Source: Syntrophaceae bacterium
Lineage (GTDB): Bacteria; Desulfobacterota; Syntrophia; Syntrophales; Smithellaceae
Length of the DNA: 64,000 nt
Reading direction: 5' to 3'
NCBI GenBank assembly: GCA_018436925.1
Contig: JAHDKI010000020.1
Span: 151,501 to 215,500, forward strand
Made by a program: the position numbers and the translations under genes. Shown here piece by piece: positions 1-64,000 of the stretch. The notes under the pieces are model-generated. The model saw nothing but the letters and a program-made list of their open reading frames with translations, was not told where the DNA came from and ran no database searches. Position 1 is the first letter of the stretch. Each line of letters starts with the position of its first letter.

Positions 1-1415
1 GCCAGCCCGATTAAAAAATATTTTATTTCCTCAATGTTTAAAAACACATTTAGAAAAAAACCCGGAATGATGACAATTAGCGCTGACCTAATTCCAGGAA
101 GCCATGTTTTTAAATACTCTCCGACTGAAAAATAAAAAATGCGCTTTGCATAAAGAATTTGAACGGATATGAGAATAATCATAGCGATAAGCGAAGCCAG
201 GGCTGCGCCGGTAAGCCCCAGAAATTTTGTGGCGGGATAAATTATAATGATGAAGATGAGCGTCCTGGCAATAGATGCGTTTCTGTGAAGGTTGGGTTGC
301 CCGAGCGCAAAGTATCCTTGTACAATTGTAGTGGCCATCATAACAATTAGAATTGATACAGCCATGATGGCAAAGGGAATGGCTAGTGCGGCATAGTCAA
401 CTCCATAAACAATTCTTAAAACCGGCTTGGCGAAGAAAATCATGAAGCATGAAAAGGGAATCAGGACGATGCCGGAAAGCTTTGTGGCTAAAAGAATCAG
501 TCGTTTAATTTCAGAAATGTTATCCTGATGTTTGGAGAACACAGGCAGAAGAATGGGATCGACGATTTTAGAATAAAAAGTGCCTGGCATATCGGCAAGG
601 CTGCGAACGAGAACATACATGCCAAGTGCTTGCACTGAAAGAATTTTTCCAATCACATAAATATCCAACTGGGCATAAATCATCATTAAAATGGGAAGGC
701 CGAACATTCTTTTGGAAAACTGAATGACGTTGCCTGCATGTTCTCTGGATATCCTGAACGAAGGAAACATCGGACAAAAAATAAATGAGAGAATCAAGCG
801 TAAAAAAGATTCCCCAAGATAACCCAGAACCAGCCCCCATACACTTCTGAGATAAAACGAGGCAGCAATGGCAATAATCACACCGCAAATCGCAGCACCC
901 TGCATCAAAATGACCCACTTCTTGAATCGCAAATCTTTCTCGAGAAGGTGAACACGCGGACTGATCAGGCCGTTTAGCAAAACAACCAAAAAGCCGATTC
1001 GCAGAATGTTGGTTGCCTCGGGTTGGTTGAAATAGATGGCGATATGCGGCGCAGCAAAAAATGCAATTGTATAGAGTGAAAGCCCGCGGATGGAAGAAAT
1101 CCACCAGACAGCATTGATAAAACCTGCCTCGGGACTGTTCTTGTTTTGGATGGTGGACTGACGAAGGCCGATTTGAGTGATTGCTTCAATAACGGCAACA
1201 GATGCCGTAATGGTCGCCATAATGCCGAACGCTTCCGGCGCCAAGAGGCGTGCCAGAATGATATTTCTGATAAAACGTCCGCCGTTTTCCAGAAAACTGC
1301 CCGCAGCAAGAAAACCGCCACCGCGCAGGCTTTTCCCAAGTATATCGTCCTTTTTCGCTGAATAAACGACACTGCGAACTTTTTCAGCAATGCGATTGAT
1401 TATGGTTTTAATCAT
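1..1415 (-). CDS. Polysaccharide flippase (Wzx/MATE-like), 3' end outside window
   Basis: The minus strand reads from ATG at 1415 for about 471 codons without a stop to base 1, so the C-terminus is missing. The N-terminus contains a stretch of the type ILARLLAPEAFGIMAT typical of the polysaccharide-transport (PST) flippases. It is followed by roughly a dozen hydrophobic segments separated by short basic loops. The family moves undecaprenyl-linked sugar repeat units across the inner membrane. The gene is last in view of a long minus-strand polysaccharide locus and follows an O-antigen ligase/polymerase-like gene by 39 bp, which suits a Wzx/Wzy pair. Only the sugar specificity is unknown. I see no frameshift in the reading frame. 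Confidence 0.85.
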   Translation of the reverse strand, partial: MIKTIINRIAEKVRSVVYSAKKDDILGKSLRGGGFLAAGSFLENGGRFIRNIILARLLAPEAFGIMATITASVAVIEAITQIGLRQSTIQNKNSPEAGFINAVWWISSIRGLSLYTIAFFAAPHIAIYFNQPEATNILRIGFLVVLLNGLISPRVHLLEKDLRFKKWVILMQGAAICGVIIAIAASFYLRSVWGLVLGYLGESFLRLILSFIFCPMFPSFRISREHAGNVIQFSKRMFGLPILMMIYAQLDIYVIGKILSVQALGMYVLVRSLADMPGTFYSKIVDPILLPVFSKHQDNISEIKRLILLATKLSGIVLIPFSCFMIFFAKPVLRIVYGVDYAALAIPFAIMAVSILIVMMATTIVQGYFALGQPNLHRNASIARTLIFIIIIYPATKFLGLTGAALASLIAMIILISVQILYAKRIFYFSVGEYLKTWLPGIRSALIVIIPGFFLNVFLNIEEIKYFLIGL

Positions 1416-1454
1416 TAAGCTTAGAAGTCTCAATATTTCGGCAACGCAAAAGCA

Positions 1455-2759
1455 TCAAGCAGTGTTGATTTCATGAAATGGCGCTTCTTTATGGGCGGAA
1501 GTGGTAATCATGCTTCCGAGTGCGGCAATTAGCGCGAGAAGCATATACCAGAAAGTTGTAATCTGATCGAAATAGGCGACAGACAAAAATGATGTCATAT
1601 GCGCAAAAAGCGTTGCGCCAATTGACCAGATCAAAATCTTTGTGTATTTATCATCAAAATGTTTTAGCGCTTTACCTAAAGTGCTGTAGCAAAATGCAAG
1701 CAGTATCACGAACAGGGTTAGTTTGATAAAACCGCCGTTAATCGCTTCCGATACAAACTGATTGGTGATGTCAATCATGTTAGGATTATCCGGAAGTGTA
1801 TCAAGCCCCCAGTGAGATGTTTTCTTTACACCCATGAACCACCACTCTTGAATGTGGGCCACGGTGGCGTCAATCAACTCCACGCGATGCCAACCAGTGC
1901 CACCAATCAGGTTTCCCAATCTTCCAATTAAAGCCCAGACGGGGGCTTTCATGATTAAATGAAGGCCCACAACGGCTATAAAAATGCCCCATCTGACAAG
2001 TTTCATCTGGTTTCTAAGTGGCCACATGCATAAAGCCAATAAGGCGGCCAGATATGCCATCAGAGGGCCGCTTGATGACGAAACAAAAACGATCAATGTT
2101 GCGGATGAAAAAGCGATGAATGCGAACACTTTTTCTTTGTTTTTAAACCAAAGACTGAAAAGAAATGGCATAAGGGTTGCGCCGAAAGTGCCAGCCAGTA
2201 TTGGGTGCGCAAAAGGTCCCTGACAACGAAGTTTGTCATTTCGAATTGCCGTGTATTCGGGTACGCCGCCGAAAAATGAAAACAAATTTCTTCCCGTTAA
2301 ATATTCATTCAACATGATTAAAGACAAGGGTATGGCGATCAAAGCTAGTGCTTTAATTAGTATTTCAAAATCGCCGATTTCTCTTATTGTGAGTCGTATA
2401 GCCATGTATATGCCTATTGCATTGTAGGCAAACCCTGATCGGTTAATCAGCGCTTCGGTCGTTCCGTGCAAGACTGTATAGATTACAACGCTGCAAGTGA
2501 CCCATATGAGAAATATAGTATCAACCTTGTTGAATATGATGCCTTTAAATTCAGCTCTCAAAAAAAAGCGAACAAAAATTACAAAAATCAAGATTCTCAA
2601 GCCTGTGAAGTGGAAGACAGCAATTTTAACTTGTTGACCGAGCGTGAGAAAGCAGGCTGCAAATATTATCGGAAGTGCGGCATACTTGCGCGGTAGTATA
2701 AGAATAAGAATGACTGCGCAAAAGAGAATAGCGAAACCGAGAGGGGTGATATTGTTCAT
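1455..2759 (-). CDS. O-antigen ligase/polymerase-like membrane protein
   Basis: 434 aa, very hydrophobic, with about 10-12 predicted membrane spans and a larger hydrophilic loop around residues 280-335. That layout is seen in the Wzy_C (O-antigen ligase/polymerase) family. A glycine/histidine stretch GPFAHPILAGTFG near residue 185 resembles the conserved core of these proteins. The family either polymerises repeat units in the periplasm or ligates glycan to a carrier. Its position beside a Wzx flippase and glycosyltransferases supports a polymerase or ligase role, but sequence alone cannot separate the two. The coding region looks more AT-rich than the genes from 5 kb onward. Confidence 0.75.
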   Translation of the reverse strand: MNNITPLGFAILFCAVILILILPRKYAALPIIFAACFLTLGQQVKIAVFHFTGLRILIFVIFVRFFLRAEFKGIIFNKVDTIFLIWVTCSVVIYTVLHGTTEALINRSGFAYNAIGIYMAIRLTIREIGDFEILIKALALIAIPLSLIMLNEYLTGRNLFSFFGGVPEYTAIRNDKLRCQGPFAHPILAGTFGATLMPFLFSLWFKNKEKVFAFIAFSSATLIVFVSSSSGPLMAYLAALLALCMWPLRNQMKLVRWGIFIAVVGLHLIMKAPVWALIGRLGNLIGGTGWHRVELIDATVAHIQEWWFMGVKKTSHWGLDTLPDNPNMIDITNQFVSEAINGGFIKLTLFVILLAFCYSTLGKALKHFDDKYTKILIWSIGATLFAHMTSFLSVAYFDQITTFWYMLLALIAALGSMITTSAHKEAPFHEINTA

Positions 2760-2821
2760 TTTAAGTGTTTGGAACCTTTATCCTGACTGAGTATATTAAA
2801 ACATGTGCCCAATCCGGTTAA

Positions 2822-3778
2822 TTAAATATTGAGACACCATTTAAACACAAGAAGATGCTTTCTGCGTTTATGGATGTACTGATGATACTTATCTGAACGG
2901 TTTATGAGAGAAGGGAAATTAATCAAAGTCAAAATAATAAGCCTGGATGTCGCGCTTATAAGGAGACCTGATTTATAGATGAGCTCACCCTTCGTTCCAT
3001 AGTATTTTTTCATGAGCTTTGATACAGATTCGCACATCATAAGAATGCTGAAGTCAGAAGGTGCCTTTTCACTTGCGCCGCCTTCCAGATGAATAATATC
3101 AACATCGGCAATATAGTACAAAAGCCACCCGGCGGCGCCGATCCGTTTGCACAAGTCAATGTCTTCTGCATACATGAAAAACTGTTCATCAAAACATCCA
3201 ACTTGATCAAAAACATATTTTCTCACCATCAGACATGCACCGTATAAATGGCTGACGAAACCGCTTTTATGTTTATTATGAGATGGATAAATGCGTCTAA
3301 TTATATTATTTGTATGCTTACTGAAAAATATTTGCAGAAAAAATCTTTTTAAGGGTGACAGTTCAGTTTGGATTGGCAGGTCTACGATATGGTTTTGTGC
3401 GTCGATTATCTTGCAGCCAATTGCACCTACTCGATCATTATTTTCGAGAAAATTACACATTTGGGTTAAGGCATTGCTGTTTACTATCGTATCGGGATTG
3501 AGAAACAGTATATAAGCCGATCTTACATGTGGAATGGCAATATTGTTTGCTTTGCCAAAGCCCATATTATCACCGCTATTAATTAGAAACACTTCGGGAA
3601 AGCAGGTTTCGACCATCGCCCGGCTTTGATCAGAAGAAGCATTGTCTACGACAATTATTCTATCGATGATGTTTACGTTAGACTTTTTTATAGAATTCAG
3701 GCAATTGTAAAGAAGATCGGATGTATTCCAGTTAACAATCACAATTGTCAGCGTCATTTTTTTCATTGTGCGTCTCAT
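2822..3778 (-). CDS. Glycosyltransferase family 2 (rhamnosyltransferase-like)
   Basis: 318 aa GT-A type enzyme. The opening TLTIVIVNWN at residues ~9-18, VVDNASSDQS near 45, GFGKANN near 75 and FLNPDT near 97 match the RfbF/WbbL-like GT2 group. YAEDIDLCKRIGAAGW near residue 205 is its second signature. It would add a sugar from a nucleotide donor to the lipid-linked repeat unit at the cytoplasmic face. The start overlaps the stop of the PaaK-like gene (ATGA), so the two are probably co-translated; a start four codons further in is also possible. A rhamnose acceptor or donor would fit the rfbA/rfbC genes in the locus, but this is inference. Confidence 0.85.
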   Translation of the reverse strand: MRRTMKKMTLTIVIVNWNTSDLLYNCLNSIKKSNVNIIDRIIVVDNASSDQSRAMVETCFPEVFLINSGDNMGFGKANNIAIPHVRSAYILFLNPDTIVNSNALTQMCNFLENNDRVGAIGCKIIDAQNHIVDLPIQTELSPLKRFFLQIFFSKHTNNIIRRIYPSHNKHKSGFVSHLYGACLMVRKYVFDQVGCFDEQFFMYAEDIDLCKRIGAAGWLLYYIADVDIIHLEGGASEKAPSDFSILMMCESVSKLMKKYYGTKGELIYKSGLLISATSRLIILTLINFPSLINRSDKYHQYIHKRRKHLLVFKWCLNI

Positions 3779-5109
3779 TGATTCATTTCGACAAATACAG
3801 GTTTAAGTTTCCCACGCGATGTTAATGATAATTCTTCAACTCTAACGACATGAACATCAACATCAGCTGATGCGTGAAGATGAATAACTTTCTTTATATA
3901 GGCGATATCGTATGGGTTTATTTCATGATTTGTCTTAATGCGAACTTCGATATTATTCAAACCTTTCTGGACAACCTGCCAACCATCAATAGGCATTTCT
4001 TTGAAAATGAGGGTAAGCCCGGGTGTGCCAAGAGTGTTTCCATTTGCGAATCTTAATATGTCGCCAGATCGACCAAAGACATTACCAATCAAAGGATAGA
4101 TTCGACCGCAAGAGCATGGTTCTGAATTCAAGGTCACGAGGTCCCCATTTTCGTATCTGATGAATGGCATTGAATGATTCCACAAGTTAGTTACGGCCAA
4201 ACGGCCAGTACCGTGGGCATCGGGGTCGATGACCTCTACAACGGATTCTAGATCGTTGTAATGATATCCGCTATGCTGAATACATTCGTAGGATAGTAGG
4301 CCGCCATCATTAAAACCATAATGATCAAAAACCGGAACACAAAGATTATCCTCGATTTGTTTCCGATAATGTGGGTGAAGCATTTCTGCTGTTGTTATAA
4401 CCGCTTTAAGATCATCGTAAGGTCCGGGATGGAAGTGGTCTTTGATGTTACAGAATTCTGCGATCATAGAAGGATATCCATGAATAACAGTCGGCTTGAA
4501 TTTCAATATCATTTGATGGCATTTTAATGCCACATCCATATTCATCCCGACACACGATACGCCATGTCCGCGCTCAAGCCAGGATCGTGCCCTATTTCTC
4601 AGAGATCTGTTTTCGGCAATCAAAGACCCACCTGCAATATAGCAGACATCATCACCAAAGTGATAACCGGCAAATTCCCATCCAATCAGCACATATCCAT
4701 ATCGAAGCGCATGTAATTTCAAATCATGGAAATACTTTAACGGACTACCTGTTGTGCCACCGGTAGAATCCGCTTTATGCGGAATCTTTTCAATATTATC
4801 AGGTATCAATTGGTCTCGATTGTCGCGAATCATATCACGCGTGACGATAGGAAAATGATTCAATTCATTAAAGTGTCGCGGCCTTCGAATTTTAACGCCA
4901 TAATTTTCCCATAGCATTTTGTAAAAGGGAACGTGGTCCCAGCAGTGTTCAATTATGTCACCAAGCCTTTCAAGCCGCCATTTGTCCCGCTTTTCAGGTG
5001 ACCATTTTTCCGTTTCAAGCAACCATCGGCGGTAATGAAAGATATCAATCTTCATTAACCTGAACAACGGCGGTGCAACTGTTCTACTAAAATAAGACGC
5101 AATGCTCAT
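3775..5109 (-). CDS. PaaK/CapK-like AMP-forming acyl ligase
   Basis: Phenylacetate-CoA ligase family protein of 444 aa. The adenylation signature STGGTTGSPLKY, a later RYENGDLV segment and a C-terminal SRGKLKPV with the expected catalytic lysine are visible. A CSCGR segment around residue 345 is of the kind seen in this family. I place the start at ATG 5109 because GGAG lies about 10 bases upstream; the open frame runs further up, but that part overlaps the end of asnB and has no family resemblance. CapK-type members occur in many capsule loci, where they may activate an acid for transfer to sugar. The true substrate is unknown. Confidence 0.8.
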   Translation of the reverse strand: MSIASYFSRTVAPPLFRLMKIDIFHYRRWLLETEKWSPEKRDKWRLERLGDIIEHCWDHVPFYKMLWENYGVKIRRPRHFNELNHFPIVTRDMIRDNRDQLIPDNIEKIPHKADSTGGTTGSPLKYFHDLKLHALRYGYVLIGWEFAGYHFGDDVCYIAGGSLIAENRSLRNRARSWLERGHGVSCVGMNMDVALKCHQMILKFKPTVIHGYPSMIAEFCNIKDHFHPGPYDDLKAVITTAEMLHPHYRKQIEDNLCVPVFDHYGFNDGGLLSYECIQHSGYHYNDLESVVEVIDPDAHGTGRLAVTNLWNHSMPFIRYENGDLVTLNSEPCSCGRIYPLIGNVFGRSGDILRFANGNTLGTPGLTLIFKEMPIDGWQVVQKGLNNIEVRIKTNHEINPYDIAYIKKVIHLHASADVDVHVVRVEELSLTSRGKLKPVFVEMNQ

Positions 5110-5164
5110 AATAGTAACTCCATAAACGATTAATGTGAGGTATAGGTATTTAAATAATACTCTA

Positions 5165-7036
5165 CTAAAAAATGAACTTTTTGTGCCACAATTCAAAGCT
5201 GATGAGCAGGTAGATGTGCCGCATGTAATCTTCTTTTCCCCGGTCGTGCAGTTTAACCAGTTGTTCGACGTATTCCTTGTTGAAATAGTTATGAATGGCT
5301 GCATTATTACTTAAAAGGCAATCGTCAATATAGCTGCGCATTTTACTGCGCAGCCATTGGTCGATGGGATTGGCGAATCCCTTCTTTTTTTTATAGATCA
5401 TTTCTCTGGGCAACCACTTCTCAACGGCTTTTTTGTGTAAGTGCTTTCCCCGAAATCCCTTAATTTTCAGATTCGGGGGAATGGTTTCGATCAATTCCAC
5501 CAGGCGATAATCCAGGAAAGGCACCCTGGCTTCTATTGAGTTTGCCATTGATGTTTTGTCGTTCACCATAAGCAGGTCGTCCGGCAGGTTGGCGCGGGTG
5601 TCGATGTAGAGCATTTGCGAAAGCGGGTCGAGATCGGCAACGTCGTTGTAAAGGTGGCGCAGGGCTTCCTTCGCGACATGTTTATTTTTAGAAATATCCT
5701 GTTTAACCCAGTCTTGAAAAAGAAGGGTTTTCATTTCATCGCTGTAAAAGGAATATATTTTTGCAAATCGCGTGAGAATGTCCGGTTCATGCAGTGACGT
5801 CACGCCCCGTTTGAGACGTTCGTTTCTGGGAAGTTTGTGCACCAGGGTATGTGCGAGTGAGGCAACAGGCTTTGGCAATTGGCTGTACAGGCCGGATAGT
5901 TTCACGCCGATGTGGCGGTGATAACCTGCCCAGGGTTCATCGGCGCCCTGGCCGGTGAGGGCCACTTTCACCTTCCGGCTTGCAATTTTGCTGACAAAAT
6001 AGAACGCCGCCGCGGTTTCGTTGCCGACAGGTTCTTCGATGTCCCACAGATAATTTTCGTAATACTTTTCATAGTCGTCCGGCGTGACGATCATTTCCGT
6101 ATGCTGTGTTCCAAAGCGATTGGCCAGTTGCCTTGCATCGTCCGTTTCGTTTGTTTTTTCACCGCCTTCAAAGCCTATTGTGAAAGAATAAACGGGATTA
6201 TTAACCCGCTGGGTCATGATTGCCAGAATGGCCGCGGAATCGATGCCGGAACTCAGAAACAGACCAACCGGCACATCGCTTCGAAGTTGCAGCCGAATGG
6301 CGTCTTCCAGCAGTGCCTGATACTGCTCTACTAGGTCTTCTTCTTTACGGCTATAATCAATGAGCGGTTTCCATCCCCAGAACTTGCTGGTTCTGATTCC
6401 ATCGGCCGAACAGTCCATGCTGCTTGCCGGTGGAAGTTTCAGAATATCTTTGAAAAGCGTACGCGGGGAAGGAACGTAACGAAATGTGAATAACTCCTGC
6501 AGGCTGTTGATGTCGACTTCTCTTTTTACGTCTTTATCCTGCAGAAGCGATTTGATTTCCGAAGCAAAAAGAAGCTTGTTCTTCACCGTGACATAGTACA
6601 GGGGCTTTACACCCAGGTGGTCGCGTGCAAGAAAAAGACGCCGGCTTTTTTCATCCCACAGGGCAAACGCGAATATGCCGTTGAATCGTTTAACACAGTC
6701 CATTCCCCATGTCTCATAGCCGTGAATGATGACTTCCGTATCGGACTGTGTTTTGAAGATATGTCCGTGTTGTTTTAGTTCTTCCCGCAGTTCAAGGTAA
6801 TTGTAGATCTCGCCGTTGAATACGATGTGGATGGTGTCGTCTTCATTGGAAATGGGCTGTGCGCCGCCGCCGATGTCTATAATACTTAATCGTCGATGTC
6901 CCAGGCCGATTCCCGGTGCGACATAGCAGCCGTCACCATCGGGGCCCCGGTGCTTGATAACCGATGTCATGGCGCCGAGCAGTTGCCGATCAACCGGCGC
7001 GCCGTCAAAGTGAAAAATTCCGCAGATTCCGCACAT
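5165..7036 (-). CDS. asnB: Asparagine synthase-type glutamine amidotransferase
   Basis: 623 aa, full length for glutamine-hydrolysing asparagine synthase. The protein begins MCGICGIF, exposing the Cys2 nucleophile of the class II amidotransferase domain; NGEIYNY (74-80) is also conserved. The synthetase half has a pyrophosphate loop LSSGIDS at ~261-267. Family members in polysaccharide loci often amidate uronic acids or other carboxylates instead of aspartate. The position among sugar genes favours such a role here. An XrtA/PEP-CTERM-associated amidotransferase is another possibility. It sits 3 bp from the GT2 gene upstream of it in transcription order, indicating an operon. Confidence 0.88.
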   Translation of the reverse strand: MCGICGIFHFDGAPVDRQLLGAMTSVIKHRGPDGDGCYVAPGIGLGHRRLSIIDIGGGAQPISNEDDTIHIVFNGEIYNYLELREELKQHGHIFKTQSDTEVIIHGYETWGMDCVKRFNGIFAFALWDEKSRRLFLARDHLGVKPLYYVTVKNKLLFASEIKSLLQDKDVKREVDINSLQELFTFRYVPSPRTLFKDILKLPPASSMDCSADGIRTSKFWGWKPLIDYSRKEEDLVEQYQALLEDAIRLQLRSDVPVGLFLSSGIDSAAILAIMTQRVNNPVYSFTIGFEGGEKTNETDDARQLANRFGTQHTEMIVTPDDYEKYYENYLWDIEEPVGNETAAAFYFVSKIASRKVKVALTGQGADEPWAGYHRHIGVKLSGLYSQLPKPVASLAHTLVHKLPRNERLKRGVTSLHEPDILTRFAKIYSFYSDEMKTLLFQDWVKQDISKNKHVAKEALRHLYNDVADLDPLSQMLYIDTRANLPDDLLMVNDKTSMANSIEARVPFLDYRLVELIETIPPNLKIKGFRGKHLHKKAVEKWLPREMIYKKKKGFANPIDQWLRSKMRSYIDDCLLSNNAAIHNYFNKEYVEQLVKLHDRGKEDYMRHIYLLISFELWHKKFIF

Positions 7037-7039
7037 GTT

Positions 7040-7933
7040 TTACCTTTTCATCCTGATCATGTCTTTTAATCCGTTAAAGATGCGTTGATTCAAAATGGTT
7101 TTGTAATGCTTCGCCTCGTCCGGGGTGACAAGCCGCTTTTTCCGCGTTATTGCCGCGCGAGCGAAGCCGTAAAGCATCAGCGCGCCGGCGATAAAAAAAG
7201 GTTTACCGAACAACATTCTGTCGACAACCTTGAATGTCAGAAAAACAAAACCGCCGCCTGTGGCATGGTATATTTCGCCATGCATGATGTTTGTTCTGGG
7301 CAGGCCGATTCCCGATCCCTCAATTTTTAGATGATAGAATGGGTTGTCGGCAAAATGCCTCGTTTCCCATCCGCGGCACTGGGCTTTGATTTCATCTATT
7401 GTGTCCCATCCTTTGGCGGGGATAAAACCGCCGATTTGGTCGAAGCATTTTTTCCGCACCATTTTGCAAGCCCCGGCCGCGTGATACGAAGGCATTTCAA
7501 TCGACGCCCAGCCGTGTTCAGATTCTTCAAGATATATGCCAGAGGTTATGCCGAGCTTGTTGTTGTTGGCGAATTCAGTAATTAGTCGTTCAAAGTAATC
7601 CGGCTCAAGCCGCAGGTCGGCATCGAGTTTAACGATAAAATCGTAAGGTTTGTCCTTAACGGTTTCATAACCCCAGTTAAAAGCATTAATTACCGGCGCG
7701 CCAGGTTGGCGCTTGTCGTCCCTTTTGGTTTTGATGAGGCTAATCCATGGGTGATCTTTGCGGTATCGCTCGACGATTTCCGGCGTGCTGTCGCTGGAGC
7801 AATCGTCAACAATCACCCAGATTGACGGCTTGACGGTTTGCGAAACGATCGATTTAATCGTCGTTTCAATATACTGCTGTTCGTCTTTGACAGGCGATAC
7901 AATAATGTAGTTGTGTTCGCTCAAATGGTTCAT
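7040..7933 (-). CDS. Glycosyltransferase family 2
   Basis: 297 aa from ATG 7933. The open frame extends 19 codons further but only over the end of the preceding deacetylase gene. IIVSPVKDEQQYIETTIKSI at residues ~9-28 and VDDCSSDSTPEIVERY are classic GT2 N-terminal blocks, and VKLDADLRLEPDYF around residue 95 contains the DxD-like metal/nucleotide-sugar site. A hydrophobic stretch near residues 240-265 may associate the enzyme with the membrane. It probably adds one sugar of the repeat unit. The donor cannot be read from the sequence. Confidence 0.85.
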   Translation of the reverse strand: MNHLSEHNYIIVSPVKDEQQYIETTIKSIVSQTVKPSIWVIVDDCSSDSTPEIVERYRKDHPWISLIKTKRDDKRQPGAPVINAFNWGYETVKDKPYDFIVKLDADLRLEPDYFERLITEFANNNKLGITSGIYLEESEHGWASIEMPSYHAAGACKMVRKKCFDQIGGFIPAKGWDTIDEIKAQCRGWETRHFADNPFYHLKIEGSGIGLPRTNIMHGEIYHATGGGFVFLTFKVVDRMLFGKPFFIAGALMLYGFARAAITRKKRLVTPDEAKHYKTILNQRIFNGLKDMIRMKR

Positions 7934-7941
7934 TTTTGATC

Positions 7942-8781
7942 TTAACCGGCCGCTAGTCGTTTTCGTCCACGTTGGACAGCATAGAGCCAATTATACGCTC
8001 CGGAAAGTTTTGCCAGGAAGAAACGGTTGTCATCGCCGGAGTTAACCGGAAGTCTTTTTAAAAAATGCGAACCGTCGTCGATTGAAGCGGTTCCTATTCT
8101 TGTGCATACAGAGCAGGTAAAGCCATGCGTAATCAGAATATCGCGCAAGGCGCTTATGAAAGAGTTGTTTTTTTCAGGAAACTTGTAGGGGTATGCAAAG
8201 GCGTACACGGTCGTTCCAAGATGGGTCTCTATGGTGTCTTTTGATTGCGCGATTTCCCATTCGATTTCCGGTGTTGAAAGGTTTCGTAATTGCGGATGAT
8301 TATGGGTGTGCGAGCCGAAATGGATGCCTTTATGTTGCAGTGCGCGTACTTCATTCCAGATCAGGCATTCTTTTCCCTTAAAAGATAACCTTTCGTCTCC
8401 GATAAAAGCTGTTGGCAGAAAAACAGTTGCGGAGAATCCGTATTTTTCAAGAATCGGGAAAGCACTGGTGTAAAAATCACGAAAGCCGTCGTCGAAAGTG
8501 ATGACGGCATACTTATTGGAACCTTCATCATGAAATGCGTTTTCAATATCGTGAAGGTTGATCACGCAATACGATTGATCGTGCAAAAGCCGCATGTGCT
8601 CGGCAAATACGGCGGGCGATGTGTTGACGTGATAGTATGGATGGGAACTTTCTTTTTCATCGGATATGCTGTGGTACATCAAAATAGGAATGCGTCTGCC
8701 TTTCCCGGATGTTTCCTTCCGGGGGATGAATCGTGAAAGAAATAGTGTAATTAGGCGATCCAGCCTAAATTTGCTGTTCAT
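7942..8781 (-). CDS. Polysaccharide deacetylase (NodB/CE4 domain)
   Basis: 279 aa. The NodB homology domain is clear: ILMYHSIS near residue 33, VITFDDGF near 92 with the catalytic/metal Asp pair, and FGSHTHNHPQL near 155 with the two zinc-binding histidines. AFAYPYKFPE near 195 is a further family block. The enzyme would remove acetyl groups from N-acetylated sugars in the glycan or its precursor. No clear signal peptide is seen, so location is uncertain. It lies between the GT2 gene and the deacetylase-GT4 fusion, all closely spaced on the minus strand. Confidence 0.85.
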   Translation of the reverse strand: MNSKFRLDRLITLFLSRFIPRKETSGKGRRIPILMYHSISDEKESSHPYYHVNTSPAVFAEHMRLLHDQSYCVINLHDIENAFHDEGSNKYAVITFDDGFRDFYTSAFPILEKYGFSATVFLPTAFIGDERLSFKGKECLIWNEVRALQHKGIHFGSHTHNHPQLRNLSTPEIEWEIAQSKDTIETHLGTTVYAFAYPYKFPEKNNSFISALRDILITHGFTCSVCTRIGTASIDDGSHFLKRLPVNSGDDNRFFLAKLSGAYNWLYAVQRGRKRLAAG

Positions 8782-8797
8782 TGCCGATCACCGCGTT

Positions 8798-10900
8798 TTA
8801 TTTGGACTGGCGGATCAGTGAATCCACCAGGTTGTAATAGATATGTTTGTTCTTTGACCACTGGAAGTCTTCGATAAAGCGGTCGGCATTACGGCGAATG
8901 TTTTCACGCAATGCCGAGTCTGTGACCATCTCAAGCATGGCCCTGGCCAGATCGTCGATGTCTTCCGCTTCAAAAAACCTGACGACAGAGTCGTTAAAAT
9001 AGTACTTATCGATTTTTGTGGCGGATACAATAATCGGAATGCCCAGCGACATGAATTCCAGCGTTTTGGTGCTGAAGGCTTCGCCGCCGAATGGATCGTT
9101 TCGCTTGGGGATGATGCCTAAGTCGGCGTTTGCCATGATATCGGCTATCTGGTTGATCGGCATGGGGCCGTTGATCAATACACGATCGCCGACATCGTGT
9201 GTTTTGATTAAGGCTTCCAGATTGTCCGTTTCCGGACCCCGGCCGTAAATGTGGAACTCGGCCTTGGGAATCTGATCTTTGATTTTTGCAAAAGCCTCAA
9301 TGGCGATGTCAAGCCCTTGATGCCAGCCCAGGCTTCCCGGGTAGATCATAATGAACTTATCGTCCTGCCGGGTTCTGGGCCGCCTGTAAAAAATCGCTTC
9401 ATCCGGATAGTTCATCACGGTTGTGCATTTATTTTTCTCAACGGAGCGGCCGGTCAGGGTTTTGTGCCACAGATGGTTTGAAATAATCACGTGGTTGGAA
9501 AATTTGATGGAAAGCTGCTCGACTTTCACGAGCGCTTTGAAAAAGAAGCTGCCTTTGCCTCCGGCAAACTTGCTGGCGTAGAATTCAGGGACAATGTCAT
9601 GAATATCAAGGATGATTTTCGTTCCCTGAAGCTTGGGAATCAGCGCCGCAAACACTTCGAAATCGGGCACGGAATGGACATGAATCAAATCATAGCGGTG
9701 CTTCATATGCTTCCGGGTTAAGAAAACAGTGGATCTCAAAAGAAAGACGAGCAGTTTGCAAAGATATGCGGCTTTTGCCTTTTCATTGATGATGCGCTTC
9801 TGGATGCGATAAACGTTCACGGAATTAAGGCGTTCGCATGTCGGCATATTTTCGCTTTTCAGCGCAATGACGTCAACCGAGTCGCCGCGTTCCTGCAAGG
9901 CATCAGCATAGCGCATGATGCGGTTGTCGCTTTCGTAAAACGAGTAGGCAAGCATGCAGATATGGCGGGATTGCTTTTGCGCCGGGCGGCTTGCTTTGTA
10001 ATTAGCCGTCCAGAATTTTGCCACATCGCGGGGCAGGGCGTGCCAGTATTGGCCTTCATAGTTCTTTTTTATATAAGTAAGAAATTCTTCGTAATATCGG
10101 ACGGAATATCTTTCGTAATGAGGCGTGTTGTTGAAATCGATGTAGTCGGGGTGGCTGATGAAAAGCGCCATGCCTCCATTCTGGACGATCCAGTCGAGTT
10201 TCTGCTTCCAGATGTCGATTCCTTTTTCCCGCATCAGAACAAATAGCAGGAAATCCTGGGGCAGGGTATAGGGAAGCTCCACATAACCGGGCCGGCCGTT
10301 GCGTCCGGGAATCCAGAAGGGGAAAATGGTTCCCACGCCGTCGGGCTGCGGTTCGAATGGGTCTGTGTCGAAGGTGGAGGCGTCGTACTCGATGTTAAGG
10401 TCCTGGATCATGTCCAGGTTATGATACATGCTGGGCGACCGGAAACCGACGGCTTGCCATTCGGCCAGATATTGGTTGATTTTTGCCGCTTGTATTTGAA
10501 AGTGTTGCGGTGAACTAAACGGGTTTTTGTGGTGAATGCCGTGTGATCCGACTTCGAAGCCCTTGGATTTTAAATTTTTGAGAAGGGCGCCCGAAAGCCT
10601 GAAATCTTCAGCAACAAAGTTGAATGAGGATCGAAAGCCGAGGCGTTCTTCGAGATCGGCAAGCTTTTGGCATTTGTCATGACCCTGCTTAGTATCAACA
10701 TCGTGCGTGAGAACCAGGGCGAATTTCTTCCCTTCCGGCCAGCCCTGCCAGTTTTCCGGTGGCCGGTTGGAGTTCGGGTCAATCGGCCAGATATGGCGGT
10801 AGGAAGGAAGATAGGCGCGAATCAGCATCCGGCGCAAAATTAACTGAACTTTGCGGGGGATAAGCGGCTTTAAAAACGTAAAAGGGGTTGTTTTTAAAAT
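8798..10900 (-). CDS. Fusion: NodB-like deacetylase domain + GT4 glycosyltransferase
   Basis: About 700 aa. The N-terminal third carries a variant polysaccharide deacetylase domain (LTHDVD, then GSHGIHHKNPF and LFISHPDYIDF). From about residue 315 onward there is a complete GT-B GT4 enzyme (DLIHVHSVPDFEV, LDIHDIVPEF, MIYPGSLGWHQGLDIAIEAF, then an SLGIPIIV region near the C-terminus). The safest canonical start is TTG at 10837. I extend to an ATT at 10900 because AAGGAG lies 6 bases before it and the added 21 residues (LKPLIPRK) resemble the N-terminus of related deacetylases. No ATG, GTG or TTG exists between the upstream in-frame stop and 10900. The two activities could modify and extend the same glycan. 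Confidence 0.82.
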   Translation of the reverse strand: MLKTTPFTFLKPLIPRKVQLILRRMLIRAYLPSYRHIWPIDPNSNRPPENWQGWPEGKKFALVLTHDVDTKQGHDKCQKLADLEERLGFRSSFNFVAEDFRLSGALLKNLKSKGFEVGSHGIHHKNPFSSPQHFQIQAAKINQYLAEWQAVGFRSPSMYHNLDMIQDLNIEYDASTFDTDPFEPQPDGVGTIFPFWIPGRNGRPGYVELPYTLPQDFLLFVLMREKGIDIWKQKLDWIVQNGGMALFISHPDYIDFNNTPHYERYSVRYYEEFLTYIKKNYEGQYWHALPRDVAKFWTANYKASRPAQKQSRHICMLAYSFYESDNRIMRYADALQERGDSVDVIALKSENMPTCERLNSVNVYRIQKRIINEKAKAAYLCKLLVFLLRSTVFLTRKHMKHRYDLIHVHSVPDFEVFAALIPKLQGTKIILDIHDIVPEFYASKFAGGKGSFFFKALVKVEQLSIKFSNHVIISNHLWHKTLTGRSVEKNKCTTVMNYPDEAIFYRRPRTRQDDKFIMIYPGSLGWHQGLDIAIEAFAKIKDQIPKAEFHIYGRGPETDNLEALIKTHDVGDRVLINGPMPINQIADIMANADLGIIPKRNDPFGGEAFSTKTLEFMSLGIPIIVSATKIDKYYFNDSVVRFFEAEDIDDLARAMLEMVTDSALRENIRRNADRFIEDFQWSKNKHIYYNLVDSLIRQSK

Positions 10901-10910
10901 GGCAGACTCC

Positions 10911-11129
10911 TTAAAAGAAAAGGTTCAAGGTTCAAGGTGCAAGGCCGGAGGCCAGAGGCAACTATGTTTCAAGTTTCAAGTATTAAGTTTAAAGTAAGGT
11001 AAAAAAACGGTTCAAAGATAATTTCAGTTGCCAGTTAACAGTTTCCGGTTTCAGGTTTCCAGATCACTGCTAATGTGCAGAAGCGGGCTAACAATTAACG
11101 CTTCACGCCTTACGCTTTACCCCTTACGT
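10911..11129. repeat. Degenerate heptamer tandem array between rfbC and deacetylase-GT4 gene
   Basis: This gap is filled by several 7-bp repeat families. On the minus strand it starts straight after the rfbC stop with GCGTAAG-type units, then CTGGAAAC/CTGAAAC-like units, a TTGAAAC stretch, and finally CCTCTGG, CCTCCGG and CCTTGAA units. The units are imperfect but keep the 7-bp step. No coding potential was seen. The last units end just before the AAGGAG that precedes the deacetylase-GT4 gene. Confidence 0.75.
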
Positions 11130-11687
11130 TCATCGATATAAATCAGCGTGGGCAAGAAGCGGGGCGTTGGCGTCTTTGGACGAGAGAATCGGCGCTTTGC
11201 CCTGCAAACCCGTCTGCGGCCAGTCGATGCCGATGGCCGGGTCGTTCCACAAAAGCGATCTTTCGTATTGGGCCGCCCAGTAATCGGTGGTCTTATAGAG
11301 AAATTCAGCAAAGTCCGAAAGCACCAGAAAGCCGTGCGCGAAGCCTTCTGGAATCCACATCTGGCGGCGATTTTCGGCAGAAAGTTCCGTGCCGGTCCAG
11401 CGTCCGAAGGTAGGCGAGGATTTCCGCAAATCCACCGCCACGTCAAATACGGCGCCCACAACCGCGCGGACCAGTTTGCCCTGGGGTTGTTGAATCTGGT
11501 AGTGCAGGCCGCGCAGAACATTCTTTGCCGAACGGGAATGATTGTCCTGAACAAAGGTCGTGGCGAGGCCGGTTTTTTCATGCCAGAGGCGCTGGTTGAA
11601 GCTTTCGAAGAAAAAGCCCCGGTCGTCGCCGAAGACGGCAGGCTCGATGATGAATACGTCGGGAATGTTGGTTTTAATGATGTTCAT
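11130..11687 (-). CDS. rfbC: dTDP-4-dehydrorhamnose 3,5-epimerase
   Basis: 185 aa, the usual length for RmlC. Family blocks visible are FIIEPAVFGDDRGFFFESFN, FVQDNHSRSAKNVLRGLHYQ with the catalytic His, VFDVAVDLRKSSPTFG, and IPEGFAHGFLVLS. It converts dTDP-4-keto-6-deoxyglucose to the L-lyxo form during dTDP-L-rhamnose synthesis. The gene is hemmed in by heptamer arrays on both sides: the array before it runs to within a few bases of the ATG, and I see no Shine-Dalgarno sequence. Its partner rfbA lies 1.6 kb away, with toxin-antitoxin genes in between. rfbB and rfbD are not in the window. Confidence 0.95.
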   Translation of the reverse strand: MNIIKTNIPDVFIIEPAVFGDDRGFFFESFNQRLWHEKTGLATTFVQDNHSRSAKNVLRGLHYQIQQPQGKLVRAVVGAVFDVAVDLRKSSPTFGRWTGTELSAENRRQMWIPEGFAHGFLVLSDFAEFLYKTTDYWAAQYERSLLWNDPAIGIDWPQTGLQGKAPILSSKDANAPLLAHADLYR

Positions 11688-11696
11688 TTTAGGTGC

Positions 11697-11875
11697 AGTT
11701 TACAGTTAACGGTTGACGGTTACCAGTTGACGGATAAAGACAGTTTACAGTTGCCAGTTTGCAGTTGACGGTTTAAATACAGTTATCAGTTATCGGTTGC
11801 CAGTTACCGGTTTACAGTTTCCAGTTGACGAAAAAAACAATCAACAGCTTGCAGCTCACGGTTACGATTCACTGG
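11697..11875. repeat. Heptamer array of CAGTTNN type
   Basis: About 25 imperfect 7-bp units such as CAGTTTA, CAGTTAA, CGGTTGA and CAGTTGC run between the vapC-like gene and rfbC. The first base of most units follows the same phase, with occasional slips. No ORF of interest is contained. It occupies the position where an rfbC ribosome-binding site would be expected. Confidence 0.75.
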
Positions 11876-11893
11876 AACAGGCAACTTGATATT

Positions 11894-12319
11894 TCAATTA
11901 ATAAAGGGATTAATAATTTTAATCGAATTTTGAATTATTTGATTATGCTGCATATCTTCGCTGTAAAGAAAATCGCAATGGTTTTCAATTGCTGATGCCA
12001 GTATCAAGCTGTCCCAATACGAGTATTGGTATTTTATTCGGATGTCCCAACACTTTTTGATGGTTTCAAGATTGATAAATGATATTTTTGTTTCTTTAAT
12101 GATGAGGGCTATCTTGTCCTGAATGACTTTGTCGTTGATTCCGTGCTTCAACATCACGCTGTATATTTCATTAATCACCTGCGTATTAATGAAGACGATT
12201 TGGTCTGAAAGCTGATTGAACAGGGACACAGCGCGCTGGTGCTTGACCTCTGATCGTTCATCTTCCATGATAGCGTAGATGAAAACATTTGTATCAACGA
12301 AGACGTGATTATCTTTCAT
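11894..12319 (-). CDS. PIN-domain ribonuclease toxin (VapC-like)
   Basis: 141 aa. VFVDTNVFIYAIMEDE at residues 6-21 has the first PIN acidic residue. WDSLILASA near 105 and LYSEDMQHNQ near 125 supply the later acidic residues. PIN toxins cleave RNA, often tRNA, and are held inactive by a partner protein. The start overlaps the end of the small upstream gene by 11 bp, the typical antitoxin-toxin arrangement. The pair is embedded between rfbA and rfbC and looks AT-rich beside them, suggesting insertion as an accessory cassette. Confidence 0.88.
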   Translation of the reverse strand: MKDNHVFVDTNVFIYAIMEDERSEVKHQRAVSLFNQLSDQIVFINTQVINEIYSVMLKHGINDKVIQDKIALIIKETKISFINLETIKKCWDIRIKYQYSYWDSLILASAIENHCDFLYSEDMQHNQIIQNSIKIINPFIN

Positions 12320-12509
12320 TTATTTCATTCTTTGTAGGGATTGAGATATTTTCTACCTTAATAGGGTTCATCACAAGTTTCGCAAAACGATTTTTCTTCC
12401 TATTAACAGGCTTCACGGTGACTTCCAGATCAATTTCCTGGAATTCATCAGGAATGCTGATAAACCTGCCGACTTCTTTTCCTGATAACACGGTTGAATA
12501 GCTTTTCAT
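12309..12509 (-). CDS. Probable antitoxin of the VapC-like toxin
   Basis: 66 aa from ATG 12509, chosen because GGAG lies about 9 bases upstream; a TTG start five codons earlier would overlap that site. The protein is small and rich in lysine and valine in its second half. Its first half (VLSGKEVGRFISIPDEFQ) recalls the swapped-hairpin/AbrB-like DNA-binding fold, but I am not certain of the family. The 11-bp overlap with the PIN toxin gene is the main evidence that it is the antitoxin, which would bind both toxin and operator. Confidence 0.7.
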   Translation of the reverse strand: MKSYSTVLSGKEVGRFISIPDEFQEIDLEVTVKPVNRKKNRFAKLVMNPIKVENISIPTKNEINER

Positions 12510-12531
12510 CTTTATGTTCTCCAATATTAAA

Positions 12532-12616
12532 AACAGTTAACAGTTTACAGTTCACGTTTTAATTACAGTTACCAGTTTCAGCTTAACGGTTAAAAACAGT
12601 TTGTAGGTTACAGTTA
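12532..12616. repeat. Heptamer array (CAGTTAA/CAGTTTA type)
   Basis: Roughly ten degenerate CAGTTNN units lie between the antitoxin gene and the ribbon-helix-helix gene. Read on the minus strand, the array begins with TTAACTGTAAC, so its first bases provide the TAA stop of the ribbon-helix-helix gene. Confidence 0.7.
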
Positions 12617-12802
12617 AATGAAACCGGCAAATTTGGCCTTTATGGAAAGACTATTTCTTACATTTTTCATTTTAGCTTCCCAAAGGTAAAGGCTTAAAGA
12701 CTCTTTCATGATATCGCTCTTGTTTCGTCCGGCAGACTTGGCATAGCGATTCAAATCTTTCGCCAATTGCTCCGGCAAACTCACTGATAACACAATGCTC
12801 AT
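12614..12802 (-). CDS. Ribbon-helix-helix (CopG-type) antitoxin, probably C-terminally truncated
   Basis: 62 aa. VLSVSLPEQLAKDLNRYAKSAGR is a typical ribbon-helix-helix start, followed by KSDIMKESLSLYLWE, the usual second helix region. Relatives generally continue past LYLWE with a longer tail that contacts a toxin. Here the frame stops soon after, and the stop codon lies at the edge of a heptamer array. No toxin gene follows. I infer an antitoxin remnant or a stand-alone regulator rather than a working pair. Confidence 0.72.
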   Translation of the reverse strand: MSIVLSVSLPEQLAKDLNRYAKSAGRNKSDIMKESLSLYLWEAKMKNVRNSLSIKAKFAGFI

Positions 12803-12870
12803 CTTTCATACCCTACGACAAAAAACATTAAAAGTACAAATTCTGGTCAAGCAGGAAGCGCAAGGTTGAC

Positions 12871-13092
12871 TCAGGCATGAGCGAATACCTGCTCTTCGTC
12901 AATAACTTTTGCAGTGTATTCGAGGACGCCACGCACCGTTTCGACCGTCAATTCGGGATACGCCTCAACAACTTTATCTATTGTATAACCACCGGCAATC
13001 ATTCCTAAAATGTTTTTTACCATGATTCTGGTCCCGCGAACTACCGGTTTTCCGCCACATATTAAGTGATCGATTTGTATGTATTCATTCAT
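12871..13092 (-). CDS. DUF433 protein (VapB45-like antitoxin)
   Basis: 73 aa. The block GGKPVVRGTRIMVKNILGMIAGGYTIDKVVEAYP is characteristic of DUF433 (winged-helix-like small proteins), here at about residues 13-46. DUF433 proteins usually precede a DUF5615 PIN-like toxin. No such gene follows, since the next gene downstream is a ribbon-helix-helix protein. It is therefore an orphan antitoxin candidate in the same accessory patch. Its start is ATG with a GAGGTGATG context giving a good ribosome-binding site. Confidence 0.8.
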   Translation of the reverse strand: MNEYIQIDHLICGGKPVVRGTRIMVKNILGMIAGGYTIDKVVEAYPELTVETVRGVLEYTAKVIDEEQVFAHA

Positions 13093-13142
13093 GGCATCAC
13101 CTCAATTCCATTTTGGTTATATTATAGTTGTTTACTGACGAT

Positions 13143-13270
13143 GTTCAAGGTTTAAGGTTGCATTGTTTGCTACACAGGGGCCAGAGGTCAGAGGTCAGAG
13201 GCCAGAGATCAGAGATCAGAGGCGAAAGGATAAAGGCTCAAGGCTCAAGGTTCAAGGTTCAAGGTGCAGG
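13143..13270. repeat. Mixed heptamer array (CAGAGGT and CTCAAGG/TTCAAGG types)
   Basis: On the plus strand the block holds CAGAGGT/CAGAGAT units followed by AAGGCTC/AAGGTTC units, all stepping by 7 bp. It lies between rfbA (stop at 13286) and the DUF433 gene. No ORF is contained. Two repeat families joined in one array suggest growth by template slippage from different seeds. Confidence 0.75.
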
Positions 13271-13285
13271 ACTATAGCTCATGGT

Positions 13286-14179
13286 TTATGATATGTGAAA
13301 GGTCAGTTTTTCCTTCATGATGCGTTCCAGGTAGTCGCGGTAGCTTGATTTCGGCGTTTCGTCGATGACCTGTTTCATTTTCTTTTTGTCGATAAATTCC
13401 TTCCGGAAGGCGATTTCTTCCAGGCAGGCGATTTTCAAGCCCTGTCGGGCTTCAAGCGTGCCGATGAAATGGCTGGCTTCCAGAAGGCTGGTGTGCGTGC
13501 CGGTGTCAAGCCAGGCGATGCCGCGGCCCAGCGGCACGGCTTTAAGCTGACCGCGGCGCAGATACTCCATGTTCACATCAGTGATTTCAAGCTCGCCTCG
13601 GGCGGACGGTTTCATCGCCTTGGCGATACCGACGATATTCTGATCGTAGAGGTACAGGCCGGGCACGGCATAGTTGGATTTGGGTTTGGCGGGTTTTTCT
13701 TCAATGCTTAAGGCTTTGCCTTCGGCATCGAATTCAACCACACCGTAGCGCTCGGGGTCGGTGACATAGTATCCGAAGATGATGGCGCCGTTTTCAAAAT
13801 TATCGACGATCTTGTTCAAATCCATTTTTCCGTAGAAAATGTTGTCGCCCAGAATCAGGCAGACGGCTTCTCCGTTGATGAATTCCTCGCCGACCAAAAA
13901 TGCCTGGGCGATGCCCTTGGGTTCGGGCTGAACTTTATACGACAGCTTGATGCCCCAGCGGCTGCCGTCGCCCAGCAGGGCCTCGAAACGTGGCGTGTCC
14001 TGCGGGGTGGAGATGATCAGGATATCGCGGATGCCCGCCGTCATCAGCGTGCCCAGCGGATAGTAGATCATCGGCTTGTCATAAACGGGTTGAAGTTGCT
14101 TGCTGGCAACCAGGGTAAGCGGGTAAAGCCGACTTCCTGCGCCGCCTGCCAGAACAATTCCTTTTTGTAATCGTTTCAT
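13286..14179 (-). CDS. rfbA: Glucose-1-phosphate thymidylyltransferase
   Basis: 297 aa, standard RmlA length. The nucleotide-binding start [34 protein letters not shown] and [21 protein letters not shown] are all intact. It makes dTDP-glucose from dTTP and glucose-1-phosphate, the first step of dTDP-L-rhamnose and related dTDP-sugars. A ribosome-binding site CGGAGTT precedes the ATG. It is the last gene before the toxin-antitoxin patch and lies 84 bp after the EFR1 gene. Only RfbA and RfbC of the four-step pathway are in view. Confidence 0.96.
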
Positions 14180-14263
14180 GTTTGAACTCCGAAAAAATAG
14201 TATGGCTTGCTTATCGCTTTTCGTATGAAGTTCCGGGGCAATTCAACTGCACCGGGGTATGGT

Positions 14264-15049
14264 TTATTCCCGATGCATCAGGTCTTCAATGCGGATGTCG
14301 GGATGATGATACCGTTTTTGATTCATGGTGCCTTTGCCGTTTTGAATGGCGCGGTTCGGACACCAGTGAATGCACGCCAGGCACATCTGGCAGCGTTTTC
14401 CCCAGCGGACGGCGTCGGAGACGGTAATATTGTTTTCGGGGCAAATCCTGGCGCACAGCCCGCAGAGGTTGCATTGGTCGGTTGTCCAGAAACGATTGGG
14501 AACCCGGTAAAGAATGCGATGACGAAACATGTTGCGCATTCCTTTGAGGTGTTTCCGCAACGAGGCGGAACCGCAATAGGGGGGTGTTTCCCGCGAGAGT
14601 ATGCGCAAGGCGATCTCGGATACGCAGGCTTCAGCGGCTTTCACCCGTCGATCCGTTTCCTGATCGGAATTGGTGGAATTGCCGGTAGTGATGCTGTTTC
14701 CGGGCATAAGAACCGCAAAGCCCGCATGCAGACGGCGGCCGTTTTTCTTCAGAATCCGATCGAGCGTGAAGTGTGAAAAACCGACATCGCCGTTGTGGGT
14801 GGCGACGGCATAGACATAGGCGTCCGCCGGCAGTTTCAAATTGCCGACAAGTCGTTTCACCATTTCCGGAATATCCTGGCAGCACACGGGAAAGACGATT
14901 CCAAAACTTGCACAATCGACATTGAATCGGGCATTGCGCAAGACTTCAACGGCGGAGAAAATTTCCGTGTCCGGCAGTTTTGCGGCCAGGTATCTTGCAA
15001 CGGCAAGGGAATTTCCGGTGCCCGTAAAGTACAGAAGAATATTTTTCAT
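14264..15049 (-). CDS. EFR1-type ferrodoxin: flavodoxin domain plus two [4Fe-4S] clusters
   Basis: 261 aa from ATG 15049; further upstream the frame only overlaps the YdcF-like gene. ILLYFTGTGNSLAVARYL at the N-terminus is the FMN-binding loop of a flavodoxin-like fold. Near the C-terminus, CNLCGLCARICP and CQMCLACIHWCP are two ferredoxin-type cluster motifs. EFR1 family proteins shuttle low-potential electrons in anaerobes. It is 1 bp from the YdcF-like gene and continues the operon that begins with the polyketide genes, so it may supply electrons for a step in that pathway. The partner enzyme is unknown. Confidence 0.85.
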   Translation of the reverse strand: MKNILLYFTGTGNSLAVARYLAAKLPDTEIFSAVEVLRNARFNVDCASFGIVFPVCCQDIPEMVKRLVGNLKLPADAYVYAVATHNGDVGFSHFTLDRILKKNGRRLHAGFAVLMPGNSITTGNSTNSDQETDRRVKAAEACVSEIALRILSRETPPYCGSASLRKHLKGMRNMFRHRILYRVPNRFWTTDQCNLCGLCARICPENNITVSDAVRWGKRCQMCLACIHWCPNRAIQNGKGTMNQKRYHHPDIRIEDLMHRE

Positions 15050-15050
15050 A

Positions 15051-15695
15051 TCAAAAGCCGGTGACCCATTCATGAAACAAACCGGCATAGTTGGTAAGAA
15101 CCCATTTAGCCGATTGGCTGTTGAGCCACCAGCGGGCGGGGTTATAGTTTCCGGGCAGCACCGCCACAATCCCGACGGGAATTCCGGGCAGCAGTGCGCG
15201 GCGATGCACCAACCAGGTCTTCCGCGCATGGGTGGCAGGGGCCATCACATTGACGCCTTTGGCTGCAATGCCTTTTTCGCTGATGATGTTTTTCACCGCT
15301 GCCGCCATTGCCGCGCTGCGGTGCGCTTCGGTCATCGGCGCATGGCATTCCATCAACCGGTCTTCAGGCACGCCCAGGGAAACCAAACGCCGGAACATGG
15401 AAGATTTCCTCCCGCGATTTGCGGAATCCTCTTTATCGGTTTGTTCACGAAGTCCGCTGACCAGCAATAGTCTGTATTGCCCGGATGCAAATTCACGCGC
15501 TGCCGCCTGCGCAACGACGGCGGGCATCCATTCCTCCACCACAAGGATGTCGGCGCCCTCTGAACGCTGTGTGACCGCCAGGAACTGGTGCGCGTGGATA
15601 AAGAAAAGGGTCATCAGCAGGGCGGCGGCGACAAGTAAAATCAACCAGCTCTGCCAGGTCGGCCACCAGATGGTTTTTTGTTTGAAGAATTTCAC
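15051..15695 (-). CDS. YdcF/ElyC-like membrane protein (DUF218)
   Basis: 214 aa. A single N-terminal membrane segment (residues ~15-35) precedes a globular domain. ADILVVEEWMPAVVAQAA and LLLVSGLREQ match the opening of DUF218, and VMAPATHARKTW near residue 150 is the later block. E. coli relatives (ElyC, SanA, YdcF) act in envelope or peptidoglycan-precursor and lipid-carrier processes, but the reaction is not settled. The start overlaps the polyketide synthase stop by 4 bp, so the two are translated together. I infer an envelope-linked role for the product. Confidence 0.72.
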   Translation of the reverse strand: MKFFKQKTIWWPTWQSWLILLVAAALLMTLFFIHAHQFLAVTQRSEGADILVVEEWMPAVVAQAAAREFASGQYRLLLVSGLREQTDKEDSANRGRKSSMFRRLVSLGVPEDRLMECHAPMTEAHRSAAMAAAVKNIISEKGIAAKGVNVMAPATHARKTWLVHRRALLPGIPVGIVAVLPGNYNPARWWLNSQSAKWVLTNYAGLFHEWVTGF

Positions 15696-18600
15696 GGCAG
15701 GTGTTTGAGCAGAATTTCCGCGATTTCTTGGACGTTGGGCTCATCGAGCATGTTTTGACGGAATTCAGGCACTTCATACATGTGCAGTTCGCCGGTCAGC
15801 AGGCCGCTCCAGCCCAGCATCGGATCGGGGATCAGTCCTGCCGGTTGCCTTCTGGCCCGCAGGAACAATGTTTTGCCGTCGTAGGGTTTCGGCCGGTAAC
15901 GCGCCCAGGCCCGATCGTTGGCGTCGGCGATGTTTTCAAGATGGTAGACCAAAGAATGCTCTTTGATTCGGAAAGGCGACCCGGCAGGCATTCGGTCGAG
16001 CAGTCGTTCAATTTTGTTCTGGGTAAGGTCTCGCATTCGCTCCATCCGCATCCAAATGCGCTGCATTTTCTTTTTGAAGGGTTGCCCGGATAATTCCGAC
16101 CACTCCAGCGCGCCCCGGTCGTAAAGTTTACACAAAAAACGCCTCAATGTATTGGTTCCGGGTTTATAGGTGTTAAAAAGATGCGTGGCGGAATTTATTA
16201 AAACCAGGAGCCGGACCTCTTCATGCTCCGCTCGCAGCAAATGGGCGAGTTCGAGCGACAGGTACCCGCCGAAGCAATAGCCGCCGAGGTAATAAGGGCC
16301 TTTGGGTTGAACGGATCGAATCACTTTCAGATATTCGACGGCCATGTCTTCAACATCCTGTTCTTCCACGGGCGAGCCGTCCAGACCTCGGCATTGAATG
16401 GCATAAACCGGTCGGTCGGCCTTAAGCAGGTTGGCCAGGGGATGGTACTCAAGAATGTTGCCTCCGTGGCTGTGCAAAAGGAAGAAGGGCGGTTTCGATC
16501 CTTTGATGTTGAGGGGAACGAGATAAGAGGCGGCGGTTCCGGATTTCCATTTTTCAATATGCCGTAAAAATTCGACAATGGTGGGCGCTTCAATAAGAGA
16601 GGCAAGCGGCAGGCGCATACCGAAGTTTTTTTCCAGTTCGGTGATGATGCTGACGGCTAAAAGTGAATGGCCGCCCAGTTCAAAGAAGTTGTCGTCGGGT
16701 TTGATGGCGTCCACGCCCAGCGCTTTGCACCAGATATGAATCAGATCTTCCTGGGTTACAGAGCGCTTTTTGTGCCGGTTTTTTCCGGTCAAGGCCGTTG
16801 GCCAAGAGAGTTTTTTCATTGTTTCCCGCAAGCGGGAGGCGGGCTTGACGGTGGTACTTTGCGGTTGCGACCCTGCGCCAAGCCAGAAGTGCTGGTGTTC
16901 GAAGGCATAACGGGGCAGACTGACACGGCTGCGTGCCTCGCCGTGATAAAAAACACGGGGGTCGAAATCCGCGCCGGAGCACCACAGCGATCCGAGCGCC
17001 CGGATGAAAAAGGCCTGATCCGGCACTTTTTGGTGAGGATGACGCGCACAGGGAATGGCCGGAATGCCGGAAACCGGGTCGCTGTGTTGCCGGGCGATGG
17101 AACACAGGGTGTTGCCGGGGCCGACTTCCAGAAAAACGGCCGACGGGAAACGCTGGGCGGCCGCAATAAGGTTTTCTCCAAACCTTACGGTGCGCCTCAG
17201 GTGGTGGGCCCAGCTCGATGGATCGCCGATTTGTTCGGCTGTGGTCCAGCCGCCGGTCAGATTGGAGGCCAGCGGAAGGATGGGCGGCTTTTTCGGGAAA
17301 CGATGAACGATGTCGCTGAAAGTCCGGGCAGCCGGTTCCATCATATGCGAGTGAAAAGCGTGAGACGTTTGAAGGCGACGGAACATCATGCCGGATTCTT
17401 CGAGTTTTTTTTCAAAGCCCTCGATATCCTCTGTTAACCCGCTGACCACACAAATGGACGGCGCGTTGATGACGGCCAGATCCAGTTCCGCAGGAAGGAT
17501 TTCTCGAAGCGCGGTTTCGGCCAGTGGAACGGCGATCATTGAGCCTCTGGGCATGGATTGCATCAGTTTTCCGCGTTCACGGACAAGCTCAACGGCGTCC
17601 GTCAAAGCAAAAACGCCCGCCACGCAGGCGGCTGCGTATTCCCCAATGCTGTGGCCCACTACGGCAGCCGGCGTGACTCCGTAGGCGTCAAGCAGGCGCG
17701 ACATGGCGTATTCAAAGGCAAATAAGGCCGCCTGAGATATGGCGGTTTGGTTGACGGTCGCCGCGAGTTCTTCGTTATCCGTATAAAGGATGTCGATGAG
17801 CGGCGCTTTACCGGCAAGCGGACCGAAAAGCCGCGAGCAATCGTCGAGGGCGTCACGAAACACCGGTTCGGAACAGTACAGATCATAGCCCATTTTGGGA
17901 TACTGCGTCCCCTGGCCTGAATACAGAAAGACAACGGGGCGCTTGCCCTGATTCGCCTCGCCTTCCGTGGAATACAGGATGTTGGGTTGCGCAAGCACAG
18001 TCGCCGCAGCGGCGGTGGAATCCGCGACCACGCAGCGTCTGTAATGAAGCGGCGTTCTTCCTGCGGACAGCGTCCAGGCGATGTCGGCAATGGCGCCTTC
18101 ATGATCGTGTTTGAGGTGCTCTGAGAGATTGTTCGCATTGGCGGTCAAGGCGCCCGGCGTGGCGGCGGCAAGAGGAAACAGGTGCCATTTTCGCAAGGTG
18201 GGCGAGGATCCGCCCCGGCCGGTGTATTCTTCCACAATGACATGCGCGTTGGTTCCGCCCATTCCGAAGGAGCTGACGCCCGCTATCCTTCGACCGTTGT
18301 TCGGTTCCCACCAGTCGGTTAGTTTATTGACGACATAGAAAGGGCTTTCGGAAAGCCGAAGCTCGGGATTGGGTTCGGCCACGTTGATGGTGGGCGGAAG
18401 CTGCCTGTGCTTCAGCGCGCAAATTGTTTTGATCAGTCCGGCGATGCCGGCCGCCACATCCAGATGCCCGATGTTGTTTTTAACGGAGCCCAGGCCGCAA
18501 AAGCCGCATTTGGCGGTGGATTGCCTGAACACATGGGTCAGCGCGGCAACTTCAATCGGGTCGCCCAGTTGTGTGCCGGTTCCATGGGCTTCAATGTAGG

Positions 18601-19528
18601 TGATCTCTTCGGGATGAACGCCGGCCATGGTTTGAGCCATGGTGACCAGCTCAATTTGGCCCGATACGCCCGGCGCGGTGTAGCCTGCCCGCGAGGCGCC
18701 GTCGTTATTAACCGCGTAACCGCGGATGACGGCGAGGATGTTGTCGCCGTCTTCAACGGCGTCGGCCAGCCGGCGGAGTGCAACGACGCCGCAGCCTTCG
18801 CCCAGAACGGTCCCGTTGGCGGATTGATCAAACGCCCGGCAAAAGCCGTCCGGAGAGAAAATGTCGCCCTCGCGGTAGAGATATCCGCGGGCGCGCGGCG
18901 TCTGCAGATAGACGGCGCCGGCAAGCGCCATATCGCACTGGTAGGTAAGCAGCGATTGGCAGGCCAGACTGACGGCGACCAGCGAGCTGGAGCAGGCGGT
19001 CTGAACAACCATGGCCGGACCGCGCAGATTCAGTTTGAATGCGATCCGTGTGGCCAGATAGTCTTTTTCATTGCTGATGATGGCCTGAGAATCCGCGACT
19101 TCTTCAAAAAGTCCGCGTGAAATGATGTTTTTTAAAAAATAATTGTTCAGCCCGATGCCGGCCCAGATGCCGATGAGGCCTGAAAACCTCTGTGGATCGT
19201 GGCCGGCGCTTTCTAAAGCTTCCCACGCGCATTCGAGCATGATTCGCTGTTGAGGATCGATCAGCTCGGCTTCTTTGGGGCTGTATCTGAAGAGTCGCGC
19301 ATCGAAACCGCCCGGGTGGTCCAAGACGGGCATGCGGCGGATGTAGTCGGACCGCCTCGCCGTTTCTTGAGGCACGCCGTCGCGGATGACATCCTCGACG
19401 GAAAATTCCGTAAAACAGTCCCGGCCCGCGACCAAATTGGCCCAGTATTGTTCAACGTTTTCCGCTCGGGGAAATCGTCCGGCTAATCCGATGACCGCAA
19501 TGCCTTCTAAAGAATCGTTTTCAGACAT
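15692..19528 (-). CDS. Modular polyketide synthase KS-AT-ACP-TE
   Basis: 1278 aa. The ketosynthase (1-430) has Cys179 in TACSSSL, His315 in EAHGTGT and His355 in NNIGH. The acyltransferase (530-830) has GHSIGE (Ser627) and HAFH near 723-726, which points to malonyl-CoA. The ACP has LGGHSL with Ser955. The C-terminal thioesterase-like domain (from ~1010) has GGYCFGG, with Cys1085 in place of serine. The usual VPG-x-H motif near the end reads VPEFRQNML, so the catalytic His is absent. There are no reducing domains. One round of malonyl extension with an unreduced beta-keto product, or a starter handed over from the C-FkbH-ACP protein, is expected. It is 8 bp from that gene. Confidence 0.93.
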   Translation of the reverse strand: MSENDSLEGIAVIGLAGRFPRAENVEQYWANLVAGRDCFTEFSVEDVIRDGVPQETARRSDYIRRMPVLDHPGGFDARLFRYSPKEAELIDPQQRIMLECAWEALESAGHDPQRFSGLIGIWAGIGLNNYFLKNIISRGLFEEVADSQAIISNEKDYLATRIAFKLNLRGPAMVVQTACSSSLVAVSLACQSLLTYQCDMALAGAVYLQTPRARGYLYREGDIFSPDGFCRAFDQSANGTVLGEGCGVVALRRLADAVEDGDNILAVIRGYAVNNDGASRAGYTAPGVSGQIELVTMAQTMAGVHPEEITYIEAHGTGTQLGDPIEVAALTHVFRQSTAKCGFCGLGSVKNNIGHLDVAAGIAGLIKTICALKHRQLPPTINVAEPNPELRLSESPFYVVNKLTDWWEPNNGRRIAGVSSFGMGGTNAHVIVEEYTGRGGSSPTLRKWHLFPLAAATPGALTANANNLSEHLKHDHEGAIADIAWTLSAGRTPLHYRRCVVADSTAAAATVLAQPNILYSTEGEANQGKRPVVFLYSGQGTQYPKMGYDLYCSEPVFRDALDDCSRLFGPLAGKAPLIDILYTDNEELAATVNQTAISQAALFAFEYAMSRLLDAYGVTPAAVVGHSIGEYAAACVAGVFALTDAVELVRERGKLMQSMPRGSMIAVPLAETALREILPAELDLAVINAPSICVVSGLTEDIEGFEKKLEESGMMFRRLQTSHAFHSHMMEPAARTFSDIVHRFPKKPPILPLASNLTGGWTTAEQIGDPSSWAHHLRRTVRFGENLIAAAQRFPSAVFLEVGPGNTLCSIARQHSDPVSGIPAIPCARHPHQKVPDQAFFIRALGSLWCSGADFDPRVFYHGEARSRVSLPRYAFEHQHFWLGAGSQPQSTTVKPASRLRETMKKLSWPTALTGKNRHKKRSVTQEDLIHIWCKALGVDAIKPDDNFFELGGHSLLAVSIITELEKNFGMRLPLASLIEAPTIVEFLRHIEKWKSGTAASYLVPLNIKGSKPPFFLLHSHGGNILEYHPLANLLKADRPVYAIQCRGLDGSPVEEQDVEDMAVEYLKVIRSVQPKGPYYLGGYCFGGYLSLELAHLLRAEHEEVRLLVLINSATHLFNTYKPGTNTLRRFLCKLYDRGALEWSELSGQPFKKKMQRIWMRMERMRDLTQNKIERLLDRMPAGSPFRIKEHSLVYHLENIADANDRAWARYRPKPYDGKTLFLRARRQPAGLIPDPMLGWSGLLTGELHMYEVPEFRQNMLDEPNVQEIAEILLKHLP

Positions 19529-19536
19529 AAGACAGG

Positions 19537-22500
19537 TTAGCGTCGCTTTTCCTTAAGACGTTTGAATGAATCCGGAAGATGGCGGCCGCGCAGGGCTTCC
19601 CTCTGACGTTTGGCGGCCAGGGTCGCTGTTTCGTCCGGCGCATGGACCGCCGTTGAGCCTCCGTCGATGTAGGAGGCAAGCTCGGAAATGGTCGGATATT
19701 TGAACAGATCGATGATGGAGACGTTCATTGCGTAATTGCGCTTCAGCTCGATGGCGATGCGGACCATCAGCAAAGAGGTTCCTCCGACTTCAAAAAATCT
19801 GGTTTGCGTGCTGATGCGGTCAATGCCCAGAATTTTCCGCCAGACGTCCGCGATGATTTTTTCGGTTTGCGATTCCGGCGCTGCGCCGGACAGGGCGGCA
19901 GCCGCCGCGGATCTTGTGCGGGCGTCTATGGCCTTGCGCTCAACGGCGCGAAGGATGGCATCGACGGATCGCAGGTTTCCGGCCAGGCGGACAAACGGCT
20001 CGCGATTCTGTATGCTGATACTGTCGGAGGCTTCCGGCTTGTCCTGGCCGGGTGCGGTTTGCGCTTCTTCCGCGGAAGCCGCGACGGATTCGTAGCGAAA
20101 GCCGGCCAGTTTTTCGGCGCCGAGATGCAGGCCGTTTTCACTGTCGCGGTTTCCGCCGCACAGTTCGTTGAGTTTGGTCAGGAAGGTTCGCGCCGGCTCG
20201 TTCCGATCGGTTGTTTTGACGGGAAAAATAATTTCGCTTAATCCCGCCTGCCTGGCCTGTTGGGCAAGGTATGATGCCATTCGGAATTCCACGCTGCGGC
20301 CCAGCGCCCGGCAGCTCAGAAACATGCCGTCCACCCGGTAGGCGCCTTCCTTTGCGCTGGCCAGCATGGCGCCGACCAGGCCGTAATCGCCGAAGCGGTC
20401 GCGAACGCGCGCGATATGGGCCGACATACCGGGCGTGGTTGCATATTGTGCAACGTCCTGCGTGGTTAAACGCAGCGTCGTGGTGTTGAACTGATTTGTC
20501 CGGACACTCAGTTGGGCAAGCCGGTCGTAGTCGGCTTCCTCGGCCGGATTCAGATCGATTTTCAGCTCAAGTTTTTCCAGAAACTCGGCCAGCGATCCCG
20601 CGCTTTGTTTGAGGCTGTCGCGGATTTGCTCGGAGCGATAATGGTCTTGCCGCTTTTTATCCTCGGCGGTCGCCCTTGGATGATCCAAAAGCCAGCAGTG
20701 TTCCAGCCAGCGGGTTCGCTCGTCCCAGGCGTCCGGAAATTCGGGACAGAAAATGGCGGGATATCGCAAACCGACTTCAGCCCGTTCCAGAGGGTTGTCG
20801 TCCAGGAAGGCGACCGCGTCCATGCCGATGTTCATGTCTTTGACCAGCGCCCGCAGGTTGTCGGATTTCGCCTCCCAGTTGATCTTCCAAAACGAAATGT
20901 GCTCGCGTTTGAGCAGCATGCCGGGATGCTGATCAAAGACCGACCAGGCGTCCTCTTCGCGGTTTTTGCTGCACAGGCACAAAATGACGCCCGCCTGGTA
21001 CTGTTTGATGAGGAATTCCTGAAAATCGCGTTGATGCGGGCCGATGACGACGCCGGCGGGCCCGTCTTCTCCGACGACGCCCTGCCAGAGGGTGCCGTCG
21101 CAATCCACCACCAGAGCTTTAACCGGTTTGAGCGAAAGTGTGTTGACGGACCGGACAAGCGACGTGGAAAGCGCGGTTAGGTAATCGCGGGTGTAGGGAA
21201 TCGCGCCGAGCGTTTCTCCAATCGGTTCGTAATACTCGGTCACCGGATACCAGCGATTGATCTCGGGATAAGTCAGAACCGTCATGCCCGGAACGGATCG
21301 CAGCGTCTCTAAAAAGAGTTCAATCGTATCGGCTGCCGCCTCTTCAACGGCCTTGCCGGAAGGCGACGGGGGGCACAGAATAAAACATAGTGGGATGTTC
21401 GTATTTTTTGCGCAGGCGCTCAATGCCTGTTTGAGTTCTTCGCAGGCGGACGCCACTTTGCTTTGTGTTTCACCGGGCGTCGAATTTTTTAATGTTTCCT
21501 TGTCGATCAGATCTTCAAGCCGCAGCATGACGACATTGCAGCCTTTTCGGTTGGTGCGCAGCAGGCTGGACGGATCGAGCAACTCCTGAAAGACCTGGTT
21601 GAACGCCGCGAAGCGAACGGCCGTGTTCCATTGAAGGTTATCAAACCAGAAATCCAGAAACTCGCCGATAAATTCGGCCGAAAACGAAGATGCAACGGCC
21701 ATAACGGGCCCGGCTTCTTCTTTTGCTTTGCTTGTTTTATCCCCAATGGCCTGGGTTGCGGCTTCGGCGCCGCCAACTGGAATCAGGGTGATCTTTTCCG
21801 TATGCAGTTCCGGATCGGCACAGATTTTCCTTGCCGCATCCAGAAACTGCTCGCGAAGAGCTTCCACCGTTTTTATCCGGAGTTTGGTTTCATCATATTT
21901 AATGATGCCGGTGATGCCGTCCGATTCTTCCCAGAAGGTGGCAAAAAGATCGAGCTGCGGGCCGCCCGGATGGATATATATAGGCTTGACGTTCAGCCCG
22001 TCGAGTTGCAGCCTCATGGGATGTTCGAAGGTGAAGCCCGCCTGGTATAACGCGTCGCCTCCGATGATGCCGTCGCGTCGCATGATTTGAACCAGGTGGT
22101 AGTAGGGCATTTCCTGCATGCGGTGCAGCTGGAGAAGCCCTATTCGCACTCGTCGCAGGGCTTCACGCAAAGTCGGATTATCGGCGATGTTGAAGGTTAA
22201 AGGCAGGCTGTTGACGAAGCATCCCAGTGTGTTTTTAAATTCTTCCTTGCGACGGTTGCTCATCGGGATGCCGACACACAGTTTCGACTGCCCGCTCGCG
22301 CGCGCCAAAGTCAGCGCCCAGGCGGCAAGAAGCACGAGATAGGGTGTAACTTTTTCCTGCCGGGAAAACGTCTTGACCGCTTGGAAGAGGTCGGGCGGCA
22401 GCGCGACCGGCAAAGGGGGCGTCGCCATCGCTTGGTTGGATTCGGTTTCCGGAGGATTGTCCGTCGCCGATCGAAGCGCGGGTTGCGCGCCTTCAAGGTA

Positions 22501-23133
22501 GCTGCGCCACATGCCCTCCATTTTTTTGCACTCGTCGGTTTGCATCCAGTCGTGCTGCCAGGCCGAGAAAACGGCGTAGTCGTTTTGCTCGGGGGAATCC
22601 GGAATCGGTTGTCCGGCGAGGATCTGCCGGTAGGTTGCCGCTAATATCTCCGCCAGCAGGTCTTTGGTGGCCAGGTCGAAAACAATATGGTGCGCGGTCA
22701 TGACCAGGATGTGAGCATGCGGACCGATGCGCAAAAGCCGGAATCGGATGGGCGGTCCGGCGGCCAGATCAAACGGTTTACGGATTTCTTCGTAGACGGC
22801 CTGCCGAACAACGGCGTCATCGGCGGTTTGCAAAGCCTGCAGCTGCAGGGATTGGACTTTCAGGGCGATCGGCTGAACCGGAGCCGCCTTTTGCATCACG
22901 ACGCCGTCATCGTTCATCGCGAAGGTGGTTCGGAAAACCGGGTAGCGGCGAAGAACGGCGTTGATCGTTTTTTCAAGGGCACCCGCATCAAGGTCTCCTT
23001 CGATGAGATTGACGCAAGGTTGATTGTAGGACGGTGAGTCCGGGGCAAACTCATGGATCACCCAGAATTGAAGTTGGATCTGGGATGCCGGGCATGTGCT
23101 CGTCTCAGCAAAGGAAGGATATTGTGTGCTCAT
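19537..23133 (-). CDS. Condensation domain - FkbH glyceryl-loading - ACP protein
   Basis: 1198 aa. Residues 15-450 are a condensation domain with HHIVFD (His148/149, Asp153). Residues ~480-1040 are an FkbH-like region: an N-terminal SGNH-like part, a HAD-IIIC motif VVDCDGTLWQGV at 675-686, and a C-terminal GNAT-like part. Residues ~1080-1160 are a carrier domain with VGGTSL, Ser1120. Known FkbH domains dephosphorylate 1,3-bisphosphoglycerate and load a glyceryl group on an ACP. There is no adenylation domain, so the condensation domain must use carrier-bound substrates made elsewhere. With the free ACP and the polyketide synthase it forms a short assembly line. Confidence 0.92.
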   Translation of the reverse strand: MSTQYPSFAETSTCPASQIQLQFWVIHEFAPDSPSYNQPCVNLIEGDLDAGALEKTINAVLRRYPVFRTTFAMNDDGVVMQKAAPVQPIALKVQSLQLQALQTADDAVVRQAVYEEIRKPFDLAAGPPIRFRLLRIGPHAHILVMTAHHIVFDLATKDLLAEILAATYRQILAGQPIPDSPEQNDYAVFSAWQHDWMQTDECKKMEGMWRSYLEGAQPALRSATDNPPETESNQAMATPPLPVALPPDLFQAVKTFSRQEKVTPYLVLLAAWALTLARASGQSKLCVGIPMSNRRKEEFKNTLGCFVNSLPLTFNIADNPTLREALRRVRIGLLQLHRMQEMPYYHLVQIMRRDGIIGGDALYQAGFTFEHPMRLQLDGLNVKPIYIHPGGPQLDLFATFWEESDGITGIIKYDETKLRIKTVEALREQFLDAARKICADPELHTEKITLIPVGGAEAATQAIGDKTSKAKEEAGPVMAVASSFSAEFIGEFLDFWFDNLQWNTAVRFAAFNQVFQELLDPSSLLRTNRKGCNVVMLRLEDLIDKETLKNSTPGETQSKVASACEELKQALSACAKNTNIPLCFILCPPSPSGKAVEEAAADTIELFLETLRSVPGMTVLTYPEINRWYPVTEYYEPIGETLGAIPYTRDYLTALSTSLVRSVNTLSLKPVKALVVDCDGTLWQGVVGEDGPAGVVIGPHQRDFQEFLIKQYQAGVILCLCSKNREEDAWSVFDQHPGMLLKREHISFWKINWEAKSDNLRALVKDMNIGMDAVAFLDDNPLERAEVGLRYPAIFCPEFPDAWDERTRWLEHCWLLDHPRATAEDKKRQDHYRSEQIRDSLKQSAGSLAEFLEKLELKIDLNPAEEADYDRLAQLSVRTNQFNTTTLRLTTQDVAQYATTPGMSAHIARVRDRFGDYGLVGAMLASAKEGAYRVDGMFLSCRALGRSVEFRMASYLAQQARQAGLSEIIFPVKTTDRNEPARTFLTKLNELCGGNRDSENGLHLGAEKLAGFRYESVAASAEEAQTAPGQDKPEASDSISIQNREPFVRLAGNLRSVDAILRAVERKAIDARTRSAAAAALSGAAPESQTEKIIADVWRKILGIDRISTQTRFFEVGGTSLLMVRIAIELKRNYAMNVSIIDLFKYPTISELASYIDGGSTAVHAPDETATLAAKRQREALRGRHLPDSFKRLKEKRR

Positions 23134-23216
23134 AACCGTTTTGCCCCCTTGAACTTAGAACCGGATTGCGTCCCGTACTGTTGGGGGCGGGACTCTGGCC
23201 GGTTTGTTGGTTTGGA

Positions 23217-23468
23217 TCACCCGTTTTTACTGACGATAAAGGCGACCATTTTTTTTACCGATCCGAAATTATGCCGGGTCATGTCCGTTTCGGCGACTTT
23301 TATGCCGAATGTCTCTTCAATAAAGGCGGATATTTCGACCAGGCCGATGGAATCAATAACGCCCTGATCCACAAGAGATTCTTCAAGGTTGAATTCATCG
23401 GGTTCCACCATGAAGCTTTCACAGATAAAGGCCACAAGCTTATCTTGAATCTCTTTTTCCATGAGCAT
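23217..23468 (-). CDS. Free acyl carrier protein
   Basis: 83 aa. The phosphopantetheine site is VDQGVIDSIGLVEI with Ser40; the four-helix ACP pattern and length are normal. It would be activated by the Sfp-type transferase encoded 2 kb upstream in the same operon. It may carry the FkbH-derived glyceryl unit or the donor for the condensation domain, since FkbH systems often use a separate ACP. It lies between the AsnB-like gene (20 bp) and the C-FkbH-ACP gene (83 bp). Confidence 0.92.
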   Translation of the reverse strand: MLMEKEIQDKLVAFICESFMVEPDEFNLEESLVDQGVIDSIGLVEISAFIEETFGIKVAETDMTRHNFGSVKKMVAFIVSKNG

Positions 23469-23488
23469 GCATTTTCCCCTTCAGAAGG

Positions 23489-25474
23489 TTAGTGTCGGGC
23501 GTCCGGCTCGTTGAGGTCCACAAGGAGGAGCTTTTCGTCGAGTGATTTGCGCTGCGGGTTGGCGGCGCAGTGCAAGGCTATTTGAGCGGATAACAGGAAA
23601 ATCAGCATCATGTTGTCCCGGTATCCGACCTGGTGGGCCGATCGTTGCGTAAAGCGATTCAGGAAGCGGGCGACAAATCTTTCATCGAAGACGCCGTAAT
23701 GTCGAATTCTTTCCGGTGAAAGGTATTCTTCAACAAGAGGCACCGGCCGCCCGTCGCGGATGAATGCTCTTAAATCGGGCGCCTGATAGGGGAGCTTGGG
23801 GCGGTCGATGATGGAATTCGGAATCAATCCCCTGAAGGCGCTGCGCAAAATATGTTTCTGCGAGAATCCGTTGAGTTTGTAGCTGTCCGGCCAGTAGAAG
23901 GCGCGTTCCACCAATCGATAGTCCAGATAGGGAAAACGTCCTTCGATTCCGTGTCCCAGCGACATACGATCGCCCTGCGAGGACAAAAGGTATCCATCCA
24001 GCAGAGTGGCCATTTCCAGGAATTGATTTTGCTGCAAGGGCGTCCAGCGATCGTAGTCGGACGGGAAAGACGCGGTGATTTTATCGATGAGGTCGTCCTG
24101 ATTGTATTTCACAAGGTGATCTTTGTTCAAGGCAGCCGCAAGAACGGTGTTGTTGCGGATTCTGATGTTCAGACCGGCCAGCGGGTTTGTGATCGTGTCG
24201 AGGAAATCTTCGTAGTAAAGTTTCATCAAGCCGTACGCTTTGGCGTCGGCATAGTGCCGCAGATGGGGGTAGAGGCGTTTTATCAGCAGCGGGCGAACGG
24301 AGGATTGGGGCGCTTTAGCCCAGAAGCGCAAGAGTTTAAGCTCTTTGTATGAATCATAACCGAACAGAATCTCATCGGACGCTTCTCCGGTGATCACGAC
24401 TTTGATGTTGTTGTCGCGCACCAGTCGCGAAAGAAGGTATAGCGGAACCGGCGCGGTCCGGAAAAGCGGTCGTTCCGCGTGACGCACGACCTGCAAAAAA
24501 TTGTCGCAAATCGTGTCATAGCTGATGTGCGCCGCATGGTGTTCGGAGCCGATGAAAGAGACCATTTCTTTCTGATAGACGCTTTCATCAAAATCCGAAT
24601 CGCCGAACGTGACGGAAAAAGACTTGAATCTTTCGCCCATCACCTGCGAGGTGAGCAGCGCCAGAACGGAGGAATCAATGCCCCCGCTCAGATACATGCC
24701 GACGGGAACGTCGCTTCGAAGCCTCAGGCGGACTGCGTCGCGCAGCATTTCACGCAATTCATCTCTGGCCTCTTCGAAGGAGGCCGGCGGCGTCTGCGGC
24801 ATGCAACCCAGAGAGTAAAACCGATATGCGGCGGGCGGCCCGCCGTCCCGGTAAGTTTCAACGGTTCCGGGCTGGACGGTGCGGATGTTATTGTATACCG
24901 TGTCTGAACCGACGGTGTTCCAAAGAAGGCCGTGCTCGAACAAATGCTGAATGTTATAGGTCCGTCGGAAACCGGGGAGCACGTCGAAAGCTTTCATTTC
25001 CGAGGCGAAGTACCAGGCGCCCCGCCATCGGGTGACAAAAAGCGGGCGCACGCCGTATCGGTCGCGGGCCAAAATCATTTGACGGTTGTTTTGATCCCAT
25101 AAAATGATGGCGAATTGTCCGTTGAATCGTGAAAAAGCGTCTTTACCCCAAAAACGGTAGGCCCTGATCACAACTTCCGTGTCGCTGCGCGTCGTGAAAA
25201 CGATTCCATGCTGTTCGAGTTCTTCGCGCAGTTCAATATAATTATAAACTTCGCCATTGTACGAGATGACAAGACCATCGGCCGCCATCGGCTGATGCCC
25301 CATTTTCAGATCGACAATGGACAGACGCGCGTGCCCCAGGGCGACGTTTTTTCCGATGTAAACCCCCCATTCATCGGGGCCTCGGTGGGCCAGCATGGCG
25401 GTCATGGCTGTGACGGTCGGGCGCAGTTCGCTGCTGTCGGGGTCAAATCTGAGGATACCGCTTATTCCGCACAT
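23489..25474 (-). CDS. Asparagine synthase-like amidotransferase in the polyketide cluster
   Basis: 661 aa. MCGISGIL exposes the Cys2 nucleophile; SYNGEVYNY near 71-79 and the pyrophosphate loop YLSGGIDSSV (~261-270) are intact. It is distinct from the AsnB at 5165-7036. The start overlaps the end of the phosphopantetheinyl transferase gene by 13 bp. Members in biosynthetic clusters amidate or cyclise carboxylates using ATP and glutamine. I infer it forms an amide on the polyketide/glyceryl product or on the sugar it modifies. A plain asparagine synthase is less likely in this context. Confidence 0.85.
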   Translation of the reverse strand: MCGISGILRFDPDSSELRPTVTAMTAMLAHRGPDEWGVYIGKNVALGHARLSIVDLKMGHQPMAADGLVISYNGEVYNYIELREELEQHGIVFTTRSDTEVVIRAYRFWGKDAFSRFNGQFAIILWDQNNRQMILARDRYGVRPLFVTRWRGAWYFASEMKAFDVLPGFRRTYNIQHLFEHGLLWNTVGSDTVYNNIRTVQPGTVETYRDGGPPAAYRFYSLGCMPQTPPASFEEARDELREMLRDAVRLRLRSDVPVGMYLSGGIDSSVLALLTSQVMGERFKSFSVTFGDSDFDESVYQKEMVSFIGSEHHAAHISYDTICDNFLQVVRHAERPLFRTAPVPLYLLSRLVRDNNIKVVITGEASDEILFGYDSYKELKLLRFWAKAPQSSVRPLLIKRLYPHLRHYADAKAYGLMKLYYEDFLDTITNPLAGLNIRIRNNTVLAAALNKDHLVKYNQDDLIDKITASFPSDYDRWTPLQQNQFLEMATLLDGYLLSSQGDRMSLGHGIEGRFPYLDYRLVERAFYWPDSYKLNGFSQKHILRSAFRGLIPNSIIDRPKLPYQAPDLRAFIRDGRPVPLVEEYLSPERIRHYGVFDERFVARFLNRFTQRSAHQVGYRDNMMLIFLLSAQIALHCAANPQRKSLDEKLLLVDLNEPDARH

Positions 25475-26319
25475 GCGCTGATTTCTTCTCGACTAGCTTC
25501 GGCCGGATGTTGGCTCGGTTTTGAAAAGTTGACTTCATGAAAAGCGAGTGAACGGGAAATCTTATGTTGAGGATGCCATTGCCAAAATCGCGCTTGAAAG
25601 GGATGATCTTCAACGGCGAAAGCCGCCGTGTAAAACGGCAACGCAAAGAAGGTTCCGATCATCCAGCGCCTGTCGTGGATAAATGCGTTTTGCCAATCCG
25701 GTTGTCCGATCATCAATTCGGAAACGGTGGATAATTCAAGGTTGTCCATAGGCAGGGACAAACCGTCTCCGGTCGCCTTAAGCACAGCTTCTTTGGCGAC
25801 CCACGCGTCAAAGAAATGATTTGACTGAGTATCGGAAGGCAGCCTGCAAAATATTTCGTGCTCTCTTGCGGTAAAAACTCTTTCGGCCATTTTCATCATG
25901 TCCGGCAGATCCCTTATATGTTCAATATCCACACCAATGGCATGGTCGCGAGAAAAAGCGAGCAGGGCGATATCGTCTGAATGGGCGATATTGAACTGAA
26001 TATTAAAGGGCGCGTTTTCCACCGACAGGCAAGGTTTGCCGTTTTTCCCGTATTGGAAATGAATATCTTCGGCGTTTGTCTCGAGGTAGTTTGCCAGAAT
26101 ATTTCTAAGAGCCGTTCTGCAGACGATAAATCGTCTTCTGTCTTTTGCATAAACGAAACGATTGGCTCTGGCCATTTCGTCCGGCGGCAGTGAAAGGATT
26201 GCTTCGTCATACGTCGCCGGCGGTTGGTTCAGCTCGGCAAGCCAGATATGGACTTCATGGTCCGGCAGTCGGCAATCGGATGGCGGCTTTATAAAATGAG
26301 ATGGTTGGTGGGTCATCAT
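25462..26319 (-). CDS. Sfp-type 4'-phosphopantetheinyl transferase
   Basis: 285 aa, the length of the Sfp/EntD broad-specificity class. GVDIEHI (129-135, metal-binding Asp131 and Glu133) and WVAKEAVLKATG (173-184) are the two diagnostic motifs; FNIAHSDD near 110 is a third. It transfers phosphopantetheine from CoA to the serine of carrier domains. Three carriers are encoded immediately downstream (free ACP, C-FkbH-ACP, polyketide synthase), so a dedicated activator is the obvious role. It is the first gene of the compact biosynthetic operon and is preceded by 272 bp without a gene. Confidence 0.93.
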   Translation of the reverse strand: MMTHQPSHFIKPPSDCRLPDHEVHIWLAELNQPPATYDEAILSLPPDEMARANRFVYAKDRRRFIVCRTALRNILANYLETNAEDIHFQYGKNGKPCLSVENAPFNIQFNIAHSDDIALLAFSRDHAIGVDIEHIRDLPDMMKMAERVFTAREHEIFCRLPSDTQSNHFFDAWVAKEAVLKATGDGLSLPMDNLELSTVSELMIGQPDWQNAFIHDRRWMIGTFFALPFYTAAFAVEDHPFQARFWQWHPQHKISRSLAFHEVNFSKPSQHPAEASREEISACAE

Positions 26320-26345
26320 TGAGGTTGCAGAAAGAATACTCAGAG

Positions 26346-26409
26346 CACAGCGCTGTGTCTAACACAGCTCCGCCCTCTCGGTTACATGAGTGCCGCCGAG
26401 GGGGCTGTG
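26346..26409. promoter_or_regulatory. Palindrome and hairpin upstream of phosphopantetheinyl transferase gene
   Basis: A perfect 12-bp palindrome CACAGCGCTGTG (26346-26357) is followed by a second CACAGC at 26363. That second copy starts an imperfect hairpin whose 3' arm ends GGGGCTGTG at 26409; GAGGG pairs inside it. On the plus strand a T6 run follows at 26415-26420. The 272-bp gap 26320-26591 contains no convincing gene. The palindrome could be an operator for the biosynthetic operon, and the hairpin a leader structure. A further GGGAAAC/GTTTCCC inverted repeat lies near 26421-26440. Confidence 0.4.
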
Positions 26410-26591
26410 AAAACTTTTTTGGGAAACACGGACCGGTTTCCCTCTGCCAGTTGCCGCCCGGAGCGCTTTTGGGTTTGCGGCAAAACGGTTTGAAAACTAA
26501 AAAACGGATCGGCTCTTTACTCTTTGTCAACGGTCTGATTTCTAAAACATAACTCAATAATATGCAAGGTTTAATCAGTTTTAACCGCGGG

Positions 26592-27629
26592 TTATCCCAT
26601 ATGGCGGTACGCCGTTTTGCCGATCAGTTTTAAGGCCGGAATCGGAAGCTTTCGGAAAATCCTTTGATAGACAGGATTGCCGTCCGGCGGGGCGTTTACA
26701 AAGCCCTCTTTTTTCAGGTCATAACGGTAATAGGAAATGGTTTGACTTTCCCCGCCCCAGCCCGCCTTGAACTGGATGAGTCCCTGGTGCTGCGTTTCCG
26801 TTCTTCCGAAACAAAGATGCTTGTAACCTCTGTCGCAGCTCCATTTGATGGCCTTCCACATGATCAGATTGTTGGCCCGAAGGTGTTGCCGGCGATCGTC
26901 GGAGGCTCCGTATTTGTAGATGACCTGATCGCCGAAACACAGATAAACGTTGGCTGCGATCACTTCGTTGCCGAGTGTTGCCAGTGCGACAAATCCCTTT
27001 TCGTTTGCGATGATGGCCTCGAACAAACGGCGGAAAAAGCGCGACGGCTGCGGCGGCAGGCCGTGTTTGCGCCGGGTCAGCACATTGAGACGGCAAAATT
27101 CCTTCAAGGCGTCGGCCGAGTTGGAGATATTGACCTCGACGCGTTGGCGTTTCGCCTTTTTGATGTTTCGTTTTGTGGAATCCCGCAGTCCGCTGAAAAC
27201 CGCTTCATGCCCGCCTGACAAATCCAGCCGATGGCCGACATGGCAGACAAAAGGGGGCTTTTCGGCCAGATATTTTTCCCCTCCGCGAATTTCGAGATAG
27301 CTCCAGTTTCGCTCGCGCCCCAGCGTCAGGGCTTTCTGCCACAAGGCTGAAAATTGATCCGTGCTTTGCGCCACCGGTTCGCAGATGTCGGTGAAGGGAA
27401 GCGATACGCCCCGAATGCCGGTGATTCGGCTTCTGACTTCCATAACGGCCAGCAGATTGTCGATTTTGCCTGCGCCGCTCGTTGTCAAATAATACGGTTT
27501 GTAGCCGTAGGATTGCGTCAGGATGTCCGCCCACTCGCGGCTGTGAAAAAAGGAAAAACCAGCCCCGAAGGCAAGCTGGTCGTTCCAGTTTTCACAATCC
27601 GATGGTCGAACAATTTTTACATCAGGCAT
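26592..27629 (-). CDS. FemAB-like GNAT-fold transferase
   Basis: 345 aa with the double-GNAT architecture of FemAB proteins. FSFFHSREWADILTQSYGYKPYYL near the N-terminus and the C-terminal half with CFGRTETQHQGLIQFKAGWG match the FemAB group associated with exosortase-type polysaccharide loci. FemAB enzymes join amino acids to glycan or peptidoglycan precursors, generally from aminoacyl-tRNA. The start overlaps the DegT aminotransferase gene by 8 bp, so both belong to one transcription unit. It may decorate the amino sugar made by that enzyme, though the transferred group cannot be deduced. Confidence 0.8.
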   Translation of the reverse strand: MPDVKIVRPSDCENWNDQLAFGAGFSFFHSREWADILTQSYGYKPYYLTTSGAGKIDNLLAVMEVRSRITGIRGVSLPFTDICEPVAQSTDQFSALWQKALTLGRERNWSYLEIRGGEKYLAEKPPFVCHVGHRLDLSGGHEAVFSGLRDSTKRNIKKAKRQRVEVNISNSADALKEFCRLNVLTRRKHGLPPQPSRFFRRLFEAIIANEKGFVALATLGNEVIAANVYLCFGDQVIYKYGASDDRRQHLRANNLIMWKAIKWSCDRGYKHLCFGRTETQHQGLIQFKAGWGGESQTISYYRYDLKKEGFVNAPPDGNPVYQRIFRKLPIPALKLIGKTAYRHMG

Positions 27630-28725
27630 AGTACCCTTTGATTTGTTGGGCGACGTAGGCGACCTGCTCGTCCGTCAGTTCCGCAAACATCGGCAGGGAA
27701 AGATATTGCGAAGCGCACTTTTCGGCGATCGGAAAGCTGCCTTCACGATATTTCAGAAAGCCGTAGGCATCCTGAAGATGGACGGGAACGGGGTAGTGGA
27801 TGCCGCAAGAAACGCCTTTTTCCGCCAGGTAGGCCATCAGCTTGTCTCGTTCGGGCGAGCGAAGCGCATAGATATGATAGACGTGTTTTGCATAGTCCAT
27901 TTCGCCGGGCACAATGATGTCTTTAACCGAGGCCAAAAGCTCGCTGTAGCGCTTAGCGTGCTTCCGGCGGGCGTCGTTCCAGTCGGCAAGGTGTTTGAGT
28001 TTCACGCTCAAAACGGCGCCCTGAATGCCGTCGAGTCTCGCATTCCAGCCGATGATGCCGTGATAATATTTTTTAGCCTGGCCATGGTCGCGGAACATAC
28101 GCATGTTGGCCGCAAGTGCGTCGTCATTGGTGACGACAGCGCCTCCTTCGCCGTAGGCGCCCAGATTTTTGCCGGGATAGAAGCTGAAACAGCCCGTGTT
28201 TCCCATCGATCCGGCTTTCCGGCCCTTGTATTCTGCGCCGTGGGCCTGGCAGGCGTCTTCAACAACTTTGAGGCCGTGCTTTTTCGCGATTTCGAGAATC
28301 GGGTCCATGTCGGCAGGCTGGCCGAACAGATGGACGGGGATGATCGCCTTGGTTTTTTTGGTGATGGCATTTGCAAGAAGCGCCGGATTCATGTTGTGCG
28401 TTTTTTCTTCGATGTCCACGAAAATCGGAATGGCACCGGCAAGAGATATGGCTTCAGCTGTGGCGATGAAGGTGTTGGGCGTCGTGATGACTTCGTCGCC
28501 GTGGCCGATGCCCAAAGCGACAAGCGACAGCCACAGGGCATCCGTACCGTTTCCGACGCCGATGCAGTGCTTGACGCCGCAAAAGTCGGCAAACGCCTGT
28601 TCGAATTTGGCGACATAAGGCCCTCCGGCAAAGGCCGTGTTTTCGATGACTTCGTTTATCGCCGGAAGAACTTCATCCTTGATGGTTTTATACTGCGCTT
28701 TGAGGTCTAAAAAAGGTACGTTCAT
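27622..28725 (-). CDS. DegT/DnrJ/EryC1 family sugar aminotransferase (WbpE/WlbC-like)
   Basis: 367 aa PLP enzyme. GNGTDALWLSL (59-69), VEDACQAHGAEYKG (155-168) and SFYPGKNLGAYGEGG, with the Schiff-base Lys at 186, are the DegT motifs. The closest logic is the WbpE/WlbC aminotransferase that makes the 3-amino group of UDP-2,3-diamino-uronic acids. A Gfo/Idh dehydrogenase and hexapeptide acyltransferase for the flanking steps are encoded just upstream. A strong AAGGAG site precedes the ATG. Between it and the acyltransferase lies a four-helix-bundle gene bounded by heptamer arrays. Confidence 0.88.
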   Translation of the reverse strand: MNVPFLDLKAQYKTIKDEVLPAINEVIENTAFAGGPYVAKFEQAFADFCGVKHCIGVGNGTDALWLSLVALGIGHGDEVITTPNTFIATAEAISLAGAIPIFVDIEEKTHNMNPALLANAITKKTKAIIPVHLFGQPADMDPILEIAKKHGLKVVEDACQAHGAEYKGRKAGSMGNTGCFSFYPGKNLGAYGEGGAVVTNDDALAANMRMFRDHGQAKKYYHGIIGWNARLDGIQGAVLSVKLKHLADWNDARRKHAKRYSELLASVKDIIVPGEMDYAKHVYHIYALRSPERDKLMAYLAEKGVSCGIHYPVPVHLQDAYGFLKYREGSFPIAEKCASQYLSLPMFAELTDEQVAYVAQQIKGYYA

Positions 28726-28740
28726 AAAAGCTCCTTAAGA

Positions 28741-28889
28741 AATAGGTTCGAGGCTAAAGGTTCAAGGTACAAGGTGCAAGGTTCAAGGTTCAAGGTACAA
28801 GGGGTTCAAGGTTCAAGGTACAAGGTACAAGGTACAAGGTAAAAGGTACAAGGTTCAAGGCTCAAGGCTCAAGGCTCAAGGCTCAAGTG
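28741..28889. repeat. Heptamer array of AAGGTTC/AAGGTAC/AAGGCTC type
   Basis: About twenty units of AAGGTTC and close variants run in one phase on the plus strand. Read on the minus strand the first unit CTTGAGC contains the TGA stop of the four-helix-bundle gene. No gene is contained. The array lies between that gene and the DegT aminotransferase ribosome-binding site. Confidence 0.85.
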
Positions 28890-29230
28890 AATTTGCGACG
28901 TGTTTTAATTAACCCATTGAGCATCGCGGATATTTCACTAACCTCTTGAAGCCATTGGCCACCTTTGTCTTTGTTTATATACTGTATTTCCATTCCGATA
29001 TAAATTTGCGTCCGTAATTCACCGCATGATCCCTTGGCATAAGATAAAAAAACGACCGATTCCTTGCTCGAAAGTCTTTCAAATCCTTCAGCAATATTGC
29101 TGGGAATGGATAATCCGGAACGGGTAATTTGATCTTTAAATCCATAGTCTTTCAGGCAACGCAATTCGTTATAGATAGTTGCGCTGAGTTTCACTGCCCG
29201 TTTCCATACGTCAAGGTTTTCAAATCGCAT
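28883..29230 (-). CDS. Four-helix-bundle protein (S23/Avd-like family)
   Basis: 115 aa. The opening FENLDVWKRAVKLSATIYNEL and the middle GFKDQITRSGLSIPSNIAEGFER are the hallmarks of the S23 four-helix-bundle family. Members are encoded in 23S rRNA intervening sequences, and as Avd in diversity-generating retroelements, but most are free-standing with unknown function. There is no reverse transcriptase or rRNA nearby. Heptamer arrays of opposite orientation border the gene on both sides, and it interrupts the aminotransferase-acyltransferase-dehydrogenase series. I infer that it arrived as a small cassette. Confidence 0.9.
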   Translation of the reverse strand: MRFENLDVWKRAVKLSATIYNELRCLKDYGFKDQITRSGLSIPSNIAEGFERLSSKESVVFLSYAKGSCGELRTQIYIGMEIQYINKDKGGQWLQEVSEISAMLNGLIKTRRKFT

Positions 29231-29246
29231 CCCTGCTCCCCAGATT

Positions 29247-29321
29247 GCCTTTATCCTTTATCCTTTATCCTTTATCCTTGAACCTTGAACCTTGAACCTT
29301 GAACCTTGAACCTTAGACCTT
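29247..29321. repeat. Heptamer array TCCTTTA then CCTTGAA
   Basis: On the plus strand four TCCTTTA units are followed by six CCTTGAA units. This is the opposite orientation to the array at 28741-28889, so the two flank the four-helix-bundle gene as loose inverted repeats. On the minus strand the array supplies the terminal codons and TAA stop of the acyltransferase gene (AAGGTCTAAGGTTC). Confidence 0.85.
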
Positions 29322-29774
29322 CCTTTTCACTCTGGCGGGGTTACCGGCGACGATGGTGTTTGCCGGAACATCTTTGGTCACAACGCTGCCTGCGCCGACG
29401 ATGGCGTTTTCGCCGATCGTGACATTGGCCAGAATGGTCGATCCCGAGCCGATGGTCGCGCCTTTTTTGACCAGCGTGGGTTCGACTTTCCAGTCGGCTT
29501 CGGTTTGCAGCTTTCCACCGGTGGTGGCGCGCGGGAAGCTGTCGTTGACGAAGGTCACGCCGTGGCCGACGAAAACTTCGTCTTCAATGGTGACGCCTTC
29601 GCAAATGAAGGTATGGCTCTGGATTTTGCAGTTGCGGCCGATAAAGGCGTTTTTCTGCACTTCGACAAACGCGCCGATTTTCGTGCCGTCGCCGATGACG
29701 CATCCATAGAGGTTGATGAATTTGGACAGCCGGACATCATTGCCCAGTTGTACGTCGTCGGAAACGTAGTTCAT
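29313..29774 (-). CDS. Hexapeptide-repeat acyltransferase (WbpD/WlbB-like)
   Basis: 153 aa from ATG 29774, which overlaps the dehydrogenase stop in an ATGA. The longer open frame upstream is out-of-phase shadow of that gene. Left-handed beta-helix hexapeptide repeats fill the protein (GNDVRLSKFINLYGCVIGDG, then IGSGSTILANVTIGENAIVGAGSVV), ending in the usual VAGNPARV. It probably N-acetylates the 3-amino group of a UDP-diamino-uronic acid. The last two codons and the stop lie within a heptamer array. Confidence 0.88.
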   Translation of the reverse strand: MNYVSDDVQLGNDVRLSKFINLYGCVIGDGTKIGAFVEVQKNAFIGRNCKIQSHTFICEGVTIEDEVFVGHGVTFVNDSFPRATTGGKLQTEADWKVEPTLVKKGATIGSGSTILANVTIGENAIVGAGSVVTKDVPANTIVAGNPARVKRKV

Positions 29775-30778
29775 ATGGAGATCACTTTGCCTTTGTTGGC
29801 CAGAGATTTGCTGGCCGCTTCCAGCATTCTCACATTGGCGAGCCCTTGAACGCCGCTGTTGATGCATTCGCCGCCGTTTTCGACATAATCCACGAACTTT
29901 TCGGCCATGAGCTTCAGGGCTTCGGTCGCCTCGACCTTGGGCGCCCACATGTCGCCGGAGCGGTAGTTGACCAGAAGATTGTATTTGCCTTCCTTGGTTT
30001 TGACCTGGACGCCTTTGTCGTAAACCTTGATTTTTTCGTCGGGTTCCAGATCGTTCCAGACCAGCATTTTCTTTTCGCCGCCGATGAGCGTCGTGCGGAC
30101 TTTGACAGGCGAAAGCCAGTTGACGTTGATGTGCGCGATGACGTTTTTGGGGTAATAAAAGGTGAGGTAGGCGATGTCTTCGAGATCGCGGCCGAAATGT
30201 CCCGCGCCGGTGGCGACAACGGCCTGCGGCTTTTCGCCGATGATGTAGTCCATGATGGCAATGTCATGGGGGGCAAGATCCCAGACCACATTGACGTCGT
30301 GCTGGAAGAGGCCCAGGTTGACGCGCATCGAATCGAAATAATACAGATCGCCCAGCGTGCCGTCGTCGATCAGCTGGCGGATTTTACGCACTGCGCCGGT
30401 GTACAAAAAGGTGTGGTCCACCATGATTTTAAGGTTTTTCTTCTCGGCGAGATTGACCAGCTTTTCGGCTTCGTCCACCGTATAGGTGAAAGGCTTTTCA
30501 ACGAAGATGCTTTTGCCCGCGTTCAGCGCTTTTTGGGCGATTTCAAAATGGGTGAAAACCGGTGTGACGATAGCCACCGCGTCCACGTCCGCGTCATTGA
30601 TGAGTTCGTCAATGTCTGTTGTGGTTTTAAGGCCGGGATAGGCTTTCTTGACTTTATTTTTCAGCGTCTGCGCGTTCATGTCGCAGACGAACGTGACTTG
30701 AGATCCGTTGGCCGTGTTGAAATTTCGAACGATATTCGGGCCCCAGTAGCCGTAACCGATGACTCCCATTTTCAGCAT
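29771..30778 (-). CDS. Gfo/Idh/MocA-family sugar dehydrogenase (WbpB/WlbA-like)
   Basis: 335 aa from ATG 30778, preceded by AGGAG; six extra codons upstream are possible but have no site. GVIGYGYWGPNIVRNF is the Rossmann start, and FVEKPFTYTVDEAE contains the conserved EKP lysine. NVVWDLAPHDIAIMDYI follows later. WlbA/WbpB-type members oxidise C3 of UDP-GlcNAc-uronic acid so that a DegT enzyme can aminate it. With the acyltransferase and aminotransferase genes beside it, the set predicts a UDP-2,3-diacetamido-uronic acid or a close relative. Confidence 0.88.
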   Translation of the reverse strand: MLKMGVIGYGYWGPNIVRNFNTANGSQVTFVCDMNAQTLKNKVKKAYPGLKTTTDIDELINDADVDAVAIVTPVFTHFEIAQKALNAGKSIFVEKPFTYTVDEAEKLVNLAEKKNLKIMVDHTFLYTGAVRKIRQLIDDGTLGDLYYFDSMRVNLGLFQHDVNVVWDLAPHDIAIMDYIIGEKPQAVVATGAGHFGRDLEDIAYLTFYYPKNVIAHINVNWLSPVKVRTTLIGGEKKMLVWNDLEPDEKIKVYDKGVQVKTKEGKYNLLVNYRSGDMWAPKVEATEALKLMAEKFVDYVENGGECINSGVQGLANVRMLEAASKSLANKGKVISI

Positions 30779-30861
30779 AAACGCGCTCCTGCACACAATT
30801 ATTCATTACCGAATGATGTCGGGAATGTGTCATTTGGAAGGTCTAAAGATTCAAGACGATA

Positions 30862-32022
30862 TTACATGGCGCCCGATCCGCTGATCACGGCTTGGGGCGT
30901 TTTGAGCAGAATCTTTATATCCAGAAACAAGCTCCATTCGCGTATGTATTTGAGATCCAGACGCACCATTTCGTCAAAGGTTGTGCGGCTTCGGCCCATG
31001 ACCTGCCACAAGCCGGTGATGCCCGGTTTGCAGGACAAAAGCCTGCGGCGGTGCCACAGGTCATACAATTCGCATTCATAGGGAATCGGCGGTCTGGGAC
31101 CGACTAAAGACATGTCGCCTTTGAGCACATTGATCAATTGAGGCAGTTCGTCAAGGCTTGTCCGGCGGAGGAAGGCGCCGATCGGAGTGATTCGAGAATC
31201 GTTGGTCAGTTTGAAGACGCCCGGTTCGACGGCGGACTCTTTTTGGTCGCAGATGTATTTGGCGATATACTTCTGATGCTCGCCTGAATCGCAGTTGTTC
31301 CTCATGGATCGGAACTTCAGCATGAAGAATTTTTTGCCGTTGAAACCGACCCTTTCCTGGCGGAAGAAAACGGGACCGGGAGAGGTGGCCTTGATGGCGG
31401 AGGCAATCGCCAGGAAAATCGGGGCGAAAAATAAAAGCGCGCCCGCGCAGGCCAAGACATCGATCATTCTTTTCACGGCCAGCGAAAGCGTTTTGCCCAG
31501 ACTTATCTTCATAATATCCGGATAGAGATTGATATTAAACGCTTCTCCCTGACAGGTTTGGGCATCGGATTCAGGAAACAGATGAAAACTGATGTTGACT
31601 TTGCTCATCCAGTCCGGATCGAGTTTGTTGCACAGCCGGTCATAAATCTTGTGCATGATCAGATCGACAAAGGGATCTTCCTCCTCGGAAATATCGCTGA
31701 AAATGATGCCGATGGTCGAGTTTTGATGATACCAACCCCGAATGTCGATTTCGCGCAGCGAAGGCACCAAAGCCGCCTTTATTTTGGAAAGGGCTTTTTC
31801 TTCGTGCCTTGAGGCATTGAGCAATTCAGAAATGTCGAGCAAAAGCAGGAGAAACGGTTTTTTAGACCGCTCTGTTCTCATTCTTTCGACACGGAGCATG
31901 TGCCGGAAGTGCGTTTCTTTGAAAAAGGAAAAATCATGGGCATCCTCGACGTCCATGACTTTCATCAGGCCCGAGGGGTCCGCCGCATTTTTGTAATCCT
32001 GATGTTGTACCGGTAAACTCAT
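30862..32022 (-). CDS. Undecaprenyl-phosphate sugar phosphotransferase with N-terminal cytosolic domain
   Basis: 386 aa. Residues ~180-386 are a bacterial sugar transferase (PglC/WcaJ core): one membrane helix KRMIDVLACAGALLFFAPIF, then SPGPVFFRQERVG, FRSMR, RRTSLDELPQLINVLKGDMS, VGPRPP and KPGITGLWQV. It transfers the first sugar phosphate to the lipid carrier. The N-terminal ~175 residues lack the usual membrane spans. Instead HFRHMLRVERMRTERSKKPFLLLLLDI resembles the first part of a GGDEF-like fold, with no catalytic GGDEF motif. It is the first gene of the long minus-strand locus, 119 bp below a sigma-54-like promoter. Confidence 0.88.
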   Translation of the reverse strand: MSLPVQHQDYKNAADPSGLMKVMDVEDAHDFSFFKETHFRHMLRVERMRTERSKKPFLLLLLDISELLNASRHEEKALSKIKAALVPSLREIDIRGWYHQNSTIGIIFSDISEEEDPFVDLIMHKIYDRLCNKLDPDWMSKVNISFHLFPESDAQTCQGEAFNINLYPDIMKISLGKTLSLAVKRMIDVLACAGALLFFAPIFLAIASAIKATSPGPVFFRQERVGFNGKKFFMLKFRSMRNNCDSGEHQKYIAKYICDQKESAVEPGVFKLTNDSRITPIGAFLRRTSLDELPQLINVLKGDMSLVGPRPPIPYECELYDLWHRRRLLSCKPGITGLWQVMGRSRTTFDEMVRLDLKYIREWSLFLDIKILLKTPQAVISGSGAM

Positions 32023-32140
32023 GGCTTGAGTCCTCCATCCTGGAAAAAGACAGGCTGTTTCGAAAACATCTTTTTTGTCAAACCTCCATGGATTCCATAA
32101 AAAATTAAGGATTATTCTGTTACATTCCGGCTATACTTTC

Positions 32141-32155
32141 GCATCAAGCATGCCA
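32141..32155 (-). promoter_or_regulatory. Candidate sigma-54 promoter for the polysaccharide locus
   Basis: On the minus strand TGGCATG-N4-ATGC matches the -24/-12 consensus TGGCAYR-N4-TTGC at all positions except one, with GG and GC exactly 10 bases apart. It lies about 120 bases before the sugar transferase ATG. Exosortase-type polysaccharide loci are often controlled by a PrsK/PrsR sigma-54-dependent pair. That pair is not in this window. Confidence 0.55.
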
Positions 32156-32292
32156 TTTCATGTTAAAGTTTAATGCATTCAGGCCGGCAATGAGTAAGTT
32201 ATTAAAAATACATAGCAATAAATAATTTAGCCTGCCCCTGGCCATGGCCGGACTCCGCTTTGCAAGCCGGATATTATCAAATTGTTGTCACT

Positions 32293-32313
32293 GATCTCCA
32301 AAATATGGAGATC
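32293..32313. promoter_or_regulatory. 8-bp perfect inverted repeat
   Basis: GATCTCCA and TGGAGATC are separated by 5 bases. In DNA it could be an operator; in plus-strand RNA the 3' arm would hold the GGAG that precedes the small candidate ORF at 32319. It lies in the 823-bp gap between the kinase gene and the sugar transferase gene. Confidence 0.4.
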
Positions 32314-32318
32314 GTTCA

Positions 32319-32441
32319 TTGCTGAAAAAAGAACCAATTGATCTAAAGACCCTCCACGAGGAGGCTTTACGTTACTTTGATATAGAAGTTAAATTCGGTT
32401 GGTTGAGGAAAAGAACATGGGGACGACCAATAATGCGATGA
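32319..32441 (+). CDS. Possible 40-residue small protein
   Basis: A TTG start 8 bases after GGAG opens a 40-codon frame. The product is mixed and protein-like: IDLKTLHEEALRYFDIEVKF in the middle, then a basic aromatic end with GWLRKRTWGRP. I recognise no family. It is the only reading frame in the 823-bp gap 32023-32845 that looks better than chance, and it runs against the surrounding genes. A hairpin (32345-32368) lies inside it. It may be spurious or a fragment of a lost gene. Confidence 0.25.
   Translation: MLKKEPIDLKTLHEEALRYFDIEVKFGWLRKRTWGRPIMR
32345..32368. other. Hairpin AAAG-CCTCC/GGAGG-CTTT
   Basis: A 5-bp GC stem with a 4-base loop is extended by 4 bp across a 2-base bulge. On the minus strand it could end a short transcript begun at the promoter 32593-32621, but no U-run follows directly. 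Its role is unknown. Confidence 0.3.
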
Positions 32442-32592
32442 AACCTTTTACAGATGTTCTTTATTTTTTCAATCAAACCCGTTTTGTCAATATGTCTTAA
32501 CAAAATGTTTTACTTTTTTTACTCCTTTTTTTTGAAAAAGTCAGCATTGAAATTGATTCTTAAGCGATTTGTATGACTTTAAAATTTGGGGG

Positions 32593-32621
32593 ATACTATG
32601 AAAATAGCCGAACACTGTCAA
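32593..32621 (-). promoter_or_regulatory. Sigma-70-type promoter in the 823-bp gap
   Basis: On the minus strand TTGACA (32621-32616) and TAGTAT (32598-32593) are separated by exactly 17 bases. A second TTGACA lies at 32490-32485 with a poorer -10. Transcription would start near 32585 and run over about 560 bases with no confident gene before the sugar transferase. This implies either a very long leader or a separate small RNA. Confidence 0.5.
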
Positions 32622-32845
32622 TGACTTTAAGTCTTTGAAACAAAATACTGTTTCAACCTGAAACACGCTGTGCATTTCAGTTTTTCGTATCATTGCCGAT
32701 GCGACATTTCCACGGCAGAGCCTGTAATGATCGGCATTTGAAGAACAATGCCCATGCTTGTCATACAAGATTGTCTGAAACGAAGAGGGCCTTATTTTTG
32801 AAAACACAAAATTGTTTGAAATATCGTCCGGTCGGGAGCGTGTTT

Positions 32846-33730
32846 CTATTGTTTCTTTTTGCCGAACATCTCCCGGATATCTTTTGCGATCATACTCAAC
32901 TTTTCCCAAAGTCCCGGCGGGGGATTATTTTTGGCATAACGATAATCATAATATTTGTGATTCGTGCCGAAATAGCGCTGAATCAGAGCTTTAGTCTTAA
33001 ATTCCATATTGTTGAGCACAATGCCCATGACTTTGCTTTTATCCACCAGTTTCAAAGCCTGTTGAACCGTTTCACGAGGCGTGTCGCCGGCTTTGACTAC
33101 AAGCAATATCGCGTCGGCCATATCGTTTAGAACCGAAGGTTCCGTCGTGGCCAGAAGCGGGGAGGAATCGAGAATGATATAGCGGTCGTTATACCTGGAT
33201 TTCAAGTCATTGAGCAGATTCTTCATCTGGTCGGATCCGATGAGTTCAACGGGGTTTTCCTGGATGGTTCCACCGCACATGATGCTGAGTTTGTCCACGG
33301 CGGTTTTGATAAGCAGGTCCGGCACGTCGGCCTGACCCATCAGATAGTCGGAAAGCCCTTTAGCTTCATGAAGTCCGAACCATCGGGAAATTGAAGGGTT
33401 GCGCAGATCGCAATCGATCAAAAGCGCGTGGCTGTGCAACTCCACCGCGATAATAATGGCCAGATTGATGGCGATCAGGCTTTTTCCTTCTCCGGACATG
33501 GAACTGGCGATCATGATGGTTCGCGGAGCGCCTTCGGGAGCGGGTTTGAGGATATGCGTCCGCAGACGGCGGAACTGCTCCGTAACGAGAGAAGAGGGCG
33601 CGAAAAATGAAACCAGTTTGTCGTCCAGAACATTTTCCTGGTCGGTTGGCGGCGCGGGGCGCACGGCATCGATATCGTCAAGAATCTTCTCGCGCTCCAG
33701 TTTCTGTAAGGCGTCGAACATTTTACCCAT
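32846..33730 (-). CDS. Tyrosine autokinase of CpsD/CapB type (exosortase-locus class)
   Basis: 294 aa from ATG 33730, with GGAG 8 bases upstream; the longer frame upstream overlaps the ATPase gene. The Walker A motif is SSMSGEGKSLIAINLA (~104-119), a Walker A' motif LLIDCDLRNPSI follows, and RYIILDSSPL is Walker B. Near the C-terminus HKYYDYRYAK is a tyrosine cluster, the expected autophosphorylation site. Such kinases partner with a Wzz/GumC protein to set chain length; that protein is encoded two genes upstream. It is the last gene of the minus-strand export operon. Confidence 0.9.
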   Translation of the reverse strand: MGKMFDALQKLEREKILDDIDAVRPAPPTDQENVLDDKLVSFFAPSSLVTEQFRRLRTHILKPAPEGAPRTIMIASSMSGEGKSLIAINLAIIIAVELHSHALLIDCDLRNPSISRWFGLHEAKGLSDYLMGQADVPDLLIKTAVDKLSIMCGGTIQENPVELIGSDQMKNLLNDLKSRYNDRYIILDSSPLLATTEPSVLNDMADAILLVVKAGDTPRETVQQALKLVDKSKVMGIVLNNMEFKTKALIQRYFGTNHKYYDYRYAKNNPPPGLWEKLSMIAKDIREMFGKKKQ

Positions 33731-34664
33731 AAATATTTCTCCATGCGTTGACAATTGATTCCCTAAAAAACCAGCCCGCCGCCGACACGGCAAACAAGGA
33801 GACGACAGCCGCAACAATGTATCGCATTCGTCTCTTTGCCGCCCCTAGGGTAAGGAAACTTCCCTCCATATCGCGGATGGTTTTTTGGATGAGGGATTTG
33901 TCGATTCGATTTTTGTCTTCAGAAAAACCGGTGAGCAGGGCGTTGTCGCAAAGGATGTTGATCAGACGCGGAATGCCGCCGGAATATTTGTAAATGGCCT
34001 TGATTGCGCCGGGGTCAAAAAGAACCAGGTTTCGCGATCCGGCGCGCTTCAATCGAAAATTGATGTATTCCCGCACTTCCCGGTGGGTGAGCGGACGCAG
34101 ATTATAGCGCACGGTAATGCGCTGTTTAAGAGGCCGGAATTCGCTTTTGTTTAAAATGTCGTTGAGTTCCGGCTGCCCCAGCAGCACAACGTGCAACAGT
34201 TTGTATTTTGCGGTTTCCAGGTTGGTTAAAAGACGGACTTCATGCAGCAGGTCCGGCGTGAGGCTCTGGGCTTCGTCCACGATAAGAAAAACCTTTTCAT
34301 TGCGGGTGAAACATCCCAGGAGGTAATTATGCAAAGCCGACAAGCTTTGTCCGCGTGTTTTCAATTCGTCGGTGGGGATGCCCAGATCGTGGCAGATGTA
34401 GTTGAGGAAATCCACCTTCTCGATCATGGGGTTGAAGACGTAGCAGGTTCGGACATCGCCGTCGAGGTTGCTCAAAAGTTTATGCACCAAGGTGGTCTTG
34501 CCCGTGCCGGCATCGCCGACGATGACGCTGAAGCCTTTGCGCTCCTGGATGGCATATTGCAGATAAGACAAGCCTTCCCGGTGCGCCTCGCTCAGGTAAA
34601 CGTAGGACGGATCCGGCGTGATCTCGAAGGGCTTTTCCTTGAATCCGTAAAATTTCCTGTACAT
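33723..34664 (-). CDS. ExeA-like AAA ATPase of the exosortase-type locus
   Basis: 313 aa. MYRKFYGFKEKPFEITPDP at the N-terminus is diagnostic of the ExeA/GspA-like ATPases. VIVGDAGTGKTTLVHKLL is Walker A and KVFLIVDEAQSL Walker B. A single membrane segment lies near residues 283-300. In exosortase-associated loci this ATPase is always beside the chain-length proteins, though its exact function is unclear. It overlaps the kinase gene by 8 bp and is separated by 2 bp from the Wzz-like gene. Confidence 0.9.
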   Translation of the reverse strand: MYRKFYGFKEKPFEITPDPSYVYLSEAHREGLSYLQYAIQERKGFSVIVGDAGTGKTTLVHKLLSNLDGDVRTCYVFNPMIEKVDFLNYICHDLGIPTDELKTRGQSLSALHNYLLGCFTRNEKVFLIVDEAQSLTPDLLHEVRLLTNLETAKYKLLHVVLLGQPELNDILNKSEFRPLKQRITVRYNLRPLTHREVREYINFRLKRAGSRNLVLFDPGAIKAIYKYSGGIPRLINILCDNALLTGFSEDKNRIDKSLIQKTIRDMEGSFLTLGAAKRRMRYIVAAVVSLFAVSAAGWFFRESIVNAWRNIYG

Positions 34665-34666
34665 GA

Positions 34667-36112
34667 TCAGGTCGTTGTATCCTCGATCTTGGGGATGGTG
34701 GCCAAAACCTTGAGCCCCAGAGTGATTTCCACATCCGCCGCATCATGGAATGAACGGTCCATTTGTTCGCGCAGGAAAGCGGCGGCCAGTCCTCCGCCCA
34801 ATCCCGCCAGCAGACTGACAAGCAGAATCTTGGGGATGTCCGGCGAAAAGGGGCGCTCCGGCAGACGGGCGGGATCGATTACCCGGAACTGCTCGCCTTT
34901 TTGTCTTTTTTCGAGGTTTTCCGCCTGCTGGGCTTCCTGGCTTTTCTTCAGCAGGCGCTCATAGTTATCCTTGGTGCTTTCATATTCCCTCAGAAGCGCC
35001 GCCATATCCTGTTCCCGGGCTGGCGTTCTTTCGATGCGGGAAAAGTATTTGCTGATCTGTTCGGATATGGCCGCCGTTTCGTCCGTAAGCCTTTTGATTT
35101 CCATGTCCGTCAGCGTCAGTTGATTTTTCAGTTCTTTATAGCGGGGATCCTTGCGGAAATCCCTCGCATCGTAAGTGGCTTTGTTGCGTTCCAGATCGGC
35201 CAGACGTTTCTTGGCCGCGATGACGTCCGGATGGTTTTCCGTGTAACGGGTGCGAAGCGTCTCCAGCTCGCGGGTGAGGCGCTCTTTCATGGCTTCATAA
35301 GAAGGGCCCATTTCCGCCGCGGCGGCATCCGGCGATGCCGCGGTCGGCCCTGCGGAGGACGCAGCCGGCATTTCCATGTCGGACATCTGTTTCTGGATGA
35401 ACAGCTTCCGATCCTGCGCCGCGCGGAGATTCTCGCCGAGTTTTTGATTCTGGTTTTGCAGCTGTTCCAGAATTTTAATGTTCGTATCTCGCTGCTCGGG
35501 CAATTCGCCCATGTGCCGCCTTTTGTATCCGGCCACGGCGGATTCCATTTCATCGAGTTTCTTCTTCGCGATGGCCAGTTCCGCCGCCAGAAATTCCGTG
35601 GTGCCGACGGCCTGCTGCTCGCGGATGCGCAGGTTTTCTTCGATGAACAAGGAAGCCAATCGGTTGGCGATTGTGGTGACCATCTTCGGATTGTCTCCGA
35701 TGAAACTGATGGTGAAGTAGCCTTTGTCGTCTTTCTTTGTCGGAAGCTCGACTTTGATGTTTTTGCGCATCAGCTCGACAAGCTCTTCTTTGGACAGGCT
35801 TTTGGCTTCCTTTTCATAGAGGTTGTACTCGGAAATGATCTGTTCCAGGCGGGTGCGGCTCATCACTTCCTGGGCGATGGATTGCAGGCGTTCCTCCACG
35901 CGGGAGGTAACGGTGGCCTGGACGAAGGCTTCCGGCACGCGCTGCGGCGAGACCAGCACAAGCGTGCTGGCTTTGTAAAGTTTGTGTGCGGTCAGCGCGT
36001 AAACGGATGCGACGGCGACGATCAGCACAAAGGGAATGACGATGTACCAGATTCTGCGCCGAAGGATTTCAAGATATTCGTGCAGGGTGTAGGTTTTGGC
36101 CGGGTTGATCAT
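34667..36112 (-). CDS. Wzz/GumC-type polysaccharide chain-length determinant
   Basis: 481 aa. The protein begins with TYTLHEYLEILRRRIWYIVIPFVLIVAVASVYAL, a Wzz domain with the first membrane helix. A long periplasmic coiled-coil region (~165-400) follows, and then a second helix ILLVSLLAGLGGGLAAAFL near residue 440. An alanine/proline-rich insertion lies around residues 250-270. It would span the inner membrane and periplasm to control polymer length, working with the tyrosine kinase encoded downstream. It lies in the same operon as the outer-membrane protein and Wza-like exporter. Confidence 0.9.
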   Translation of the reverse strand: MINPAKTYTLHEYLEILRRRIWYIVIPFVLIVAVASVYALTAHKLYKASTLVLVSPQRVPEAFVQATVTSRVEERLQSIAQEVMSRTRLEQIISEYNLYEKEAKSLSKEELVELMRKNIKVELPTKKDDKGYFTISFIGDNPKMVTTIANRLASLFIEENLRIREQQAVGTTEFLAAELAIAKKKLDEMESAVAGYKRRHMGELPEQRDTNIKILEQLQNQNQKLGENLRAAQDRKLFIQKQMSDMEMPAASSAGPTAASPDAAAAEMGPSYEAMKERLTRELETLRTRYTENHPDVIAAKKRLADLERNKATYDARDFRKDPRYKELKNQLTLTDMEIKRLTDETAAISEQISKYFSRIERTPAREQDMAALLREYESTKDNYERLLKKSQEAQQAENLEKRQKGEQFRVIDPARLPERPFSPDIPKILLVSLLAGLGGGLAAAFLREQMDRSFHDAADVEITLGLKVLATIPKIEDTTT

Positions 36113-36150
36113 AAACGTCCGTTGCTCCTGATAAGAGGTGAAGAAGTCGG

Positions 36151-37422
36151 TTAATAGGTCAACGTCAGGGTCAGCATGCCCCGGTTTTCCTCGTATTCAT
36201 TGGCGACGATGTCGGAGTCCGCCTGTCTGTAAGTGTATCCTGCCGAAAGCGTCATCCATTTAAAAGGCATGAAAGACACATTCGCGCCGGCGCTCCAGAT
36301 TTTATCGATATTATCGTTGGCGTCTTCGGCTTGTTCCGCGCTTCCCAAAACGCCCACGGAGAGTCGCCGGAAGAGAAAGTGGGTCGCCGTTCCCGTCGCC
36401 CGATAGTATTTGCGGAAACCCAGATTCTGAGAGGTGAAGTAGTCTTCCGTATAGCCCCCTTGAATGCTCAGGCGGACGATGGTTTGCTCGCTCTGGTGGG
36501 AGAGGTCGCCCTTGAAACTGAAGCCGTTGGTGTTGTATCCCATGCGGGAGTCCAGCCAGTAGTAACCCGCCTGGCCGGATACGGTGAAAGACTGGGTCAA
36601 TGCGTAGGACAAACCGACGGCCGTCTCATAAATTTCATAGTACAGGTCGTTGCCCGTGGGTGTGAATTCCCTGCGGGAATATCCTCCGTGGAGTGATGCC
36701 GTCGCCTTGGGAGTGATGCGATACATATAGGCGGCGGAAACTTTGTGGTTGTTGAAATTTTCGCTGACTTCGAAATCTCCGTAGGTATAAGCATATTCCA
36801 GAGAAATTCCATGCTGGCGGTTGAACCACCAGGTCAGAAAGGGCGTGACCGTGTTTTCGATGCTGTCTTCGCCGGTGATGCCCTTGATGTTGTAAAGATT
36901 GTAGAGGTAACGAACGCCGATGCGGCTTTCGGCCCCGAACTGATACTCCATGGTCGGTTCCATAACAATTCGCCAGTAGGGGCTTCTTTGGGAGAGTTCC
37001 GCAAGCTGCTGCTTGTATTCGCTTGCGTCTGTGAGGAATTCGGCTTCCCGCGGTTCATCGGACCGCAGGTAACTGCCCCGGAGGTAGAAATTGAAATGCG
37101 AGCGGGTCAGGTATTTGGCGTTGAGCCTGACGTTGCCGGTGACGTAATTGTCCGCGCTGTATTTGTCGTAAAAGACGCCGCCGACCGACGCGTCGAGATC
37201 AATGCCGGATTGTTCCGTCATGTTGGAAAATTTCACGCCGGGCGTGACGGTAAAGTAGAAATCTTCTCTTTTATTGGTTTTTCTGAGGTCGAGGTTGTCG
37301 CTGTAATCTCCTCTGACGCTGATGTAGGGGTGAATTTGATTCAGCCAGTCGGCGCGGGCGGGAGCCGTCTGCGAAAAGCAAATCACAACGCTTGCCAGAA
37401 CAAACCAGATGATTTTTTTCAT
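36151..37422 (-). CDS. Outer-membrane beta-barrel protein of the exosortase-type locus
   Basis: 423 aa. A signal peptide (MKKIIWFVLASVVICFSQTAPARA) is followed by alternating aromatic/hydrophobic beta-strand patterns to the end, finishing in LTLTLTY with a C-terminal aromatic residue typical of barrel proteins. PYISVRGDYSDNLDL is the kind of start seen in the barrel protein found beside these export genes. It is thought to form an outer-membrane part of polysaccharide secretion. It lies between the Wza-like gene and the Wzz-like gene. Confidence 0.8.
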   Translation of the reverse strand: MKKIIWFVLASVVICFSQTAPARADWLNQIHPYISVRGDYSDNLDLRKTNKREDFYFTVTPGVKFSNMTEQSGIDLDASVGGVFYDKYSADNYVTGNVRLNAKYLTRSHFNFYLRGSYLRSDEPREAEFLTDASEYKQQLAELSQRSPYWRIVMEPTMEYQFGAESRIGVRYLYNLYNIKGITGEDSIENTVTPFLTWWFNRQHGISLEYAYTYGDFEVSENFNNHKVSAAYMYRITPKATASLHGGYSRREFTPTGNDLYYEIYETAVGLSYALTQSFTVSGQAGYYWLDSRMGYNTNGFSFKGDLSHQSEQTIVRLSIQGGYTEDYFTSQNLGFRKYYRATGTATHFLFRRLSVGVLGSAEQAEDANDNIDKIWSAGANVSFMPFKWMTLSAGYTYRQADSDIVANEYEENRGMLTLTLTY

Positions 37423-37469
37423 ATCGAATCCTCGTGAAGTATTGAAGTGGTTCGAAACGGGCGGTTATC

Positions 37470-38087
37470 TTACCGGACGACGATCGTGTCGCCGCGGGTA
37501 ATGACGGGATCGGGATCATCCCCGTCGAGAATACGGTTGTAGTTGACGGTCGTGCGGGTTTCGTTGCCCTTTTCATCTTTGCCGATGATCAGGATCTTGC
37601 GCTTATTGGCCCACTCGGTGAATCCGCCGGCCGTGGCGATCGCCTTCATGAGGGTGATCGGGCTGCGGATGGGAAAGACGCCGGGATTTTTGACTTCGCC
37701 GGTCACGAAGATTTTGTAACTGTTGGCCTCGCGGACGGTGACGGTCACGGTCGGATTTTCAATGAACCCTTTGAGCTTGTCCGTAATCATCTCCTTGAGC
37801 TCGAGCGGCGTTTTGCCCGCGGCCCGGATGTCGTCCAAAAGGGGCAGGGAGATGTGGCCGTCAATTCTGACCGGGACGGTCTGGGTGATGGATTCCTCCT
37901 TCCAGACGTAAATGAACAAAACGTCCTCCGGGCCGATGATGTACTGATCGGGCGAGACGCTGATGTCGCCTGTCGGTTGGCTTGGCGCCGTATCGGCGGA
38001 AGCGGTCTGCGCCGCGAAAAGAGGCAAACTGGCGCCCATTACAAAAAGAACTCCCAGCATTACGCGGGCAATCCATTTCCTTGTCAC
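37470..38087 (-). CDS. Wza-like polysaccharide export lipoprotein/SLBB protein
   Basis: 205 aa from a GTG at 38087, chosen because GGAG lies 7 bases upstream. A signal peptide ends near residue 25. The Poly_export block YIIGPEDVLFIYVWKEE is near residues 48-64, and an SLBB-type region FVTGEVKNPGVFPIRSPITL lies near 125-145. The protein is shorter than E. coli Wza (about 380 aa), like exosortase-locus relatives. I see no lipobox cysteine in the signal region. It should form or cap the periplasm/outer-membrane export channel, and it heads the export operon. Confidence 0.88.
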   Translation of the reverse strand: MTRKWIARVMLGVLFVMGASLPLFAAQTASADTAPSQPTGDISVSPDQYIIGPEDVLFIYVWKEESITQTVPVRIDGHISLPLLDDIRAAGKTPLELKEMITDKLKGFIENPTVTVTVREANSYKIFVTGEVKNPGVFPIRSPITLMKAIATAGGFTEWANKRKILIIGKDEKGNETRTTVNYNRILDGDDPDPVITRGDTIVVR

Positions 38088-38443
38088 GAGCTTTCTCCAA
38101 AAAGGTTGTTGTTATGTCATGATGGACAAGTCGTCCCCGGGGCGACCCATAAACACTTTTTACAGGTTCGTCAAGGGCAGTTCGTTATCAGGAAAATAAC
38201 GCCTTGTCTAGAAGTTTTAAGTCGCCGGAAACGCAGGTCGATTGATCCAAAACGGGCGTGTCAGGAATAGTCTTGAAAAGATGCGCAAACCTCTATATGA
38301 TGGCGTTCATTCGGATCTGAAGTCCGGTGTCTTTAATATTTCCGTCCCGCCGTCTTGTGACCGGCTCGGGGCAAAAACGCAACAATTTCTCTTCCGCCAT
38401 GAAAAAAAATGAACGATTACCTCATCATCAAGGAGATGCAATT
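38088..38443. promoter_or_regulatory. Divergent promoter region between export operon and TPR lipoprotein
   Basis: This 356-bp gap contains no gene. A nearly perfect palindrome, GTCG-CCCC-GGGG-CGAC, lies at 38130-38146 in the leader of the minus-strand Wza-like gene. A weak minus promoter (TTGACG at 38174-38169, TTTATG at 38153-38148, spacer only 15) precedes it. The better plus promoter is listed separately. The palindrome could be an operator or a leader hairpin. Confidence 0.45.
38273..38301 (+). promoter_or_regulatory. Sigma-70-type promoter of the TPR lipoprotein gene
   Basis: TTGAAA and TATGAT are separated by 17 bases, each one mismatch from consensus. Transcription would start near 38308, leaving a leader of about 136 bases before the ATG at 38444. 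Confidence 0.55.
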
Positions 38444-40723
38444 ATGAATCGATGGAATCGAAAGTTATATTTTGCGGTCGTCTTTCTTTTATTGGCCGCT
38501 TTGTGCGCCTCTGCCGCCGGATGCTCCAAGGAAGCAAAGATGCAGCGCCACTGGACCAAGGCTGAAAAGTACTATTCGCAGGAGAAGTTTAAGGAGGCGG
38601 CAATCGAGTATGCCAATGTCGTCAAGCTCGATCCGGCTCACGCGCAAGGCTACTATAAACTGGGGCTTTGCCGTCTGCGCATCGGGATGCCCAGAGAAGC
38701 CTTCGCGGCCATTGCCAAGGCCGTTGAACTGGATCCGGGTCTGATCGACGCGCGGCATCATCTGGGAACCCTGTATCTGCTGGCCGGAGATCCGCAAAAA
38801 GCGGCCGAGCAGGCCCGGGCCATCCTTGCGGCGGATCCCGCCGACGCCCGGGGGCATATGCTTTTGAGCAACATGCATCTGCGGGAAAAGAATATCGATG
38901 CGGCCATCGAAGAAGGCCTCAAGGCGGCGCAAGGCGCCAATCAGCACGACGCCTATTTGATGCTGGCCAATCTCTATATGATCAAGCGGGATCTTTCATC
39001 GGCCGAAAACATGTTGAAGGCGGCTGTCGAAGCCGATGGACAATCGATCCGGGCCAGACTGGCCCTGGCCGATTTCTATTTCCACACGGGAAAGGCCGAA
39101 GCCGCGGGGGGGGCGTATCAGGAGGCCGTCAGGCTCGCTCCCAACGCACCTGAGCCCTATTTGAAATTCGGCAGTTTCTATGCCGCGACCCAACGCATGG
39201 AGGAGGCCGAAGTCCAGTTCAAAAAAGCCGTCGAGGTCTCTCCCGGCAACGCGATGCCGGGTGTTCATCTGGGGAATTTTTATCTGCTGTGGCGGAAAAA
39301 AGATTCGGCTGAGGCCGCCTATCACGCGGCTGTGTCCGCCGACGGCAAAAGCATTCCGGCCCTGGCGCGGCTGGCCGAATTTTATGTTTCCGAGAAAAGA
39401 CTCAACGACGCCATGAAATACACGGAAAAAATCCTCAAACTCAACGCCAAAAGCGCGGAGGGTCTTTTAATCAAAGGAAGAATTTTACTGGCTGAAAACA
39501 AGTACGATCCGGCGCTTGATCTGTTTCGAGGGTATCTGAAGGATTATCCGAATTCCGCCCAGGCCAAGTTCTTCAGCGCGCTTGCGCATCTGGGCAAACG
39601 CGACAGCGGCCAGGCCAAGTCGGCGCTGGCCGAAGCGATTAAGCTCCAGCCCCGCTGGAGTGAACCCAAACTCGCCTTGGCGGAAATTCGTTTGCGGGAA
39701 GGCGAAATGGATCAAGGCCTCGCCGAGCTCAACGCGCTTGTCAAAGAAGAGCCTCGAAACGTCCGGGCCCGTATCCTGCTGGGCAACGCCTATCTGTCGA
39801 TGAGAAACACACAGGCTGCGTCCGCCGCGTTTGAAGAGGCGATCCGCCTCGCGCCGGAACGGCCCGGTGCTTATGTACAAATGGGGAAGGTTCTGCTGGT
39901 TTCCAACCGGGAAAACGAGGCCATCGAGATGTTTGAAAAAGCCGTGTCGATGGATGCGACGCTGCTCGAACCGGTGCAGTACATCACCGCCGTGTATCTC
40001 AAACGCAAGGATTTCGATCAAGCGGTCGCTCGGGTTCGCAGGCAGCTTGACGTTGCGCCTGCAAATCCTTTTTTGAATAATCTGATGGGGAGCGTCTATG
40101 AAGCCGCCGGCAACCTGACGGATGCGGAGAAGTATATGAAAAAGGCGCTGGAGTTGGAACCCTCCGCCCCCGCCTTGCATGTTTCACTGGCCGGGTTCTA
40201 TCTGCGTCACAAGATGACGGAAAAAGCCAAAACGCAGTATCTGTCGGCCATCGATAAAGAGCCTCAGACGCTTTCGGCCCACATGGCGCTGGGGCTCATT
40301 TATGAAGGCGAGAAAAATTACGATCAGGCCCAGAATCACTATGAAAAAGCCCTCAAGATCAATCCCGACTATGTTCCGGCGGCCAACAATCTGGCTTACC
40401 TTTACGCCGAGCGCGGCGGCAACATCGATGTGGCGCTCAACCTGGCGCAAAAGGCCAAAGAGCGGGTGCCGAACGATCCTCATATCTCCGACACGCTGGG
40501 ATGGATTTACTATAAGAAAAACGTCTATACGACGGCCATCGGTTATCTGAAAGAAGCGGCGGAAAAGCAGCCGGCCCATCCGACGATCCGGTATCATCTG
40601 GGAATGGCTTACTTTAAAAACGGCAATCGCGACCAGGCGAAAAAAGAGCTTCAGGAAGCGCTGAGGCTGAATCCGGGATTTGAAAAGGCTCAGGAGGCGA
40701 AAAAAACGCTGGACATGATCTGA
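38444..40723 (+). CDS. PrsT-like TPR-repeat lipoprotein
   Basis: 759 aa from ATG 38444, preceded by AAGGAG 8 bases upstream; an upstream in-frame ATG lacks such a site. The signal peptide ends in ASAAGC, a lipobox, so the protein is lipid-anchored. The rest is an unbroken series of about 20 tetratricopeptide repeats (for example YYKLGLCRLRIGMPREAFAA). This architecture and locus match PrsT of exosortase/PEP-CTERM polysaccharide systems, probably an assembly scaffold like AlgK or BcsC. It is transcribed away from the export operon. Confidence 0.9.
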   Translation: MNRWNRKLYFAVVFLLLAALCASAAGCSKEAKMQRHWTKAEKYYSQEKFKEAAIEYANVVKLDPAHAQGYYKLGLCRLRIGMPREAFAAIAKAVELDPGLIDARHHLGTLYLLAGDPQKAAEQARAILAADPADARGHMLLSNMHLREKNIDAAIEEGLKAAQGANQHDAYLMLANLYMIKRDLSSAENMLKAAVEADGQSIRARLALADFYFHTGKAEAAGGAYQEAVRLAPNAPEPYLKFGSFYAATQRMEEAEVQFKKAVEVSPGNAMPGVHLGNFYLLWRKKDSAEAAYHAAVSADGKSIPALARLAEFYVSEKRLNDAMKYTEKILKLNAKSAEGLLIKGRILLAENKYDPALDLFRGYLKDYPNSAQAKFFSALAHLGKRDSGQAKSALAEAIKLQPRWSEPKLALAEIRLREGEMDQGLAELNALVKEEPRNVRARILLGNAYLSMRNTQAASAAFEEAIRLAPERPGAYVQMGKVLLVSNRENEAIEMFEKAVSMDATLLEPVQYITAVYLKRKDFDQAVARVRRQLDVAPANPFLNNLMGSVYEAAGNLTDAEKYMKKALELEPSAPALHVSLAGFYLRHKMTEKAKTQYLSAIDKEPQTLSAHMALGLIYEGEKNYDQAQNHYEKALKINPDYVPAANNLAYLYAERGGNIDVALNLAQKAKERVPNDPHISDTLGWIYYKKNVYTTAIGYLKEAAEKQPAHPTIRYHLGMAYFKNGNRDQAKKELQEALRLNPGFEKAQEAKKTLDMI

Positions 40724-40800
40724 ACGCTTTTTGGGATTCCATTTTTGCAGCACGGGGCGCACCCGCCCCCCGAAGCGCGGTTCGAATCGGTTGAGGAATA

Positions 40801-42309
40801 ATGATTAAGACGGATGTGATCATCATCGGAGGCGGCGCCACCGGATGCGGGATCGCCAGAGATCTGGCGCTGCGGGGGATACCACACTGTCTGATTGAAA
40901 AAGGCGATTATGCGGCGGGCGCCACCGGAGCCTGCCATGGCCTGCTTCACAGCGGAGGCCGTTATGTGGTTTCCGATCCCGTTGCGGCCAAGGAATGCTA
41001 TGACGAAAATCTGATCCTGAGGCGGATCGGCGAAAAATGCGTGGAGCGCACGGGAGGTCTTTTTGTCCGGCTTCCGGGAGATTCCAAACGCTACCGGGAA
41101 CGTTTTCTGCGCAGCTGCGACGACGTGGGGATTCCCGTTGAAGTGATTTCGGCGTCCCGGGCGCTGGATCTGGCGCCGAACCTGAATCCGGAAATCGAAG
41201 AAGCCGTGCGCGTGCCGGATTGTTCCATCGATCCGTTTCGTCTGTGCATGCTCAACATGAAAACGTCCGAGATCAAAGGCGGCCTGAGCTTTATCAGGCA
41301 CCGCGTGATTGAAATCGTCAAGTCCCGGGGCCGCTGTATCGGCGTGAAAGCGCAGTCGGCCGTCACCGGAGAGATTCAGGAAATTTCCGGCAATATTCTG
41401 GTCAACGCGACCGGAGCCTGGGCCGACATCGTTGCCCGCATGGCCGGGTCTGAAGTGCCCATGACGCTTTCGAAAGGGTCGCTGGTTATAACCAATCACC
41501 GGTTGACCGATATGGTGATCAACCGTCTGCGGCCGTCATCCGACGGCGATATCATTGTGCCCAACGAAGCGGTCTGCCTGGCCGGGACGACCTCTCTGCC
41601 GGTGGAGGATCCGGATCACATCCGCATCGAACCGGCCGAGGCGGACGTCATTGTGACTGAGGCCGGCAAGATGATTCCGCATTTCAATCAGACCCGCATC
41701 ATCCGGGCTTTTTCCGGCGTGCGACCTCTTCTGAAATCTCAGAAGCTCGACAGCCGGGAAATCACGCGCGGATTTCAGATCATTGATCATGGAAACGGGC
41801 TGTACAGTATCGTCGGCGGAAAGCTGACCACCTATCGGCTGATGGCCGAAAAAATGGTCGATACGATCATGGAGGCGTTTAATCTTAAACGGGAGTGTGA
41901 AACCGCCGAAAAGCCGCTCGACGGACAGGAGGAACTCAGCGGTTATCCGCTTTCCAAACGCCTGGCGGATATGAACAATATTTTGTGTGAATGCGAACTG
42001 GTCACGCGCGCCGACGTGGAGCGAGTGATCCGCCAGACGGCGACCCGGCATGTCGGGGACATTTCCCACCGGACGCGTCTGGGCATGGGGCCGTGTCAGG
42101 GCGGATACTGCACCTTTCGGGCGTTGGGTGTGATGCAGGATCAAAGACTGCTTTCGCCTGAGGAGTCCATGCAGGCGCTGCGCGAGTTTCTCCAGCGGCG
42201 TTTTCGGGGCATCCGTCAGACCTTATGGGGGGATCAACTACGCAGTGAACAGCTGGTGGAATATATCTATCTGGGCATTCTGGCGATGGAGAGGGAAAAG
42301 CCGACGTGA
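40801..42309 (+). CDS. glpA: Anaerobic glycerol-3-phosphate dehydrogenase subunit A
   Basis: 502 aa, slightly shorter than the E. coli protein. The FAD-binding start VIIIGGGATGCGIARDLALRG is clear, followed by HSGGRYVVSDP, VNATGAWAD and GGKLTTYRLMAEKM. A C-terminal BFD-like region (LGMGPCQGGYC) is present. It oxidises glycerol-3-phosphate to dihydroxyacetone phosphate and passes electrons through GlpC to the quinone pool. A small GGGGCG-caccc-GCCCC hairpin lies in the gap before it. It overlaps glpB by 4 bp. Confidence 0.95.
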   Translation: MIKTDVIIIGGGATGCGIARDLALRGIPHCLIEKGDYAAGATGACHGLLHSGGRYVVSDPVAAKECYDENLILRRIGEKCVERTGGLFVRLPGDSKRYRERFLRSCDDVGIPVEVISASRALDLAPNLNPEIEEAVRVPDCSIDPFRLCMLNMKTSEIKGGLSFIRHRVIEIVKSRGRCIGVKAQSAVTGEIQEISGNILVNATGAWADIVARMAGSEVPMTLSKGSLVITNHRLTDMVINRLRPSSDGDIIVPNEAVCLAGTTSLPVEDPDHIRIEPAEADVIVTEAGKMIPHFNQTRIIRAFSGVRPLLKSQKLDSREITRGFQIIDHGNGLYSIVGGKLTTYRLMAEKMVDTIMEAFNLKRECETAEKPLDGQEELSGYPLSKRLADMNNILCECELVTRADVERVIRQTATRHVGDISHRTRLGMGPCQGGYCTFRALGVMQDQRLLSPEESMQALREFLQRRFRGIRQTLWGDQLRSEQLVEYIYLGILAMEREKPT

Positions 42310-43493
42310 TCGAGTATGATGTCATCGTGATCGGGGCGGGCGTGGCCGGGTTCACCGCGGGGGCCGACCTGGCGGGGAAAGGCTACAAGGTGGCCGTGGT
42401 GACCACCGGGGAACCCACCGTCTGTCTGTCCACCGGGTGCATTGATCTTTGCGCCGGTCCCTCGGCTCGCGAGGGTCTGGAGGCCTTGCCGGATGAGCAC
42501 CCGCTTCGGAGATTATCGCTTGCGGATATGGAGGCGGCCCTAAACGGTTTTAAAAAAACAATGGACGATTTAGCCCTGACTTATACCGGCGGGCTCGACG
42601 TCAACCGGAAGGTCCTCTCCGCGCTGGGGTCGTTTAAAACGACCTGTCTGGTTCCCGATACGATGGCGGCTTCGCCGCAAACAAACGACGAAGCGATCCA
42701 TATCGTGACTTTCGAAGGACTCAAGGACTTCTACCCGGCTTATATTCTTTCCCGTTTCCCGCAGGCGTCTTTTTCCGTCTATGACGCGGGCGCCTCGACC
42801 ACGATGGGGATCGCCTCGCGCTTTGAACAGGGGCTCTTTCGCGAAGCCTTTGTGGCCTGGCTGGAAGGACAGCGCATCCGTGAAAACAAAATCGGCATTC
42901 CCGCCGTTCTGGGATTGGAAGACACCCAGGGGGTGCTCCGGGAGATCGAATACCATCTGGAACGTCCGGTTTTCGAGGTGCCGACGCTGCCGCCGTCGAT
43001 GCCGGGCCGCCGGTTGTTCAACGCGCTCAAAGCCCACTTCCGGAACCAGGGGGGCGACATCTACTGGAGCTGGCCGGTGGCCGGCGTTGAAAAAACGGGA
43101 CATCTTGTGGAAGCCGTCTTTACGCCTACCGACGGCAAGCCCAACAGCCTCAACGCTCGGGCCTTTATCCTGGCTTCCGGGTCATTCGTCGGAGGGGGGC
43201 TTACGGCGACCCGGGAGACGATTGTCGAGAACATTTTCCATTTGCCTGTTTTTGTGCCGTCGGCGCGGGCCGGCTGGTTTGAGGACAACTACTTTTCCGC
43301 CAATCACGCGATCAGCCGCGCGGGGGTTCTGGCCGATTCGTCGTTTCGCCCGGAAGGGGCGGGCTTTGAGAATGTGTTTGTCTGCGGCGGCATTCTGGCG
43401 CATGCGCAGATTTTGAAGTTCGGTTGCGGCAACGGGCTGTCTTTGACCACCGGCTATGCGGCGGCAAAAGCGTGCGCGGAGTATCTTTCATGA
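42306..43493 (+). CDS. glpB: Anaerobic glycerol-3-phosphate dehydrogenase subunit B
   Basis: 395 aa with a GTG start overlapping the glpA stop. YDVIVIGAGVAGFTAGADLAGKG is the nucleotide-binding start, and CLSTGCIDLC is a GlpB-type motif. GANSFVGGGL-type sequence near the end (ASGSFVGGGLTATRE) is also typical. GlpB is a flavoprotein that works with GlpA and GlpC in the membrane-associated complex. It overlaps glpC by 4 bp (ATGA), so the three subunits are translated in sequence. Confidence 0.93.
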   Translation: MIEYDVIVIGAGVAGFTAGADLAGKGYKVAVVTTGEPTVCLSTGCIDLCAGPSAREGLEALPDEHPLRRLSLADMEAALNGFKKTMDDLALTYTGGLDVNRKVLSALGSFKTTCLVPDTMAASPQTNDEAIHIVTFEGLKDFYPAYILSRFPQASFSVYDAGASTTMGIASRFEQGLFREAFVAWLEGQRIRENKIGIPAVLGLEDTQGVLREIEYHLERPVFEVPTLPPSMPGRRLFNALKAHFRNQGGDIYWSWPVAGVEKTGHLVEAVFTPTDGKPNSLNARAFILASGSFVGGGLTATRETIVENIFHLPVFVPSARAGWFEDNYFSANHAISRAGVLADSSFRPEGAGFENVFVCGGILAHAQILKFGCGNGLSLTTGYAAAKACAEYLS

Positions 43494-44680
43494 ATTTTGA
43501 ACACTGCATGCGCTGCACGATCTGCGTTGAGAATTGTCCGGTCTTCCGGGTCAATCCGGCCTTTCCCGGCCCCAAGCAGGCCGGCCCGGACGCCCAGCGT
43601 TTCCGATCCAAACGCGAAAAGGCCGTCGATGAGTGGGTGCTTTTGTGCAGCCAGTGCAAACGCTGCGAAATGAGCTGTCCCAGCGGGGTTGAACCGGCGC
43701 AGATCATTCTCGAAGCCCAGCAGCGTTTCGGCGCCGAGCATCCGCACACGCCGGCGCATCTGCTTTTCGCCAATAATTATTATTTAAGCGCGCTGGGATC
43801 GCTGACCGCGCCTGTGGCCAACCGCGTTGCCGCCACGGCGACGGGCCGGAAAATATTCAATGCGTTCGGCATCGCCACCAGCATACCTTTTCCGCCTTTT
43901 CGTTTCCGGAAACTCAGCCGGGAAAAAAAGACGCGCAGCCGTTCGGGCAGGAAGGTGGCTTTTTTTTACGGATGTTTCATCAACTTCTACCGCCCGGATA
44001 TCGGCAGAAAGATCATTCGTCTGTTGCAATATTTCGGCATCGATGTGGTCCTGCCGCCCCAGTGGTGCTGCGGCCTGCCGGCGCTGGGCAACGGCAACCT
44101 GTCGCTGGCGCGTTCGTTTGCCCTGAAAAACGCCGCTTCGCTTTCAAACTATGTGGATGCGGGGTACGATATTCTTTACAGTTGCACGTCCTGCGGATTG
44201 TGTCTTTTGCATGATTACCAGAGAATTCTGGATGTTCCTCAGGCCAAAAAAATCGCCGAGCGGACTTTCGACCTGCATGAATACCTTCTGCGGCTGATCA
44301 ACGACGGAGATATTGAACCGGCTTTTACTGAGGTTAGGCGGGCGCTGGCCTATCATATTCCTTGTCATCTGCGCGCCTTGAAAATCGGGTATCCCGCCGT
44401 CAAGCTTCTGGAACGCATTCCCGGTTTGTCGTGCGCCGTTCTGGATGACTCATGCTGCGGCCTGTCCGGAAGTTACGGCTTTAAAAAAAGCAACGAGGCC
44501 ACCGCCATGGAGCTGGGGCGGCGGGCGGTTTACCGGATTTCCAAAACCGGCGCCGAGGCCATTGTCGCTGATTGCGGATCATGCCGGATGCAGCTGGGCG
44601 CATTGTCTGAACTCGAAGCATTTGATCCCGTCGAGATTCTATGCGAGTCTTTAAATATCTGTGCGCCTAAAACCGGCTGA
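43490..44680 (+). CDS. glpC: Anaerobic glycerol-3-phosphate dehydrogenase subunit C
   Basis: 396 aa, the same length as E. coli GlpC. Two 4Fe-4S motifs lie near the N-terminus (CMRCTICVENCPVF and CSQCKRCEMSCPSG). Two cysteine-rich CCG domains follow (WCCGLPALGN with SCTSCGLC, and DSCCGLSGSYG with DCGSCRMQLG). It anchors the complex to the membrane and transfers electrons to menaquinone. I use ATG 43490, which overlaps the glpB stop; the frame runs 22 codons further upstream inside glpB. Confidence 0.94.
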   Translation: MNFEHCMRCTICVENCPVFRVNPAFPGPKQAGPDAQRFRSKREKAVDEWVLLCSQCKRCEMSCPSGVEPAQIILEAQQRFGAEHPHTPAHLLFANNYYLSALGSLTAPVANRVAATATGRKIFNAFGIATSIPFPPFRFRKLSREKKTRSRSGRKVAFFYGCFINFYRPDIGRKIIRLLQYFGIDVVLPPQWCCGLPALGNGNLSLARSFALKNAASLSNYVDAGYDILYSCTSCGLCLLHDYQRILDVPQAKKIAERTFDLHEYLLRLINDGDIEPAFTEVRRALAYHIPCHLRALKIGYPAVKLLERIPGLSCAVLDDSCCGLSGSYGFKKSNEATAMELGRRAVYRISKTGAEAIVADCGSCRMQLGALSELEAFDPVEILCESLNICAPKTG

Positions 44681-44737
44681 CCGGAAAAAGGTTTTCAAAG
44701 GCGGCGACCGCGTGATTCGACGCTATGGAGGAGAGTT

Positions 44738-45583
44738 ATGCAATACATGATTACATCAAAAGCACAGCTCAACGACGGCTTTGCCATGCCCCGCTTTGGT
44801 CTGGGAACCTTTCTGTCGGACGCGGGCCAGGCGACCCAAGATGCCGTTTCATGGGCGCTTGCGGCCGGGTATCGCCATATCGACACTGCGCGGATATACG
44901 GCAACGAGCGAGATGTCGGATGGGCGGTTCGGGAAAGCGGGATTCCGCGTTCGGATATTTTTATCACGACCAAAGTCTGGAATGACGATCAGGGCTACGA
45001 CTCGACGCTTCGAGCCTGCGAGGCCAGCCTCAAACGCCTGAGGATGGACTATGTGGATTTATACCTGATCCACTGGCCAGTGGCGGGAAGACGCAGCGAG
45101 ACCTGGAAGGCGCTCGTGCGGCTGAAACAATCGGGTGAGGTCCGCTCGATCGGCGTCAGCAATTACATGATCCGTCACCTTGAAGAGCTTTTGAGTGAAA
45201 CCGACATCGTCCCGGCGGTGAATCAGTTCGAACTCAGCCCGTTTCTTCAGCGGAAAAAACTGGTCGCCTATTGCCGCGAGAGAGGAATTCTCGTGGAGTC
45301 CTACAGCACGCTTGGACGCGGGCAGAAGCTCACGGACGTCAGATTGGCAGCCATCGGCAGGAAGTATGGAAAAACGCCGGCGCAGGTCGCGCTGCGATGG
45401 GCCCTGCAAAGCGACATAGCCGTCATTCCGAAATCCGTTCATAAAGAGAGAATTCTTGAAAACGCGGCGATCTTCGATTTTGACATTGCGCCGGACGACA
45501 TGCGGGCAATGGCGGAACTGGATGAAGACTATTCGGTGATTCCCGCTGCGTGGGATCCCGAAACGTCCGATCAATGGGCATGA
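44738..45583 (+). CDS. Aldo/keto reductase
   Basis: 281 aa AKR. FGLGTF near the N-terminus, AGYRHIDTARIYGNERDVG with the catalytic Asp/Tyr, VDLYLIHWPV with the His, and IGVSNY follow the family order. AVIPKSVHKERILENAAIFDF near the end is the NADPH-binding block. GGAGGAG precedes the ATG. It reduces aldehydes or ketones and may act on C3 compounds from glycerol, given glpABC upstream and an alcohol dehydrogenase downstream, but the substrate is unknown. Confidence 0.9.
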   Translation: MQYMITSKAQLNDGFAMPRFGLGTFLSDAGQATQDAVSWALAAGYRHIDTARIYGNERDVGWAVRESGIPRSDIFITTKVWNDDQGYDSTLRACEASLKRLRMDYVDLYLIHWPVAGRRSETWKALVRLKQSGEVRSIGVSNYMIRHLEELLSETDIVPAVNQFELSPFLQRKKLVAYCRERGILVESYSTLGRGQKLTDVRLAAIGRKYGKTPAQVALRWALQSDIAVIPKSVHKERILENAAIFDFDIAPDDMRAMAELDEDYSVIPAAWDPETSDQWA

Positions 45584-45612
45584 TCTAAAGAAGCGCACGG
45601 AGAGTATTCGGC

Positions 45613-46770
45613 ATGCTTGATTTTACTTTTTACAATCCCGCAAGAATATTTTTCGGCCGCGGCAGTATCGGGAAAATCGGAACATCGATTCCATTTGAAG
45701 CTTGTGTGATGCTGATTTACGGCGCCCGGAGCGCCAAGCGGTTCGGTGTTGTGGATGAAGTCAAACAGGCACTGCCCGGCAGGCGCGTGCTGGAGTTCGG
45801 CGGCGTTGAACCGAATCCGGACTATGAAACGCTGCTTGAGGCCATTGCGCCGGCCCGGCGCGATCGTGTGGATTTTCTTGTGGGCATCGGAGGCGGCTCG
45901 GTGATTGACGGGGCCAAGTTTCTGGCTGCCGCTATTCCTTTCGACGGAGATCCCGCGAGCCTTTTGGAAGACAAGGGGGCGCGCATACGCCAAGCCTTGC
46001 CGATCGGGGCGGTGGTCACACTGCCTGCCAGCGGTTCGGAAATGAATAACCGGGCGATTCTCTCCCGCCGTGCACTGGTCATTAAAAAGGCGATCATGAA
46101 TGACCACCTGTTTCCTCGTTTTGCCGCGCTGGATCCGGAAAAAACCTTCACGCTGCCTGCCAAATATATCGGCAACGGGGTCGTCGATACATTTGTTCAT
46201 ATTCTTGAACAATATCTCACCTATCCGGTCGGCGGGCATGTCCAGGACCGACTGGCGGAAGGCTTGATGCTGTCCCTCGTGGATAACGGGCCGAAGGCGC
46301 TTGCCGATCCGCAAAACTATGAGCTTCGCGCCAATCTGATGTGGGCCGCGACACTCGGGCTCAACGGTCTGATCGGCGCGGGTGTGCCGCAGGACTGGGC
46401 CGCGCATCGAGCGGGCTATGAGCTGACCGCTCTGTACGGCCTGGATCATGCGGAAACGCTCGCCATTCTCGTTCCGGCGATGATGAAAGTCCGCTCGGAT
46501 GGAAAAAGGATCAAGTTGCTTCAGTATGCCAAGCGGGTATGGGGCCTGGATGACGGCGATGAAAGCATCCGGATGAACGCGGCCATCGAACAGACCCGCC
46601 GCTTTTTCGAGCGAATGGGTCTTTCCACTCGCATCAGCGACTATCGAATTGATGGATTTTGCGTGGATCGGGTGATTGAACAACTTGAGGCGCACGGCAT
46701 GACGGCGCTGGGCGAGCATGGGGACTTAACGCTTGACCAAATGCGCCGGGTTTTTGAGGTATGCAGTTGA
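45613..46770 (+). CDS. Iron-containing alcohol dehydrogenase (YqhD/BDH-like)
   Basis: 385 aa. FYNPARIFFGRGSIGKI is the usual start; GIGGGSVIDGAKF (near 95) binds NAD(P)H. LPASGSEMNNRAILS and DTFVHILEQYLTYP carry metal-binding residues, and GLDHAETLAILVPAMM supplies the later histidine. It resembles NADPH-dependent butanol/aldehyde reductases of the YqhD type. It follows the aldo/keto reductase by 29 bp with a GGAG site, so the pair is co-transcribed. A role in disposing of reducing power from glycerol or aldehydes is inferred. Confidence 0.9.
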   Translation: MLDFTFYNPARIFFGRGSIGKIGTSIPFEACVMLIYGARSAKRFGVVDEVKQALPGRRVLEFGGVEPNPDYETLLEAIAPARRDRVDFLVGIGGGSVIDGAKFLAAAIPFDGDPASLLEDKGARIRQALPIGAVVTLPASGSEMNNRAILSRRALVIKKAIMNDHLFPRFAALDPEKTFTLPAKYIGNGVVDTFVHILEQYLTYPVGGHVQDRLAEGLMLSLVDNGPKALADPQNYELRANLMWAATLGLNGLIGAGVPQDWAAHRAGYELTALYGLDHAETLAILVPAMMKVRSDGKRIKLLQYAKRVWGLDDGDESIRMNAAIEQTRRFFERMGLSTRISDYRIDGFCVDRVIEQLEAHGMTALGEHGDLTLDQMRRVFEVCS

Positions 46771-46818
46771 AATGCCGTTAAGGCGTGAAGCAGTCCGGTG
46801 ATCTGAAAATTATAACAG

Positions 46819-46847
46819 TTGACATCCCGCGGGCGATTAAGTAGTGT
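46819..46847 (+). promoter_or_regulatory. Sigma-70-type promoter of the OmpA-family gene
   Basis: Consensus TTGACA and TAGTGT are 17 bases apart. Transcription would begin near 46854, giving a leader of about 97 bases with two short hairpins (46864-46874 and 46899-46917). Confidence 0.6.
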
Positions 46848-46898
46848 CATATCAGCTTTCCAAGCGAAGTTCGCTAACTAAAAACATTTCCAACGAAG

Positions 46899-46917
46899 CC
46901 GTTGAAGGGTTCAACGG
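46899..46917 (+). promoter_or_regulatory. Hairpin in the OmpA-family mRNA leader
   Basis: CCGTTGAA and TTCAACGG pair perfectly around a 3-base loop, about 33 bases before the ATG. Stable 5' hairpins commonly protect outer-membrane protein mRNAs. A small GCGAA-G-TTCGC hairpin lies just upstream. Confidence 0.5.
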
Positions 46918-46950
46918 GTTAAAAATGAAATTAAAAAAAGGAGTTTTTTT

Positions 46951-48138
46951 ATGAGAAAAGTAATAATTTTAGCGGCGGTCCTGTTGACGGTGGCCTTTGC
47001 CGCAACCGCGTTTGCGCAGGTGAATGCCGGATCGATCCACATCTCTCCGACCATCGGCGGGTATGCATTCGAAGGCAATGAGGATATTGAAAACGGTTTG
47101 AGCCTCGGAGTGCGTGCCGGATACAACTTCACCAAGTACTTCGGCGTTGAAGGGTTTGCGCATTATGTGCCGACGGAAGTCGAAGGCGGCATCAACAATG
47201 GGAAAAATATGAATTTCCTGGGATACGGCATCGAAGGCATTTTTCATCTTCTGCCGGATAGCCCGATCGTTCCATTTCTTGCGGCCGGCATCGGCGGTGT
47301 CCATTACAGCTTCAGCACGGAAGATACCACGGAAGACCGATCCAATAAGTTGGCCGCTGATTACGGCGCGGGCGTGAAGTTTTTCCTCACGGACAATGTG
47401 GCCCTTCGGGCGGATCTGCGTCACGTCATCCCCTTTGACGGAACGCACAATAACCTGCTTTATACGGTCGGACTGACGTTTGCCTTCGGCGGCGCGAAGA
47501 AAGCCGCTGAGCCGGTTGCCGCTCCGGCTCCCGCGCCCGCTCCGGTGGTTGTGGATTCCGACAAAGACGGCGTTCCGGATGATCGCGACAAATGCCCCGG
47601 CACGCCCGCCGGCGTAGCGGTCGATCAAGACGGCTGTCCGCTGGATTCCGATAAAGACGGCGTTCCGGATTATCTCGACAAGTGTCCCGGCACGCCCGCC
47701 GGTGTGAAGGTCGATAAAGACGGCTGCCCGCCGCCGGTTGTTCAGGAAGTCAAGAAAGAAGCGGCCAAACCGGTCATTCTTGAAAAAGGCAAAGTGACCC
47801 TCAATGTGCAGTTCGATACGGACAAGGCCGTGATCAAAAAAGGATTCTACAGCGACATCGACGATCTGGCCGAAGTCATGAAACAGCATCCCGATTTGAA
47901 TGTCGCGATCGACGGCTATACCGACAGTGTCGGCGCCGCGGCGTATAACAAGCGATTGTCCCAGCAGCGAGCGGACGCGGTCGTTAAATACATGGTGGAC
48001 AATCACGGCATCGATGCGTCGCGACTCAAAGCCAACGGCTTTGGCGAGGAAAACCCCGTTGCGTCGAACGACACGCGTGAAGGTCGGGCCCAGAACCGCC
48101 GTGTTGAAGCGGTCGCGGAGTTTATCATTAAAAAATAG
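46951..48138 (+). CDS. OmpA-family outer-membrane protein with thrombospondin type 3 repeats
   Basis: 395 aa. A signal peptide ends in ATAFA-Q. An eight-strand barrel follows (about 25-180), then a Pro/Ala linker with APAPAPAP. Two calcium-binding thrombospondin type 3 repeats (DSDKDGVPDDRDKCPGTPAG and a near copy) lie around 195-245. The OmpA C-terminal peptidoglycan-binding domain (FDTDKAVIKK ... IDGYTDSVGAAAYNKRLSQQ) closes the protein. It links outer membrane and cell wall. It has its own promoter, an AAAGGAG site and a strong terminator, so it is a single-gene unit. Confidence 0.93.
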   Translation: MRKVIILAAVLLTVAFAATAFAQVNAGSIHISPTIGGYAFEGNEDIENGLSLGVRAGYNFTKYFGVEGFAHYVPTEVEGGINNGKNMNFLGYGIEGIFHLLPDSPIVPFLAAGIGGVHYSFSTEDTTEDRSNKLAADYGAGVKFFLTDNVALRADLRHVIPFDGTHNNLLYTVGLTFAFGGAKKAAEPVAAPAPAPAPVVVDSDKDGVPDDRDKCPGTPAGVAVDQDGCPLDSDKDGVPDYLDKCPGTPAGVKVDKDGCPPPVVQEVKKEAAKPVILEKGKVTLNVQFDTDKAVIKKGFYSDIDDLAEVMKQHPDLNVAIDGYTDSVGAAAYNKRLSQQRADAVVKYMVDNHGIDASRLKANGFGEENPVASNDTREGRAQNRRVEAVAEFIIKK

Positions 48139-48172
48139 CAGGCGATGGGCTATTGGCTATAGGCGATAGGTC
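48139..48172. repeat. Short heptamer array (CTATAGG type)
   Basis: Five 7-bp units (CGATGGG, CTATTGG, CTATAGG, CGATAGG and a partial unit) start at the TAG stop of the OmpA-family gene and end before its terminator. They share the period but not the sequence of the arrays in the polysaccharide locus. Confidence 0.6.
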
Positions 48173-48194
48173 CTGAGCTTAAGTGTTTCATGAG

Positions 48195-48230
48195 GCGGGG
48201 AGTGGACAAAATCCATTCCCCGCTTTTTTT
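48195..48230 (+). terminator. Rho-independent terminator after the OmpA-family gene
   Basis: GCGGGGAGTGGA pairs with TCCATTCCCCGC (one internal mismatch) around a 5-base loop and is followed by seven T residues. Confidence 0.92.
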
Positions 48231-48278
48231 GGGCGATGCGGAAAGTCATGGATAATTTGCTTTCGCGTTGCGGATGTT

Positions 48279-49496
48279 TTATCTGCTGATCGGTTTGCGC
48301 AACACGGCAAAAGCGGGGGCCTGGACGGCGGAGTCCAGCCGGATGCGACTGCCGCTATGGGCTTTATCGATTCTGCGGCCGTCGCCGCTCCAAAGCGTGT
48401 CGGTTTTGATCGGAACGGTTTGATCCGGAAGAAGCAGATCGAGGCTTTCTCCGGCCGTCAGAGCATTGCGGAGTTCGATCTCAATTTGCGCCGGATGGCT
48501 CAGGCAGCCAATGACGATGCCCGCGGGTTCGTGGGTTTGAATCATTTTGATTGCGGGCGAGGTTTCATTGATTTTTTCGTTTGTGAAGGCAAAGCCGGTC
48601 GTATAGCCGCGGTGCGAGACTGTCTTGAGTTCGGCAAGCCATTCCGGATCGAACCGGTAGGACTCCTTTTGCGCAAAGACTGCATCCAGGGCCAGACGGT
48701 AGGCGCGCGTCACCACCGCGACATAGTAAGAGGATTTCATGCGTCCTTCGACTTTCAGCCCGGCGATGCCGGCGGCGCAGATCTCCGGCAGATACTCGAT
48801 CAGGCACAAATCTTTGGAGCTCAGCAAATACGTGAAACGCTCATCTTCCTGAAGAATCAGAGGGTCATCCGGCCTCGTTTTTTCATCCAGCCGGTATTCC
48901 CATCGGCAGGGCTGCGAACAGTCGCCTTCGTTGGCGCTGCGGCGGTTGCGGTAAGCCGAAAGAAAGCAGCGGCCGGAGTAGCTCATGCACATCGCGCCAT
49001 GCACAAAGATTTCCAGTTCCATGTCCGGAACCGATTTGGCGATGGCGGCGACTTCTTTGAGAGTCAGTTCCCGGGCGGAAATGATGCGATGCACGCCCTG
49101 ATTGCGCCAGAAACGGACTGCCGCGGCGTTGGTGGTGTTCGCTTGCGTGCTTAAATGGATGGGCAAATCCGGTTTGATGCGGCCAATCAGTTCCAGCAGG
49201 CCCGGATCGCTGATGATCAGAGCGTCGATGCCTGTGTCGATGACATCCGGCAGGATTTTCCGGGCGCGGTGATAATCCGAATCGCGAATAAAAGCATTGG
49301 CCGCCGCGTACACACGCGCGCCTTGCCGATGCGATTCCCGGACGCCGTCTTCGAGATCCGCAAGCGACATTTCGGCTGACGGGGCGCGCAGGCTTAATCC
49401 GTCCACGCCGGTGTAAACCGCATCCGCCCCGTATAGAAGCGCTGTGCGAAGTTTTTCGAGATTGCCTGCCGGGATCAGCAGTTCCGGACGTTCCAT
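48279..49496 (-). CDS. Peptidase U32 family protein (TrhP/YegQ-like)
   Basis: 405 aa. PELLIPAGNLEKLRTALLYGADAVY is the conserved start, and ELEIFVHGAMCMSYSGRCFLS near 165-185 is the U32 signature. A cysteine pair in EGDCSQPCRWEY follows. In E. coli, U32 members TrhP/YegQ and RlhA hydroxylate tRNA or rRNA, needing a prephenate-linked and iron-sulphur pathway. That is a more likely role than proteolysis. It is the last gene of the pyr-recO transcription unit, 12 bp after recO. Confidence 0.88.
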   Translation of the reverse strand: MERPELLIPAGNLEKLRTALLYGADAVYTGVDGLSLRAPSAEMSLADLEDGVRESHRQGARVYAAANAFIRDSDYHRARKILPDVIDTGIDALIISDPGLLELIGRIKPDLPIHLSTQANTTNAAAVRFWRNQGVHRIISARELTLKEVAAIAKSVPDMELEIFVHGAMCMSYSGRCFLSAYRNRRSANEGDCSQPCRWEYRLDEKTRPDDPLILQEDERFTYLLSSKDLCLIEYLPEICAAGIAGLKVEGRMKSSYYVAVVTRAYRLALDAVFAQKESYRFDPEWLAELKTVSHRGYTTGFAFTNEKINETSPAIKMIQTHEPAGIVIGCLSHPAQIEIELRNALTAGESLDLLLPDQTVPIKTDTLWSGDGRRIDKAHSGSRIRLDSAVQAPAFAVLRKPISR

Positions 49497-49508
49497 AGCG
49501 CGTCTCCG

Positions 49509-50282
49509 TCAGGGGCAAAAACGCCGAACCTGCTCCATGACCTTGAGCGATTTGACTTCCTTGCCGATGATATGCGAGATGAATCCGCACAGAAGGTTTC
49601 GCGATTCGGCGGCGATGCCGTCGGCCAGACACACCTGTTTGATTCTGTCGATTTCCATGTCGCGGCCTAAAAGCAGGGTCCGGAGCGTTCCCGGCGACAC
49701 GCTTAAGTCATAGCGTTGGGGGCTGGCGCAGGCGGAACAAAGAATGCCGCCTTCTTTAGGATAGAAGTAGTAGGCGTTGCCGTTGGTCAAGGGGGCTTTG
49801 CAGCGGACGCACGTTTCCAAAGACGGCAGGAACCCGGCGATTTTAAGCAGACGCATTTCGTAGAAGCGGATCATCGCCTCGGTGACTTTCTCCCGCTTAA
49901 GCATCGACAAAAAGTCGGCAACCAGAAAGAAAAGACTTTCGTTGGATTTGCCCTCCGGGCTGAAATGGTCGAGCAGATCGATGAAGTAGGAGGCCGTCAG
50001 GGTCTTTTCCAGATCCTCGCGGATTCCGTCGAAGTGATCGATCATGTCGCAGGATTCAATGAAGACCAGACCGTCGCGGTTTTTGCGCAAAAAAATCATG
50101 TCGGCCAGTGAAAACGGTTCAAATACATTGGCAAAGCGCTTCTTGCTGCGTTTGGCGCCCTTGGCGATGCCGCGGATTTTCCCATAGGGTCGGGTGTAGA
50201 AACTGACGATCAGATCGGATTCGCCGTAGCTGTAAGTGCGCAGGACAAATCCGGGGGCTTTGAGAGTTTCTCCGGCGCTCAT
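49509..50282 (-). CDS. recO: DNA repair protein RecO
   Basis: 257 aa. FVLRTYSYGESDLIVSFYTRPYGKIRGIAKGAKRS at the N-terminus is the OB-fold start of RecO. A zinc site CVRCK ... CSAC lies around residues 155-180. RecO loads RecA on SSB-coated gaps together with RecR. The gene overlaps pyrC by 4 bp, so it is translated with the pyrimidine operon, an arrangement with no obvious functional logic. Confidence 0.92.
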   Translation of the reverse strand: MSAGETLKAPGFVLRTYSYGESDLIVSFYTRPYGKIRGIAKGAKRSKKRFANVFEPFSLADMIFLRKNRDGLVFIESCDMIDHFDGIREDLEKTLTASYFIDLLDHFSPEGKSNESLFFLVADFLSMLKREKVTEAMIRFYEMRLLKIAGFLPSLETCVRCKAPLTNGNAYYFYPKEGGILCSACASPQRYDLSVSPGTLRTLLLGRDMEIDRIKQVCLADGIAAESRNLLCGFISHIIGKEVKSLKVMEQVRRFCP

Positions 50283-51565
50283 TGTGAAGCCAGGCCATTG
50301 TATTTAATCTCGCCGCCGACAATCGTCAATACGGCGCGGCCGGGAAGGGCGCAGCCGCCGAAAGGCGAGTTTTTCCCGCGGGATCGAAAAGCCTTGAGAT
50401 CCACTGTCCAGGGGCGGTTCGGGTCGATCACCGTGATATCGGCGCAGGCGCCCGGCGCGAGGCTGGCCGAAGGCAGATTCAGGATGCGCGCCGGGTTGAG
50501 GCTCATTTTGGCGATCAGGTCCGGCCAGGACAGCACGCCGTCTTCAATCAGCTTAAGACTCAGGCCCAGCGACGTTTCCAGGCCGCTGATGCCGTTTGAC
50601 GCGTATTCAAACTCCACTTCCTTGTCCGTGCGGGCGTGCGGCGCGTGATCGCAGGCGATGACGTCGAGCGTTCCGTCGGCCAGTCCCTCTTTGATCGCGG
50701 CGACATCCTCGGCGGTTCGCAAAGGCGGGTTGACCTTGAAGGCGGTGTTGTAGCCGGTCAGCGATTCGTCGGTCAGCGTGAAGTAATGCGGCGCGGTTTC
50801 CGCCGTGACGCGAACGCCTCTTTTTTTGGCCTCGCGGAGGATGCGGACGGCGCCGGCGGTGCTGACGTGCGCGATGTGGATGCGGGTGCCGGAGTATTCC
50901 GCGATCAGAATGTCGCGGTTCGCGATGATGTCTTCGGCGATCGCGGGAATGCCCCTCATGCCGAGGATTGTGGAGTAATACCCTTCATGCATCAGGCCTC
51001 CCGCGGACAAGGATAAATCCTCGCAGTGCTGGATAACCGTCAAGCCCAGCGACTCGGCGTATTCAAGCGTCCGACGCATGAGCGCCGCGTCCATGACGGG
51101 CTTGCCGTCGTCGGACAGAGCCACCGCGCCGGCATCCTTCAGGTCGGCGAATTCCGTCATCTGGCGGCCTTCCTGCCCCAGGCTCACGGCCGCGATGGGA
51201 TAAATCCGGGCGAGGCCGGCTTCTCCCGCGCGGCGCAGAATGAATTCGGTGATCGACCGGGTGTCGTTGACCGGCAGGGTGTTGGGCATGCAGGCCACGG
51301 CGGTGAACCCGCCGGCCACCGCGGCGGCCGCGCCCGTGGCGACGGTTTCTTTGTATTCCTGCCCCGGCTCGCGCAGATGGACGTGCATGTCGATCAGGCC
51401 GGGCGAGACGATAAGGCCGCCGACGTCCAGGGTTTGTGTTTCCGGCGGCGCCTGAAGATCCGGGCCGCAGGCGGCAATGGTTCCGTTTTTCACCAGAAGA
51501 TCCATCACGCCGTCTATGTTCCGGGACGGATCGAGAATCCGTCCGCCTTTCAAAAGCAGGTTCAT
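50279..51565 (-). CDS. pyrC: Dihydroorotase
   Basis: 428 aa, type I dihydroorotase. [16 protein letters not shown] near 60-75 contains the metal-binding Hx[19 protein letters not shown] and ACDHAPH with the catalytic Asp follow in order. It makes dihydroorotate from carbamoyl-aspartate in the third step of pyrimidine synthesis. It overlaps pyrB by 4 bp (ATGA), and such pairs often form a physical complex. Confidence 0.96.
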
Positions 51566-52491
51566 TCGTTGCCTCCGCTTAACAGATATAAAAGCGCCAT
51601 CCGGACGGCGACCCCGTTTGCGACCTGATCCAGAATGACGGAAAAACCGGAATCATCGGCGATATCGGGCGAAATTTCGACGCCCCGATTGATGGGACCG
51701 GGATGCATGACAATCGCGTCGGATTTGGCCAGTTTGAAATTGGTGCGATTCAGACAGTAGCGCTGGGCGTATTCCCGCAGCGAAGGGAAAAGATTCTGTT
51801 TCTGGCGTTCGAGCTGAATGCGCAGCATCATGACGACGTCCGCGTCGACAATGGCGTCTTCAATGCGGGTGAACGCTTCGACGCCCATCTTTTCGATGTC
51901 GCGCGGCATCATAGTGGCCGGGCCGGCCACGACCACCCGGGCCCCCATTTTGTTGAGGCCGTAGATATTGGAGCGGGCCACGCGGCTGTGCTGAATGTCG
52001 CCCACCAGGGCGATTTTCAAGCCCGCGATCCGGCCTTTCTTCTCCCGGATGGTCATCATATCTAAAAGCGCCTGGGAGGGATGCTCGTGCGCCCCGTCTC
52101 CGGCGTTGATGATGGATTGGCGGACCAGCCCGGCCAGAAGGTGAGGCGCGCCCGCGGCGCTGTGGCGCAACACGATGATGTCGGGGTTCATGGCTTCCAG
52201 ATTACGGGCCGTGTCGATGAGGGTTTCGCCTTTGACGACGGAGCTGGTCGAGGCGGAAATGTTGATCGTATCCGCGCTGAGACGCTTTCCCGCGATTTCA
52301 AAGGAGGTCCGGGTGCGGGTGCTGGCTTCGTAAAAAAGGTTGATGATGCTCTTGCCGCGCAGTGTCGGCACTTTTTTGATGTCCCGGGTGGATATTTCCA
52401 GAAACGATTCTGCCGTTTCGAGGATCAGGTGAATTTCATCCACCGTCAGGTCGGCCATGCCGAGAATGTCTTTTTTGGTAAGTTTTGTCAT
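51562..52491 (-). CDS. pyrB: Aspartate carbamoyltransferase catalytic subunit
   Basis: 309 aa from ATG 52491; a TTG start 11 codons upstream would overlap the pyrR stop, but the shorter form matches usual PyrB length. [12 protein letters not shown] is the carbamoyl-phosphate loop. [12 protein letters not shown] and [10 protein letters not shown] are the later active-site blocks. It condenses carbamoyl phosphate with aspartate. No pyrI regulatory subunit gene is nearby, which fits control by PyrR attenuation instead. Confidence 0.96.
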
Positions 52492-52520
52492 AGAGTCAAG
52501 CCTTGCGTGATGGGTGACAA

Positions 52521-53200
<680 letters not shown>

Positions 53201-53210
53201 GGGTTTTTAT

Positions 53211-53243
53211 CCTTTTTCAATCTCTCGGGATTGACTTAAAAGG
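53211..53243 (-). promoter_or_regulatory. PyrR-binding anti-antiterminator hairpin
   Basis: On the minus strand CCTTTT pairs with AAAAGG, and inside it CAATC pairs with GATTG, leaving the hexaloop CCGAGA. The core AATCCCGAGAGATT fits the PyrR consensus ARUCCNGNGAGGYU at all but one position, where a U-G pair is replaced by U-A. When the hairpin is open, its AAAAGG arm could pair with CCTTT of the terminator, forming the antiterminator. It lies 7 bases after the predicted transcription start. Confidence 0.78.
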
Positions 53244-53256
53244 TTCAATTTGGGGT

Positions 53257-53285
53257 GTCATACATGAGGGGCGGATTTGTGTCAA
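53257..53285 (-). promoter_or_regulatory. Promoter of the pyr operon
   Basis: On the minus strand TTGACA (53285-53280) and TATGAC (53262-53257) are separated by 17 bases. Transcription would start near 53250, just before the PyrR hairpin. It lies in the gap after the lepB stop. Confidence 0.7.
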
Positions 53286-53314
53286 GACAAAAGAATCCCC
53301 TTCAGCCGCGCGAT

Positions 53315-53947
53315 TCAGTTGAGAGCGCGGCCGATTCGGTTCCAACGGATTTTCGAGAAAAAACCGCCTTCGGCGTCCGCATCAAATGAAAAGTAGATAA
53401 ACGAGGCGCGGCCCTGGACATCGGCCAGATTCACAAAACCCCAGAAACGGCTGTCGAGGCTTTCGTCGCGATTATCCCCCATGACGAAAATCGATTGCGG
53501 CGGGACCACGACGGGGCCGAAGTTGTCGCGCCGCTGCAAAACCGCGGGATAGACGACCGGATCCGAATAAATGCCGAAGCCGTCGTGGACTTCGCGGTCG
53601 TTTAGGTAGAGGGTTTTGTTTTTGATTTCGATTTTATCTCCCGCCACGCCGACGACTCTTTTGACGAAATCCTTGGATCGATCTTCAGGGTAGATGAAAA
53701 TCACCATTTCGCCCCTTTTGGGTTCTGATATGGGAATCACTGTTTTTCGAAACAAAGGCAGTTTGATTCCGTAGATGACCTTGTTGGCGATGATTCGGTC
53801 GCCGACCAGCAGTGTCGGCACCATGGAGCGTGAGGGAATCGCATAATTACCGATTAAGAACGCACGCACGACGCCGGCGATCAACAGCGCGACAATAACG
53901 ACTTCAATGGTTTCCTGAAATTTGGATCGTGATTTTTTGTCGTCCAT
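53315..53947 (-). CDS. lepB: Signal peptidase I (first of two)
   Basis: 210 aa. One membrane segment (about 13-32) precedes PSRSMVPTLLVGD, with the catalytic Ser41. DFVKRVVGVAGDKI carries the lysine of the Ser-Lys dyad, and VMGDNRDESLDSRFWG is the last family box. It cleaves signal peptides on the outer face of the inner membrane. A closely similar gene lies 95 bp upstream on the same strand, an evident tandem duplication. It has lost the lysine-rich N-terminal tail of its neighbour. Confidence 0.93.
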   Translation of the reverse strand: MDDKKSRSKFQETIEVVIVALLIAGVVRAFLIGNYAIPSRSMVPTLLVGDRIIANKVIYGIKLPLFRKTVIPISEPKRGEMVIFIYPEDRSKDFVKRVVGVAGDKIEIKNKTLYLNDREVHDGFGIYSDPVVYPAVLQRRDNFGPVVVPPQSIFVMGDNRDESLDSRFWGFVNLADVQGRASFIYFSFDADAEGGFFSKIRWNRIGRALN

Positions 53948-54042
53948 GAGTGTCTCCCTTCGGATGCCGCCGCTGCGCGGAAAATACTATAGCGCCTGGA
54001 CGACGGCCGCAATCCGGCCCGGGATGCCCAGGCGGACGGGGA

Positions 54043-54705
54043 TCAATGCAGCAGGTGTCCCAGACGTTTCCAGCGCAATGAGAAGTCGTCGCTGTTCCAC
54101 GACCAGTAAATGATCAGCGCTTTCCCCTCGACGTCGGGAAGGCTGACAAAACCCCAGTAGCGGCTGTCCGCGCTTTCATCGCGGTTGTCGCCCATGACGA
54201 AAAGAGAGTCCGCAGGGACGGTGACCGGTCCGAAATTGTCACGCACATTGTCCTGTAGAATCTGAGGATCGCTATAGATGCCGTAAGCATCCTCATAGCG
54301 CTGATCGTTGATGTAAATTTTTTTATTTCGAATCTCGATTTTGTCTCCGGCCACGCCGATGACGCGCTTGATGTAGTCCTTGGACCGGTCTTCCGGATAG
54401 ATGAAAACGATGATGTCTCCCCGCTTCGGATCGGTGATGGGAAGGATGGTTTTGCGGATCACGGGAATTTTTACGCCGTAGATGAATTTGTTGACCAGCA
54501 GGTGATCTCCGACGAGCAACGTCGGCACCATTGAGCGCGACGGAATTTTATAAGCTTGCACGACAAAGGTCCGAATGACCGCGGCAATCAGGATCGCGAT
54601 TAAAATCGCTTCGATATATTCCTGAATTTTGGATTTGGTTTTGGGGGGCTCTTTGGCGGAGGCCTTTTTCTTGCTTTCTTTTTCTTCTTTAACCTTTTTT
54701 TTCAT
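54043..54705 (-). CDS. lepB: Signal peptidase I (second of two)
   Basis: 220 aa. It starts with about 27 mostly charged residues (KKKVKEEKESKKK), then one membrane segment. PSRSMVPTLLVGD (catalytic Ser58), DYIKRVIGVAGDKI (lysine) and VMGDNRDESADSRYWG follow. The boxes are nearly identical to those of the copy downstream. Two intact copies may divide substrates, as in some Gram-positive and deltaproteobacterial genomes. It follows the DUF456 gene by 15 bp and belongs to the secDF operon. Confidence 0.93.
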   Translation of the reverse strand: MKKKVKEEKESKKKASAKEPPKTKSKIQEYIEAILIAILIAAVIRTFVVQAYKIPSRSMVPTLLVGDHLLVNKFIYGVKIPVIRKTILPITDPKRGDIIVFIYPEDRSKDYIKRVIGVAGDKIEIRNKKIYINDQRYEDAYGIYSDPQILQDNVRDNFGPVTVPADSLFVMGDNRDESADSRYWGFVSLPDVEGKALIIYWSWNSDDFSLRWKRLGHLLH

Positions 54706-54720
54706 GATCCGTGCAAACCT

Positions 54721-55233
54721 TCAGTCGTAAATATGGGTGAGGGCGATGAAAATCATGGCCAGCGACCACAGGCCTTTGAGCGTCTTCTGGCCGATCATGC
54801 CGAGCATTTTCGGCCAAGACGCCTGATGCGGCGATTTCAGGCGGGCTTGGCGGGACAGTTCCATGACAACCATGCCGGCAAGAGAGCCCAGAAAAAAACC
54901 GCTCCAAATGCCCAGGCCCAGGAAAAACGGGGCAAGAAGCGCCATCAAGAGAAATCCGCCCAGAAGCGCGCCGACCAAAGACTTTCTGGTGACCGGCGGA
55001 TGATGGATGCTTGTGAGGCTAAGAAGAAAATCAATCGCTTCCGCCGCCAGCGCCACCAGCAAAAGAGCCAGTATAACTTTCCATCCGAGGTGTTCAAATC
55101 CGGTCGCAAGCGAAAAGACGGTTACGTCCAGAAAAATGAGCAACGTGCCCGGCAGGCCGTAGAGATTCAGATACAACCCGATAAACAGGACGGCGATAAA
55201 GACCGCGAAACCCGCCGGCGCCAGCGCAGCCAA
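54721..55233 (-). CDS. DUF456 membrane protein
   Basis: 170 aa from a TTG at 55233, one base after the secF stop with AAGGA upstream. A frame opening 13 codons earlier would overlap secF. The protein is nearly all membrane: four to five helices with the glycine-rich SLVGALLGGFLL and FLGLGIWSGFFLGSLAGMVVMEL blocks of DUF456. The family has no known function. Its place between secF and the signal peptidases only shows co-transcription with secretion genes. Confidence 0.8.
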   Translation of the reverse strand: MAALAPAGFAVFIAVLFIGLYLNLYGLPGTLLIFLDVTVFSLATGFEHLGWKVILALLLVALAAEAIDFLLSLTSIHHPPVTRKSLVGALLGGFLLMALLAPFFLGLGIWSGFFLGSLAGMVVMELSRQARLKSPHQASWPKMLGMIGQKTLKGLWSLAMIFIALTHIYD

Positions 55234-55234
55234 T

Positions 55235-56149
55235 TTAGCTTTTCCTTTGCTTGGGCAGATGAAATCGTTCAAAAAACAACACGATCGTGCAGGCGATGAA
55301 GATCGACGAATAAGTGCCGATCACCACGCCGACCAGAAGGGCGAAGGCCAGATCGTGAATGACGGGGCCCCCGAAAAAATACAGGGCCAGAACCGTCAGA
55401 AAGACGGTCAATGATGTCAGGATGGTCCGGCTTAGCGTCTGGTTGATGCTGAGGTTGATGATGTCTCCCAGTTTTTTGCGCGGGTTGAGCTTGACGTTTT
55501 CCCGGATACGGTCCAAAACGACGATGGTGTCGTTGATGGAAAAACCGATGATGAAAAACAGGGCTGCCAGAATGGAAATACTGAATTCCATTCGCAATAC
55601 CGCGATGACGCCGATAATGATCAACACGTCGTGAATAAGCGCGACGACCGCTCCCAGACCGTAGCGGAATTCAAAACGCCAGGCGATGTAAACGAGCATG
55701 GCGATCCAGGACAGGACCACCGCCAAGATAGCCTTGCGGCGGAAGTCCGAGCCCACCTTGGAGCCGACGACTTCAACACGCCGGATTTCATAGTCTTTGC
55801 CGAATGTGTTGGTCAAAGGCGTTTCCAGGTTGGCGGCCATCACTTCCTTCTCCGAGAAGGATTCCGTTGAGCGGATTAAAAATTCATTTTCACCGAACTG
55901 CTGGATGATGCTGCTTTCCAGATTGGTGGACTTTAAAGCGGTACGAATATCATCGGCTGTGATCTGCTTGGTGAATTTGACCTGAATAATGGAACCGCCC
56001 GCAAAGTCGATGCCGAGGTTAAGCCCGCCCTGAAACGCGATGGCGCCCAGGCTCAGGACGATCAGGGCGACCGAAAAGATAATCGCGTATTTCATTTTTC
56101 CGACAAAATCCAGATTGGTGCCGGGTTTGATGATTTCCATGAACTTCAT
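55235..56149 (-). CDS. secF: Protein translocase subunit SecF
   Basis: 304 aa. NLGIDFAGGSIIQVKF near residue 48 is the D/FAGG motif. Six membrane segments are present, and FFIIGFSINDTIVVLDRIREN near 205-225 is the signature RND-type helix. With SecD it uses the proton gradient to pull preproteins across the inner membrane. It lies 26 bp after secD. Confidence 0.96.
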   Translation of the reverse strand: MKFMEIIKPGTNLDFVGKMKYAIIFSVALIVLSLGAIAFQGGLNLGIDFAGGSIIQVKFTKQITADDIRTALKSTNLESSIIQQFGENEFLIRSTESFSEKEVMAANLETPLTNTFGKDYEIRRVEVVGSKVGSDFRRKAILAVVLSWIAMLVYIAWRFEFRYGLGAVVALIHDVLIIIGVIAVLRMEFSISILAALFFIIGFSINDTIVVLDRIRENVKLNPRKKLGDIINLSINQTLSRTILTSLTVFLTVLALYFFGGPVIHDLAFALLVGVVIGTYSSIFIACTIVLFFERFHLPKQRKS

Positions 56150-56175
56150 AAGGTATCTCCTGCGTGCGCGTGAAT

Positions 56176-57762
56176 TTAAATGCTGAGTTTTTTCACATTA
56201 AAGTTCCAGGTCACATAATCGAAGATCAACCGGGTTACGAAGACGGCCGTAAAAAGGCTTGCCAGAAGACCGATGATCAGCGTCACCGCGAAGCCCTTGA
56301 TGGGGCCGGTGCCGAAGATGATCAGGAAAACGGCGGAGACGATGCCGGTGATATGCGTATCGAGAATGGTAATGAATGCCTTGCTGTAGCCGGTGTCGAT
56401 CGCCAGCCGGATGGTTTTTCCGGTGCGCAGTTCCTCGCGGATGCGCTCGAAGATCAGAATGTTGGCGTCCACCGCGACGCCGACGGTAAGCAGAATGCCG
56501 GCGATGCCCGGCAGAGTCAGCGTTCCGCGCAGGGCTGCCATCACGCCCAAAAGCAAAAAGACGTTGATGATCAGGGCCAGATCGGCAATCGATCCGGACA
56601 GCCGGTAATAGAAGACCATGAAAATGATGACAAAAATGGAGCCGATAATGGTGGCCCAGATGCCCTGGCGGATGGAGTCGCTGCCCAGAGACGGTCCGAC
56701 GGTTCGTTCTTCAAGAATGTTAACCGGAGCGGGCAGAGCGCCGGCGCGAAGCACGATCGCCAGGTCGCGGGCCTCGTCCATGGTGAAGTTGCCGGTGATT
56801 TCCGCCTGTCCGCCGGAGATGCGTTCGCGGATCTGCGGCGCGGAATGAACCACGCCGTCGAGCACGATGGCCAGATGCTTGCGGACGTTTTCATTGGTAA
56901 TACGGTCGAAATCCGCCGCGCCCTGCGCATTGAATTTAAGTGAGACGGTGGGTTCGCCGAATCGATCGCCGATCTGCACCCGGGCGGTTTCCAGAGAGGC
57001 GCCGGTGAGCAGGGCTTTGTTCTTAAGCAGATAGGGCGTTCTGCCCGCGCCGCTTCCGGCCGGACCGTAGGCAATGACCGACCCTTCGGGCACAAGGCCT
57101 CGCAGGGCTTCCTCCAGGGAGTTTTCTTCGTCCACCAACTTGAATTCCAGAAGAGCCGTTTTGCCGATGAGGTTTTTGGCCCGGTCCGGATCCTTGATTC
57201 CCGGCAACTGAACCATAATCCGGTCGTCTCCCTGCGGAACGATTTCCGGCTCGGCGATGCCGAACTGGTCCACGCGGTTGCGGATCGTTTCCAGTGAATG
57301 TTCGACGGTCAGCTTCTTCATTTCGGCGGCGCGTTTTTCCTGGAGCGTCAGGGTGACAAGCAGGGAATCCCCCTGTTTTGTCGAAGAGGCCTCAAATTCG
57401 GGGTATTGCTCTTTGAGCAGATTGTCGAGATCGGTTTTGCCGGCCGGATCGGGCAGCTCCATCGTCATGGAGGCGCCCTCGGCTTTTTTCAAATTGCGGA
57501 AACGCACCTTCCGATCCATCAGGGATTCTTTCAGGTCGTTGGCCCGGCGTTCAACCATGTCTTCGAGAGCCCGGTCGGTGTCGATTTCCAGCACGAGATG
57601 CATGCCGCCTTGCAAATCCAGTCCCAGGTGAATCTTTTCTTTGGCCAAATAACGGTTCCATGGCGCCGGAATGTCCGCGACAAAAGTCGGCAGAAGAAAG
57701 TACAACGCGGCAAGACACACAATGACCGTTATGGATAACCTGATCTTGAGAGACTTGAACAT
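56176..57762 (-). CDS. secD: Protein translocase subunit SecD
   Basis: 528 aa. HLGLDLQGGMHLVLEID near residue 46 is the SecD counterpart of the SecF motif. A large periplasmic P1 domain follows. ILLTVGVAVDANILIFERIREEL near 405-427 is the conserved helix 4 with its aspartate. Six membrane segments are visible. It stands between yajC and secF, the standard order of this operon. Confidence 0.97.
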   Translation of the reverse strand: MFKSLKIRLSITVIVCLAALYFLLPTFVADIPAPWNRYLAKEKIHLGLDLQGGMHLVLEIDTDRALEDMVERRANDLKESLMDRKVRFRNLKKAEGASMTMELPDPAGKTDLDNLLKEQYPEFEASSTKQGDSLLVTLTLQEKRAAEMKKLTVEHSLETIRNRVDQFGIAEPEIVPQGDDRIMVQLPGIKDPDRAKNLIGKTALLEFKLVDEENSLEEALRGLVPEGSVIAYGPAGSGAGRTPYLLKNKALLTGASLETARVQIGDRFGEPTVSLKFNAQGAADFDRITNENVRKHLAIVLDGVVHSAPQIRERISGGQAEITGNFTMDEARDLAIVLRAGALPAPVNILEERTVGPSLGSDSIRQGIWATIIGSIFVIIFMVFYYRLSGSIADLALIINVFLLLGVMAALRGTLTLPGIAGILLTVGVAVDANILIFERIREELRTGKTIRLAIDTGYSKAFITILDTHITGIVSAVFLIIFGTGPIKGFAVTLIIGLLASLFTAVFVTRLIFDYVTWNFNVKKLSI

Positions 57763-57780
57763 GAATGGCCCCTTTCCGGA

Positions 57781-58137
57781 TTATGGTTTGGTGGCGGTAG
57801 GCGCCGGCGAACCCGCTTTCTGAACGATCGCGCCGATGGCGCTGCGCGCGACTTTGATTCTTACCTTGTCGGCGATTTCAAGCGTGACGATGGTATCGGC
57901 CAGGCCGGTGACTTTGCCGTGAATGCCGCCGGTAGTCATGACCATGTCGCCGTAGGCAAGATTATCGAGCATGGCTTTGAGTTCTTTTTGTTTTTTCTGC
58001 TGCGGACGGATCAATAGAAAATAGAAGATGACGAAGATCACCACCATCATAATGATGAAGCTCCAGTCACCGAATCCGCCTGCCTGTCCTCCCGGGGCGC
58101 CCTGGCCTCCGCCCATTGCATATGCTTGTGATATCAA
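57781..58137 (-). CDS. yajC: Preprotein translocase subunit YajC
   Basis: 118 aa from a TTG at 58137 with AAGGAGG 8 bases upstream. A glycine-rich start precedes one membrane segment (WSFIIMMVVIFVIFYFLLIRPQQKKQKE, which contains the family motif RPQQKK). The cytoplasmic GDMVMTTGGIHGKVTGL block follows. YajC binds SecDF. The C-terminal alanine/proline tail is variable. Confidence 0.95.
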   Translation of the reverse strand: MISQAYAMGGGQGAPGGQAGGFGDWSFIIMMVVIFVIFYFLLIRPQQKKQKELKAMLDNLAYGDMVMTTGGIHGKVTGLADTIVTLEIADKVRIKVARSAIGAIVQKAGSPAPTATKP

Positions 58138-58170
58138 TTTCGTTTCCTCCTTACGTTTTGTCGCTCTTTA

Positions 58171-59280
58171 TCAGAAAATCTCTTGATTTTGAAAGTCTTT
58201 TTGAAACGCCGCAAAATCATCCCTCCGGAGGGCTTCCCGGATGTTTTCCATCAGGCGCATGTAGAAGCGGATATTGTGAAGAGTGTTCAATATCATCGCC
58301 AGAATTTCTCCGGCGACATACAGATGCCGCAAATAGCCCCTGGAAAAATTTTTACAGGTGTAACAATCGCATGTTTCATCAAGCGGGGCGGTATCCTCCC
58401 GCCAGCGGGCGTTTTTTATAACAATCTTTTCTTTATTTGTAAACAACAATCCATGGCGGGCGCAGCGAGTCGGCATGACGCAGTCAAAAAGATCGATGCC
58501 GCAGGAAACGCCGTGGACAATATCGGCCGGCGTGCCCACGCCCATGAGGTATCGGGGCCGGCTTGCAGGCAGAAGCGGCGCGATTTCAGAGGTGACGGCA
58601 TACATCTGGTCTTTGGGTTCTCCCACGCTCACGCCGCCTAGCGCGTATCCGTCAAAATCAAGCCGTACAAGTTCTTCGAGAGACTGCCGACGCAGATCCA
58701 TAAACATACCGCCCTGAACGATGCCGAAAAGCGCCTGATGGTCGTTTTTCTTTGCTTCGCGGCACAGCGCGGCCCATTTTGTCGTGAGCGTCAGAGAGTC
58801 CAGCGTCTGCCGGCGCGTGGCGGGATACGGAGTGCACTCGTCGAGGCACATCATGATGTCGGAGCCGAGCGCTTCCTGAATTTCAATGGCTTTGGCCGGC
58901 GTCAACATGTGCAGGGAGCCGTCGATATGCGAACGGAACCGGACGCCGTCGGGCAGGATTTTTCTGAGCGCGCCCAATGAAAAAACCTGGAAACCGCCGC
59001 TGTCGGTCAGAATCGGGCCCGGCCAGTTCATAAATGAATGCAGGCCGCCCATTTTGCCGATGAGGTCATGGCCGGGGCGCAAATACAGGTGGTAGGTGTT
59101 GCCGAGGATCATCTGCGCGCCGCATGCCGAAAGATCGTCCGGCCGCAGCGCCTTGACGGTGCCCTGAGTCCCCACGGGCATGAACGCAGGGGTGTCGACC
59201 TCGCCGTGCGGCGTGGTGATTTTTCCCAGCCTGGCGCCGGTGGATCGGTCCTTTTTGATCAATTCAAATCCGAAGGGCAT
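58171..59280 (-). CDS. tgt: Queuine tRNA-ribosyltransferase
   Basis: 369 aa. DSGGFQVFSLG near residue 93 contains the nucleophile region, and MCLDECTPYP a further block. SVGEPKDQMYAV and RYLMGVGTPADIVHGV near 245 follow. The zinc site is CDCYTC with a downstream His near residue 335. It exchanges guanine 34 for preQ1 in tRNAs with GUN anticodons. It is 9 bp after queA, so two steps of queuosine synthesis are paired. Confidence 0.97.
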   Translation of the reverse strand: MPFGFELIKKDRSTGARLGKITTPHGEVDTPAFMPVGTQGTVKALRPDDLSACGAQMILGNTYHLYLRPGHDLIGKMGGLHSFMNWPGPILTDSGGFQVFSLGALRKILPDGVRFRSHIDGSLHMLTPAKAIEIQEALGSDIMMCLDECTPYPATRRQTLDSLTLTTKWAALCREAKKNDHQALFGIVQGGMFMDLRRQSLEELVRLDFDGYALGGVSVGEPKDQMYAVTSEIAPLLPASRPRYLMGVGTPADIVHGVSCGIDLFDCVMPTRCARHGLLFTNKEKIVIKNARWREDTAPLDETCDCYTCKNFSRGYLRHLYVAGEILAMILNTLHNIRFYMRLMENIREALRRDDFAAFQKDFQNQEIF

Positions 59281-59289
59281 ATCCCCATC

Positions 59290-60330
59290 CTAAATCATCA
59301 GCATGCAGTCGCCGTAGCTGTAAAACCGGTATTTTTCCGCTACCGCATGATCGTAGGCGCGTCGAACGAAATCGGCTCCGCCGAAAGCGCAAGCCAGCAG
59401 AAACAGGGACGATTCCGGCAGGTGAAAATTGGTCAAAAGCGCATCCACGCATTTGAATTGATAGCCGGGATAGATGTAGAGCCTTGTTTCGCCGGCGAGC
59501 GGTTGAAGGCGGCCTTCATCGTCGCAAGCCGTCTCCAGCGCGCGGGTCGAGGTGGTGCCCACGGCAATGACTCGCGAGGCGCGGTTGATGAGGTCGGCGC
59601 TGGCCTGTGAAATTTCAAACCGTTCGGGTTCCATTGCATGATCTTCCACCCGGCGCGCTTCCACGGGCATGAAAGTGCCGATTCCCACATGAAGGGTGAT
59701 CGGAGCAATGGCAACACCTTCGCAATACAGGTAGTCCAGGATATCCTGCGTGAAGTGCAGCCCCGCGGTCGGCGCGGCAATGGAGCCGGTACGGTCGGCG
59801 TAAACGGTCTGATAACGCTCCCGATCTTTGTTGGAGTTCGGGTCTGCGCCTTTTTTTCGCTTGATATAAGGGGGAAGGGGCGCCCGGCCGAACTTTTCGA
59901 GATGCCGGTCAAAACCGTCGGGCGCCGAGAAACACATTTCCCATTTCTTGTCGGAGAGTCTTGATGTGACGGTGGCCTTGCAACCGTGGCCCAGGTCGAT
60001 GGCGTCTCCTTCGGAGATGCGTTTTCCCGGGCGGGCCAGCACCTCCCAAATGTCGTGGTTTTCGGTTGCCTCTCGGCGGGTGATGAGAAGGATTTCGAGG
60101 ATCGCCCCGGTCGCTTTGCGGCCGTAGAGCCTGGCGGGCATCACCCGCGAGTTGTTGACGACGAGGACGTCTCCTTGTTGAAGATAGCGGGGAAGATCAA
60201 GAAAGCGGGCGTCGGAAAGCGAGCCGGAGGCGCGATCCATGACCAGCATGCGCGAGGCGTCCCTCTGTGCGCCGGGCTGTTGCGCGATGAGGTCTTCAGG
60301 CAGACGGTATGAAAAATCTTTGATATCCAT
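59290..60330 (-). CDS. queA: S-adenosylmethionine:tRNA ribosyltransferase-isomerase
   Basis: 346 aa. DFSYRLPEDLIAQQPGAQRDASRML is the standard start. VVNNSRVMPARLYGRK, AAPTAGLHFTQDIL and TLHVGIGTFMPV follow, with TNFHLPESSLFLLACAFGG near the end. It transfers the ribosyl part of SAM to preQ1-tRNA to form epoxyqueuosine. It is co-transcribed with tgt. Confidence 0.97.
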   Translation of the reverse strand: MDIKDFSYRLPEDLIAQQPGAQRDASRMLVMDRASGSLSDARFLDLPRYLQQGDVLVVNNSRVMPARLYGRKATGAILEILLITRREATENHDIWEVLARPGKRISEGDAIDLGHGCKATVTSRLSDKKWEMCFSAPDGFDRHLEKFGRAPLPPYIKRKKGADPNSNKDRERYQTVYADRTGSIAAPTAGLHFTQDILDYLYCEGVAIAPITLHVGIGTFMPVEARRVEDHAMEPERFEISQASADLINRASRVIAVGTTSTRALETACDDEGRLQPLAGETRLYIYPGYQFKCVDALLTNFHLPESSLFLLACAFGGADFVRRAYDHAVAEKYRFYSYGDCMLMI

Positions 60331-60400
60331 TGGGCGCCTTTGGCGAAAAAAAGTTTTGGAAAATAAGCAGAATCGGCGGGTAATGTCAATGAAATCTCTG

Positions 60401-60586
60401 TCAGCGCCTTCCCAGATAAAGCAGAATCAAACCCGCCGCGACGGTGCAGAAACCAATGATCCTCAAAGTCGAATCCGGAAGGGTCGTGATTTTAATCATG
60501 TAAGTTTTCAATTTATCCGGAACCGCCAGGTAGGGCAGGCCTTCCAGAATAAAAACCATTCCCAGAACGCATAGAAAGTAATCCAT
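60401..60586 (-). CDS. DUF2065 small membrane protein
   Basis: 61 aa with two membrane helices. MDYFLCVLGMVFILEGLPYLAVPDKLKTY is the DUF2065 signature, and LRIIGFCTVAAGLILLYLGRR closes it. The function is unknown; relatives in proteobacteria often lie near purA, hflC or mazG. It is 3 bp from mazG. Confidence 0.85.
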   Translation of the reverse strand: MDYFLCVLGMVFILEGLPYLAVPDKLKTYMIKITTLPDSTLRIIGFCTVAAGLILLYLGRR

Positions 60587-60589
60587 TTA

Positions 60590-61396
60590 CTATCCCTTTT
60601 TTTCCTTTGCTTCGTTCCACAGGGCGTCCATTTCTTCGAGGGACGCTTGTTTTGTCGTGCGGTTTAGAGCGGCCAGGCGGTCACGGATATAGGCGAATCG
60701 GCGAATAAACTTGGCAGTGGCGCGGTTTAGGGCTTTTTCCGCATCGACGTTCAGAAATCGGCTGAAGTTGACCAGCGCGAAAAAGAGATCCCCCAGTTCG
60801 TCTTCCATCTGATCCGGGCCGCCGTTTTGCCGGGCTCCGGCCAGTTCCCCGGCCTCTTCGGCGATCTTTTCCGCGACGCCGTCAAGGTCAGGCCAGTCAA
60901 AACCCATTTCAGCGGCAAGCCGGCCGGCCGTTTGGGCTTTTTGAAGCGCGGGCAGGGATCTGGGAATACGCAACAGAGGATCGTCGGAAGCATTTTGACC
61001 TCCGCGCTCGCTTTTTTTAATGTCCTGCCAGTTTGCTTTGACCTCTTCGACACCGGAGACTTTGACATCGCCGAAGACGTGAGGATGACGGCGGATCATT
61101 TTGTCGCGGATGTCTTCCATTACATCGGAGAGAGTGAATCGCCGCCGCTCGTTTTCAATCTCGGCGATAAACAGAATCTGAAACAGAAGATCGCCCAGCT
61201 CCTCGCGAAGATGCGCGGCGTCGTCTTCTTCCAAAGCATCAAGCACTTCGTGCGTTTCATCCAGCAGGTATCGTCCGATGTCGCGCGAGGTCTGTTTCTG
61301 ATCCCACGGGCATCCGTCCGGCGCGCGCAAGCGACGAATAAGCGCCACCAGGGCTTGCAAAGCTTCGGAAAAGTTGTCAGTCGCAAAATGGTTCAT
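60590..61396 (-). CDS. mazG: Nucleoside triphosphate pyrophosphohydrolase MazG
   Basis: 268 aa from ATG 61396 with GGAGG about 10 bases upstream; the open frame runs 45 codons further without family resemblance. Two MazG domains are present. The first has CPWDQKQTSRDIGRYLLDETHEV and HLREELGDLLFQILF (acidic metal-binding motif). The second has EKIAEEAGELAGA and DELGDLFFALVNF. It hydrolyses NTPs to NMPs and pyrophosphate. Confidence 0.95.
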   Translation of the reverse strand: MNHFATDNFSEALQALVALIRRLRAPDGCPWDQKQTSRDIGRYLLDETHEVLDALEEDDAAHLREELGDLLFQILFIAEIENERRRFTLSDVMEDIRDKMIRRHPHVFGDVKVSGVEEVKANWQDIKKSERGGQNASDDPLLRIPRSLPALQKAQTAGRLAAEMGFDWPDLDGVAEKIAEEAGELAGARQNGGPDQMEDELGDLFFALVNFSRFLNVDAEKALNRATAKFIRRFAYIRDRLAALNRTTKQASLEEMDALWNEAKEKKG

Positions 61397-61488
61397 GAAT
61401 TCGACCCTCCACAGTCCTTCAAAACCGGGTCCGCTAACTAACACAATTAACCCGGAGAGGCAATCACGGGATGCCGAGAATTGCCGTG

Positions 61489-61518
61489 TTGACAGGAGGT
61501 ATAAAACTTCTCTATAGT
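61489..61518 (+). promoter_or_regulatory. Promoter of the EamA transporter gene
   Basis: TTGACA and TATAGT are 18 bases apart. The -10 box ends 7 bases before the ATG, so transcription would start at or next to the start codon, giving a leaderless or nearly leaderless mRNA. GGAGG occurs only within the spacer, upstream of the expected transcript. Confidence 0.55.
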
Positions 61519-61525
61519 CGCCGCC

Positions 61526-62380
61526 ATGCATAAAGGCATCGTTTTCCTATTGCTGGCGGAGCTTTTCTTTACGCTCTCCACGGTTTTTTCCAAGCACCTG
61601 ACGAACACGACTTCGATTTCCGCCGTTGAAGTGACGTTTTTCCGTTTCTTTCTCGGCATCTTTGTCGCGGCGGCCATTGTCCGCTCCAACCGGATTTCCC
61701 TGATTCCGAAAAGACTGCCTCTGCTGATCTGGCGGGGCGTGCTCAACACGGTCGCGGTGATGCTTTTCTTTTTGGCTTCGCAGTTTACGACCATCACCAA
61801 TACGCATATGTTGAATATGACCTACCCATTTTTTATTTTTCTTTTTTCGCCGTTGTTTTTTAAAAAAGAAAAAATCCCGCCCCTTCTGTATCCGGTTTTG
61901 CTGGCCGCCCTCGGGGGGATCTGGCTGGTCATCCAGCCCGATTTTGAGCGAGTCCGGCCGGGAGATCTTCTGGCGCTCGCATCGGCGGTTGTGGCCGCTT
62001 TCAGCATCATTACGCTCAATCTGGCCAGACAAAAGGATTCGACGCCGGTCATTCTATTTTATCTGATGGCCATTGGAACGCTCGTTAACGGTTCGGTGAT
62101 GGCTCCGGTTTTTTTGATGCCGGAAGGAACGCAATGGCTATGGCTTACGGCATCCGGAGCGCTGGGGGTGGTCGGACAGGTCTGCATTACTTACGGATAC
62201 AAGTACATCACCGCGAGAGCCGGGTCTCTGGTTTCGACATCCCGCATTTTGTATGCCGTTTTGCTGGGCATGATGATTTTCGGTGAAATGCCGACCTGGC
62301 GGATTGCCGCAGGCGGACTGCTGATCACACTGTCGATTGTAGCCGTCGCGTTCGCGCGGAAACCGGCCGCAAATTCCTGA
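61526..62380 (+). CDS. EamA/DMT-family transporter
   Basis: 284 aa with ten membrane helices in two EamA repeats (residues ~5-135 and ~145-280). FFRFFLGIFVAAAIVRSNR and TNTHMLNMTYPFFIFLFSPLFFKKE mark the first repeat; VVGQVCITYGYKYITARAGSLVSTS and IFGEMPTWRIAAGGLLI the second. Such proteins export metabolites or amino acids; the substrate is unknown. It has its own promoter and is transcribed toward the deacetylase-family gene, so it is probably a single-gene unit. Confidence 0.9.
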   Translation: MHKGIVFLLLAELFFTLSTVFSKHLTNTTSISAVEVTFFRFFLGIFVAAAIVRSNRISLIPKRLPLLIWRGVLNTVAVMLFFLASQFTTITNTHMLNMTYPFFIFLFSPLFFKKEKIPPLLYPVLLAALGGIWLVIQPDFERVRPGDLLALASAVVAAFSIITLNLARQKDSTPVILFYLMAIGTLVNGSVMAPVFLMPEGTQWLWLTASGALGVVGQVCITYGYKYITARAGSLVSTSRILYAVLLGMMIFGEMPTWRIAAGGLLITLSIVAVAFARKPAANS

Positions 62381-62400
62381 AAGGGAAAAGCGTGCCGCTT

Positions 62401-63711
62401 CTATTTGACGATGAACACGTCCCGCTGCCGATCCTGGAAGTAGATGTGGTTGTATTGCGACGCGTTGACGCGGTCGAAAAACATTTCGCCGTTTTTGCGG
62501 CATTCCGGACAGCAGGCGTTAGGCAGGATGACGGCAAAAACTCTCTTGCCTGTGTCGGCGGCGGAATCGATCATCACCAGGCCTCCGCAGTCGTCGCAAA
62601 CCCGGACGGTTTCAGTCTGTTTTTCCATGATGCTGTCCGTGTCGTAATAAATGTTTTTCTCCCGTCGGATGTAAGAGGCGGAGCCGGTCACCTGTTTTTT
62701 GAGATTCTTTCTTTTTTTCCACAATAAGAGAATATTTTTCACTTCCTCTTCGATCAGGCGCGTGACTTCAGCCGACTGGCGGATCCGGTCGTAATTATAG
62801 TCCGGTTCGCGGATAAAGCTGTAATCGAGGCCCGCCATGGCCAAAATGATGCCGGCATTGATGTAAGGCAGGGCGCGCTCGATGGAGTAGCCGCCTTCCA
62901 GGACCGCGATGTCCGGCGCGAGCTTTTCGTTGAGCAGCGCGTAGCCGCGGGCGCTGAAATTCATATTCGTGATCGGATCGCTGTAGTGATTGTCCTGCCC
63001 GGCCGAGTTGATGATGATGTCGGGTTGGAATTCGTCGAGAATGGGCAAAATGGCCTGTTCCAGTGCGAACAGAAAACCCTCGTCGGAGGTTTTAGGCGGC
63101 AGCGGAATATTGATGGTTGCACCCAGAGCGTTGGGACCGCCGAAATCTTCGACAAAACCGGTTCCGGGATAAAGCGTGCGACCGTCTTGGTGCATGGAGA
63201 TGCACAGAACATCCGGATCATTCCAGTAGATATCTTGCGTTCCGTCTCCGTGGTGGCAGTCCGTGTCGACCACGGCGATTTTTTTAACGCCGAAGGTGTG
63301 ACGGATATACTCGATCATGACGGCTTCAATGTTGATGTTGCAGAAACCTCGCGCGCCGTGGGCGACGAGCATGGAGTGGTGACCGGGGGGGCGCACCAGC
63401 GCAAAGGCATTGTCCACTTCGCCCTGAAGAACTTTCCGGGCGGCGGTGATGGCGCCGCCGGCGGAGATGAGATGTGAATGGGTTGTCAGGTGCTGAGGAT
63501 TTGGAACGCAGATGTGCGCGCGATTGACATCCGCGTAAGTGGCGATGCCCGGTTTGTATTCGATGATATTGTCGAAATCCAGCAGGCCTTCCTCAAAGAC
63601 CTGATCCTGCGTGTAGAGAAGCCTTTCCTCGCGTTCCGGATGGTTGGGCGAGATGGCCCAGTCGAAGGCGGGGAAGAATATCAATCCTGTTTTTTTGGGG
63701 GATGCGGACAT
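62401..63711 (-). CDS. Histone-deacetylase-family amidohydrolase with C-terminal zinc ribbon
   Basis: 436 aa. The arginase/deacetylase core (about 10-310) has RPPGHHSM with the catalytic His pair, VDTDCHHGDGTQDIYW with metal ligands, and SAGQDNHYSDP near 240. This class includes acetylpolyamine hydrolases and AcuC-like protein deacetylases. A tail of ~90 residues is unusual: CDDCGGLV and CCPECRKNG form a likely zinc ribbon (residues ~370-410). The substrate could be acetylated protein or polyamine. The gene ends 20 bp from the convergent EamA gene. Confidence 0.88.
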   Translation of the reverse strand: MSASPKKTGLIFFPAFDWAISPNHPEREERLLYTQDQVFEEGLLDFDNIIEYKPGIATYADVNRAHICVPNPQHLTTHSHLISAGGAITAARKVLQGEVDNAFALVRPPGHHSMLVAHGARGFCNINIEAVMIEYIRHTFGVKKIAVVDTDCHHGDGTQDIYWNDPDVLCISMHQDGRTLYPGTGFVEDFGGPNALGATINIPLPPKTSDEGFLFALEQAILPILDEFQPDIIINSAGQDNHYSDPITNMNFSARGYALLNEKLAPDIAVLEGGYSIERALPYINAGIILAMAGLDYSFIREPDYNYDRIRQSAEVTRLIEEEVKNILLLWKKRKNLKKQVTGSASYIRREKNIYYDTDSIMEKQTETVRVCDDCGGLVMIDSAADTGKRVFAVILPNACCPECRKNGEMFFDRVNASQYNHIYFQDRQRDVFIVK

Positions 63712-63715
63712 CGGC

Positions 63716-64000
63716 TTACCTCATCTGGCCTGCGGAAATCAATCCGGGTTTGATCTGAACCTTGACGCGGATGTTTTTTCCGGTGGTGTAAAAATCTCGA
63801 ATCATGTTGAATTCCTGCGCTTCGGTGATTTCGATCATCATGTCAAGAGGATCTGCCCCCATCTGCGCCGCCTTATCCCGCAGGGTGGCCTTGCCGACTT
63901 CCACAACGTCATGCAGTGTGAAGTCGGATGGAATTTTTTTGACCTGACCCGCCTCGCTGACGATCAGTTCTCGTTTCTCGGTATCGGCCAGGATGGTCAT
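63716..64000 (-). CDS. Unrecognised protein reaching the window edge
   Basis: 94 codons from an ATG at the very last bases, so the true start may lie outside the window. I do not recognise a family. The visible part has a helical middle (DVVEVGKATLRDKAAQMGAD) and a C-terminal strand-like segment (GKNIRVKVQIKPG). It ends 4 bp before the deacetylase-family gene on the same strand, so the two are likely co-transcribed. Confidence 0.7.
   Translation of the reverse strand: MTILADTEKRELIVSEAGQVKKIPSDFTLHDVVEVGKATLRDKAAQMGADPLDMMIEITEAQEFNMIRDFYTTGKNIRVKVQIKPGLISAGQMR

Follow-up and report, generated by a model that had tools for sequence, protein, structure and literature searches.

What does a compact polyketide and FkbH assembly line contribute when it lies within a polysaccharide locus? 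We addressed this question for the window, that is, the whole 64,000-nucleotide stretch of Syntrophaceae bacterium DNA analyzed here. Our preferred answer, which we hold at a probability of roughly 0.5 (0.52), is that an accessory, exchangeable cassette, set into a conserved XrtA-like exopolysaccharide (EPS) operon after FemAB and ahead of the downstream glycan genes, builds an acyl group that decorates the EPS.

The cassette and its surroundings

A sequence-only reading had claimed seven same-strand genes; all are present from 26319 to 14264 on the minus strand, confirmed by ORF and domain profile searches with strong domain calls (Table 1). They run in the order phosphopantetheinyl transferase (PPTase), AsnB-like, free ACP, C-FkbH-ACP, KS-AT-ACP-TE, membrane-anchored protein and EFR1 ferredoxin. 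The junctions (−13, +20, +83, +8, −4 and +1 bp, respectively) bear out the dense packing that had been described, except that EFR1 probably does not overlap its membrane-anchored neighbor: 15049 (MKNILLYFTGTGNS...) is a more likely start for the EFR1 gene than 15229. The label "YdcF-like" for this neighbor was dropped for want of family support (neither Pfam, searched up to E = 5, nor NCBIfam gave a match); its single-sequence model, too poor for a fold search (pLDDT 54), shows a TM helix and alpha/beta elements only. The AsnB-like protein preserves the MCGISG N-terminus and SGGIDSS motif, and its closest PDB entry is 7ylz, a "hydroxyamidotransferase". The 272 nt that precede the PPTase gene showed no remarkable RNA folding (z −1.5), and a scan of viral contigs with the C-FkbH-ACP protein gave no match.

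Table 1 Positions of the cassette and EPS features in the window
Feature	Position	Strand	Support
Sfp/HetI-type 4'-phosphopantetheinyl transferase (PPTase)	25462..26319	−	PF01648 1.1e-18; AASDHPPT_N 9e-15; HetI model 190 bits
AsnB-like glutamine-dependent amidotransferase	23489..25474	−	TIGR01536 464 bits (cut-off 267)
Free acyl carrier protein, DSIGLVEI	23217..23468	−	PF00550 1.4e-9
C-FkbH-ACP, 1198 aa	19537..23133	−	PF00668 1.8e-70; TIGR01686 289 bits; PF00550 9.8e-13
KS-AT-ACP-TE, 1278 aa	15692..19528	−	PF00109 6.3e-69; PF00698 5.6e-49; PF00975 4.2e-20
Membrane-anchored alpha/beta protein, family unknown, GTG start	15051..15695	−	Low-confidence model, one TM helix
EFR1-family flavodoxin-ferredoxin	14264..15049	−	NF038196 210 bits (cut-off 75); 1-bp junction
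FemAB/GNAT-fold protein, last EPS-core gene before slot	26592..27629	−	PF13480 1.2e-17; TIGR03019 137 bits (below cut-off 260)
DegT sugar aminotransferase	27622..28725	−	QdtB and WbpE among closest solved relatives
Hexapeptide-repeat sugar N-acetyltransferase	29313..29948	−	PF00132 8.6e-23; WxcM- and QdtC-like structures
Candidate Gfo/Idh-type UDP-sugar 3-dehydrogenase	29771..30796	−	PF01408; NF040723 164 bits (below cut-off 450)
EPS export and initiation core	30862..38087	−	TIGR03025, 03018, 03015, 03007, 03016, 03027, all below curated cut-offs
Glucose-1-phosphate nucleotidyltransferase, RfbA-like; glycan genes resume	13286..14179	−	PF00483 4.5e-69
Glycan genes	1455..11687	−	Domain profile matches

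The cassette is flanked at either end by EPS genes of the single co-directional operon that contains it. The export and initiation core encodes a polyprenyl sugar-phosphate transferase, tyrosine autokinase, XrtA-type ATPase, Wzz, BBP2 outer-membrane protein and Wza-type export protein; the glycan genes at the other end encode RfbC-like, GT4, polysaccharide deacetylase and GT2 proteins, a second AsnB (TIGR03108-like), a PaaK-like adenylate-forming protein, another GT2 and an ORF of unknown family (1455-2759, no Pfam match). A flippase and a ligase, which had also been named, were not identified among the scanned proteins. Judged by its model scores, the locus is XrtA-like only, below the NCBI curated cut-offs (bits/cut-off: TIGR03007, 276/278.85; 03015, 289/324.5; 03018, 217/230.65; 03027, 133/180; 03019, 137/260; 03108, 567/817).

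The C-FkbH-ACP protein matches the vioprolide-type C-FkbH-T architecture. Its FkbH domain passes TIGR01686 (cut-off 146.65) with the HAD motif DCDGTLW and CSKN present, and has its carrier partner in cis (PF00550, residues 1094-1156; motif GGTSL); the C domain carries an intact HHxxxD (HHIVFD). C-before-FkbH domains cluster on the tree (13 changes vs 37.9 shuffled); the window C domain lacks starred support, which we counted against EPS decoration. No lineage was assigned to the FkbH domain of the window, which lies on a long branch with no starred placement.

In the KS-AT-ACP-TE protein, KS motifs (TACSS, HGTGT, NIGH) and the Cys-His-His set are complete, and the ACP carries GGHSL. The AT is of the malonyl type: the HAFH motif reported earlier is there, together with GHSIGE. 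No reducing domain was found by domain profile search. The TE has a Cys nucleophile (GYCFGG), and the aligned catalytic His and Asp are replaced by Arg and Asn, so that the Ser/Cys-Asp-His triad of type I thioesterases is incomplete and plain hydrolysis by this TE is doubtful. The same triad loss was observed in both TEs of the deltaproteobacterial contig G438 and in L053, L048 and L095.

Recurrence in relatives and in distant genomes

Among same-genus genomes the cassette is sporadic, 3 of 20 carrying KS-AT-ACP-TE or else the AsnB-ACP-C start. The EPS core of congener G009 is 47-84% identical (DegT 80%) and keeps the gene order of the window; its slot after FemAB holds an acyl ligase resembling TIGR03098 (376 bits, cut-off 592), an ACP and an AsnB-like protein (36% identical, with Ser replacing the glutaminase Cys) instead of the PKS cassette. 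In congener G017, a full-length KS-AT-ACP-TE homologue (43%) comes with a different loader, A-ACP; FemAB/PPTase lies on one side, and a shared block of GT1 and deacetylase genes (GT1 74%) on the other. A third congener, G001, carries an AsnB copy (80% identical), likewise between PPTase and ACP (78%), and in both G000 and G001 the adjacent AsnB and ACP genes lie upstream of the C domain. The stretches read after FemAB in G028, G034, G073 and G037 held glycan genes and no PKS. The cassette is absent from most relatives that have this EPS core; the EPS therefore does not need it. FemAB orthologues occur in 21 of 155 class genomes, many without PKS. We rejected FemAB as a dedicated transferase of the product: its occurrence near KS-AT-ACP-TE (4 of 5 loci vs 2 of 78) is confounded because FemAB is an EPS core gene in many PKS-free genomes.

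Farther afield, G438 encodes C-FkbH-ACP (32%) followed by KS-AT-ACP-TE (44%), both full-length homologues, plus FemAB; its contig also carries DegT (65%), Wza and a Wzc-like gene. The window KS is sister to the G438 KS (SH-aLRT 99). The proposed check, recurrence of the pair beside Wza/Wzx genes, thus came out positive in G438 and G017, with stand-alone FkbH-ACP(-TE) genes of other phyla lying beside glycosyltransferases. Where such genes lacked NRPS/PKS neighbors, glycosyltransferase or export genes lay within 6 kb in 17 of 22 loci, versus 5 of 62 for other FkbH loci (Fisher p = 1.9e-9, which overstates independence because the 22 loci are partly close relatives); 47 of 50 fused FkbH proteins had no glycan genes within 6 kb. 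The Acidobacteriota form combines FkbH-ACP with two GT4-type genes, and EPS/export loci with FkbH-ACP-TE occur in Planctomycetota, Cyanobacteria and Deltaproteobacteria-like bacteria. No EPS gene was seen near the full-length KS-AT-ACP-TE homologue of G358 (40%); the architecture alone is therefore not EPS-bound.

A candidate route and competing explanations

Architecture, packing, position, recurrence and loader exchange of the cassette are established; its product, bond types, acceptor and transfer step we infer. FkbH-family enzymes load D-1,3-bisphosphoglycerate as a glyceryl group onto an ACP. In the proposed route, the PPTase would, by its family, activate three carrier domains. A small dicarboxylic acyl group, which the AT would most likely supply as malonyl, would be placed on the free ACP; AsnB, encoded next to this ACP, may then amidate the group to a malonamyl-type unit, by analogy with the amidotransferase OxyD, which yields a malonamate starter (PMC6164072). 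FkbH, as its family suggests, would load glyceryl from D-1,3-bisphosphoglycerate onto its own ACP, and the C domain could esterify the glyceryl hydroxyl with the ACP-bound acyl group, as in vioprolide, where the ester-forming C domain of a C-FkbH-T module acylates the glyceryl unit (PMC8949500). KS-AT-ACP would then add one unreduced malonyl, giving a polar beta-keto chain of about five carbons that bears the ester; this chain may escape hydrolysis and be transferred to a repeat-unit sugar of the EPS, either by the Cys-type TE or by some other transferase that the operon encodes. No obvious dedicated acyltransferase for the product was found among the genes. The earlier proposal has partial support, by inference, for glycerate loading, one malonyl extension and a glycan link.

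Surface-polysaccharide decoration is suggested because the cassette lies in a conserved EPS operon and glycerate loaders lie beside sugar-transferring enzymes in other phyla; the slot contents of G009 and G017, the G438 locus, the contrast of 17/22 with 5/62 and the TE triad loss count in the same direction, as do the precedents of glyceryl-bearing EPS, vioprolide, OxyD and Pks13. The G358 context, FemAB in many PKS-free genomes, the lack of an obvious dedicated acyltransferase and the absence of the cassette from most relatives count against it. The same sporadic occurrence, compatible with glycan decoration, is also compatible with a metabolite cluster that has settled in a variable slot, and would suit a free small-metabolite pathway that happens to sit in a recombination-prone part of the EPS operon (for example one making a tetronate, from a 4-hydroxy-3-oxo chain lactonizing off the carrier, an amide-bearing signal or a metal-binding compound). 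C-FkbH-ACP is standard in NRPS/PKS clusters, fused FkbH proteins mostly lack glycan genes nearby, a similar KS-AT-ACP-TE in G358 has no visible EPS genes around it, and a hydrolysis-impaired TE would suit spontaneous lactonization. However, the cassette showed no dedicated gene for export or resistance, EPS genes flank it on both sides in one operon, the same type recurs in the G017 and G438 EPS loci, and chemically related acyl-ACP genes occupy the slot in G009; we consider this pathway unlikely. Chance co-location was judged less likely because of the operon packing, G017 and G438.

The remaining alternatives change the chemistry or the site of attachment. AsnB might amidate the finished chain while the C domain either forms an amide or uses a sugar amine as acceptor, giving a different product: AsnB specificity is unreadable from sequence, the closest solved relative is a hydroxyamidotransferase, and in G009 an acyl ligase and ACP are accompanied by an AsnB-like protein, although one with the Cys-to-Ser change. 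The AsnB-ACP adjacency upstream of C in G000 and G001 fits loading before condensation, and the order AsnB, then free ACP, suits a malonamyl-type starter no less than amidation of the final product; we regard finished-chain amidation as improbable. More improbable still is a moiety that caps, anchors or carries the entire glycan chain, for which PKS genes of wcb/rkp capsule clusters are a described precedent (PMC3908369); here, the lack of reducing domains and the single extension predict a short polar chain, not a lipid, and the usual polyprenyl sugar-phosphate transferase is present.

Wider meaning and related systems

Glyceryl is given as a known EPS substituent in the passage of PMC4432689 that cites Kuo 1986, and we found no activated donor described in open-access text for exopolysaccharide glyceryl groups (e.g. 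those of gellan). Open-access literature likewise returned no paper on a gellan glyceryl acyltransferase gene cluster, nothing relevant on an FkbH-exopolysaccharide link, and no paper on exosortase with FemAB or on PKS within XrtA/PEP-CTERM (exosortase) EPS loci. We tentatively suggest, at somewhat under even odds, that FkbH-ACP marks a widespread undescribed route in which glycerate, plain or PKS-extended, is activated as a carrier-bound donor for bacterial glycan decoration; its versions would include the Acidobacteriota FkbH-ACP, FkbH-ACP-TE, and the C-FkbH-ACP/KS-AT-ACP-TE of the window. If true, FkbH-made carrier-bound glyceryl and exchangeable loaders would link NRPS/PKS chemistry to surface-glycan diversity, and clusters of this type that genome mining now records as orphan small-molecule pathways may be glycan-modifying systems.

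The window shares with vioprolide and cystomanamide modules the C-FkbH-ACP order, with FkbH replacing the A domain, whereas those systems use a FAAL-loaded fatty-acid donor and a long NRPS line, and release a free lipopeptide (PMC8949500); in the window a free ACP adjoins AsnB, there is a single KS-AT-ACP-TE module, and the setting is an EPS operon. Pks13 is likewise a one-elongation KS-AT-ACP-TE, whose TE releases the beta-keto chain onto a sugar, trehalose, but it has an N-terminal ACP, very long chains, FadD32 and a serine TE (S1533) (PMC9210659), unlike the Cys-type TE of the window without aligned His and Asp; the window protein stays below the Pks13 equivalog NF040607 (602 bits, cut-off 2100). 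By description, WcbR/RkpA are also type I PKSs within surface-polysaccharide clusters, although the source passages mention no FkbH, C or AsnB partners (PMC3908369); OxyD-type systems, also compared by description, similarly use an AsnB-like enzyme to supply an amidated malonyl starter, but OxyD serves a type II aromatic PKS (PMC6164072). XrtA/PEP-CTERM EPS loci have the same kinds of genes, with acyl ligase and ACP in the G009 slot, whereas all XrtA models fall below their curated cut-offs in the window; an exosortase is encoded elsewhere in the genome, on contig C15 outside the window (TIGR02602, 125.7 bits, cut-off 105.55).

The cassette and its operon

We examined the packing of the seven cassette genes (table below) and found junctions, in gene order, of -13, +20, +83, +8, -4 and +1 bp; because the spacing is this narrow, translational coupling is suggested at most of them. 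The usual motifs are retained in the window KS, AT, FkbH, C and amidotransferase domains and in all three ACPs, and every domain type of the cassette is already known.

Coordinates of cassette genes (window) and of comparison features (retrieved loci)
Feature	Position	Strand	Remark
PPTase	26319-25462	minus	first gene of cassette
AsnB-like amidotransferase	25474-23489	minus	motifs MCGISG, SGGIDSS
Free ACP	23468-23217	minus	
C-FkbH-ACP	23133-19537	minus	
KS-AT-ACP-TE	19528-15692	minus	
Membrane-anchored protein	15695-15051	minus	family not assigned
EFR1 ferredoxin	15049-14264	minus	last gene of cassette
Acidobacteriota operons, FkbH-ACP + two GT4-like glycosyltransferase genes	L077 9950-15523; L058, L074, L080, L084, L090, L094, L097, L100		
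Nitroreductase-like proteins (weak PF00881)	L109 1754-2956; L053 8671-9960		50% identical; two distant KS-AT-ACP-TE loci

All assigned genes of the exopolysaccharide (EPS) operon run in one direction, from Wza (38087) to the glycosyltransferases near position 2800. Upstream lie a Wza-type export protein, BBP2, Wzz, ATPase, tyrosine kinase, sugar-phosphate transferase, Gfo/Idh, hexapeptide acetyltransferase, DegT and FemAB, then the cassette, followed by RfbA, RfbC, GT4, deacetylase, GT2, a second AsnB, a PaaK-like protein and GT2. The Gfo/Idh, hexapeptide and DegT genes resemble a 3-acetamido-sugar pathway, and the solved structures nearest to the sugar genes include QdtB, WbpE and QdtC. The EPS genes match XrtA/PEP-CTERM models, every score being below the curated cut-off, and we therefore term the locus XrtA-like; an exosortase scoring above its cut-off lies on a different contig of the same genome.

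RfbC and RfbA are separated by a PIN-domain gene (11894-12319), and the hexapeptide and DegT genes by one for a 23S rRNA-intervening-sequence (four-helix bundle) protein (28883-29230); genes of similar look occupy matching positions in five comparison genomes (G018, G028, G034, G073, G098). GC content is 39-49% in the glycan genes 3' of the cassette (window 1-14000) and higher, mostly 51-61%, across most of the remaining window, cassette included.

The slot after FemAB in class relatives

FemAB orthologues were present in 21 of 155 class genomes. In G009, of the same genus as the window, the core from Wza to FemAB keeps the window order (47-84% identity; FemAB 54%), and the slot contains genes for a WcaF-like acetyltransferase, an acyl ligase similar to TIGR03098 (exosortase-A-associated), an ACP and, with Ser in place of the glutaminase Cys, an AsnB-like protein. 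In the congener G017, FemAB and PPTase precede a nitroreductase-like protein, a PaaK-like protein, A-ACP and KS-AT-ACP-TE (43% identical to the window protein across residues 4-1270), beyond which lie two further FemAB-like genes, a carbamoyltransferase, GT1 (74%), deacetylase (56%) and the remaining glycan genes. A short contig of another congener, G001, carries PPTase, AsnB (80%), ACP (78%) and the start of a C domain. In G028, G034, G073 and G037, glycan genes follow FemAB (nucleotide-sugar dehydrogenase-like, GT4, deacetylase, GT2), with no PKS in the stretches read. These slot contents indicate that the EPS core is constant while the slot swaps acyl-carrier chemistry; several of the contigs compared here and below are truncated.

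An AsnB-like protein adjoining an ACP in the comparison locus L127 (11938-13914) has Ser for the glutaminase Cys (MSGIAG), and so may accept a different amine in place of ammonia.

Recurrence in distant bacteria

The contig G438 (locus L031), recorded as Deltaproteobacteria bacterium Dive96_bin3.122, combines Wza, a Wzc-like gene, DegT (65%) and FemAB with MT-ACP, KS-AT-ACP-C-A-ACP-TE, radical SAM, MT-ACP, then C-FkbH-ACP, KS-AT-ACP-TE and FemAB. Identity to the window is 32% for C-FkbH-ACP, 44-45% for KS-AT-ACP-TE and 40-48% for FemAB, and the terminal KS domains are sisters in the KS tree (SH-aLRT 99). L053 (BMS3Bbin08) carries FemAB and PPTase, then methyltransferase, ACP, arginase-like, acyl-CoA dehydrogenase and A genes, and after these a nitroreductase-like protein sharing 50% identity with its G017 counterpart, followed by FkbH-ACP, C-A-ACP and KS-AT-ACP-TE. 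KS-AT-ACP-TE can also occur without visible EPS neighbours, as in the comparison genome G358, where no EPS gene was seen nearby.

One FkbH scan of 84,980 species genomes yielded 80 loci. With detection by home-made profiles (Pfam check for part only), a glycosyltransferase or polysaccharide-export gene lay within 6 kb of 17/22 stand-alone FkbH proteins (FkbH-ACP or FkbH-ACP-TE from retrieved loci free of NRPS/PKS genes) versus 5/62 of all others (Fisher p=1.9e-9, only indicative because the loci are partly related). In Bryobacterales/Solibacter-type Acidobacteriota, FkbH-ACP is followed by two GT4-like genes, in L077 with a thioesterase domain fused to the second GT4-like protein (PF00975 2.4e-45); these operons are possibly a dedicated glyceryl-glycan system. 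Planctomycetales and an Aquisphaera plasmid carry FkbH-ACP-TE amid GT2, Wzc-like and exosortase genes, and the FkbH locus of G429 has Wza, a Wzz/Wzc-like gene, an ABC-2 exporter and Wzy_C.

EPS glyceryl substituents are established (PMC4432689), and a PKS within a capsule locus is known from WcbR/RkpA (PMC3908369). The open-access literature searched yielded neither the cassette's domain combination, nor an exchangeable slot of this type in an XrtA-like EPS operon, nor the wider FkbH-glycan association.

Predicted acyl assembly and the TE domain

Observed directly are the genes with their motifs, packing and position, the exchange of loaders and the recurrence; the mechanism that follows is predicted. 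Judging from known families, FkbH would load glyceryl from 1,3-bisphosphoglycerate and AT would use malonyl-CoA. By analogy with OxyD (PMC6164072), AsnB and ACP would provide an amidated malonyl unit, and by analogy with vioprolide (PMC8949500) the C domain would esterify a glyceryl hydroxyl. The architecture points to a single malonyl extension and no reduction. The predicted passage of the acyl product to the glycan is the least certain step. Pks13, a KS-AT-ACP-TE enzyme with release onto sugar (PMC9210659), is the precedent; however, the window TE does not keep the usual motifs, having a Cys nucleophile (GYCFGG) and, by alignment, Asn and Arg at the positions of the catalytic Asp and His. 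Because the usual triad is absent, either the window TE would work differently or transfer would be by another enzyme.

Cys and the lack of His at the aligned position are common to both G438 TEs, L053, L048 and L095. A group of terminal TEs with a Cys nucleophile and without the canonical His includes those of the window, L020, L053, L048, L095 and L046; Y/F-P-A-G often stands at the canonical His position, and these TEs are mostly C-terminal in KS-AT-ACP-TE or related hybrid proteins.
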